Shown: positions 1 through 36,991 of the stretch, one piece after another
How the letters are laid out: the number at the start of each line of letters is the position of its first letter
Position numbering within the stretch: position 1 is the stretch's first letter
NCBI GenBank assembly: GCA_019695335.1
Contig: JAIBAF010000036.1
Coordinates: forward strand, 1-36,991
Source: a bacterium
GTDB taxonomy: Bacteria > CLD3 > SB21
DNA length: 36,991 nt
Direction: 5' to 3'
Translations under genes and position numbers: made by a program
Notes under the pieces: model-generated
Seen by the model: only the letters and a program-made list of their open reading frames with translations
What the model was told of the DNA's origin: nothing
Databases searched by the model: none

Positions 1-1099
1 GAAGAAGAAATTCGATCAATGCAAGCGCTATTGTAAGCGCGATCAATGTAATGATCATTGATTCACTGAGAAATTGACGGATCAACATGGCCTTACGTGC
101 GCCCAGAACTTTCCTGACACCGACTTCCTTGGCTCGTTTGGCCGAACGCGCCGTTGCAAGATTCATGAAATTGATACACGCGATCAACAAAATGAAAATC
201 GAAATTGAACCGAGCACGTACATCAATGTCATGCTGCTGTTCGGTGAGAGATCGTTGGTAAAATCCGATTTGAGATGAATATCCGTGACGGGTTGAAGAA
301 AATGTGTTTTATGAAAACCCAAAGCAGCCAACTGTTCTTTGCCGTATTTATCAAGAAATGCCGGAAGTTTTGCTTCGAGCGCCGACGGATCCGTCCCGGG
401 TTGCAGCATGACATAGCTGAACATTACATTATTACCGGCCCATTGCTGCATCGTGTTGAAATAAGCGCCCATGCCATCGCTGCTCATCGACATGAAGAAT
501 CTCGCCTGGATGTGGGAATTAAAAACCGGTTTTCTGAAAACGCCTGTGACTTTATAATCGGTTTTACCTGAACGTGTCCCGATCGAAACGGTTTGATTGA
601 TCGGATCGATAGCTCCGAATAATTTTGCAGCCAATTCATCCATAAGTACAACCGTATTCGGTTCAGTCAATGCAGTAGCGGGATCACCACCAATAAATTC
701 ATATTTGAAAATTTTAAATACATCGGGATCGGCCAAAAGTCCGCCGCCTTCAAAAAAGCTTTCCGTTCCGCGCTGCATGAGATATTTCGAAATGCCCGGC
801 GCCCCCATTACCCGCGCCGATACCAAAACTTCCGGGAAATCACGTTTCATTGCGGCCGCCAACGGTGGCGGCGTTGTAGCCATACGACCGGTTCGTTCAG
901 CCGAACGAATTTCCGTCGTAACGCGATAGATGGAAGCGGCATTGTCATGATGCCGGTCGAAACTACTCTCGTCGCGGATATACAACACGATCAATAAACA
1001 ACACGTAATACCTATAGCCAAACCGGAAATATTGATCAAAGAATATGTTTTGTGCTTGATTAAGTTACGGAAAGCGATTTTTAAATAATTTTGAACCAT
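1..1099 (-). CDS. P1: FtsX/MacB-type ABC transporter permease, partial (C-terminal part beyond window)
   Basis: This is the N-terminal 366 residues of a permease; the reading frame runs open off the left edge. It begins MVQNYLKIAF at an ATG preceded by AAAGGAG. Visible parts are a first membrane helix (about residues 21-42), a MacB-like periplasmic core (about 45-285) with the motif TDIHLKS at 272-278, a second membrane helix (about 292-314), and the cytoplasmic motif KEVGVRKVLGA at 324-334 followed by a third helix. In this family that motif lies in the FtsX domain next to the ATPase contact. It is the most promoter-distal visible permease, 73 bases downstream of P2. The full-length paralogues here are about 800 residues, so the missing half should hold the second periplasmic domain and second FtsX domain. 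The substrate is unknown. The family call is secure. Confidence 0.92.
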   Translation of the reverse strand, partial: MVQNYLKIAFRNLIKHKTYSLINISGLAIGITCCLLIVLYIRDESSFDRHHDNAASIYRVTTEIRSAERTGRMATTPPPLAAAMKRDFPEVLVSARVMGAPGISKYLMQRGTESFFEGGGLLADPDVFKIFKYEFIGGDPATALTEPNTVVLMDELAAKLFGAIDPINQTVSIGTRSGKTDYKVTGVFRKPVFNSHIQARFFMSMSSDGMGAYFNTMQQWAGNNVMFSYVMLQPGTDPSALEAKLPAFLDKYGKEQLAALGFHKTHFLQPVTDIHLKSDFTNDLSPNSSMTLMYVLGSISIFILLIACINFMNLATARSAKRAKEVGVRKVLGARKAMLIRQFLSESMIITLIALTIALALIEFLL

Positions 1100-1172
1100 A
1101 CTTTCTCCTTTTACAACGCCAAGACGTAAAACAAAAAATTTTTTACCTCACATCTGACATTTGCGACTGCCT

Positions 1173-3587
1173 TTATTCATATTTTAAAGCATTGATCGGA
1201 TTGCCTGTTGCAGCGCGAAAAGCCTGGAAACTGACCGTTCCCAAAGCTATAACGACGGTAACAATTCCGGCAATAATAAATACAGCCGGGCCGATAGAAA
1301 TCCGGTACGCGAAATGATTCAACCAACTGTCCATCGCAAAATAAGCCAATGGCCACGCAACCAGATTGGCGAATACCACTAACCGGATAAATTCTTTAGA
1401 CATTAATCCGACAATATTTGTAATGGTTGCACCCATGACTTTCCGGATTCCGATTTCTTTCGTGCGCCGTTCGGCCATAAAAGCAGCAAGTCCGATCAAT
1501 CCCAGGCACGCGATGAACGTTCCTAATCCGGCAAAATATTCCAGCACTTGACTGAGTTGATCTTCGTTGCGGTACAATTGATCAAAATTTTCATCGATGA
1601 ATTGATAATTAAAAGGCACATCCGGATCGTATTCGGCCCAACGCTCTTTTAAGAATTCAAGCGTAGCCGGTATATTTTCAGGCCGAATCCGAATGGAAAA
1701 ATACCCGGAAAAATTCGGATTGACGGCGAAAACCATCGGCGCAATTTTTTCGCGCATCGATTCAAAATGAAAATCTTTGACGACTCCAACCACCCTTGAA
1801 CGGCGATTACCGAAATTGACGCGTTTATTCAGTGCGTCTTCATTCGAAGTCCATCCCAACGCTCTGACGGAAGATTCATTGAATATTACGGCCGCCGTAT
1901 CATCGGTGACAAATTCTTTCGAAAAATTACGCCCTGCAGCCATCGGCATGTCGTACGTATTCATATAATCATGATCGACCCAGACGTTGGCAATCCGGAA
2001 ATTAACCGGCTTCATTTCACCACCAGATTCTACCTGCATATTAAAACTGTCAAGTAATCGCCCCGATGGAAAACGACTGCAGGAAGCAACCGAAACGATA
2101 TTGGGATTTTGTTTCAATTGGTTTTTAACTTCTTCTTGTTTTCCACGAACACTTTGCGGAATCAAAACAGCCAGAACGTGATCCTGCTTGAAACCAAGGT
2201 CGGCTGTTCTGCAAAAATTAAGCTGGTTTTGAATAATTCCGATGCCGCACAATAATGCGATGGTAATCGAAAATTGTGTGATCACAAGCGTCGAGCGCAG
2301 CCAAGACGATCCTGAACCTTTGCTTAACTTACCTTTCAAAACCGTCACGGGCTCGAACGCTGACAGGAAAAATGCAGGATAGCTTCCCGAAATTAAACCG
2401 GTTAACAACGCAATCGCAACAATTGATGCCAGCATGAAATAATTATTTGTCGGATCGAGAGAGAGAGTTCTTCCGAAAAATGAATTAAAATACGGCAATG
2501 CAAGTTCAACTAGCCCGATAGCGAGAATCAGTGCAATAAAAGCCAATAAGATTGTTTCACTCAAAAATTGCCTGATCAGATCGTGCCGTCCGGCACCGAC
2601 TACTTTACGAACACCGACTTCACGTGACCGATCGGCAGCCTTTGCGGTCGATAAATTCATAAAATTGATACACGCAATGAGCAGAATAAAAAACGCTACC
2701 GCTGAAAAAATATACACGTAAAGAATATCGCCGTTGGGCTCGATCTCCGAATCCAAATGAGAATGCAAGTGAATATCCGTGATCGGTTGCACTTTGAGCA
2801 AAGTAAAAGCACTGGCTTTTGGGATGTTTGGGTTGAGAACCGGCACATGTTTGTCAATAAATTTGACCAACTGTTGTTCGAACTCACCGGGATCCATTCC
2901 TTCGGGTAACAACACGTACGTCGGATAATTATTGGAGCCAAAATTGGTCATGAGCGAGCCTTGAGGTAATACCGTCTGCAGCGTCACAAATGAACCGAGG
3001 ATATCAATATGAAAGTGAGAATTTTCAGGAATATCTTTGAGAATCCCAGTTACTTTCAGGTCAAGTTGGTCTTCGTAGTTAATAACTTTTCCTATCGGAT
3101 CGGTTTCTCCGAAATATTTCTGCGCCATCGATTCGGTAAGTACAATGCTGTTGGGCTCTTTCAACACATTGGCTCGATCCCCTTTTAATAATTCAAAACT
3201 AAAAATATTCAGTACATGTTCGTCAGCCCAGAAAAAACGATTTTCAATGAACGTCTGTTCGCCTATTTTTAGTTTTGTGTTAAAATCGCGAAGCAATTGC
3301 GCAACTTCGATTTGCGGGAAATCCGTTCGTAACATCGGAGCAAAAGGCGGCGCAATAGGTCCCAGCCATAAATTGAGCTGACCGTCCTGATTATAAAACT
3401 GACGCGAAACACGATAGATCCGGTCAGCGTTCGCATGGTACTTATCATAACTCAATTCATACTGGACAAACAGCAGGATGATCAAACAACTCGCCATACC
3501 GACGGCTAATCCAAGAACGTTGATCGTCGAATAAGTTTTATGTTTAAGCAGATTGCGAAATGCAATTTTAAGATAATTTTGAAACAT
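1173..3587 (-). CDS. P2: FtsX/MacB-type ABC transporter permease, two-FtsX-domain form
   Basis: An inner-membrane permease of 804 residues that should work with a separate ATPase to drive export or periplasmic mechanical work. Order of parts: helix about 20-42; MacB-like periplasmic core about 45-285 with TDIHLHS at 270-276; helix about 287-312; KEVGVRKV-type motif (REVGVRKVVGA) 322-332; helices about 345-365 and 383-410; helix about 433-453; second periplasmic domain about 455-680 with GVVKDFHFES near 601-610; helix 682-705; KEIGIRKVMGA 710-720; two last helices; C-terminus NPINALKYE. Classical MacB is about 650 residues with its own ATPase domain and four helices; this one lacks the ATPase but has the membrane module twice. 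Start ATG follows AAAGGAAAA. P2 belongs to the same subgroup as P1, P4 and P5. The exported substrate cannot be told from sequence. Confidence 0.94.
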   Translation of the reverse strand: MFQNYLKIAFRNLLKHKTYSTINVLGLAVGMASCLIILLFVQYELSYDKYHANADRIYRVSRQFYNQDGQLNLWLGPIAPPFAPMLRTDFPQIEVAQLLRDFNTKLKIGEQTFIENRFFWADEHVLNIFSFELLKGDRANVLKEPNSIVLTESMAQKYFGETDPIGKVINYEDQLDLKVTGILKDIPENSHFHIDILGSFVTLQTVLPQGSLMTNFGSNNYPTYVLLPEGMDPGEFEQQLVKFIDKHVPVLNPNIPKASAFTLLKVQPITDIHLHSHLDSEIEPNGDILYVYIFSAVAFFILLIACINFMNLSTAKAADRSREVGVRKVVGAGRHDLIRQFLSETILLAFIALILAIGLVELALPYFNSFFGRTLSLDPTNNYFMLASIVAIALLTGLISGSYPAFFLSAFEPVTVLKGKLSKGSGSSWLRSTLVITQFSITIALLCGIGIIQNQLNFCRTADLGFKQDHVLAVLIPQSVRGKQEEVKNQLKQNPNIVSVASCSRFPSGRLLDSFNMQVESGGEMKPVNFRIANVWVDHDYMNTYDMPMAAGRNFSKEFVTDDTAAVIFNESSVRALGWTSNEDALNKRVNFGNRRSRVVGVVKDFHFESMREKIAPMVFAVNPNFSGYFSIRIRPENIPATLEFLKERWAEYDPDVPFNYQFIDENFDQLYRNEDQLSQVLEYFAGLGTFIACLGLIGLAAFMAERRTKEIGIRKVMGATITNIVGLMSKEFIRLVVFANLVAWPLAYFAMDSWLNHFAYRISIGPAVFIIAGIVTVVIALGTVSFQAFRAATGNPINALKYE

Positions 3588-3613
3588 TAAATTTTCCTTT
3601 CGGCGATTCGGTA

Positions 3614-5980
3614 TTATTCGCTATTCTTTAATACTTCTGATAAGTTAATCGTTGCTACGTTCCATGATTGCCGGCTCACCGCTATGCCCGCTGTGACAAA
3701 AATGATTGCATTGGCCATGACAAAAGGCATCAGACCCGGTGAAAAATTACCGGTAAATTGTTTTACCTGACTTAATAAAAGCTGGATGCCGACGACGCTG
3801 AGTGTCGTCGCCAAAACACTTGCAATAAGCATGGAAATCAGAAATTCGCGATTGATTAATAATAAAATTTGACGGGATGATGCTCCGAGCATTTTGCGGA
3901 CCCCAACTTCTTTCAGATACCGCAAAAAATGCTGCGACGCCAATCCATATAATCCCAGGCATGCGATCAACAGAGCCATTCCTGCAACGTATCCGAATGT
4001 TCCCGATACCTTCGTAAAAGTTTGATAGAATCCGTCAAAAACTTCATTTTGAAAGAAGCGATTGATTACCACATTCGGAAAAAGATTTTTCCATAATTGA
4101 TCGATCTGAGCACCAACTTCCTTCCCGGTTCCCGGGGCAAACCGAATAGCAATACAAGTGAATTCATTGTCATTTGCCCTGAAAAACGCAGACGGATATG
4201 TTGCGCCTGTTCCGAATAATTTAAAATCATCTACTACGCCGACGATCGTATATTTTTTCTCACCGATACGAATCGTATAACCAAGAGCATCCGGTATATT
4301 TTGTTTTTCAATAAACGCTTCGTTGACGATAATCGAGTTCTCATCCTCTACGCGTTTTTCAGGATCGAAAAAACGCCCGGATTTTAAATTAAGTCCAAGC
4401 GCTTCCGGATAACCCGCGCCAACATCAAAACGGAAAATATTTTGTTTTTCTTCGGCGTTTCCGAATATCATTTCTTGCCGCATGGATTGGCCGATATGAT
4501 GAACAGAACCGGCGACCATCAATACATTAGGGTTTTTTACAATTTCATTTTTCAGAAGATCAAACTGCCGGCTCTCCGTCAGTTGTACGATCAGCGTCTG
4601 ATCAGGATTATATCCCCACGCAAAATGTTTCCATTGCTGAGCCGCCGTCAAGAGAACGACCGTTATAATGACCGCCAAAAATGCTAACACAAATTGGATC
4701 GCCAACAGCCCGCGGCGTAATACATTTTTGCTTACAAATTTTTGACGTCCTGCAAATATAATGACGGGTTTAAACGACGAAATATAAAACGCGGGATACA
4801 TCCCCGATCCTAAACCTGTAATCGCCAATAATCCGATCATCAATAGCCATAAACCGATATTGTTCGAGAAAGATACCAACGTTTTCAAGACCATAATATC
4901 GTTAAGCACAGGAACAAACAGTATTTCCGTCAACATCAATCCAACCGCTAAAGACAAAAAACAAAGCAAGAGATTTTCTGACATAAATTGTGCAATTAAT
5001 TGCTCGCGGCGGCCACCAAGTACTTTCCGAATGCCGATTTCTTTTAAGCGTCTGGAAACTCCCCCTAACGAAATATTGACAAAATTAAAACAAGACACGG
5101 CCATCATAACCAGTGCGATGAGCGAGAACATGATCGTCAAAACAGGATGAAGCGCTTCCGCTGGCCGATTGATAACGTCATAAGCATTGGATGACGGATG
5201 ACGGAGATTATCGAGTGTGAATGATTCGATCGGTGTATCTGGATTATTTGCATTGAAAAGCGAAACATATCGATTCAATTGTTGTGCCATAAAACTGGCA
5301 TCTTCTGACCGGCGCAACTGAATAAAAATTCCGTCCGTTTTTGTTTTCCAATCCTGTGATTTCAGAATTTCATGGACCGGATGATAACCTGTCAGAAAAT
5401 CGAATCGGAATCCGATATTATTTGGAAACGGTTCGGCCACGCCTGCAATTGAAAAACTTTCAGGCCGATCACTTATGATAAGCGACATCGTCCGGCCGAT
5501 CGGATCAAGACCGGGAAAGTATTTTTCAGCGGCATCGGCACTCAGGATGAGCGCGTTAGGATCTTTCAGCGCCGACGGATCGCCATATTTCAGAGGAAAA
5601 GTAAATACCTGAAAGAAATCGACGTCCGCATACGTCATGGTCTCATCAAAAACATTTTCTTTATAAAAAGCTTTGGCGCCTCCGCGCTGTATACGAATAG
5701 CATGTTCGACTTGTGGAAAATCGGTCAATAGTGCCGGTGCAATGGGCGCAGGCGCATCGCCCCATGTTTGAATCTCACCGCCGGTATTGGTTAGGTATTC
5801 GACTATGAAAATACGCTCGCCGTTTTTATGAAACCCATCCAACGTCCAGTAATTCTGAAGAAAAAGGAAAACAGTGATACTGCAACCGACCGCTACTGAC
5901 AAACCGACAATATTGATGACGGATACGGTTTTTTGCCTGAACAAATTCCGTAACGCAATTTTCAGATAATTTTTAAACAT
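3614..5980 (-). CDS. P3: divergent FtsX/MacB-type ABC transporter permease
   Basis: A permease of 788 residues with the same plan as its neighbours: helix about 20-41, periplasmic core, first FtsX domain with KEIGIRKVLGG at 313-323, second periplasmic domain, second FtsX domain with KEVGVRKMLGA at 690-700. It differs in several ways. The conserved DIHLHS segment before the second helix is missing; in its place is a stretch around DNLRHPSSNAYD (258-269). The C-terminus ends NLSEVLKNSE instead of the NPxxALKYE ending shared by P2 and P4-P10. Its second motif is followed by 88 residues rather than 84. It most resembles P10, the promoter-proximal permease. Start ATG follows GGAGAG. It may be a functionally distinct subclass or a diverging copy. 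The frame is intact, so it is not an obvious pseudogene. Confidence 0.93.
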   Translation of the reverse strand: MFKNYLKIALRNLFRQKTVSVINIVGLSVAVGCSITVFLFLQNYWTLDGFHKNGERIFIVEYLTNTGGEIQTWGDAPAPIAPALLTDFPQVEHAIRIQRGGAKAFYKENVFDETMTYADVDFFQVFTFPLKYGDPSALKDPNALILSADAAEKYFPGLDPIGRTMSLIISDRPESFSIAGVAEPFPNNIGFRFDFLTGYHPVHEILKSQDWKTKTDGIFIQLRRSEDASFMAQQLNRYVSLFNANNPDTPIESFTLDNLRHPSSNAYDVINRPAEALHPVLTIMFSLIALVMMAVSCFNFVNISLGGVSRRLKEIGIRKVLGGRREQLIAQFMSENLLLCFLSLAVGLMLTEILFVPVLNDIMVLKTLVSFSNNIGLWLLMIGLLAITGLGSGMYPAFYISSFKPVIIFAGRQKFVSKNVLRRGLLAIQFVLAFLAVIITVVLLTAAQQWKHFAWGYNPDQTLIVQLTESRQFDLLKNEIVKNPNVLMVAGSVHHIGQSMRQEMIFGNAEEKQNIFRFDVGAGYPEALGLNLKSGRFFDPEKRVEDENSIIVNEAFIEKQNIPDALGYTIRIGEKKYTIVGVVDDFKLFGTGATYPSAFFRANDNEFTCIAIRFAPGTGKEVGAQIDQLWKNLFPNVVINRFFQNEVFDGFYQTFTKVSGTFGYVAGMALLIACLGLYGLASQHFLRYLKEVGVRKMLGASSRQILLLINREFLISMLIASVLATTLSVVGIQLLLSQVKQFTGNFSPGLMPFVMANAIIFVTAGIAVSRQSWNVATINLSEVLKNSE

Positions 5981-6013
5981 TGGCTCTCCGGATTAATTAC
6001 ACACCTTTGCAAT

Positions 6014-6859
6014 TTACTTATTAAAAACTGCGGCAAGGCCGTAATTCATTGCTTCAGAAGGAACGGTAAAATGTCCTCCCTTATCAAAAACTCTTGTTGT
6101 CAATTTTAACTCGGAATAGTTTCTGCCCGTTATTTTTGTGATCATTGCTTTAACATTTTCAGGATGAAAATTTTCTCCTTCGTCTGATCCGAACGAAATA
6201 AACACATCAGCTTTTAATTCAGCGTTATTCTGGGAATACGTTTCTTCATCTTTGAATATTGCTTTGTTATCCCATGAAACTGTCGGACTGCTGATTATAT
6301 ATTTATTAAAAAGGCCGGTTTCTCTGAATAGAACATACGTTGCAAAAAGCCCGCCCATTGAATGACCTTCAATAACTCTGTTCTTTTTATCTGTTCTATA
6401 ATTTTTATCCACAAAAGGAATTAATTCTTTTTTTAAAAAGGCCAGAAACTGGCCGGCTTTTCCCGTTCTCTGATCCTCAGGAATTTGCGTCGGAGAATAA
6501 TCTCTCATCCTATTGTTTTTTCCTCCGGGACCGGAATTCAAGCTGCCATATCCAATTCCAACAATGATGATTTCCGGGATGTGTCCGCCCAATAAAAGAT
6601 GAGGTGTTACTCCGCAGGCAACAAAATAGGCTATATCACCATCCAGTACATAAAAAACGGGATAAGTTGAATTTGAAGAAGTGTAGCTTGCTGGAAGTTT
6701 AACATATAAGTTAAAAGTGTCCTTAACTTCTTTCGAGTTAAATAAATAATATTCTGCGTTTTGATTGACAAAAGAGTGTTCAACGGATATTTTTTGCGAT
6801 TGTGCGTTTAAATTCATCGCAACCATTAATGGGATTAAAAAAACCAGTTTTATTTTCAT
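6014..6859 (-). CDS. secreted alpha/beta hydrolase (esterase D / enterochelin-esterase-like)
   Basis: A predicted exported hydrolase of 281 residues. The N-terminus MKIKLVFLIPLMVAMNLNAQ is a typical signal peptide, which is why I start at 6859; an upstream ATG at 6886 would add nine residues in front of the signal. The fold call rests on the nucleophile elbow GHSMGG (Ser167), a candidate acid in GSDEGE (Asp226/Glu227) and a C-terminal His263 in KGGHF, plus YPVFYVLDGD near 66-75 as in the putative esterase family (PF00756). It sits in the permease operon between P4 and P3, so it is probably co-transcribed. Its base composition looks more AT-rich than the permeases around it, suggesting later insertion. 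The substrate is unknown; members of this family act on esters including siderophores, acyl-thioesters and sugar esters. Confidence 0.88.
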   Translation of the reverse strand: MKIKLVFLIPLMVAMNLNAQSQKISVEHSFVNQNAEYYLFNSKEVKDTFNLYVKLPASYTSSNSTYPVFYVLDGDIAYFVACGVTPHLLLGGHIPEIIIVGIGYGSLNSGPGGKNNRMRDYSPTQIPEDQRTGKAGQFLAFLKKELIPFVDKNYRTDKKNRVIEGHSMGGLFATYVLFRETGLFNKYIISSPTVSWDNKAIFKDEETYSQNNAELKADVFISFGSDEGENFHPENVKAMITKITGRNYSELKLTTRVFDKGGHFTVPSEAMNYGLAAVFNK

Positions 6860-6912
6860 TTTCTCTTTTAAGCGTTTGGCACTCATGGCAACACCGTGGC
6901 TGTTTTTAAATC

Positions 6913-9324
6913 TTACTCATACTTCAATGCGTCCACCGGATTCGCTTTAGCCGCTTTAAACGTAAGATGACTAACCGTTATCAAAGCGATGGCAAGGGCT
7001 ATGGCCGCTGATAATAGAAAACTGACTACGCCGATGTCGACTCTGTAAGCAAAATTATCCAGCCATTGACTCATTCCCCAATATGCCAAAGGCCATGCAA
7101 TGGCGTTGGCTGCAATCACCAAGAAACTGATTTCTTTGGTCATCAGGCTCAAAACACTCCCTATGGTCGCGCCTAATACTTTACGGATTCCGATTTCTTT
7201 TGTTCTCTGTTCCGTCGTAAATGCGACTAATCCGTATAAGCCCAAACACGCGATGAAAATAGCCAGCGATGAAAATATCCCAAAAATCGTTCCGAGTTTT
7301 TCTTCGGATTCATATTGACGATGGATCTCATCCTCCAGAAACTGATATTCGAAAGGGTGAGCCGGATCAAGCGCTGTCCAAGTTTTATTAATGAAATTAA
7401 GCGTCTCTTTAATATTGTTTTGCTTTAAACGAACGACTATGGTTTCATATTCATCAGACGGCATAATGTGAAATACGGCTGGTGCAATCTTTTCTCGAGC
7501 CGCCTTGTAATGAAAGTCATTGACCACGCCGATGATCATGCCTCTTTTGGGATTATTCTGACCATGCCCCAGCCACGCCAGTTGTTTCCCCAGAGCTTCT
7601 TCAGGCGAACCCCATCCAAAATCTTTAACAGCCGTTGAATTAATAATGAACATACTGCTGTCCGTCGGCAAATCCTGTGAAAAGTCTCTTCCTGCAGCAA
7701 AAGTAACTCCCAGCGTTTTAAAATAATCGAAATCCGTTTGGAACGTGTAAACACGTTTTCGATTGGCGGCATCGGTGATCCCTTCCGGCAATACACCGGT
7801 GGTCCACCAATTATCGCTGAATGGAAAAGTAAAAGCCAGCGTCGCTTGCGCGATATCGGGATTACGAAGCAATTCGCTCTTCAACGTCGCTGAGAACTGT
7901 TTGATTGTTCGCGTCAAAGGAATGGATACGACACTTTCTTTGTCAAACCCCTGTTTCATTTCCCGGACAAATTCTAGTTGGGAATGAACGATTAACGTTG
8001 CAAAAATGAGCCCGATCGAAATTGTAAATTGTGAAACGACCAGGATTTTACGAAATAAAGAGCCGGCGGATCCTTTCGAAAAAGTTCCTTTTATGAATTC
8101 AATCGGTGCAAAACGGGAAAGAAAAATAGCCGGATAACCGCCGGCAACCACTCCGATAATCAACGCAATGCCCAGAAAACTTAACATCGTTTCGATGTTT
8201 TCAAAGTAGTCGAAGGCGATATTTTTTGAAGATAAGGTATTGAAAATCGGTATGAACAATTCGACCAATCCTATTGCTATGACGAGCGAGATGGCCGCCA
8301 TAAGAATCGACTCGCTCAAGAATTGCCCGATTAACTGTGGCCGGCCTGCGCCAACCACTTTTCGCACGCCGATTTCTTTCAATCGTCGTTGCGATCTGGC
8401 CGTCGCTAAATTCATAAAATTAATACAAGCAATAATAATGATGAGGAAAGCAAGCACCGAGAAAAGATAAACGTACATAATCGGGCCTAATTGACCTTCT
8501 TGGTTTTCGAAATCCGAATGCAAATGGATATCGGTCAATGGCTGGAGAATCAGTCTAGGCATGGGATCATTCTCCATAGGCGGCACATGCGTTTTTACAA
8601 ATGCCGTAAATTTTTGTTCCAATTCGGATGCCGTAGTTGAAGGACCCAATAAAACGTAGGTATGAAATCCGAAATCCCACCATTCTTCCAAACGCCCTTT
8701 GCTCAAATTTGTAAACGGAATGATGAAGTCGGGGCGAAAATGTGATGTGTAAGGAATGTCGTTAAGAACCCCGGTTATTTTGAATTCGATTAGATTGCCT
8801 CTTAATTCGATGGCCAATGTTTTGCCGACGGGGGAAGTGTCTCCAAAATATTTCTGAGCACTGGATTTACTTAAAACTATAGAATGCAGATCGGCCAGCG
8901 CAGTTTCAGCATTTCCATCCGACAAACTAAAACTGAAAACCCGAAACAGTGAAGGATCGCTGTAAAAAAATCTTTTTTCATAAAAGCTGTTCTCACCTAC
9001 CTTGATCAGCACTTTGTCGTACGATGAAGTAACGCGTACAACTTCCTCAATTTCCGGAAATTCTTCTTTCATGGCAGGGCCGATCGGCGGAGAGGTTTGA
9101 GAATATTGTTTTGGTTGACCTTGTTCAATAAATTCAGAATTGACACGATAGATTTTGTCCGCTTTTTCATTGAATTGATCATAAGAACACTCATCGTTCA
9201 CAAACAGCAATATCAAAATGCAGCACGCTGTCCCAATGGCTAATCCGGTAATATTGATCGAAGAATAACCGGTGTGTTTCACCAGGCTTCTAATGGCTAC
9301 TTTCAGATAATTAAAAACCATCAT
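6913..9324 (-). CDS. P4: FtsX/MacB-type ABC transporter permease
   Basis: An inner-membrane permease of 803 residues. First helix about 22-43; periplasmic core to about 280 with TDIHLHS at 264-270; helix about 282-305; KEIGVRKVVGA at 316-326; helices about 338-360 and 380-403; helix about 426-446; second periplasmic domain about 450-675 with GVVNDFHYKAAREKIAP near 599-614; final FtsX domain with KEIGIRKVLGA at 709-719 and C-terminus NPVDALKYE. The second motif stands exactly 84 residues from the end, as in most of its paralogues. It begins with two ATG codons; the first (9324) is taken because AGAGAGGG lies just upstream, but the second is possible. It is closest in appearance to P5 (both have TSPPIGP after the first helix). 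It is followed by the embedded hydrolase gene. Confidence 0.94.
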   Translation of the reverse strand: MMVFNYLKVAIRSLVKHTGYSSINITGLAIGTACCILILLFVNDECSYDQFNEKADKIYRVNSEFIEQGQPKQYSQTSPPIGPAMKEEFPEIEEVVRVTSSYDKVLIKVGENSFYEKRFFYSDPSLFRVFSFSLSDGNAETALADLHSIVLSKSSAQKYFGDTSPVGKTLAIELRGNLIEFKITGVLNDIPYTSHFRPDFIIPFTNLSKGRLEEWWDFGFHTYVLLGPSTTASELEQKFTAFVKTHVPPMENDPMPRLILQPLTDIHLHSDFENQEGQLGPIMYVYLFSVLAFLIIIIACINFMNLATARSQRRLKEIGVRKVVGAGRPQLIGQFLSESILMAAISLVIAIGLVELFIPIFNTLSSKNIAFDYFENIETMLSFLGIALIIGVVAGGYPAIFLSRFAPIEFIKGTFSKGSAGSLFRKILVVSQFTISIGLIFATLIVHSQLEFVREMKQGFDKESVVSIPLTRTIKQFSATLKSELLRNPDIAQATLAFTFPFSDNWWTTGVLPEGITDAANRKRVYTFQTDFDYFKTLGVTFAAGRDFSQDLPTDSSMFIINSTAVKDFGWGSPEEALGKQLAWLGHGQNNPKRGMIIGVVNDFHYKAAREKIAPAVFHIMPSDEYETIVVRLKQNNIKETLNFINKTWTALDPAHPFEYQFLEDEIHRQYESEEKLGTIFGIFSSLAIFIACLGLYGLVAFTTEQRTKEIGIRKVLGATIGSVLSLMTKEISFLVIAANAIAWPLAYWGMSQWLDNFAYRVDIGVVSFLLSAAIALAIALITVSHLTFKAAKANPVDALKYE

Positions 9325-9371
9325 ACACCCTCTCTCGTAATAAAATTATGGATAATTGAAATTATATAATC

Positions 9372-11783
9372 TTATTCGTATTTCAGTGCATTTACCGGAT
9401 TCGATGTCGCGGCTTTGATTGCATGATAACTGATGGTCAAAAACGCGATGGCTAAAGTCATAACGCCCGCCATTGCAAACATCATCCAATTCAATTCTAC
9501 ACGGTATGCAAATGATTCCAGCCACCACTTCATGCTAAAATAAGCGACAGGCCACGCAATGAGATTTGAAATCAATACGAGTTTTACAAGTTCCGCCGAC
9601 AACATCCTGACAATTCCAGACACGGTGGCTCCCAAAACTTTTCGTATGCCAATTTCTTTGGTGCGTTTTTCACTCGTGAAAGCGGCAAGTCCGTAAAGGC
9701 CGAGACAAGCAATAAAAATGGCCAGTCCTGCAAATACACCGAAAATTTGACTTAGTTTTTCTTCCGCTTCATATTGTTTGCGTAAACCGTCTTCCAAAAA
9801 ACGATATTCAAAAGGACGGTTGGGGTCGAATGCCTTCCATGTTTTTTGAAGAAATTCGAGAGCGGATGCTGTAGAATTCGGGCGAATCCGTACAGCGATA
9901 CTTTCAAAAAATCCTTCCGACCCTAAAATAAAAACAGCCGGATCGATTTTTTCACGAAGCGATCGGTAGTGAAAATCATGAACGACACCGATAATTTCCT
10001 GCGGCTTGGAATTTTCAGGACCTTCCGCCATTGAAATGAATTGTTTCCCAACTGCACCATCGGCGTTGCCCCAACCAAATTCTATAGCGGCAGATTCGTT
10101 GATAACAAGTTTGTTTTTATCAGTAGGAAAATCTTTTGAAAACGCCCGGCCAGAAGCCATGGAGGAGGATAACGTTTTAAAATAATCCTCATCAACATAG
10201 TATGCATAAAATCTTTTTTCGTGCCCGGGTTCGGCGCCATCGGGACGACCCACGCTCACCCACCATCCTGACTGACCCGGCAGCGAATTACAAAAAGCCG
10301 CATCAAGAACATCTTGCTGGACAGTGATGGCACTTTTAAAAGCCTGCAATTGAGTCAAAACAGTTGAATTGCGCAAATTTAAAACAATCACATGTTCGCG
10401 ATCAAAGCCGAGATTTTTATTACGAATATAGTTTAGCTGGGAAAACACAACGACAGTACCGACGATCAGCGTGGCTGAAATTAAAAATTGAACCACGACC
10501 AACCCCTGGCGTAATTTCGCTCCGCCCGTTCCCATTACCTGCCGATCCTTCAAAACATCGATAGGGTTAAACCGGGATAAAACAAATGCAGGATAACTTC
10601 CTGCAAAAAAGCCTACTAATAACGTCAGTATGACCAATCCTGACATCCACGACCAATCTGACAATAAATGAACTTCCATCGCCCGACCGGCAAGAGAATT
10701 GAATAACGGCAAAATTAATTCGACTATACCAAGCGCAATGATCAAAGCCAACGTCGCCAGCAGTAACGACTCGCTTAAAAATTGTCGGATCAATTGAAAA
10801 CGAAATGCCCCGGCGGATTTCCGTACTCCTACTTCTTTGGCGCGCCCAAGAGAACGTGCGGTGGAAAGATTCATGAAATTGATGCAGGCGATCAGAATTA
10901 TGAAAATTGCAAGCGCAGAAAACAAATAGACATAGGCCAAGTTACCAAAGCTCCCGTCCGAATTGGAGAAATCAGAATGCAAATGAATATCGGTCAAAGC
11001 TTGCAATTGAATCGATGGTTTGCTCATACCGGGAAGACGGGGATTCGGCATTCTTTGACGCATAAATTCTGCCATTTTCTGATCGACGATTTCTTTGTAA
11101 GCATCTTCACGTAACAGCACATAGGTATAAAATCCGAATCCTTGCCAATTTTCACGACGTTGGACTTTTTCATTTTCAAAACTGATCATCAATGCCGGTT
11201 GAATGTGCGAAATGACAGGAATATCTTTCAAAATACCTGATACAGTGAAAGTTTTCATTTTGCCGTTGATTTCGATTTCCAATGATTGACCGATCGGATT
11301 GGATGAACCAAAGTATTTCTCAGCCAGGTCACGGTTAATTACAACGGACGATAAATCATTCAACGCTGTTTGAACATTGCCCGACAACAATGGAAATGAA
11401 AAAATCTCGAATATGGAGGGATCGGTGTAAAACAATTCATCTTCATAAAATGATTGTTCTCCTTTGTGAACCAAAACATGGCGGCGAGGTCCCATTCGCA
11501 CAAAATTTTCAATTTCCGGAATATCGGTTTTTAAACCGGGACCGATTGGAGGCGACGTAACCTCGACTAAATTCGTTTCACCGCGATCGTTAAATTCGGC
11601 TAGTACCCGGTAAATGCGATCTGACTTTTCGTTAAAACGATCGAAAGACAATTCGTCTTTTACATACAGCATGATGGCCATACAACACGCCATGCCGACA
11701 GCAAGACCGGATAAATTGATAATGGTGTGTGTTTTGTGTCTGGTAAAATTGCGGAAAGCAATTTTTAAATAATTTTTGAACAT
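9372..11783 (-). CDS. P5: FtsX/MacB-type ABC transporter permease
   Basis: A permease of 803 residues with the standard two-FtsX-domain plan. TDIHLHS is at 264-270 and the second cytoplasmic motif KEIGIRKVLGA at 709-719; the protein ends NPVNALKYE. The first cytoplasmic motif is altered: KEVGVRKSAGA (316-326) instead of RKVLGA or RKVVGA, while the second copy is canonical. The MacB-like periplasmic core (about 45-285) contains TSPPIGP near 76-82, shared with P4. The ATG at 11781-11783 has a strong AGGAG that overlaps the stop codon of P6, so translation of P5 is probably coupled to P6. Only nine bases separate the two genes. Function is inferred from family only: an ABC export or mechanotransmission permease needing the shared ATPase. 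Confidence 0.94.
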   Translation of the reverse strand: MFKNYLKIAFRNFTRHKTHTIINLSGLAVGMACCMAIMLYVKDELSFDRFNEKSDRIYRVLAEFNDRGETNLVEVTSPPIGPGLKTDIPEIENFVRMGPRRHVLVHKGEQSFYEDELFYTDPSIFEIFSFPLLSGNVQTALNDLSSVVINRDLAEKYFGSSNPIGQSLEIEINGKMKTFTVSGILKDIPVISHIQPALMISFENEKVQRRENWQGFGFYTYVLLREDAYKEIVDQKMAEFMRQRMPNPRLPGMSKPSIQLQALTDIHLHSDFSNSDGSFGNLAYVYLFSALAIFIILIACINFMNLSTARSLGRAKEVGVRKSAGAFRFQLIRQFLSESLLLATLALIIALGIVELILPLFNSLAGRAMEVHLLSDWSWMSGLVILTLLVGFFAGSYPAFVLSRFNPIDVLKDRQVMGTGGAKLRQGLVVVQFLISATLIVGTVVVFSQLNYIRNKNLGFDREHVIVLNLRNSTVLTQLQAFKSAITVQQDVLDAAFCNSLPGQSGWWVSVGRPDGAEPGHEKRFYAYYVDEDYFKTLSSSMASGRAFSKDFPTDKNKLVINESAAIEFGWGNADGAVGKQFISMAEGPENSKPQEIIGVVHDFHYRSLREKIDPAVFILGSEGFFESIAVRIRPNSTASALEFLQKTWKAFDPNRPFEYRFLEDGLRKQYEAEEKLSQIFGVFAGLAIFIACLGLYGLAAFTSEKRTKEIGIRKVLGATVSGIVRMLSAELVKLVLISNLIAWPVAYFSMKWWLESFAYRVELNWMMFAMAGVMTLAIAFLTISYHAIKAATSNPVNALKYE

Positions 11784-11789
11784 GCTTTT

Positions 11790-11794
11790 CTCCT
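11790..11794 (-). promoter_or_regulatory. Shine-Dalgarno of P5 overlapping the P6 stop codon
   Basis: AGGAG reads on the minus strand six bases before the P5 ATG. Its first two bases are the last two of the TAG that ends P6. This fixes the P5 start and implies that ribosomes finishing P6 can reinitiate on P5. It is also one of several clear Shine-Dalgarno sites here, which speaks against a Bacteroidia host. Confidence 0.75.
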
Positions 11795-14183
11795 ATTCAT
11801 ACCGTAATGCATTGACTGGGTTCGCCGAGGCTGCACGATAGGCTTGTAATCCGACTGTTCCCAGCGCAATAAACAGCACTAAAACGCCTGACAGCAAAAA
11901 TACATCCGTACCCACCATAACTCGGTATGCAAAATTTGAAAGCCATTGCTGCATGGTATAATAAGCTGCAGGGAAAGCAACCAATCCTGAAAACAGAACA
12001 AGTATCAGAGTTTCCTTTGAAAGCTTATACACGATGGATAATTCGCTAGCTCCTAACACTTTCCGCACACCGATTTCTTTTCTCTTTTGTTCCGTTGTGA
12101 ACGAGGCAAGACCAAAAAGTCCCAAACAGCCAATAAAAATTGCAATCAATGCGAATACTTCGAACAGGTTTTGTGTATTGCTCGCGTTCCGGTAATTGTT
12201 TTCAAAATACTGGTCAACAAAGCCGTAATCGAACGGCTGAGAAGGCAAAAGTCTTTCCCAAACCGATCGGACAGCTTCTACACCATCACTGATTCCACCG
12301 GAATTTAGCTTAACGAGTATAAACTTTACGCCGCTCTGGCTCGCATACATAATCATCGGTTCTATTTTAGCGTATAGTGAAAATCCATGGAAATCCTTTA
12401 CGACGCCAATCACCGAAACTGTTTCATTCCCAAAATCAAATTGTTTTCCAATGGGGTCACCCCATCCCAACTCTTTGACAGCAGTTTCATTAACTACAAC
12501 GCCGGAAGCGGTGTCTGAGGCAATCCCTCGTTGAAAAACCCTTCCTTTAACAATCGTTAGACCCATTGTTTCAGCAATTTCATAATCAACTGGAGTAAAC
12601 CGCATCGTTAGGCTTTGCTGACCATCGGTGCCTGCCACACGAACAGTACCATTGGAACCACTGAGCAGTCCAATGCCTCCGGCGGCTGAAACATTCACTG
12701 CATATCCTTCTGAAATTAGCTTAGATTTTAACAACGGATATTTATCGCGAATTGCCTGATTGCGGATAGGAAGATACAGGACCTGATCTTTTTCAAAGCC
12801 AAGATCTTTATTATAGACATAATTCATCTGCTTCATAACCAAACCTGTACAAACAACGAGCATTAAGGCGATGGCAAATTGAAGGAACACCAACCCTTTT
12901 CGTAACAATACTCCGCGGAGACTGGTGGCGAAAGTGCCTTTCATCGTTTCGACGGCCTGATAAGCAGAAAGAACGAAAGCCGGATAGATGCCGGCAAGAA
13001 AGCCGATAACAATGGTTATGCCAAGCAACCCTGCGAGAAAGAAAAACTCGAAACGATAGTCAATTAGAATTTTTCCACCCATAACAGATTTGAAGGCCGG
13101 AAACAATGCTTCTACTATTATCTGAGAAAAAAACAACCCCAGAAAGGCCAGAATGACGGCTTCGATAATAAACTGAGTTATAAGCCTCCCACGGCTGGAA
13201 CCAAGCACTTTACGGATGCCGACTTCTTTTGCTCGCCGCAGCGATCGTGCAGTGGCAAGGTTCACATAGTTAATGATTGCAATAACAAGAATAAACACTC
13301 CGATTGCCAGAAAGAGCGCTAACGTATTAATATTGCCTTGGTTATTATTCATTGGTTGATAGAGCAACTGTCCTGAATACAAATGGATGTCCAAGAACGG
13401 CTGCAAGTAGTAGTACAACTTATCGGTTGGATCCGGCTGAAGATGTTTCCTCCTTGTCGCCGTTACTTGCTTTTCCACTTCTTCTCGTGAAGCACCTTCT
13501 TGCAACAGCACGTACGACGCCAAGGCGTTTGCATTCCATGATGCAAAATAAGCCGGTTCTTGCGCGCCCACGGGAATTGGCATCAACATCGAAAAGACCA
13601 AGCTCGAATTACCCGGATAATTCTTCATCACAGCAGTTATTTCATATACATCAGTTCCACCCGGGTGCTCCAACGTGATAGTATGGCCTACGGCTGCTTC
13701 GGAACCAAAATATTTTTTTGCAGTTTCTTCATCGATGATAAGTGAATAGGGTTTTGCCAGCGCCGTGGTCTTATCCCCCGAAATAAATTCAATGTCGAGT
13801 ACTTTTAATACCGCAGGATCGCACACGACAATGCCGCTTTCGATAAAACGCTTCTCGCCTGCCGAACAAAGCGTCGAATTGAAATTGTACAAACGAAACG
13901 CTTGTTCGATGGCCGGCACATCATCCAACACTGCTGGAACCAGTGGCGCGGGTGTTACAGCGTTGTGATAGGTCCCGAGATTAGGTGACTCGGCAACTCC
14001 AACGACTCGATATATTCTATCGGCTTTCGCATGAAATGTATCATAGCTGATATCATTCATCGCATAGATCGCCACAAACGTGGCGCAAGCAATACCAATT
14101 GCTAAACCTAGAATATTGATCGAGGCGTACATTGGATTACGACGCAAATTGCGCAGCGCTACTTTTACATAATTGTCAAACAT
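11793..14183 (-). CDS. P6: FtsX/MacB-type ABC transporter permease
   Basis: A permease of 796 residues. Helix about 21-42; periplasmic core about 45-285 carrying TPAPLVPA near 77-84 and DIHLYS at 265-270; helix about 287-310; KEVGIRKVLGS at 319-329; second periplasmic domain with GVVKDFHGFSLYAKIEPM; KEIGVRKVLGA at 702-712; C-terminus NPVNALRYE. The start is well set by GGAGGT four bases before the ATG. It has unusual residues in the second helix (AIINYVNLATARS instead of ACINFMNLATARS), so it is a separate branch from P4 and P5. It lies between the repeat protein (68 bases upstream) and P5. It is not linked to a particular substrate. Confidence 0.94.
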   Translation of the reverse strand: MFDNYVKVALRNLRRNPMYASINILGLAIGIACATFVAIYAMNDISYDTFHAKADRIYRVVGVAESPNLGTYHNAVTPAPLVPAVLDDVPAIEQAFRLYNFNSTLCSAGEKRFIESGIVVCDPAVLKVLDIEFISGDKTTALAKPYSLIIDEETAKKYFGSEAAVGHTITLEHPGGTDVYEITAVMKNYPGNSSLVFSMLMPIPVGAQEPAYFASWNANALASYVLLQEGASREEVEKQVTATRRKHLQPDPTDKLYYYLQPFLDIHLYSGQLLYQPMNNNQGNINTLALFLAIGVFILVIAIINYVNLATARSLRRAKEVGIRKVLGSSRGRLITQFIIEAVILAFLGLFFSQIIVEALFPAFKSVMGGKILIDYRFEFFFLAGLLGITIVIGFLAGIYPAFVLSAYQAVETMKGTFATSLRGVLLRKGLVFLQFAIALMLVVCTGLVMKQMNYVYNKDLGFEKDQVLYLPIRNQAIRDKYPLLKSKLISEGYAVNVSAAGGIGLLSGSNGTVRVAGTDGQQSLTMRFTPVDYEIAETMGLTIVKGRVFQRGIASDTASGVVVNETAVKELGWGDPIGKQFDFGNETVSVIGVVKDFHGFSLYAKIEPMIMYASQSGVKFILVKLNSGGISDGVEAVRSVWERLLPSQPFDYGFVDQYFENNYRNASNTQNLFEVFALIAIFIGCLGLFGLASFTTEQKRKEIGVRKVLGASELSIVYKLSKETLILVLFSGLVAFPAAYYTMQQWLSNFAYRVMVGTDVFLLSGVLVLFIALGTVGLQAYRAASANPVNALRYE

Positions 14184-14186
14184 CGG

Positions 14187-14192
14187 ACCTCC
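14187..14192 (-). promoter_or_regulatory. Strong ribosome binding site of P6 (GGAGGT)
   Basis: A full GGAGGT lies on the minus strand just before the P6 start codon. It is the strongest Shine-Dalgarno match noticed in the operon, follows the 68-base gap after the repeat-protein gene, and probably lets P6 be translated independently of that gene. Confidence 0.65.
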
Positions 14193-14251
14193 ATGAAGAA
14201 AGTACGGTTAAACTATTTTTATTACAGTTTTGACCATACTGCTGTTCTGTG

Positions 14252-15289
14252 TTACCATTCCGTCAATACATCAATGATTGCTTCGTTTTTCATTCCGGCA
14301 TCTTTCATTTTACGCACTTTGGATGCCGTGATTCCGTGAATACCCATCTGAACAATTTCGTCAGTCGTAAAACCAAGTTCTTTCATTTCACTGACAAAGC
14401 CAGGACGGAGTCCGTGAATGCCGAATTGCACAATATCTTCAACGGAAAAACCTTTGTCACTCATTTCACGGATGAAGCTTGAGCGAAGGCCATGAATGCC
14501 AAATTGTATGGCTTCATCGACGGAATAACTCATGGCTTTCATATCTTTGATAAAATCCGGTCGTACACCGTGAATGCCGATTTGAACAATTTCATCGGTA
14601 TCAAAGCCGAGCGCTTTGGCTTCCCGGATGTAAGCAGGTTTCAAACCATGGATCCCGTATTGAATTGTTTCATCGAGATTATCCGATAAGCCATCCATAT
14701 CTTTGATGAACGACGGTTTAATACCGTGAATCCCAAGTTGAACTATGGCGTCTACATCGCAGCCTTCATTTTTGGCATTTTCAATAAAATCCTTTTTGAT
14801 TCCATGAATGCCGAATTGAACGACTTCCGAAAGACGGTATCCTAAAGGAGCCAATGTTTCGACGTAATCCGTTTCTACATCGCAGACGGCCAAATCAAAA
14901 ATCTCACTGTCTTTGACGTTCTTGTAACCCCATTTGCTCAGATTCATCGCAAACGCCTCATCAGGAACAAATACGTACTTACCGGAAGCTTTACCCTTGC
15001 GGCATTCCCCGGTAAAATAAACCGTGCCCTGTTTAAAAGGCATGGTAAAAGAAATTTCACCGTCGTCGTGTCTGGCTTTGGATTTGTCAAGGCCTTTAAA
15101 ACGGCTGTAGGAAATCCCTTGAAACGTTGTCATAGACTCTCTTTGATCAGGCCGCCTCATGGTCAATGAAATTTCGCTGCCGCTGAAAACAGCTTCCCAA
15201 GTGCCTTGGAAACCGTTGTCAGCCGCATAGCCATGAGCAGCGGCCGTGATCAAAAGAGTAAGCAGGGAGAGAAATATTTTATAGCGCAT
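14252..15289 (-). CDS. secreted protein with eight 26-residue tandem repeats (GIHG repeats)
   Basis: A predicted exported protein of 345 residues with no assignable enzyme. Residues 1-22 form a signal peptide (KIFLSLLTLLITAAAHGYA). Residues about 25-110 look like a small beta-rich domain with alternating strands (GTWEAVF, ISLTMRR, GTVYFTG, GKYVFVP). Residues 134-341 are tandem repeats of exactly 26 residues. Seven copies carry GIHG at 160, 186, 212, 238, 264, 290 and 316, and a degenerate copy begins at 134. The repeat consensus is roughly GIHGxxxxFIxxMKxxGxxxDEIVQx, alternating two short helices. Similar hGVxxxFIxEL repeats occur in exported tails of BlaR1/M56-like proteins of Bacteroidetes and Acidobacteria; that link is from memory, not a search. 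Start ATG follows AAAGGA. It sits between P7 and P6 in the exporter operon, so it may be a periplasmic partner or cargo. Confidence 0.85.
   Translation of the reverse strand: MRYKIFLSLLTLLITAAAHGYAADNGFQGTWEAVFSGSEISLTMRRPDQRESMTTFQGISYSRFKGLDKSKARHDDGEISFTMPFKQGTVYFTGECRKGKASGKYVFVPDEAFAMNLSKWGYKNVKDSEIFDLAVCDVETDYVETLAPLGYRLSEVVQFGIHGIKKDFIENAKNEGCDVDAIVQLGIHGIKPSFIKDMDGLSDNLDETIQYGIHGLKPAYIREAKALGFDTDEIVQIGIHGVRPDFIKDMKAMSYSVDEAIQFGIHGLRSSFIREMSDKGFSVEDIVQFGIHGLRPGFVSEMKELGFTTDEIVQMGIHGITASKVRKMKDAGMKNEAIIDVLTEW
14267..14890 (-). repeat. 78-bp coding tandem repeat array (8 units)
   Basis: Eight consecutive 78-base units encode residues 134-341 of the repeat protein. A recurring string like TGAATGCCGAATTG is visible on the plus strand in several units, with base changes between copies. 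The period is constant with no insertion or deletion. The unit at the 5' end of the gene is the most degenerate. Confidence 0.85.
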
Positions 15290-15327
15290 CTAAAATTCCT
15301 TTCTAAAATCATGGACATTAAAAACGA

Positions 15328-17700
15328 TCATTCATATTTAATAGAATGAATTGGGTTGACGACTGCAGCCTTGACGACACGATAGCTGATCGTCACCAGA
15401 GCCAGAAACAGCGACAATCCGAGCGTTGCGACAAAAACAGACCATGGAATGTCAACGCGATAACTGAAATTTTCCAGCCAGCGGTACATGACGTAATAGA
15501 TCAGCGGCCACGCGATCATGTTGGCTATGATGACATAAAAAAGAAAATCTTTTGAAACCAGGAATAAAATGTCATGAATGCCGGCGCCCAGAACTTTGCG
15601 AATACCGATTTCTTTCGTACGTTGCTCCACGGTCAGCGAAACCAATCCGAATAATCCGAGGCAAGCGATCACTACCGCCATCAAGGTAAAAATCCTTACC
15701 AGAGCCTGCAGTTTCATTTCAGATTGGTATAACGCAGCAAACGAATCGTCGAGAAAATAATATTCAAACGGAACGTTGGGCCGGAGGCTTTCCCATGTTT
15801 TGCCAATAAACTGTAATGTTTCCTGGATTGAATTGGCCGTCAGACGAACCGATATATAACTGTAAAGATTGGAAACCGGATTTAAATGAATCGCCGCCGG
15901 TTCGACATCGTTGTGTAAGGAAGCAAAATTAAAATCTTTAACCACACCGACGATTTTCCCACTGCGCTGAAAACCCGGGAATTCGACGTTTTTACCGACT
16001 GGATCGGTATAGCCAAAAAGCGCTTTGGCTTTTTCATTAATTAAGAATGCTCCGAGTGAGTCTGATGGAAAAGCTGTTGAAAAGCTTCTTCCTTCGGCCA
16101 TTCGCATACCGAAAGTTTCAACAAAGTTAAAGTCTGAAACGATAACCCGTAAAGCATATTCGGGTTTTTCGGCTGCTTCCGGACGAAGCAGTTCGATCAT
16201 CACACGCTCGCTTGGAATAGTCAGCGATGCCGAAACATTAGAAACCGCCGGATTTTGCGACAAAATATTTTTGAAAGTATTGTAATCAGGTTGAGCGATC
16301 TGGCTTGCAGGAATGATCAATACTTGTTCTTTGTCTAATCCGATATCTTTATTCTGAATAAATTCGAGCTGTTTGTAAACAATACTGGAACCGATGATCA
16401 GTATGGTCGAAATAACAAATTGAAGCACTAAAAGTGTTTTCTTCAAACCGCGCACACCGATGGTTTGAGAATCCATAACGTTTTGTTTCAAAATATGGGC
16501 CGGCTGAAATTTCGAAAGAAACAACGCCGGAAATAATCCCGCAACGCATCCCACTAACAGACTAAATACGGCAAAATACACTAAAGCCATCGGTTCAAAT
16601 AACGATTGAATACCCGATCGAATGGTAATCGTATCGGACAAAAATGGCGTCAGGATTTCGATCAAAATTAACGCCGATACTGCGGCACTAAGCGCCATCA
16701 GAATCGATTCAGTCAGAAATTGGCGGATAACCTGATCCCGCAATGCCCCAAATGTTTTCCGAAGACCGACTTCTTTGGCACGTCGCATAAATCCGGCTGT
16801 TGCCAGGTTAACAAAATTGAAAACAGCCGTCGCCAGAATAAAAAAAGCGACGCTGGTCAGAATTAATAAATTGGATGAGTCATTGCCCGGCTCGATTTCT
16901 TTTTCACACTTTGAATACAGATGGATATTTTCAATCGGCTGAAGTTTTACGGTCGATGGTTGAGTTGAGCCTCCGAAAAGTGTTAAATCCCGTTCATCAA
17001 GAGTTTTCGCGACCTTTTTCTCCAACGCAGCAACGTCGACACCCGGTTTGATCAGAAGATACGTGTACATAATACTGATCCCCCATTGCACTCGTACATT
17101 GTCTTCAGGAATTTGCAACGTACTCATGGAAACGAGGTAATCGAAAGTGAAATGCGACTTCGATGGAACATTATCCATAACGCCGGTAATCTTGTATTCG
17201 GTGGAATTGGCTCCTAATTTCAAGCTCCGGTCGATCGGATTTTCATCACCAAAGTATTTGGATGCCAATGCGCGGGTGAGTACGATAGAGTTAGGGGCAT
17301 TAAGCGCCGTTTTCGGGTCGCCAGCAATGACTGAATATGAAAAAACCTCAAAAATGGAAGCGTCGGTGTAAAAACCTTTTTTTTCTATAAAATGCTGATC
17401 GCCATTGGTAAAAATATTTCTTGGGATCTTATAAAACCGCACAGCCTGCTCGACTTCAGGGAAATTATTGCGGATATACGGTCCGAGCGCCATACGGCCG
17501 GCAGCCCAATTATCTTCTTCGATCCTGTACAGCCGATCGGCATTAACATGGTAGCTATCAAACGTCATTTCATCATAAACGTACTTTGCGATAATTACGC
17601 ATGAAGCAATGCCAATCGCCAAACCAAAAATATTGATCGCCGAAAAAATTTTATTTTTCAGCAACGTCCGAAAAAAAAGTTTAAAGCTGTTTTTGATCAT
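15328..17700 (-). CDS. P7: FtsX/MacB-type ABC transporter permease
   Basis: A permease of 790 residues. Helix about 20-41; periplasmic core about 45-275, shorter after the first helix than in its neighbours because the TSPPIGP-like segment is missing; NIHLYS at 258-263; helix about 277-300 (AVFNFVNLATAGF); altered first motif KEVGLRKTFGA at 309-319; second periplasmic domain with GVVKDFNFASLHNDVEP; canonical KEIGIRKVLGA at 696-706; C-terminus NPIHSIKYE. The FNFVN stretch resembles P3 and P10, while the rest is closer to P2, so it is intermediate. The Shine-Dalgarno is weak (CAAAG before ATG). It is 27 bases downstream of P8, and the repeat protein follows it. Confidence 0.93.
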   Translation of the reverse strand: MIKNSFKLFFRTLLKNKIFSAINIFGLAIGIASCVIIAKYVYDEMTFDSYHVNADRLYRIEEDNWAAGRMALGPYIRNNFPEVEQAVRFYKIPRNIFTNGDQHFIEKKGFYTDASIFEVFSYSVIAGDPKTALNAPNSIVLTRALASKYFGDENPIDRSLKLGANSTEYKITGVMDNVPSKSHFTFDYLVSMSTLQIPEDNVRVQWGISIMYTYLLIKPGVDVAALEKKVAKTLDERDLTLFGGSTQPSTVKLQPIENIHLYSKCEKEIEPGNDSSNLLILTSVAFFILATAVFNFVNLATAGFMRRAKEVGLRKTFGALRDQVIRQFLTESILMALSAAVSALILIEILTPFLSDTITIRSGIQSLFEPMALVYFAVFSLLVGCVAGLFPALFLSKFQPAHILKQNVMDSQTIGVRGLKKTLLVLQFVISTILIIGSSIVYKQLEFIQNKDIGLDKEQVLIIPASQIAQPDYNTFKNILSQNPAVSNVSASLTIPSERVMIELLRPEAAEKPEYALRVIVSDFNFVETFGMRMAEGRSFSTAFPSDSLGAFLINEKAKALFGYTDPVGKNVEFPGFQRSGKIVGVVKDFNFASLHNDVEPAAIHLNPVSNLYSYISVRLTANSIQETLQFIGKTWESLRPNVPFEYYFLDDSFAALYQSEMKLQALVRIFTLMAVVIACLGLFGLVSLTVEQRTKEIGIRKVLGAGIHDILFLVSKDFLFYVIIANMIAWPLIYYVMYRWLENFSYRVDIPWSVFVATLGLSLFLALVTISYRVVKAAVVNPIHSIKYE

Positions 17701-17727
17701 ACTTTGACTGTAATTAGCTTTACGATT

Positions 17728-20145
17728 TTATTCATATTTCAATGCGTCGACGGGATTGGCCGTAGCGGCACGAATCGCGCGATACCCTACAGTCAATGCA
17801 GCGATTGCAAGTGTAAACGTAATGGACATAACAAAAACCCCGGGACCAATCGCAATCCGGTAGGCAAAATCTTCGAGCCAGCCGTTCATTGTGAAATAAG
17901 CAATAGGCGCCGCAAAGACAAACGCGATCACAACCAATTGCACGAATTCTTTTCCGAACATCATCAGGATATCCGATACGCCCGCGCCAAGGACTTTCCG
18001 AACTCCGATTTCTTTTGTTCGTTGTGTAGCAATAAAAGAAATCAGTCCAAACAGACCCATTGAACCTATGAAAATGGCTATTCCTGAAAAAATACGGAAG
18101 AGATTGGATGCTTTTTCTTCCTGTTTGTAAAAGTCGTGAAGAGTCTCGTCAATAAAGTGACGTTCAAAAACATATTCGGGATAAACATTGCTCCATGCTT
18201 TTTCAATTTGAGCCATGACCTCGTGGCTCGAATTCATCGCGATTTTAAAACTGGCTTCGTAATAGCTGTTCCTGCGTGACGTGATCAGGCATGGCGACAT
18301 ATTTTCATGCAAAGAATTCATATTAAAATCTTTCACGACGCCGACAATTGGTATATCCATTCCTGCCCAGAAATTGATGACTTTACCAATAGCATCCTGC
18401 GGTGTAGCCATTCCAAGTTTTCGAACCGTTGCTTCATTGACGACGAATTCTTTTACGGTATCGCTGGCCGACAAATTGCGCCCCGCTAATAAAGTCAGGC
18501 TGTAAGTCGGAATGAAATGATCGTCAGCCGTTTTGATATCGGCGTTATGCTTTTGAATTTCTTTTCCGTCATTATAACGAAAATTGGATGTCCAGCGATT
18601 ACCCGATGCCGCGCCGGAGTAGCCAAAACAAAAATCTTTAATACCGGGAGTATTGGTCAATTGAGCGCGAAGACTTTCTAATTTGATTTTTTCATTGGTC
18701 GGCAGCGGTACGGTTACGACCGCTTCTTTATTAAATCCAAGATCCATTTGTTGCAGGAACTGCATCTGCATCATTACAATAAATGTTCCGATAATGAGTG
18801 TCTGTGTAATGGCAAACTGCAAAACGACCAATCCCTTACGTAAATAGATCCCTCCGCTGTGATGAGAAGTAATTTTTCCTTTGAGAGCAATCGCCGGTTG
18901 AAAACGCGACAGCACAAAAGCCGGATAAAGTCCTGATAGAAGCGTCACAAAACCAATAACCGTAAGTAAAAAAACCGGTATTATCGAATCAGTAAAAGGA
19001 TGAAAAGTAACTTTCAATTCCAGCGCTTCGGTCAGAAATGAAAAAAACACCTCCGTCAAAACTATAGACACGATAGCAGCCAAGGATGTAATGATAAACG
19101 TTTCTCCAAGCAATTGACCGATCAATTGAGTGCGTTGGGCTCCCAGTACTTTTCTCACGCCGACTTCGCGCGAACGCGTAACGGCTTGAGCCGTGGCAAG
19201 ATTGATGAAATTAATACACGCCGTAACGATCAAAAATACGCCGATGATGGCAAGCGCCAGCAAAGAACTTACACTCGTTGTGCGATCGGAAAAATTGCCG
19301 TATCGTGTATCGTAATGGATCGTCGACAATGGTTGCAAATGATAAACCCGCACTTCGGCAGGATTATCGTTTTTGAAATACTTGTTAACAAATTGAGGGA
19401 GACGGCCTTCTAATTCAGACGGGCTGTTGTTTTCATGAAGTAGCACAAATGTATTGACGTTACTACTCGTATTGTTCCAGCTTGTAATATCAAAGCCGCT
19501 GCCCGTTTTACCGATACTGCGCAACGTCGCGTACGAAATCAGGATTTTGAAAGGGAAATCCGAATTGGTAGGAAAATCTTTTATCACGCCGGTCACTTTA
19601 AGATCGCGTTCATTGTCCATGCGGATGACATGCCCGATCGGATCTTCACCCGGAAAATATTTGGTGGCTATTTCTTCTGCAAGAACTACACTATTAGGTT
19701 CAGACAAAGAATTACCTGGCGAACCGATTTTCCATCCGAAATCGAACATATCAAAGAATTCCGGCTCGATGTAAACAATGCCTTCGTTTTCCTGAAATTT
19801 CTTCGGCGCTCCATTATCTTCCGTAATCGTAATGAGACCGGAGCGTCTAAATTCACATACCGTAACTTTCTCGATATCAGGAAAATCGGTGCGCAGAGCC
19901 GGAGCGAGCGGCGATTGCGTACCAAAATCATACAATATACCATCGGGGTGAGAGCGGTCGGTATTAACCCGGTATAAACGATCTTTTTTAGAATGAAAAT
20001 CATCGAACGTCAATTCAAATCGAACGATCAGGAAAATCATCAAGGCGCAAGTAATACCAAGCGACAATCCGAGTACATTGATAAGCGTATAACTTTTATT
20101 GCGGTTCAGTTTTCGTAATGCGGTTTTGAAATAATTTTTAATCAT
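17728..20145 (-). CDS. P8: FtsX/MacB-type ABC transporter permease (close paralogue of P9)
   Basis: A permease of 805 residues, the longest in the set. It begins MIKNYFKTALRKLNRNK, almost the same as P9. Helix about 20-42; periplasmic core with KKFQENEGIVYIEPEFF near 115-131; STIHYDT at 274-280 in place of DIHLHS; helix about 294-318; REVGVRKVLGA at 326-336; second periplasmic domain with GVVKDFNMNSLHENMSP; KEIGVRKVLGA at 711-721; C-terminus identical to P9 (RAIRAATANPVDALKYE). ATG is preceded by AAAAGGA. P8 and P9 form the clearest recent tandem duplication here. Which substrate each handles is unknown, and the periplasmic cores differ more than the membrane domains. Confidence 0.94.
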   Translation of the reverse strand: MIKNYFKTALRKLNRNKSYTLINVLGLSLGITCALMIFLIVRFELTFDDFHSKKDRLYRVNTDRSHPDGILYDFGTQSPLAPALRTDFPDIEKVTVCEFRRSGLITITEDNGAPKKFQENEGIVYIEPEFFDMFDFGWKIGSPGNSLSEPNSVVLAEEIATKYFPGEDPIGHVIRMDNERDLKVTGVIKDFPTNSDFPFKILISYATLRSIGKTGSGFDITSWNNTSSNVNTFVLLHENNSPSELEGRLPQFVNKYFKNDNPAEVRVYHLQPLSTIHYDTRYGNFSDRTTSVSSLLALAIIGVFLIVTACINFINLATAQAVTRSREVGVRKVLGAQRTQLIGQLLGETFIITSLAAIVSIVLTEVFFSFLTEALELKVTFHPFTDSIIPVFLLTVIGFVTLLSGLYPAFVLSRFQPAIALKGKITSHHSGGIYLRKGLVVLQFAITQTLIIGTFIVMMQMQFLQQMDLGFNKEAVVTVPLPTNEKIKLESLRAQLTNTPGIKDFCFGYSGAASGNRWTSNFRYNDGKEIQKHNADIKTADDHFIPTYSLTLLAGRNLSASDTVKEFVVNEATVRKLGMATPQDAIGKVINFWAGMDIPIVGVVKDFNMNSLHENMSPCLITSRRNSYYEASFKIAMNSSHEVMAQIEKAWSNVYPEYVFERHFIDETLHDFYKQEEKASNLFRIFSGIAIFIGSMGLFGLISFIATQRTKEIGVRKVLGAGVSDILMMFGKEFVQLVVIAFVFAAPIAYFTMNGWLEDFAYRIAIGPGVFVMSITFTLAIAALTVGYRAIRAATANPVDALKYE

Positions 20146-20186
20146 TCGTTGATTCCTTTTCGGATATGAAACTTTTAATCCTGATC

Positions 20187-22586
20187 CTATTCATATTTCA
20201 ATGCATCCACCGGGTTGGCGGTTGCGGCGCGAATAGCCCGGTAACTCACCGTCACGGCAGCGATCGCTACAGCGAAGACCATCGCGGTGACAAATACACC
20301 TGGACCTATCGTAATACGGTACGCAAAATCCTGCAACCATTCGCTCATTGTGAAATAGGCTATCGGCGCGGCAATAACAAAAGCTATCAAAATGAGTTGC
20401 GCAAAATCTTTTCCAAAAATTATCAGAATGTCCGCCATACTCGCCCCTAGAACTTTACGAACGCCGATTTCTTTTGTACGCTGAGCGGCCATGAAGGAAA
20501 CAAGACCAAACAGACCCAGACAGCCGATGAAAATGGCGATCGATGCGAAAATAGTAAAGAGCCTCGATGTACGTTGTTCATCCTCATAAAATCGCTGAAT
20601 CGTTTCGTCAAGAAAACTGTAATCATAAACAAATTCGGGATATACTTTAGACCAGGCGGATTCAATTTCACTCAAAAGCTCTTTGGCATTTTCCATAGTG
20701 ATTTTGACGCTCATGATATTATAACTGCGTATCTGAGGAGACATGATCATGGGCTCGATTGTCGAATGAAGAGAGGTCATATTAAAATTTTTAACCACTC
20801 CAACTATAGGCCTTGGGTCTTCACCGAACACATACAATGTTTTGCCCACAGCGTCAGCCGGATTAGTCAATCCCATTTTGGCCACCGCCGCTTCGTTGAT
20901 CACCAATTCATGAATCGTATCGCTCATGGTGTAATTCCGGCCGGTCAGTAGTTTAAGGCCATACGTAGAAATATAATTTTCATCCGCGATCCGCATGTCA
21001 GAGATCATTTCGACAGGAGCAGTAGGAGCATCTTTATAAACCATTAACGACGTCCAATGAGTCGTTGACGCAGCGGCGGCAAATCCAAACGACACATTCT
21101 GAATCCCCGGCTGTTTCATTAGCTCTGTTCTCAATAGCTCCATGCGTGATTTATCCTTTACCGGCACATCCGCAATAACGATAGCGTCTTTGACAAATCC
21201 CATATCGGTTTTGCGAAATAATTGCATTTGTTCGAACACAACAATCGTGCCGATGATCAACGCCTGAGCTATCATAAATTGTAAAATGACGAGGCCTTTG
21301 CGCACCCACAAGCCGCCGGTCGCCGACGAAGCTTGTCCGCCTTTCAAAACGGTCGCCGGCTGATAACCGGCTAAAATAATTGCCGGATAAAATCCCGACC
21401 CGATACTGATGAACGCGATCAGACTCGCAAGAAACAGCCACAAGTACGCATTGCCGATAAAACTGAATTGCAGATGAAAATCAAAACTGCTGTTCAGCAG
21501 AGGAACAGCCAATTCCGTCAGCCCAATGGCGATGATACCGGATAAAATCGTTATCAAAAATGTTTCGCTAATAAATTGAACAAGGAGTTGTGTGCGAAAC
21601 GCTCCCAGCACTTTCCTCACGCCAACTTCTTTGGCGCGTGTAATAGCCTGCGCGGTCGCAAGATTGACAAAATTAATGCAGGCGGTCGCAACGAGAAATA
21701 ATCCGATAATCGATAAGGCCCAAATACTGGATCGTGACGTCGTATGTGTGTAACTGTCGGTTTCCGGAGTAAAATGAATTTCACTCAAAGGTTGAACTTC
21801 ATACCCGCGTTCATTGCGCCGACGCTCATCGAGAAAAGGTTTAGCCATGTTTGTTACAAGCGTATTGAAATCCATGGCGTCCCAATTTTCCGGAGCAAGC
21901 ATATACGTATTGACGTTGCTCATGGTCGCGCCCCATTGCTCCAAATTCCGGTTACGCGCAGCAGCACGTTGCGTGCTGAAAGAAATAAAAACTGTAAAAG
22001 GAAAATCTGTATTCAAACGAGGATCTACCATGAGGCCGACGACGGTCAGATTGTCATTATTATTGAGCTTGATCGTTTTGCCGATCGGATCTTCCGCTCC
22101 GAAAAATTTTTTTGCAATATTCTGACTCAATACCACCGTGTAAGGCTCTTTCAGTAAAGTCGGTTCGCCTTGAATCCATTGCGTATCGAAAATTTTGAAA
22201 AATTCCGGTTCGACATAGGCAACGCCTTGTTCTTCGGCAAATTTTTTGGGAACGTTGGCGCCGTCCGGTATCGTAAACAAACCGCTGGCTTCGTAATTAA
22301 TGGTAGTGACCGTCACATCGCTGAAATGCGAGCGAATGGCCGCACCGAGCGGAAATTGCGATGCGCCGTTACGGCCGACTTCTCCGTCACGGTACCAGAC
22401 CGTATTTACCCGATAAATACGATCTTTGTTTGTGTGAAAAGCATCGTAGCTCAATTCGTGCTGAATGATCAGATAAATACACAAAGCACAGGTTATCCCA
22501 ATCGAAAGACCGGCAATATTAATAAGGGCGTAGTTTTTATTGCGGCTTAATTTGCGCAACGCGGTTTTGAAATAATTCTTGATCAT
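20187..22586 (-). CDS. P9: FtsX/MacB-type ABC transporter permease (close paralogue of P8)
   Basis: A permease of 799 residues. It shares with P8 the start MIKNYFKTALRKL, the KKFAEEQGVAYVEPEFF segment (114-130), the loss of the DIHLHS motif (SEIHFTP at 268-274) and the C-terminal RAIRAATANPVDALKYE. Cytoplasmic motifs are KEVGVRKVLGA at 319-329 and KEIGVRKVLGA at 705-715, the latter 84 residues from the end. The second periplasmic domain has GVVKNFNMTSLHSTIEPM, with Asn where most copies have Asp-Phe. AAGG lies upstream of the ATG. It is second after P10 downstream of the ATPase, with 40 bases between P9 and P8. Role is by family only. Confidence 0.94.
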   Translation of the reverse strand: MIKNYFKTALRKLSRNKNYALINIAGLSIGITCALCIYLIIQHELSYDAFHTNKDRIYRVNTVWYRDGEVGRNGASQFPLGAAIRSHFSDVTVTTINYEASGLFTIPDGANVPKKFAEEQGVAYVEPEFFKIFDTQWIQGEPTLLKEPYTVVLSQNIAKKFFGAEDPIGKTIKLNNNDNLTVVGLMVDPRLNTDFPFTVFISFSTQRAAARNRNLEQWGATMSNVNTYMLAPENWDAMDFNTLVTNMAKPFLDERRRNERGYEVQPLSEIHFTPETDSYTHTTSRSSIWALSIIGLFLVATACINFVNLATAQAITRAKEVGVRKVLGAFRTQLLVQFISETFLITILSGIIAIGLTELAVPLLNSSFDFHLQFSFIGNAYLWLFLASLIAFISIGSGFYPAIILAGYQPATVLKGGQASSATGGLWVRKGLVILQFMIAQALIIGTIVVFEQMQLFRKTDMGFVKDAIVIADVPVKDKSRMELLRTELMKQPGIQNVSFGFAAAASTTHWTSLMVYKDAPTAPVEMISDMRIADENYISTYGLKLLTGRNYTMSDTIHELVINEAAVAKMGLTNPADAVGKTLYVFGEDPRPIVGVVKNFNMTSLHSTIEPMIMSPQIRSYNIMSVKITMENAKELLSEIESAWSKVYPEFVYDYSFLDETIQRFYEDEQRTSRLFTIFASIAIFIGCLGLFGLVSFMAAQRTKEIGVRKVLGASMADILIIFGKDFAQLILIAFVIAAPIAYFTMSEWLQDFAYRITIGPGVFVTAMVFAVAIAAVTVSYRAIRAATANPVDALKYE

Positions 22587-22624
22587 AATCAGCCTTAATA
22601 TCTCATAACATTTTGATTTAAAAT

Positions 22625-24994
22625 CTATTCATAGCGCAATGCTTCGACCGGATTTTCGGTGGCTATCCTGTAAACGCGCGAACCGACAGTCAAGACAGCC
22701 AACAGCAGCATGGCTACAATTGCGCTAATAAACGGAACCACCGTGATCGGCGCATGGGAACTAAAAACACTATTCATTAGACCGTTGAGTGCGATGTACG
22801 CAACCGGAAATATCAACGCGGCTGCGACAATGATCAGCACATAAAATTCCCGATTGACCAGGTTCATAATATGCGGTGCGGATGCACCGAGAACTTTGCG
22901 AATACCGATCTCTTTTGTACGGCGCGCAATATTCATCGACACAAGTGCGAAAAGCCCCATCGCAGCAATGATCATCGTCATCACAGCAACATAAATAAAC
23001 ATGTTTTTAATATTTTCATTCTCTACAAAATCTTCTTCAAACACCTGATCCTGAAAACTCAATTCAAACGGTGTGTCAGGCATCAGCTTTTTCCATTCTG
23101 TTTTCATTGCATCCACGACTTCTGCAGCATTATTGGATTGCATTTTAATCGACATCAGCCGATAAGCCGATTTGGGTATCACTTTCATCAGCGTCGGTTC
23201 GACCGGTCGCATGAACGTACGGGTATAAAAATCGCCGGCCACTCCAATCACAGTACATTCTTTTCCTTCAATGCGGATAATCTTGCCGACCGGTTGCTGC
23301 CAGCCCAATTGAGAAGCGAGCGTTTGATTGATCATCACGCTTTGTTCTTCATCGGTTTTCAGCGCGGGGTCAAAGCTGCGTCCTTCTACGATGCGAATGC
23401 CGAGCGTTTCAATATAACCGGCGCCTACACGCATTAAATTGGATTGGAAAGTTTTACCTTCAGCTTCTGCCGTCATACCTACGCTTTGACTCCGGCCGGC
23501 CTGGTGGATAGAGCCTGAAATTTGTTCCACACCCGGCGTACGCAGTATCGCTGCTTCAAAACGCTCATACTCCTCGTTGGAATTAAAATTTAATACCGCA
23601 ACCTGATCGCCTTTGAAGCCCAGATCCAACGATGTGAAATAATCGTTATTGATTTTGAAAACGATAGCCGCAACGATGGCAAACAAACAAATGGCAAACT
23701 GCAAAACCACCAAGATACGTGTCATGAATTTGTTACTCGTCACCCGCTGGAGGTCGCGGAAAATTTTAACCGGCTGGAACGTGCTCATATAAAGAGAAGG
23801 ATATAATCCTGAAATTATACCTATTGCGGCTATGAGCAATCCCATGAACATCAGCAGGGGATAATCGGAAAAAATATCGAACGCGATCCAATGTCCGTCG
23901 ATCAACGTATTCATAAACGGCGCAAACGCCGCTTCGGCTAATCCGAGGCCGATAACCAACGCCAAAAACGATACAATCAGCGATTCACCCAAAAATTGGA
24001 GTAACAACTGGCGTTTTTGCCCGCCCAAAACTTTACGAACGCCGATTTCTTTAAAACGGCGGGCCGAACCGGCAATCATGTTGTTCATGAAATTAAAGCA
24101 CGCCATCAGCATCAGCAGCGCAGCAATAATCGACAGCGCTATCAGGCCGGTTGGATTGGCACCGCGGGAAATGTCACCACGGGTACGATTGGAATTTTTA
24201 GCAAGATCGAGTACGTTGTCGATGTAAAAAGCTTTGTACAACCGGTCGGGGTTGACCGCATTATAGGTCGCGATGTTACTTTGAATTTTTGATTCGACCG
24301 ATCGCGCATTACTGCCCGGCGCAAGTTGAAGAAACGTGGCTGCTACCCCATAATCCCATCCATTCGCTTTTGGAGTAAGTGCTTCGACTAATTTATATCC
24401 GGCCAGTAACGCAAAACTGAAACTGGCGTTCCGGGGCGCTTTACGAATAATTCCGCGAACCACGAGATCGTATTTGTGGGTTTGATCGAACCGCACCGTC
24501 ATCGTTTTACCAAGCGCTTGTTCTTTTCCAAAATATTTATTGGCCGTCTCCTCATTCAGAAAAATGGCGCTTGGATCTTCCAATGCGTTGGCATCGCCTT
24601 CCACCAATGGAAACGTAAACATATCGAAAAAACCAGGGTCGGCTAACCATACTAATTCTTTAAAAACATTATCTCCGTAACGCACCGATGCATCGAAGTT
24701 ATCAATTCGAACGGAACGTCTGACTTCGGGCACTTGCGCTTTGACTGAAGGTCCCAGGGCAGCCGGGGTAAAGCCCCATCTTTCTTCACCGTTGTTCACC
24801 GACTTAATGTGACCGATCATGTAGATATCGGCGGCATTGGCGTGAAAGGTATCCTGGTCCAGGAACGTATAGATAAAAACAAAAATGGTCAGGCAGACAC
24901 CGATGCCCATCGATAAGCCAAGAATGTTAATACCTGTATGCAGACGGTTGCGCCATAAAATACGTACCGCTGTCCGGAGATAATTTTTTAACAT
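22625..24994 (-). CDS. P10: divergent FtsX/MacB-type ABC transporter permease next to the ATPase
   Basis: A permease of 789 residues and the first permease after the ATPase. Helix about 22-44; periplasmic core about 48-280 with TPAALGPS near 76-83; no DIHLHS motif (IDNVLDLAKN instead, as in P3); helix about 283-304 (ACFNFMNN); KEIGVRKVLGG at 315-325; helices about 332-352 and 370-395; second periplasmic domain with GVAGDFYTRTFMRPVEP instead of the usual GVVKDFxxxS; KEIGIRKVLGA at 694-704; C-terminus NPVEALRYE. AGGAG stands eight bases before the ATG. Its position directly after the ATPase (33-base gap) makes it the likeliest dedicated partner of the ATPase. With P3 it forms a distinct subclass. 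Confidence 0.94.
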   Translation of the reverse strand: MLKNYLRTAVRILWRNRLHTGINILGLSMGIGVCLTIFVFIYTFLDQDTFHANAADIYMIGHIKSVNNGEERWGFTPAALGPSVKAQVPEVRRSVRIDNFDASVRYGDNVFKELVWLADPGFFDMFTFPLVEGDANALEDPSAIFLNEETANKYFGKEQALGKTMTVRFDQTHKYDLVVRGIIRKAPRNASFSFALLAGYKLVEALTPKANGWDYGVAATFLQLAPGSNARSVESKIQSNIATYNAVNPDRLYKAFYIDNVLDLAKNSNRTRGDISRGANPTGLIALSIIAALLMLMACFNFMNNMIAGSARRFKEIGVRKVLGGQKRQLLLQFLGESLIVSFLALVIGLGLAEAAFAPFMNTLIDGHWIAFDIFSDYPLLMFMGLLIAAIGIISGLYPSLYMSTFQPVKIFRDLQRVTSNKFMTRILVVLQFAICLFAIVAAIVFKINNDYFTSLDLGFKGDQVAVLNFNSNEEYERFEAAILRTPGVEQISGSIHQAGRSQSVGMTAEAEGKTFQSNLMRVGAGYIETLGIRIVEGRSFDPALKTDEEQSVMINQTLASQLGWQQPVGKIIRIEGKECTVIGVAGDFYTRTFMRPVEPTLMKVIPKSAYRLMSIKMQSNNAAEVVDAMKTEWKKLMPDTPFELSFQDQVFEEDFVENENIKNMFIYVAVMTMIIAAMGLFALVSMNIARRTKEIGIRKVLGASAPHIMNLVNREFYVLIIVAAALIFPVAYIALNGLMNSVFSSHAPITVVPFISAIVAMLLLAVLTVGSRVYRIATENPVEALRYE

Positions 24995-25027
24995 AAAAAT
25001 GACTCCTGAATAAAGAAGTGATTCGGA

Positions 25028-25717
25028 TTAAATTTTTGCGGCTTCTTTCATATTTTCGGTCACAATGTGTCCGTCGAAAAGATGAATAACCCGTCCGGCG
25101 TATTCCGCGTGCGATGGCGAGTGCGTCACCATAACGATGGTCGTTCCGGCCTGATTCAGATCCGTTAAAAGCCGCATGACTTCTTCACCGTGCGCAGAAT
25201 CGAGATTACCGGTAGGTTCGTCAGCAAGGATGAGTTTGGGTTTGGCAACGACGGCACGCGATACAGCCACACGCTGTTGCTGACCGCCGGATAATTGTTG
25301 TGGAAAGTGATTGCGGCGATGGGCGATTTGCATTTGCTCCAGTGTTTCTTCGACGCGTTTTTTGCGGTCACCCGATGTCATACCAAGATAGAGTAAGGGC
25401 AATTCGACGTTTTCGAATACCGTCAATTCATCGATCAAATTGAAACTTTGGAAAACGAAACCAATATTGGCTTTGCGCATATTGGAACGCTGGCGTTCGG
25501 TGAATTTTGAAACTTCTTTGTCGAGAAAATAATATTCGCCGCTGCTCGGATTGTCCAATAACCCGATGACGTTGAGCAGAGTGGATTTACCGCAGCCTGA
25601 AGGTCCCATGATAGCCACAAATTCGGCGTTGTTGATTTCGAAATTAACGTTGTTCAACGCTGTTGTTTCCACTTCGTCCGTGGTGTACAGCTTTTGAAGG
25701 TTTCGTGCTTTGATCAT
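25028..25717 (-). CDS. ABC transporter ATP-binding protein, MacB/LolD family
   Basis: The 229-residue cytoplasmic ATPase that should power the permeases of this operon. It shows Walker A GPSGCGKST (38-46), Q-loop Gln90 (FVFQSFNL), signature LSGGQQQR (142-149), Walker B LILADE (162-167) followed by PTGNLD, and the switch histidine in VTHS (His199). The length and the FVFQSFNL and ADEPTGNLD strings are typical of the MacB/LolD/FtsE branch, which pairs with FtsX-fold permeases. ATG follows AAGGAA. It lies between the adaptor gene (50 bases upstream) and P10 (33 bases downstream). It is the only ABC ATPase gene in the window although there are ten permeases, so it may serve all of them, or others may be encoded elsewhere. 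Confidence 0.97.
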   Translation of the reverse strand: MIKARNLQKLYTTDEVETTALNNVNFEINNAEFVAIMGPSGCGKSTLLNVIGLLDNPSSGEYYFLDKEVSKFTERQRSNMRKANIGFVFQSFNLIDELTVFENVELPLLYLGMTSGDRKKRVEETLEQMQIAHRRNHFPQQLSGGQQQRVAVSRAVVAKPKLILADEPTGNLDSAHGEEVMRLLTDLNQAGTTIVMVTHSPSHAEYAGRVIHLFDGHIVTENMKEAAKI

Positions 25718-25767
25718 GACGGAATTCCTTTATTTGGTTAGTGTGTTTGTAATGACTTTTTTGGAAG

Positions 25768-27024
25768 TTATTTTTGTTTCAGCATTAATTTATCTATATC
25801 GCCATAACTGTCGTACGACGATGTCACCACTTGTTCGCCCGGATACAACCCATCGATGACTTCAAAAACCTGGGGATTCTGCCGGCCGAGTTTGATCGGA
25901 CGCTTAATGGCAAAATCACCCGAAGGATCGACGACAAAAATCCATTGCCCGCCGGTCTTCTGATAAAATCCTCCGCGCGGTACCAGCACGGCTTCGGCAA
26001 GATCGCCGAGTTCCAGACGGATCTGCAACGTCTGGCCGCGGCGGATATCTTTGGGCGCTTCACCCTGGAATTCCATATCGACTTCAAACCGGCCGTTACT
26101 GACTTCCGGATAAACTTTTTTGATAATTAAAATATAAGTTTTGCCGGCGAAATCGAATTCGCCCGATTGTCCGATCTGTATGCGCGCGATATAATGTTCA
26201 TCAATCCCTGCCCGCACTTTAAATCCGTCGAGCACGTCGATTTGGCCTAAGCGGTCACCGGAACGTTTGGATTCACCAAGTTCAGCGTTACGTGAAGTTA
26301 ATTGTCCGTTGACAGGGGCACGAATCGTGAGGTTAGCGAGATTTTCTTTGATGACATTCAGGTTGGTTTGCATGTGCTGGATCGATGCTTCGAGCGATTG
26401 CATTTGCGTGGCGCGTAAAATGGAATCGGAATGCATGCTCTCGATCAAAAGATCCCGGCGATTAACGGCATACTGATATTCATCGCGCGCCTGTTCATAT
26501 TCCTGCTGCGACGTCAGGTTTTGAGGAAGCAAACCTTTTTGAACATCGTAGTTCCGTTTCCACCGTTGAATCTGATATTCCAAATCGATCAGATCGCCTT
26601 TATTGCGGATGCGGTTTTGTTCGAACGCCAAACGGGTGTTGCGCAAATTATTGATCTGTTCGAACAGCTGCGCTTCGCGAAACATCACATCCATCTGGAG
26701 GTTCGTGTTGGTCAGTTTGAGGATCTCTTCACCCTCTTTCACGATCGTACCTTCTTCGATGAATAATTTTTCAACGCGTCCGCCTTCCATCGCATCGAGA
26801 TAAATCGTCTTGATCGGAAGCACGTTACCCGTTACAGGAATAAATTCCTGGAAAGGACCTTTCGTGACCTTGGCCAAAGTAATTTTTTCAACTTCGACGT
26901 TCAGCTTTGACGACGTGTCGCCGAAAAGAAATGTGTAAAAAACAAAGATGAACAGAAGTCCGCCACCCCCAAAGATTGCAATCTTTTTCGGCGTCCAATT
27001 CTTTTTTTCAATTTTACGATCCAT
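25768..27024 (-). CDS. MacA/HlyD-like periplasmic adaptor (membrane fusion protein)
   Basis: A 418-residue adaptor that would bridge the inner-membrane transporter to an outer-membrane channel. One N-terminal anchor helix (about 14-34) follows a positive stretch (MDRKIEKKNWTPKK). Next come a split lipoyl domain (GGRVEKLFIEEGTIVKEGE, 81-99, and IRAPVNGQL, 234-242), an alpha-helical hairpin (about 110-230), and beta-barrel and membrane-proximal domains to the end. The hairpin tip at 154-178 (RWKRNYDVQKGLL, then LTSQQEYEQ) fits the conserved tip by which MacA/AcrA adaptors meet TolC. I start at ATG 27024; an in-frame TTG at 27063 would place 13 extra residues in what is probably the 5' leader. 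First gene of the operon, downstream of a putative sigma-54 promoter. No TolC gene is in view. Confidence 0.93.
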   Translation of the reverse strand: MDRKIEKKNWTPKKIAIFGGGGLLFIFVFYTFLFGDTSSKLNVEVEKITLAKVTKGPFQEFIPVTGNVLPIKTIYLDAMEGGRVEKLFIEEGTIVKEGEEILKLTNTNLQMDVMFREAQLFEQINNLRNTRLAFEQNRIRNKGDLIDLEYQIQRWKRNYDVQKGLLPQNLTSQQEYEQARDEYQYAVNRRDLLIESMHSDSILRATQMQSLEASIQHMQTNLNVIKENLANLTIRAPVNGQLTSRNAELGESKRSGDRLGQIDVLDGFKVRAGIDEHYIARIQIGQSGEFDFAGKTYILIIKKVYPEVSNGRFEVDMEFQGEAPKDIRRGQTLQIRLELGDLAEAVLVPRGGFYQKTGGQWIFVVDPSGDFAIKRPIKLGRQNPQVFEVIDGLYPGEQVVTSSYDSYGDIDKLMLKQK

Positions 27025-27076
27025 GTTTAATCCAATTCCATGTTTTGTAATGACTAAAGACAATTAATCCGGGCAA

Positions 27077-27092
27077 TGCAAACTCAATTCCC
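27077..27092 (-). promoter_or_regulatory. putative sigma-54 (-24/-12) promoter of the exporter operon
   Basis: On the minus strand the sequence GGGAATTGAGTTTGCA places GG and GC exactly ten bases apart and carries a complete TTGCA at the -12 element. The -24 half is weaker (GGGAAT against TGGCAC). The predicted start of transcription, near 27066, would leave a leader of about 42 bases before the adaptor ATG. An NtrC-type activator is encoded 4 kb away and palindromic sites lie upstream, which raises the likelihood. Confidence 0.6.
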
Positions 27093-27150
27093 ATGCCCAA
27101 AAAATGTGATTATTTATTAATGATTTAACACTACGAAGGTTTAGAAGAAA

Positions 27151-27167
27151 TGTTCGCTATCGCACGA
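27151..27167. promoter_or_regulatory. possible second, degenerate activator site
   Basis: TGTTCG-CTA-TCGCACGA resembles the neighbouring perfect palindrome; four of six outer arm positions are symmetric. Its centre is about 21 bases, two helical turns, from the centre of the stronger site. That is the usual spacing for paired dimers of NtrC-family activators. The call is weak alone and rests on the neighbour. Confidence 0.35.
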
Positions 27168-27171
27168 TGAG

Positions 27172-27187
27172 TGTCCGATTTCGGACA
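27172..27187. promoter_or_regulatory. perfect palindrome, candidate enhancer (UAS) for the NtrC-type regulator
   Basis: TGTCCGA-TT-TCGGACA has perfect 7-base arms. Its centre is about 95 bases upstream of the -24/-12 element and about 114 from the predicted transcription start, inside the usual range for sigma-54 enhancers. No run of T follows on either strand, so a terminator is unlikely. I noticed no other copy in the window. Confidence 0.6.
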
Positions 27188-27274
27188 GTGATTTTCTGAG
27201 GAACGCCGAGGTCTGGGAATGTGGATGAGATTATGCGGATTGAAAAATCAAAACATGTGAAATCGAGAAAACAT

Positions 27275-30200
27275 CTAAGCCAGTTTTTCTAATTCCACGA
27301 TGGTGTCGTAATAATTTTTTTCCAATTCTTCGATCATAGAACGGATTTTAGAAAGATCCTTTTTGCGGCCGCATTGATCAATGTGTTCGCACAAATCGGC
27401 CATATACCGTGCGCCGATATTGCCGCAAGCGCCTTTCAGATTATGCGCAGCCATGGAAAGATTGGTTGTATCGTCAGCTTCTGCATGTTTTTTGATTTGA
27501 GCAATCAAGGACGGAGCTTGACGGAGAAACATGGCAATGATATCCTGGAAAAAACTCGGATCGTCTTCGGTAGCAAGGCTCTTCAATCCATCGATCGTAC
27601 GGGCATCGACAATCTTATTCGGGCGCTTGAGTTCGTGATGAGCCGGTTCAATTTTAGGCTTGATCGCGTGGCCCCATTTCGCCAGCGCAGCTGAAACTTC
27701 CTCCAGCCGGATCGGTTTACTGATGTAATCATCCATGCCCGCTTCAATGCACCGTTCGCGGTCGCCTTGCATCGCATTGGCCGTCATGGCGACGATTTTC
27801 GGACGGGTATCGGTCGGCCAGTTTTCGACAATATGACGCGTTGCTTCGAGTCCATCCATTTCCGGCATCTGCATGTCCATGAATACGAGATCGTAATGCT
27901 GCCGTTTGAGCGCGTCGACAGCTTCAATGCCGTTGCCTACCACGTCGGCAAGATACCCGATCTGCTTCAAAATCCGAAGCGCAACTTTCTGGTTGACGAC
28001 GTTGTCTTCGGCAACGAGAATCCGCAACGGACGCAGCTCGACGGTTTTGTCATCCGTGTGAACGGGTTGTTCGAGAGTTTCCGGAATGGCTTTGGCCCCG
28101 GCAAGCGTATTCATCAGCATATCAAAAAATTGCGATTGACGGATCGGTTTGGAAACATACGCTTGAAAAATCTCTTTGGCTTCTTTGACGCTGCGTTCGT
28201 TTTTTCCGAGCGACGTCAGCAAGATCATCGGCATTTGTTCTTCCGTGCGCAATTCGCGAATCGCTTTGCCCAACATGAGTCCGTCCATTTGCGGCATCTG
28301 CATATCAATGATGGCCAGATCAAACGATTCACGGTTTTTCAGCCAATCGACGGCTTCCTGACCGGAAGCCGTAGCTTTGGCAACAAGTCCCCAATGCTGG
28401 CATTGCGTTGACAAAATTTTGCGATTCGTCTCGTTGTCATCCACGATGAGTACCGATTTGCCGTCCAGTTCCGTCACACGACCGGCTTTACGGTCATCCG
28501 AAGATTTTTGCGCAACGGCTGTTTTGAGCGTAAATGAAAAAACCGATCCCTTGCCTTCGACGCTTTCCGCCCACATGCGCCCGCCCATGAGTTCGGATAA
28601 CCGTTTACAAATCGCAAGTCCCAATCCGGTACCGCCGTATTGACGCGTCGTGGATGAATCGACTTGTGAAAACGATTTGAAAAGGCGGTCCATCTTGTTG
28701 GTGGGAATGCCAATCCCCGTATCTTTCAGCGAAAATTGAAGCTCTTGGGCCGCGCCGGTTTGTTTGATTTTCTTAACATTGAGGAAAATTTCACCTTTGG
28801 GAGTAAACTTAACGGCGTTGCTGACAAGATTCGCCAGGATCTGCCGGACTCTTGTCACGTCGCCGACAACAAACGTCGGTACATCCGGTTCGATGAAATA
28901 AAGTAATTCTAATTGTTTTTCGGCAACCATTGACGCAAAAAGATCGAATGTATCTTCGATGCAACTCCGCAGATCGAAAGGCTGTTCTTCCAATTCCATC
29001 TTGCCGGATTCGATCTTTGAGAAATCCAGAATGTCATTAATGATCGTGAGAAGCGTTTCGCCGCTGACCCGGATGGTTTCGACGAAACTGCGCTGTTCCG
29101 CGCTCAATTCCGTTTCCATCAGCAATCCGGTCATACCGATCACGCCGTTCATCGGCGTACGGATTTCGTGGCTCATGTTCGCTAAAAATTCCGACTTGAG
29201 CCGGGCCGCAGCCAAAGCAGCTTCGCGGGCGGAAATCAATTCGCGGTCAAGATGTTTCCGTTCGGTGATGTCGCGCACGATCGCCAACACTTCGTCTACG
29301 CCGCTGACAACGATCCGGGCCTCGTGATCGCGTACACGGCCGTCCACTTCGATCTGATATTCGAAAACCTGCATTTCAGCGGTTTCAAGCGCTTTTTCGA
29401 CGTATTGCATCGTCTTTTCAGCCGCGCTGAGAATCTGGCCGCTCGTGACCACCACGCCGAAATCTTTTGGAACGCGGAAATCGAACATGATGCCGTCATG
29501 GCGCAGACGGTACATCAAATCGGGAATAGCGTTGAGCAGTGCCTGCGTTTTGGCTTCGCTCTTGCGCAAAGCTTCTTCGGTCTGTTTACGTTCGTTAACT
29601 TCTTTTTGTAAAGCTTTGGTGCGCTCGTCGATACGTTTTTCGAGATTGCGGTTGATCTCTTCAAGTTGTTTGTACGCTACCTCAAGATTGTCCACCATCT
29701 CGTTGAACGCACTGGCCAGCTGGGCAACTTCATCGTTATAATACGTCGGGGCGCGGTGAGAAAGATCGCCGTTGGAAACTTTTTCAACTGTTGCGACCAT
29801 TTGCCCGAGGTGACTCGTTACGGCCGTACTGATCGTAAAAACGGCGATCATACCGATAACGAAAATCAACATACTAACAGTGGTAATCGTCGTACGGCTC
29901 TGATCGATTTCCGCGCGGATACTCTCCAAAGAAATACCGACAAACACACGTCCGATTTTTTTCCCGTCTTTATAAACGACGGTCATACCTTGGTACAATT
30001 TTCCGTCGTTAGAAATTATGTTATGATGCGTAGGATGATCAAAATTGTATTGATTGGCGAGTTCGCGGTTAAAAATTCCCAGCGCTTTACCGGTATTATT
30101 GATTATGATCATGTAAACAAGGTCTTCGTTCTGACGGGCTACCTGGATGGTTGAATAAATAACGCTGGTATCCGTAGTCTGGATCGATCCGGAAAGGCTG

Positions 30201-30376
30201 AACGCTACCATTTCACCGATGCTCTGCGCCTTGGCTTTGATAGAACGAATCGCCTGATCTTCAAGGCGCGTCGGAAAGAAAACAAAAATAAAAACCGAAA
30301 TCACGCCGATGATCAGGGTAACCAAGAGCGAAAGCTTGGTCCGAATTGTGGAAAGTCCTCTACGGGAAAATGCCAT
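27275..30376 (-). CDS. BarA-like hybrid sensor histidine kinase (HAMP-PAS-HisKA-HATPase-REC-REC-HPt)
   Basis: A membrane-bound phosphorelay kinase of 1033 residues. Helix about 13-35; extracytoplasmic sensor about 36-160; helix about 163-186; HAMP about 187-240; coiled coil about 235-275; PAS about 276-375; dimerisation domain with His403 in SHEIRTP; ATPase domain with N-box ([11 protein letters not shown], Asn520), DTGIGI (552-557) and GGTGLGLAI (581-589); first receiver with phospho-acceptor Asp691 ([11 protein letters not shown]); second receiver with Asp834 ([11 protein letters not shown]); C-terminal HPt with His978 in [11 protein letters not shown]. All catalytic residues are present, so a four-step relay within one chain is possible. 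The output partner is not adjacent. It lies just upstream of the exporter operon on the same strand, 250 bases from the adaptor, and is divergent from the CoA-binding gene. It may be unrelated to the exporter. Confidence 0.95.
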
Positions 30377-30560
30377 GAATCATTTTTTTTGTTAAAATTA
30401 TGCGTGTTAAAAATAGCCAGGTCATGTGTAAGCTTCCCAAGATAAACAAAAACCGGTCACTTAAACAACAAATTTTCATCATTCCAATAAAAGGATTTTT
30501 TTTTAAATTCCATCTTGCTTACATTGCGCTCAATCATTCAGTAAAAGCTAAAGGCCATAC

Positions 30561-30956
30561 ATGAAAGATATTACGGAATTGCTCAAAGAACCGGACGTAT
30601 CGATCGCCGTTGTTGGCGCCAATGATCACCCGGAAAAATACGGCTCTGTAATCTACCGCGATTTGAAACGAAAAGGATTTAAACTTTTTCCGGTTAATCC
30701 GACGCGTCCGTCCGTCGACGGCGATAAAGCTTACAAAAACTTGACCGACATTCCCGAAAAACCGACCATCATTAATTTTGTCACGCCGCCGGCAGCAACT
30801 CTGAAAGTCCTGAAAGAATGCCTTGAAAAAGGATTGATGAACGTGTGGATCCAACCCGGCGCTGAAGATCCCGATGTGCTCCGATTCGTGCAGGAAAATC
30901 ATTTCAATTATCTCGCGAATGCGTGTATCATGGTCGAGAGTAGATTGAGCCACTGA
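30561..30956 (+). CDS. small CoA-binding domain protein (YccU-like)
   Basis: A cytoplasmic 131-residue protein made only of a Rossmann-like CoA-binding domain. The nucleotide-binding turn is IAVVGANDHPEKYG (15-28), followed by FKLFPVNP (42-49) and NFVTPP (72-77), all in the order seen in the CoA_binding_2 family (YccU and relatives, about 130-140 residues). The ATG has AAAGG seven bases upstream. It is the first gene of a plus-strand series leading to the four-helix-bundle gene and the response regulator. The 184 bases before it, shared with the divergent hybrid kinase, hold AT-rich sequence but no promoter I can call firmly. The family function is poorly defined. There is no evident functional link to the exporter. 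Confidence 0.88.
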   Translation: MKDITELLKEPDVSIAVVGANDHPEKYGSVIYRDLKRKGFKLFPVNPTRPSVDGDKAYKNLTDIPEKPTIINFVTPPAATLKVLKECLEKGLMNVWIQPGAEDPDVLRFVQENHFNYLANACIMVESRLSH

Positions 30957-30966
30957 TGCATTGTTT

Positions 30967-30978
30967 CATTGATTCATT
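30967..30978 (+). repeat. left 12-bp inverted repeat flanking the four-helix-bundle gene
   Basis: CATTGATTCATT stands 22 bases before the start codon. Its exact reverse complement occurs at 31346-31357, across the stop codon of the same gene, so the gene is framed by a perfect 12-bp inverted repeat. Confidence 0.7.
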
Positions 30979-30999
30979 AATTTAGTGTGACTTTTGCTT

Positions 31000-31350
31000 A
31001 TGTTTAAAGCCGAAGAATTAAAAAAACGAACTAAATTATTTGCGATCCGTATTGTACGGCTGTTTAGGACATTGCCTAAAACGGAAGAAAGCCGTGTTAT
31101 AGGTAAACAACTTTTGCGTTCTGGAACATCGGTTGCGGCCAATTATCGCGCGGTTTGCCGTGCCCGATCTAAAGCCGAATTTATTGCAAAAATGGGTATT
31201 GTCGTCGAAGAAATTGACGAAACTGTTTTTTGGCTTGAAATGCTGATTGATACAAAAATTATAAAGGAACTTTTGCTCAAAGACCTCCTGAAGGAAGCCA
31301 ATGAATTACTGGCCATTTTTGCAGCCTCCCAAAGAACTTCCAAGCAATGA
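31000..31350 (+). CDS. four helix bundle protein (S23 / 23S rRNA intervening-sequence protein family)
   Basis: A 116-residue protein that appears all helical. Features typical of the family (TIGR02436/PF05635) are LFRTLPKTEESRVIGKQLLRSGTS near the first and second helices, VAANYRAV, then RARSKAEFIAKMGIVVEEIDETVFWLEML. The start is ATG 31000; a TTG two codons earlier is less likely. In some bacteria this protein is encoded inside 23S rRNA intervening sequences, and it also occurs as stand-alone genes of unknown role and in diversity-generating retroelements (Avd). No rRNA or reverse transcriptase is here. It lies 43 bases after the CoA-binding gene and 36 before the response regulator, bounded by inverted repeats, as if inserted between them. 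Confidence 0.88.
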   Translation: MFKAEELKKRTKLFAIRIVRLFRTLPKTEESRVIGKQLLRSGTSVAANYRAVCRARSKAEFIAKMGIVVEEIDETVFWLEMLIDTKIIKELLLKDLLKEANELLAIFAASQRTSKQ

Positions 31351-31357
31351 ATCAATG
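31346..31357 (+). repeat. right 12-bp inverted repeat flanking the four-helix-bundle gene
   Basis: AATGAATCAATG is the exact reverse complement of the left repeat. It overlaps the stop codon. It is followed by further imperfect copies (GTCAATGA and CTGAATCAATA) up to about 31380, so the right border is a small repeat cluster. Confidence 0.7.
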
Positions 31358-31386
31358 AGTCAATGAGAAACTGAATCAATAATTCT

Positions 31387-32763
31387 ATGCTTCCAAAATC
31401 CACCAAAATTCTTGTCATCGATGACGACGAAGACGTTCTTTTAGCCGCAAGGCTTTTTCTTAAACAACATGTCAGCGTTGTACAGACTGAAAAAAATCCC
31501 GAGCAAATTCCTGTCCTGCTTAAGAATGAAAATTACGACGTCATTCTGCTCGATATGAATTTTACGCGCGACGTGAGCAGCGGTTATGAAGGATTTTTCT
31601 GGCTGAATAAAATTTTAGAGCTCGATCCGCGAGCCGTTGTAATTCTGATCACGGCTTATGGCGACGTAGAAATGGCCGTTCGCGCGATCAAAGAAGGCGC
31701 AATGGATTTTGTTCTGAAACCGTGGCAAAACGAAAAACTGCTCGCTACGTTATCGGCCGCCATGAATCTGCGTCAATCACGCCTCGAGGCGGAAAACCTC
31801 CGCTCGCGGCAGGAACTTCTTTCCGCCGAACTCGACCAGCCTTTTCACGATATTATCGGGCGGGCGGGCGCTATGCTGCAGGTTTTCTCCACCATTCAGA
31901 AAGTCGCCAAAACAGACGCTAATGTACTGATCCTTGGCGAAAACGGAACTGGTAAAGAGCTGATCGCACGTGCGCTTCATCGGCAGTCATTACGCGCCAA
32001 AGAAGTCTTTATTACGGTCGACATGGGTGCGATTAGCGAAACATTGTTTGAAAGTGAACTTTTCGGTCATGTAAAAGGCGCTTTTACCGACGCCAAAGAA
32101 GACCGCGCGGGACGATTTGAAATTGCATCGGGAGGAACGTTATTTCTAGACGAAATCGGCAATCTCTCTTTGCCGATGCAGGCGAAACTGTTGACCGTTT
32201 TGCAAAACAGGGAAGTAACGCGCATCGGATCGAACAAATCATTTCCAATTGATATCCGGTTGATATGCGCGACGAATTTGCCGATCCACGCTATGGTTGG
32301 TGAAAAAAAATTCCGACAGGATTTGTTGTATCGTATCAATACGGTCGAAATCGCTTTACCGCCTCTGCGCGATCGTGCCGACGATCTGCCGGCGCTGGCC
32401 GAACATTTTATCGCCCTGTATTGTAAAAAATACCAAAAATCCTCAAAAAGTTTGCACGTGGCCGCGCTGAAAAAGCTTGAAAAATACTCGTGGCCGGGCA
32501 ATGTTCGTGAATTGCAACATACCATCGAACGCGCCGTGATCATGAGCGAATCACCGCTATTACAGCAAGACGATTTCCTGCTGACGGCTTCGCATGGCAA
32601 AGCCGAAGGTTTGATGATCGACGACTACAATTTAGAAGAAATTGAAAAAGCGCTGATTCGGAAAGCGCTGAGTAAACACGGCGGTAATGTCAGTCATGCG
32701 GCCAAAGACCTCGGACTGACGCGCACGTCGCTTTACCGCAGGCTTGAAAAATATGGTTTATAA
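31387..32763 (+). CDS. NtrC-family sigma-54-dependent response regulator
   Basis: A 458-residue transcriptional activator. The receiver domain is about 6-120, with acidic pocket Asp12-Asp14, phospho-acceptor Asp56 (ILLDMN), Thr89 and Lys111. The AAA+ domain, about 155-385, has Walker A GENGTGK (184-190), the sigma-54 contact loop as GAFTDA (231-236) instead of GAFTGA, Walker B TLFLDE (251-256) and WPGNVREL (369-376). A Fis-type helix-turn-helix lies at about 415-456 (NVSHAAKDLGLTRTSLYRRL). All hallmarks of a complete NtrC-type activator are present. It overlaps the following kinase gene by 11 bases, so the two are co-translated. The likely target is the sigma-54 promoter and palindromes upstream of the exporter operon; this is inference. 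The Shine-Dalgarno is poor. Confidence 0.96.
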   Translation: MLPKSTKILVIDDDEDVLLAARLFLKQHVSVVQTEKNPEQIPVLLKNENYDVILLDMNFTRDVSSGYEGFFWLNKILELDPRAVVILITAYGDVEMAVRAIKEGAMDFVLKPWQNEKLLATLSAAMNLRQSRLEAENLRSRQELLSAELDQPFHDIIGRAGAMLQVFSTIQKVAKTDANVLILGENGTGKELIARALHRQSLRAKEVFITVDMGAISETLFESELFGHVKGAFTDAKEDRAGRFEIASGGTLFLDEIGNLSLPMQAKLLTVLQNREVTRIGSNKSFPIDIRLICATNLPIHAMVGEKKFRQDLLYRINTVEIALPPLRDRADDLPALAEHFIALYCKKYQKSSKSLHVAALKKLEKYSWPGNVRELQHTIERAVIMSESPLLQQDDFLLTASHGKAEGLMIDDYNLEEIEKALIRKALSKHGGNVSHAAKDLGLTRTSLYRRLEKYGL

Positions 32764-34126
32764 CCGCTTCCGCATTCTCTGCACGATCCGCGTCATCGTT
32801 CTGGCGTTGACAACGCATGTGTTTTTTTACCTATTGTCTCAGACAACGTTATACGTCACGACCGCTTTGATTGCTCTGACGATCGTGTATCAAATCTATG
32901 CGCTCATTATTTTTGTAGAAAAAACCAACCGAGACCTGTCGCGGTTTCTCGAATCCATACGCCACGAGGATTTTTCCCAGACATTTACCGGTTCAGGCTG
33001 GGGCTCGTCGTTTGACGAACTCAAATCCGCTTTTTCACAGATCATTATGGATTTCAGGAAAGCACGGACGGAGCGTGAGGAGAGTTTCCGTTACTTGCAA
33101 ATCGTTGTGCAGCACATACCCGTCGGTCTTATTGCGTTTACGCCTGATGGCGATATCGAACTGATCAATAACGCCGCACGCCGCTTATTCAAAGTCGCTG
33201 TTTCGCCGGATCAACCTTCATTACGAAACATCAAAACGCTCGAAACGGTGAATAAATCTCTTGTAAATGTTTTTTTTCAATTGAAACCCGGTCAACGTAC
33301 GTTGGTTAAATTCGATGACGGCACGGAATGGGTACAGCTGGTTATTTCGGCAACGGAATTTAAATTGCGTGAACAAAAATTCATGCTCGTGTCGCTCCAG
33401 AACATTCAGACCGAATTGGAAGAAAAGGAAATGGAAGCGTGGCAAAATCTGATCCGCGTACTGACGCATGAGATCATGAATTCCGTCACGCCGATTTCAT
33501 CCCTCGCGTCGACGGTCAACGATCTGGTTTCACATTCATTCAGCCGCGTACACTCCGGCGAAAAAGTCGATCAGGATTCGATGCAGGATATCCATGGCGC
33601 GCTCGGAACGATTCAAAAGCGCAGCGAAGGATTGATTCACTTCGTCGAGGCGTACCGAAATCTGACTAAAATTCCGGCGCCGAATTTTCGCATTTTCGCT
33701 GTGAAAGAATTGTTTCACCGTGCGGAACAACTACTGCGTCCGAAGCTGACTGAAAATAAAATCCAATTTCAATCGACGATCGAACCACTGACGCTGGAAA
33801 TCACGGCCGATCTGGAATTGGTAGAGCAAGTTCTGATCAATTTATTGATCAACGCAATTCAGGCCACGCAGAAACAGCTCAAACGGCAAATTAAACTATC
33901 GGCGCGTCTCGACGAGCGCGGACATGTGCTGGTCCAAGTTGCTGACAATGGTCCCGGTATTATCGACGAAGCAATGGATAAAATTTTTATTCCGTTTTTC
34001 ACTACGAAAGAGGAGGGTTCAGGCATTGGTTTGGCGCTTTCACGGCAAGTCATGCGCCTGCATCGCGGCACGATCGGCGTGCAATCACGCCCGAATATCG
34101 AAACGGTTTTTACGCTGAGGTTTTAG
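32753..34126 (+). CDS. NtrY-like sensor histidine kinase, partner of the NtrC-type regulator
   Basis: A 457-residue membrane kinase. Two helices (about 9-29 and 33-55) are separated by only a few residues, so there is practically no periplasmic sensor. A HAMP-like linker (about 57-105) and a PAS domain follow (about 112-215, IPVGLIAFTPDGDIELIN). The histidine box is LTHEIMNSVTPI with His239, the form seen in NtrY-type kinases. The ATPase domain has Asn367 (LINLLINAIQ), DNGPG (398-402), FFTTK (415-419) and GSGIGLAL (422-429). I start at ATG 32753; an in-frame TTG nine bases earlier is possible. The overlap with the regulator gene marks them as a pair. Signals probably come from within the membrane or from a partner protein, possibly the exporter. 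Confidence 0.95.
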   Translation: MVYNRFRILCTIRVIVLALTTHVFFYLLSQTTLYVTTALIALTIVYQIYALIIFVEKTNRDLSRFLESIRHEDFSQTFTGSGWGSSFDELKSAFSQIIMDFRKARTEREESFRYLQIVVQHIPVGLIAFTPDGDIELINNAARRLFKVAVSPDQPSLRNIKTLETVNKSLVNVFFQLKPGQRTLVKFDDGTEWVQLVISATEFKLREQKFMLVSLQNIQTELEEKEMEAWQNLIRVLTHEIMNSVTPISSLASTVNDLVSHSFSRVHSGEKVDQDSMQDIHGALGTIQKRSEGLIHFVEAYRNLTKIPAPNFRIFAVKELFHRAEQLLRPKLTENKIQFQSTIEPLTLEITADLELVEQVLINLLINAIQATQKQLKRQIKLSARLDERGHVLVQVADNGPGIIDEAMDKIFIPFFTTKEEGSGIGLALSRQVMRLHRGTIGVQSRPNIETVFTLRF

Positions 34127-34146
34127 CACAAGAAGTTAATTTTTTT

Positions 34147-36531
34147 TTATTTCTTCCCACCCGACTTTTTCTTATCCGTTTTTTTCACACTTTCACGGAA
34201 GGTTTTTAATCGCTTTTCGACATGGTCGAAAATACTGCCTTTTGGAAAATTTCCGTTTTTACGGATTGCGCCGGAAGGTTTGCCCGTGAGAATTTCGATG
34301 CCTTCAGCGATCGTCGAAACGGCCCAGATGTGAAAAAGCCCGTCGCGTACGGCGTCGACTACATCGTCACGCAACATCAGGTGTTTGAGATTGGTTTTCG
34401 GAATGATCACGCCTTGTTGGCCGGTGAGCCCGAACTCACGGCAAATATCAAAATAACCTTCGATTTTTTCATTGGCACCTCCAATAGCCTGCACCGTACC
34501 ATATTGATCGACGGAACCGGTCACAGCAATGCCTTGCCGGATCGGTACATCCGCCAGCGCGGAAAGCAGAGCGTACAATTCCGTTGATGACGCGCTGTCG
34601 CCGTCGACACCTTCATAGCTTTGCTCGAAAACTAATTTGGCTGACAACGTCAGCGGTTTGTCGATCGCAAACATCCGCGCGAGATAGCCGCTCAGGATCA
34701 AAACACCTTTGCTGTGAATCGGTCCGCCAAGAGCAACCTGCCGTTCGATATCGACAATCCCTTCCGTGCCGGGCGTGACCGTAACCGTAATTCGGCTCGG
34801 ACGGCCGAATTCATATTCACCCATGCGAATAACGGCGAGACCGTTAACCTGCCCGGTAATGGCCGACGTCGTATCAATCACGAGTATTTTGCGCGTGATC
34901 ATTTCCCGAATATGTCCCTCGACAAGATTGGAACGATAAATTTTTTCATCGAGCGCTTTGCGCACATGCGCAGTGGTGATTTGCGCCGATGGATCTTGAA
35001 TAGCCCAGAAATGCGCTTCGCGGATAACGTCGGCAATGGCGCCGAAATGCGTCGAGAGCTTTTCCTGGTCATCGGCAAATCGCGACGCGTGTTCGAGCAA
35101 TCGTGCCGCCGCCCCGGCGTCGAGATGTTTGAGATTTTCTTTCCGGCACAGCATGGAAATAAACATCAGGAATTCACGGATATTATTTTCCGTACGCGGC
35201 ATGCTTGTATCAAAATCCGCTTTGACTTTGAATAGTTCGGGAAATTCTTCGTCATACGAATGCATCATATAATAAAACATAGGACGCCCGACAAGCAACA
35301 CTTTGACGTCGAGGCGGATCGGTTGCGGCCGCTGGCTTTTGGCAACGCTCATGCCGAGGCTTTCTGCAATTTCTTCGATCACGATGGATTGTGATCGCAA
35401 TGCACGCCGCAGGCCGTCCCAACTCATGTGATTGCGCAACACGTCTTCGACCGGCAATACAATATAACCGCCGTTAGCGCGATGCAAAGCTCCGGGTTTG
35501 ATCATCGTAAAATCGGTGTACATCGTTCCTTGTTCGACTTCTTTTTCAACCCGGCCAAAAAGATTCGTATACGTCGGATGTAATTCTACCACAACCGGAG
35601 CGCCTTGTTGCTTGCTGTTGTCCACCAAAAGATTAACCTGGTATTTCGTCAAATCCAGATCGCGTTCGGGAACATGATCCTCTTGCCCGGGCTTAAATAA
35701 GTCGATGTCGGACAACATGTCGATCTGAATCGCATCGATATAGTTCAATACTTCTTTTTGATCTTTATATTTTCCGGTCAGTTCTTCCATCACGCCGCTG
35801 AGTTGATACAGCATCACCTGACGATCGAGTTCAAGCATCGCGTTCTGCGTCGTCCGTTCGACATCGCGCGTTTGTTTGATCGCTTCCTTGAGTTCATCCT
35901 GCAACGTTTCGCGGATTTTCATACGCGTTTCTTGTTCCGCTTGCGGCAGAGCGTTCCAATCCGCTTCACTCATCGGTTTGTTATCTCTAACCGGAACGAG
36001 CACGATGCCGAGCTGCGTCGCATGCAACGCAAATCCCTGTTGTCCGGCCTTGACGGAAAATTGTTTTAATACCGCTTCGCGGCGCTCGTTTAGTGTTCGC
36101 CGGATCTCGTCACGTTTTTTACTGTATTCATCGCTTTCGAACGATTTAGGTATTTCACGGCTGACGTATTCGATAAAAAACCGCATGTCCTGTTGAAATT
36201 CTTTTCCTTTACCGGGCGGCAATTCCAGCGCCATCGGCTGATACGGATCGTCAAAATTATTGACGTAACACCAATCGTTGGGAGTACGTTTGGTCAGCGC
36301 GAGCTCTTCAAGAAACGATTTAACGGCGGTCATCTTACCGATGCCGCGAGGACCGGCGACAAAAATATTAAAGCCGACTTCTTGAATGCCCAGCCCGAAA
36401 CGTAACGCCGAAACTGCACGATGCTGCCCGATGATTCCGTCGACCGGTTTCAAATGTTCGGTCGATTCCATATTAAGCGTCCATGGATCAATGGTCAGAC
36501 GCAATTGATCGGGAGTAAGTTCTTTGATCAT
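34147..36531 (-). CDS. Lon-like AAA+ ATP-dependent protease (AAA_32 / LonB-type)
   Basis: A cytoplasmic ATP-dependent protease of 794 residues. The N-terminal AAA+ part has Walker A GPRGIGK (60-66), with a long helical insertion (about 130-260) and a region GGYIVLPVEDVL (354-365) at the Walker B position. The C-terminal Lon protease domain (about 565-750) has catalytic Ser646 in DGDSASS and Lys689 in GANEKIEG. The tail is Lys-rich (KKTDKKKSGGKK). This architecture, without the Lon N-terminal substrate domain, matches the AAA_32 Lon-related family (about 800 residues). I choose ATG 36531 (MIKELTPDQL), which fits the family N-terminus. A TTG at 36567 would overlap the upstream stop codon and add 12 residues. 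It follows the aminotransferase gene and is convergent with the kinase, with 20 bases between their ends. Confidence 0.93.
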   Translation of the reverse strand: MIKELTPDQLRLTIDPWTLNMESTEHLKPVDGIIGQHRAVSALRFGLGIQEVGFNIFVAGPRGIGKMTAVKSFLEELALTKRTPNDWCYVNNFDDPYQPMALELPPGKGKEFQQDMRFFIEYVSREIPKSFESDEYSKKRDEIRRTLNERREAVLKQFSVKAGQQGFALHATQLGIVLVPVRDNKPMSEADWNALPQAEQETRMKIRETLQDELKEAIKQTRDVERTTQNAMLELDRQVMLYQLSGVMEELTGKYKDQKEVLNYIDAIQIDMLSDIDLFKPGQEDHVPERDLDLTKYQVNLLVDNSKQQGAPVVVELHPTYTNLFGRVEKEVEQGTMYTDFTMIKPGALHRANGGYIVLPVEDVLRNHMSWDGLRRALRSQSIVIEEIAESLGMSVAKSQRPQPIRLDVKVLLVGRPMFYYMMHSYDEEFPELFKVKADFDTSMPRTENNIREFLMFISMLCRKENLKHLDAGAAARLLEHASRFADDQEKLSTHFGAIADVIREAHFWAIQDPSAQITTAHVRKALDEKIYRSNLVEGHIREMITRKILVIDTTSAITGQVNGLAVIRMGEYEFGRPSRITVTVTPGTEGIVDIERQVALGGPIHSKGVLILSGYLARMFAIDKPLTLSAKLVFEQSYEGVDGDSASSTELYALLSALADVPIRQGIAVTGSVDQYGTVQAIGGANEKIEGYFDICREFGLTGQQGVIIPKTNLKHLMLRDDVVDAVRDGLFHIWAVSTIAEGIEILTGKPSGAIRKNGNFPKGSIFDHVEKRLKTFRESVKKTDKKKSGGKK

Positions 36532-36563
36532 AAATTTTGTTCCGAAAAAATTAACAAGATCTG

Positions 36564-36991
36564 TCAAACTTCCTGCATCCAGTGATGGATTAATTTTAAT
36601 TTTTCGCCATGATCCGCCCGATGGATAAATTCATTGGTATGAACATCATGCGTGTAATCCTTCTGCCATTGTTTGTAATGAATGGCCGTTTCACGGATCG
36701 CTTCGAGGAGATAACGGATTTCATTATCCGTCATTGCGGGATGCAACGACATTCTGATCCATCCCGGTTTTTCAGACAGATCGCCGTGATCGATTTTGTC
36801 GGTAATTTTGTGCGAGACATCGCGGGAAATATGCAGAAGATAATGTCCATACGTTCCCGCGCAAGAACAACCTCCGCGGACCTGAATTCCAAAATAATCG
36901 TTGAGCAATTTCACGCCCAAATTATAATGCAACCCGTCAATGTAGAATGATATCACGGCGAGACGATGTTCGTGTTCGTCCGCCAGAATAT
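36564..36991 (-). CDS. class V aminotransferase / cysteine desulfurase-like enzyme, C-terminal fragment (5' part beyond window)
   Basis: The last 142 codons of a pyridoxal-phosphate enzyme; the frame is open to the right edge, so the gene is cut by the window, not truncated in the genome. The string GIQVRGGCSCAGTYGHYLL is the C-terminal loop of class V aminotransferases related to SufS/Csd cysteine desulfurases, with two cysteines close together in the loop where desulfurases carry their active cysteine. ISFYIDGLHYNLGVKLLNDYFGI and WIRMSLHPAMTDNEI are also typical. The PLP-binding lysine would lie upstream and cannot be seen. It ends just before the Lon-like gene and probably shares its transcript. 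A desulfurase activity is possible but not shown. Confidence 0.85.
   Translation of the reverse strand, partial: ILADEHEHRLAVISFYIDGLHYNLGVKLLNDYFGIQVRGGCSCAGTYGHYLLHISRDVSHKITDKIDHGDLSEKPGWIRMSLHPAMTDNEIRYLLEAIRETAIHYKQWQKDYTHDVHTNEFIHRADHGEKLKLIHHWMQEV

Follow-up and report, generated by a model that had tools for sequence, protein, structure and literature searches.

We find that a gene set between two permease genes in a 36,991-nucleotide stretch of bacterial DNA (contig JAIBAF010000036.1 of assembly GCA_019695335.1, hereafter the window) encodes a secreted-looking protein with a small beta domain and an alpha/alpha solenoid, and that relatives of this protein share their repeats with M56 membrane peptidases. 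The reading that we favor, held tentatively and at a little under even confidence, is that the protein acts in the periplasm as a sensor or a binding protein and belongs to an M56-linked signaling family; here it has no M56 partner and sits in a permease operon. To our knowledge, the signals of M56 peptidases outside of beta-lactam resistance systems are mostly unknown, as are the substrates of MacB/ADOP permeases. If the favored reading is right, many M56 peptidases would gain a recognizable sensor module, often along with a secreted partner sharing its repeats, and the question of what such peptidases sense becomes testable. Part of the MacB/ADOP permeases would be tied to a signaling module, and the window copy would be a natural variant in which a sensor-like protein is kept without the protease.

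Sequence and architecture of the solenoid protein

The features of the gene, its product and the surrounding array are collected in Table 1. A sequence-only reading of the window had described a signal peptide, a small beta-rich domain and eight repeats of exactly 26 residues, seven of them with GIHG, and had proposed that the repeats form a regular solenoid. Each element of that description is borne out. The leader looks classical when the translation is read by eye, the beta-rich domain is modeled as strands, and GIHG begins at residues 160, 186, 212, 238, 264, 290 and 316 of the translation, with AVCD taking its place in unit 1 (residues 134 to 159). At lags 26 and 52 alike, the autocorrelation of the protein sequence is 0.99, against a maximum of −0.33 at any lag in 1000 shuffles. 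Since the seven GIHG units are only 41–67% identical to one another as DNA, the repeat array is old and did not arise by tandem duplication in recent times. Purifying selection acts on the gene (dN/dS 0.06 against the sister species, at a dS of 1.8 that is near saturation), and the solenoid is acidic, with a net charge of −14 and a pI of 4.9. Promoter and terminator scans gave nothing above shuffle level. In Pfam, the window protein does not match PF05569, the M56 catalytic membrane domain, and neither Pfam nor NCBIfam places it in a known family of substrate-binding proteins.

Table 1. Features of the solenoid gene and of the permease array, with positions in the window
Feature	Position	Strand	Basis
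CDS, secreted beta-domain and solenoid protein, 345 aa	14252..15289	-	ORF; 82% identical orthologue in sister genome
N-terminal signal peptide (putative), residues 1-22	15224..15289	-	translation by eye; low-pLDDT leader helix
Beta domain, residues 27-109, GxW ... AGT ... GxG motifs	14963..15211	-	AlphaFold2; conservation
Alpha/alpha solenoid, residues 111-345	14255..14959	-	AlphaFold2, block pLDDT mostly 95-98
Eight 26-residue units, residues 134-341, seven with GIHG	14267..14890	-	autocorrelation versus shuffles
Downstream neighbor, MacB_PCD/FtsX (ADOP-like) permease	11793..14183	-	domain matches; no orthologue in sister array
Upstream neighbor, MacB_PCD/FtsX (ADOP-like) permease	15328..17700	-	domain matches; no orthologue in sister array
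Putative esterase (PF00756), second non-permease gene in array	6014..6886	-	Pfam; sister orthologue 84%
ABC ATPase, MacB/LolD/DarD type	25028..25717	-	Pfam and NCBIfam
HlyD-type periplasmic adaptor	25768..27063	-	Pfam and NCBIfam
Hybrid histidine kinase beside array	27275..30376	-	Pfam
Sigma-54 response regulator	31387..32763	+	Pfam

We modeled the protein with AlphaFold2 from a 46-row alignment consisting of the window protein, its counterpart in the sister species (locus L009) and 44 members picked by eye for spread from the 59 loci with a start that could be found by pattern. The model has a mean pLDDT of 92.5 and a pTM of 0.80. Strands lie between residues 27 and 109. The chain from residue 111 to 345 then forms 18 short helices, almost all of them 9–10 residues long, with one irregular short helix at 193–197. 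The predicted repeats are thus regular two-helix units, in agreement with the solenoid proposed from the sequence. Modeled alone, the beta domain reached a pLDDT of 88.3.

A widespread repeat family

The protein belongs to a family that is widespread and apparently undescribed. A search of named genomes gave 117 candidates, of which 100 were confirmed and the best 80 loci kept. The family spans mainly Acidobacteriota and Myxococcota and is also found in Gemmatimonadota, Bacteroidota, Rhodothermota, Calditrichota, Chloroflexota and others; a search of plasmids returned no relative. No model in Pfam or NCBIfam describes it (NCBIfam at 0.001 gave none for the window protein), and none of the open-access papers that were searched was found to describe it.

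The window protein has the traits of the family, namely a signal peptide recognized by eye, a GxW beta domain following it and tandem repeats with an HG core. Among the best 80 of the 100 loci, 76 have the beta domain (the exceptions are L029, L047, L051 and L063), and its W, G and G are invariant across the 46 aligned members. The spacing from HG to HG in the repeat genes of the same 80 loci, L009 excepted, is 28–29 residues, seldom 30–31 or multiples, and the 26-residue unit occurs only in the window genus, in the window itself and at L009. The consensus of 375 units of 29 residues reads HGVTPEFIxxLxxxGYxxLxxDxLVxxRI; compared with it, the window unit has three residues fewer between the helices and carries G at the position ahead of I-H-G where R is common. 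Members such as L010 (Myxococcus eversor) and L025 (Chloracidobacterium) share with the window protein the leader, the GxW beta domain, the alpha/alpha repeats and the I-H-G ahead of the first helix, whereas the window protein differs from them in having 26 and not 28–29 residues per unit, GIHG and not RIHG, and no adjoining M56 or BlaI gene. In a tree of the beta domain, the window and sister proteins share a long branch, and no neighbor of theirs has support.

The beta domain was detected at E 1e-8 in at least 26 of 199 Acidobacteriota genomes, a lower bound given that at most 24 candidates were scored per genome; the phylum was assigned from the G090 protein, which is the same as that of L058. 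For a second set of Acidobacteriota loci we took 25 of these 26 with longer flanks, the G090 locus being L058 of the first set; L133 of the second set appears to repeat L044. In L137, L139 and L150 from this phylum the beta domain is present and the repeats read IFK-I/V in place of IHG. The HG is not essential, since IFK or IHK replaces it in some members from Acidobacteriota. Three Chloroflexota members (L029, L047 and L051) have, in place of the beta domain, an N-terminus resembling SHOCT, below the cut-off in L051, followed by repeats and with no apparent signal peptide, and the repeats may therefore be used inside the cell too.

Several candidate assignments were set aside. CRS1_YhbY, CPSase_L_D3 and UBA_3 pass the whole-protein Pfam cut-off for the window protein as partial matches, and none of their stretches passes by itself at E 0.001. 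Elsewhere in the family, the Pfam matches are to different and unrelated families (LYTB in 16 of the 46). We rejected these matches because this is the pattern expected from weak helix matches summed over repeats. The pTERF family was not taken for the present one either, in a comparison by description: the available part of PMC11417379 gives it three-helix repeats and places it mostly in Bacillota.

The repeats are shared with M56 peptidases

An ORF for an M56 (BlaR1-type) peptidase is present in 55 of the best 80 of the 100 loci. All 55 of these ORFs contain at least two of the family repeats, compared to 1 of 3441 other ORFs, and that single ORF is a contig-edge fragment adjoining a family gene. 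The sequence-only reading had pointed to BlaR1/M56-type proteins as worth noting in a profile search with the repeat. Of the same 80 loci, 52 have M56 as a fusion or immediately upstream and 42 have a BlaI homologue immediately upstream, and eight M56 ORFs hold the beta domain as well. Five fused proteins with M56, beta domain and repeats were scanned with Pfam, and each has PF05569 on its N-terminal side. A nearby M56 peptidase is common, not universal, and so does not define the family: 22 of the 80 loci, including L009, lack one without a contig edge to account for it, and M56 was found at 9 of the 25 loci in the second Acidobacteriota set.

The available part of PMC7593790 describes the C-terminal part of BlaR1 and MecR1 as an extracytoplasmic sensor and their peptidase as cleaving BlaI or MecI. 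The relatives resemble these BlaR1/MecR1–BlaI/MecI systems (PF05569, PF03965) in lying within or beside M56 peptidases accompanied by BlaI, and their repeats hold the C-terminal position that is the sensor in the BlaR1 of that account. By this analogy, the repeats would be on the sensing side. The window protein differs from BlaR1/MecR1 in having no peptidase domain, and the five M56 fusions scanned with Pfam differ in that no penicillin-binding sensor was matched. That the soluble protein has the same repeats as the M56 peptidases suggests like-with-like assembly.

From this we propose the following mechanism. The window gene encodes a protein with a putative signal peptide, a small and weakly PAS-like beta domain and a predicted alpha/alpha solenoid, from a widespread uncurated family, and the protein would be periplasmic. 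In most relatives, an M56 membrane peptidase has the same repeats in its C-terminal part, and beside its gene lies one for a separate secreted protein of the window kind, often with BlaI. The solenoid would serve as an extracytoplasmic sensing and binding module, and soluble and membrane-bound copies may assemble through their like repeats. Signaling would end in cleavage of BlaI and derepression of envelope genes, and in some Acidobacteriota the derepressed gene may be a MacB/ADOP permease. In the window genus, the M56 partner appears to be absent, and the gene for the soluble protein is retained within an ABC permease operon that has a hybrid kinase gene and a sigma-54 regulator gene beside it. 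The most likely target of the soluble protein there would be an envelope ligand or the periplasmic domain of a MacB-type permease. We consider the full chain rather unlikely to hold in every link, that is, a solenoid with a PAS-like domain acting as the periplasmic sensor of M56/BlaI through like-with-like assembly and controlling MacB/ADOP permeases, with its soluble half rewired in the window genus into a kinase/sigma-54 exporter array without the protease.

A search of the window genome with the solenoid protein returned only the protein itself at E up to 1. No M56 peptidase with these repeats adjoins the gene, and none turned up elsewhere in the genome; a single M56 gene scores over the cut-off, and it lies apart, with BlaI, and has no repeats in its translation. 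Because the genome has no repeat-bearing M56, the M56 mechanism is not directly transferable to the window.

The permease array and its counterparts in relatives

The solenoid gene is separated from its flanking permeases by 68 bp downstream and 38 bp upstream. The permeases, ATPase and adaptor of the window match the models for ADOP, DarB, DarD and DarC, all below cut-offs, which places the array close to ADOP/MacB operons, including that of the darobactin exporter DarBCD; it differs from what those models describe in its many tandem permeases and its solenoid gene, as the models include no solenoid. Between the kinase and the sigma-54 regulator, at 30994-31350, is a gene for a PF05635 (23S rRNA intervening-sequence-type) protein. 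Farther on, a HATPase protein is encoded on the plus strand, like the sigma-54 regulator.

The sister species has the same array, with the solenoid protein 82% identical, the esterase 84%, five permeases 86–90%, and the adaptor, ATPase and kinase 96–97%. Four full-length permeases of the window (starting at 6913, 9372, 11793 and 15328) have no orthologue there, with best matches of 37–44%, and the relatives searched match the upstream neighbor at 30–41% identity. Permeases thus turn over around the solenoid gene between the two species, across 6913-17700 of the window. Since the permeases on both of its sides lack a sister orthologue and the solenoid gene is kept, the gene is not tied to particular neighbors. 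It is absent from the five genomes of the same taxonomic family outside the genus (G002–G006), four of which carry related permeases (E 1e-100), so such permeases work in these relatives without a solenoid protein.

The sequence-only reading had linked the protein to the exporter as an accessory, substrate receptor or cargo, and we compared the genes downstream of relatives with those downstream of other genes. In 5 of 73 loci (L019, L037, L073, L080 and L088), a same-strand MacB/ADOP permease starts no more than 400 bp downstream, compared to 6 of 515 other gene ends at the same loci. These 73 were kept from the best 80 of the 100 loci after leaving out L009 and loci with fewer than 1500 bases downstream. 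When one other gene per locus was resampled, a count of at least 5 was reached in 0.01% of draws (P about 1e-4, with the five loci from one phylum and not fully independent). This gene-end null is stricter than an earlier one based on random points. Because the profile for permeases derives from those of the window itself, distant ones are missed. L025, which has a permease 78 bp after a second soluble gene, is not included in the count, and in the second Acidobacteriota set a permease follows at L138 (268 bp) and L153 (74 bp). Relatives are therefore not confined to contexts unrelated to the exporter, as permeases follow them more often than they follow other genes. The exporter link survives in part, with modest support from comparison: MacB/ADOP permeases flank the gene in each of the genus's two genomes, and permeases are enriched downstream elsewhere, but the dominant context of the relatives is the M56/BlaI pair, and the flanking permeases lack sister orthologues while the gene stays.

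These contexts bear on two other roles. The protein could be an accessory of the permease array that works independently of M56, as a periplasmic receptor or coupling factor on MacB-type domains or on the HlyD adaptor that aids export. Permeases on either side of the gene in the window and sister genomes fit this role, as do the short gaps in the window and the downstream enrichment, and L037 and L153 have a permease where no M56 gene was found. However, the solenoid gene persists as the permeases next to it change, most relatives are away from permeases (any permease in only 13 of the best 80 of the 100 loci), and genomes of the same taxonomic family keep such permeases without the gene. We regard an accessory role as unlikely, yet well above negligible.

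Alternatively, a gene for a secreted protein may have joined a variable array as a passenger, being co-expressed with it and having an unrelated job, or as cargo that itself crosses the outer membrane. The window genome has 77 MacB_PCD matches, many of them in further long permease arrays (contigs C4, C84, C88 and C107). Single non-permease genes lie in other arrays of this genome at L091:6436-7194, L091:14590-15699 and L093:4775-5506; they have, among them, a Peptidase_MA_2 match just below the cut-off, a weak GldB_lipo match and, in the case of one 243-aa product, no Pfam match. As the other arrays hold unrelated secreted-looking genes, a passenger role fits too, and the esterase in the window array and the differing permeases around the solenoid gene in the two species are in keeping with it. 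Against this are the recurrent adjacency to permeases in another phylum, the conserved position in the array and the purifying selection, and we find a passenger or cargo role doubtful. The most likely role is still periplasmic sensing or binding, by which the protein may serve the exporter or report on the state of the envelope.

Fold comparisons

At E 0.001, Foldseek found no match in the PDB for the whole model or for the beta domain. In a second structural comparison, in which a Z under about 13 is ordinary for repeat proteins, the first-ranked alignments of the whole model included a designed left-handed toroid (Z 9.0, rmsd 15.8, 257 aligned) and BurrH (Z 8.4, rmsd 17.7, 258 aligned). BurrH and TALE chains as a group gave Z 7–8.4 with rmsd mostly 15–19, and MTERF was lower at Z 4.5–6.8. 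The TALE-like, BurrH and MTERF alpha/alpha solenoids have helical repeats of a size similar to those of the window protein, and a multi-repeat profile of the family reached E 2e-19 against PDB chains of TAL effectors. A secreted nucleic-acid-binding solenoid akin to TAL effectors or MTERF is nevertheless very improbable, and we do not claim such kinship: a single-repeat profile (56 of 70 repeats, chosen by hand) had no TAL effector, BurrH or MTERF chain among 25 matches up to E 10, nor did the window protein alone as query match any, the structural scores lie below the baseline for repeats and Foldseek was empty at its cut-off, the solenoid is acidic with a pI under 7 in 35 of 46 members, and the leader marks the protein as secreted. 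The top match to the single-repeat profile, IcmE/DotG (E 7e-5), has a best stretch of 12 columns with none passing alone, and we took it as chance. For the beta domain, the closest structure is the FI domain of RpfR, a weak match (Z 5.9, rmsd 3.3, 75 aligned), with PAS and LOV chains next at Z 4–5; the predicted domain weakly resembles a PAS fold, at a level too low to give it that name.

Follow-up and report, generated by a model that had tools for sequence, protein, structure and literature searches.

The HlyD-ABC-FtsX exporter operon in the window (the whole stretch of 36,991 nucleotides analysed here) is, with high probability, controlled by a two-component, sigma-54-dependent on-switch in which the response regulator encoded at 31387-32763 acts at paired sites at 27151-27187. 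This reading is based on the presence of the elements, their rarity in the genome, their conservation across phyla with a fixed geometry, a symmetric base change in one relative, the presence of rpoN, the domains of the regulator, and its association with the element. Binding of the regulator, its phosphorylation and the position of the transcription start are predictions from the sequence, the inducing signal would be envelope-related, and the exporter is probably off until the two-component signal arrives. The parts of the switch are classical, and by sequence comparison the same predicted switch, with its regulator gene, is present ahead of the corresponding exporter in dozens of bacteria from distant lineages.

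The exporter genes are transcribed from the minus strand. The first gene of the operon (25768-27024) encodes a HlyD/MacA-type periplasmic adaptor (Pfam HlyD_3, HlyD_D23), for which the ATG at 27024 is preferred over a TTG at 27063; the N-terminus, MDRKIEKK, is conserved in orthologues. An ABC ATPase (25028-25717; ABC_tran) follows, a close relative of which adjoins the adaptor gene in almost every collected locus with enough sequence on that side, and then nine MacB_PCD/FtsX permeases of 788-805 amino acids, all in the same direction (1173-24994) and all nine recognized by Pfam. The HlyD-family adaptor, ABC ATPase and MacB_PCD/FtsX permease that define a MacAB-type system are thus all assigned by Pfam, and no outer-membrane TolC partner was identified within the window. 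We note that only one adaptor gene and one ATPase gene precede the nine permeases, and that the permease array also contains an esterase-like gene (6014-6886) and a 345-residue open reading frame without family assignment (14252-15289).

Between the end of the hybrid kinase gene (27275) and the adaptor ATG (27024), the minus strand reads TGTCCGAAATCGGACA, CGTGCGATAGCGAACA and TTGGGCATGGGAATTGAGTTTGCATTGCCC in that order. The first of these is the primary enhancer palindrome at 27172-27187, which is TGTCCGATTTCGGACA in the orientation of the window and TGTCCGAAATCGGACA when read from 27187 to 27172 on the minus strand; it is assigned to neither strand, matches the TGT-N10-ACA operator form (TGT-CCGATTTCGG-ACA), and is conserved in position in five genomes of the family. 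A second, weaker copy, CGTGCGATAGCGAACA (27151-27166, minus strand, read 27166-27151), lies 21 bp away, centre to centre, on the promoter side, and this offset is kept in orthologues. A sequence-only reading of this DNA had described a perfect palindrome, TGTCCGA-TT-TCGGACA, about 95 bases upstream and a degenerate copy two helical turns away; the letters and the distance are correct and the copy is present as described. The palindrome centre is at about -107 relative to the predicted start and that of the weaker copy at about -86; the phasing of these predicted sites, their conservation and their position ahead of the promoter are characteristic of NtrC-family enhancers.

The 3.76 Mb genome contains just two copies of the strict dyad, TGTCCGN4CGGACA, and none of a reversed control. 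The sequence-only reading had proposed a genome search for this motif with -24/-12 elements downstream: the window copy is accompanied by such an element, and the second copy is located inside a 1,052-residue ribonucleotide-reductase-like open reading frame (named from its sequence). The window site is the only place in this genome where dyad and promoter occur together. The two other TGTNCGN4CGNACA sites, one of which is the copy in the ribonucleotide-reductase-like frame, lack a downstream promoter, and a wider regulon in this genome was set aside; palindrome searches that allowed one mismatch returned mostly unrelated single sites.

The promoter segment, TTGGGCATGGGAATTGAGTTTGCATTGCCC, contains two overlapping GG-N10-G registers, GGGCATGGGAATTGAG and GGGAATTGAGTTTGCA. 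The most likely -24/-12 promoter is GGGCATGGGAATTGAG (GGGCAT-N5-TTGA; minus strand, 27098-27083), which is in the conserved register and has GG at -24, G at -12 and the N10 spacing, in a genome that encodes RpoN; with +1 assumed to be 12 bases past the -12 position, transcription would start at about 27072. The GG-N10-GC element with TTGCA that the sequence-only reading had placed about 53 bases before the ATG is GGGAATTGAGTTTGCA (minus strand, 27092-27077, 53 bases ahead of 27024); its letters and distance are right, but the register is poorly conserved and probably not the functional one, the conserved register lying 6 bp upstream. Use of GGGAATTGAGTTTGCA would move the start some 6 bp farther downstream, to about 27066, and it does have the canonical TTGCA with GC at -12 and is retained in a same-genus relative. 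However, it is broken in G003, G004 and G006, three family genomes that retain the upstream register at its 95 bp distance, and the latter register is therefore preferred; GGGAATTGAGTTTGCA is complete in only two of 68 orthologous regions (the window and the same-genus relative), and we consider it unlikely to be functional.

The preferred promoter is imperfect, with GGGCAT in place of TGGCAC and TTGA in place of TTGC. The A that replaces the C of the -12 GC is also found in 17 of 68 relatives, and TTGA, TTGG and TTGT are all common among orthologues. Loose -24/-12 matches are at chance level across the window (268 found, 259 expected), so that a single GG-N10-GC match is weak by itself and becomes significant because it is conserved. 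The canonical TGGCAYN5TTGCW has zero matches in the window's genome, fewer than the control, and the strict consensus is therefore of no use as a predictor in this genome. No sigma-70-like promoter was scored in the region.

Comparison of the orthologous loci in five family genomes (G001, G003, G004, G006 and the window) shows the dyad, second copy and promoter at matching positions in all four relatives, with exactly 95 bp from the dyad centre to the -12 of the upstream register in all five. This register is shared by G001, G003 (TGGCACAAGAATTGAC), G004 and G006 (GGGCATAGGTATTGTT), and the second copy in G004 and G006 is TGAACGATAACGAACA. The G003 dyad, TGTACG-GATT-CGTACA, is altered in both half-sites in such a way that the symmetry is kept (TGTACG-N4-CGTACA), a two-sided change that is expected of the target of a dimer. 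A CoA-binding-domain protein (CoA_binding_2; 30561-30956, plus strand, in the window) is encoded before the regulator or near the operator in several family genomes, but the more distant loci yielded none.

In the genus of the window, a gene for a hybrid histidine kinase with an Hpt domain (27275-30376, minus strand; assigned by Pfam) separates the exporter from the regulator. As the gene order in L035, L036 and L037 shows, G004 and G006 lack it at this place; there the exporter directly neighbours the regulator side in divergent orientation, and the element is retained on the exporter side. The hybrid kinase is therefore not required by the switch, and its gene seems to have been inserted between two divergent units that were adjacent earlier. 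A terminator-like match was scored at 27172-27187, and the palindrome could in principle be a transcription terminator or mRNA hairpin belonging to this upstream hybrid kinase gene. The match is on the plus strand, though, where no gene ends at the palindrome, and on the minus strand no run of T follows it; moreover, the palindrome is kept in G004 and G006 despite the missing kinase gene, and its distance to the promoter is fixed across phyla. A role as terminator or hairpin is thus very improbable, and we treat the palindrome as an enhancer.

The broader distribution was examined using four adaptor orthologues as queries, which yielded 80 loci. These are labelled as Bacteroidota (Cytophagales, Balneolaceae and Rhodothermales), Ignavibacteriales, KSB1, Calditrichia, Aminicenantes, Zixiibacteriota, Latescibacterota, Gemmatimonadota, Acidobacteriota and others, where the taxonomy is that of the record titles, mostly metagenome bins, a few of which look doubtful. 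The best dyad and -24/-12 pair upstream of each adaptor was scored, with a threshold of at least 17 of 19. The paired TGTNCG-N4-CGNACA and TGGCAY-N5-TTG elements are present in 68 of 82 orthologous upstream regions and in none of 1,640 dinucleotide shuffles, a contrast that is not a probability because the shuffles keep shared ancestry, although the loci nonetheless span many phyla. The distance from dyad to -12 is 93-99 bp in 54 of the 68, and 61 have a second copy at an offset of 20-22 bp. The sequence-only reading had required the palindrome upstream of orthologous operons, and there it is found; with rpoN also present, two of the outcomes that would have refuted that reading did not occur, and its interpretation is supported once the promoter is moved by 6 bp. 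Chance coincidence, which might be entertained from the chance-level frequency of single loose -24/-12 matches in the window, is refuted by the joint arrangement in these 68 regions against none of the shuffles, and we regard its probability as negligible.

The letters at -12 among the 68 are GG in 24, GC in 19, GA in 17 and GT in 8, and a rule demanding GC at -12, which is present in just 19, therefore misses most promoters of the group. The Cytophagales and their relatives (L164-L199) mostly have a -12 box of TTGGC and not TTGC, reflecting either a lineage-specific -12 or a spacing one base longer. In L149, three identical TGTACGCCAGCGAACA sites are arranged in exact 21-bp steps upstream of 282, the Acidobacteriota orthologue.

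A sigma-54 holoenzyme stays closed at its promoter until an enhancer-bound AAA+ activator acts on it. The genome encodes rpoN, on which the sequence-only reading depended (sigma-54 DNA-binding domain, E 3.7e-59), and the NtrC-type activator that it had inferred has a candidate in the intact response regulator at 31387-32763 (plus strand; Pfam Response_reg, Sigma54_activat, HTH_8), which comprises a receiver, a sigma-54 AAA+ domain with a GAFTDA loop, and a Fis-type HTH. In an alignment with eight homologues the HTH and the receiver residues D12, D13, D56, T89 and K111 are conserved, D56 is invariant and GAFTDA is present. The protein thus has the phospho-acceptor aspartate, the AAA+ GAFT(G/D)A motif and the Fis-type HTH of an NtrC-family response regulator.

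In the window, the regulator gene is 4.3 kb away with other genes between. Among loci with enough flanking sequence to judge, a close relative of the regulator adjoins the adaptor in 57 of 69, and the element (here taken as a score of at least 16) is present in 55 of the 57 loci with the regulator compared to five of the 12 without it (Fisher p = 2e-5). Several loci lack both, mostly in Balneolaceae, and serve as natural negative controls. The promoter and enhancers could be real and yet answer physiologically to a different NtrC-family protein, given at least 27 proteins of the activator family in this genome, the five orthologous loci in which the element is present and the regulator is missing from the fetched flank, and the lack of direct adjacency between regulator and exporter in the window. 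This is decidedly unlikely in view of the strong association of regulator and element, the divergently adjacent regulator orthologue (57-95% identity) beside the adaptor in most loci, and the single promoter-bearing site in the window's genome; the protein at 31387-32763 is the preferred activator. We note that six loci with adaptor orthologues (L133, L159, L165, L174, L176 and L178), from Balneolaceae and relatives and including one Neomarinimicrobiota bin, have neither regulator nor operator, a pattern of natural loss or rewiring.

The partner histidine kinase is encoded at 32744-34126 (plus strand; HATPase_c, H-box LTHEIMNS). Hydropathy predicts two transmembrane helices at approximately residues 9-32 and 36-60 with almost no loop between them, and six orthologues have a similar N-terminal hydropathy and topology; by hydropathy, it therefore has the short-loop, two-helix form of the intramembrane-sensing (Bce/Lia-like) kinases. 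With almost no part exposed outside, the kinase may detect its signal inside the membrane or through another protein, for example the transporter, which we offer as speculation. In Bce/Lia-type systems intramembrane-sensing kinases adjoin FtsX-type transporters, and the output is an OmpR- or NarL-type regulator. The window kinase is similar in having two helices with almost no extracytoplasmic loop and in its proximity to a MacB/FtsX-superfamily transporter, but differs in that its output would be a sigma-54 activator.

The most likely course of events is that the kinase (32744-34126) senses the signal and phosphorylates the regulator (31387-32763), dimers of which would bind the tandem dyads at 27151-27187, at about -107 and -86. 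The phosphorylated regulator would then oligomerize on the dyad pair, the DNA between enhancer and promoter would loop, and the GAFTDA loop of the AAA+ domain would remodel sigma-54 polymerase at GGGCAT-N5-TTGA (27098-27083). The promoter would thereby open and the adaptor-ATPase-permease operon be transcribed, giving rise to the exporter, and would stay closed when the activator is absent.

Among known systems, the NtrC glnAp2 class has a response regulator with AAA+ and Fis-type HTH domains and two dyads on one helix face about 100 bp upstream. The window shares the regulator domains and the two dyad sites about 100 bp upstream on one helix face, but departs from this class in dyad sequence, inter-site spacing, signal and target. 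NifA sites are TGT-N10-ACA and are usually separated from the start by 100 bp or more on its upstream side (PMC2820453), and the window dyad is literally TGT-N10-ACA, some 107 bp ahead of the predicted start. The window regulator, however, has a receiver, whereas NifA-type activators have a GAF sensor and no receiver; the window sites form a tandem pair, 20-22 bp apart and with CG...CG as their inner letters, and control would be exerted on an exporter and not on nif genes. Because of the receiver domain and the exporter target, the system is not filed as a NifA regulon. Sigma-54 promoters ahead of FtsX-like ABC permeases (COG0577) were predicted for Bacteroidia and other groups in a 2025 survey that claims the first such link (PMC12316311); in the available part of that survey no operator, activator or adaptor operon is named, whereas we propose an operator with its cognate regulator, and in more phyla. 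In Flavobacterium psychrophilum, sigma-54 promoters are linked to envelope stress and exported proteins (PMC9723704), which fits with an exporter switch. A search of open-licence papers for sigma-54 together with HlyD, MacB or FtsX and response regulators turned up no paper on this pairing of operator and regulator.

We suggest tentatively, and with rather less than even confidence, that the kinase, sigma-54 regulator, TGTNCG-N4-CGNACA pair and HlyD-ABC-FtsX exporter constitute an ancient envelope-response module of Bacteroidota and many related or candidate phyla, in which a kinase without an external sensor domain would monitor the condition of the membrane or the exporter itself, and in which the operator in some lineages also controls additional permeases and small secreted proteins. 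These bacteria encode many sigma-54 activators (at least 27 in this genome), and to our knowledge the operators and targets of such proteins are mostly unknown outside Pseudomonadota. In the present case an activator can be matched to both an operator and a target, with strong comparative support from many phyla. The match also suggests why surveys see some FtsX permeases as sigma-54-controlled, and cultured relatives in which it could be tested include Shiella, Algoriphagus, Fulvivirga, Pontibacter and Fodinibius.

Elsewhere among the genomes checked, a dyad accompanied by a promoter nearly always lies ahead of an adaptor or FtsX-like permease gene, the exceptions being a G003 match before an unrelated open reading frame and a Pontibacter match before one of 54 residues. 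Where other genomes have several permeases with promoters of their own, the window seems to have a single array of nine in their place. In Shiella aurantiaca (G061), each of the eight TGTNCGN4CGNACA dyads in the genome has a -24/-12 element behind it, and the genes that come next encode the adaptor, an ABC ATPase, three FtsX permeases and small, probably secreted proteins. Two of the latter (L216 and L236) are related proteins of 105 residues, each encoded behind a dyad and -24/-12 element, and these may act in the exporter response, either as its substrates or as effectors.
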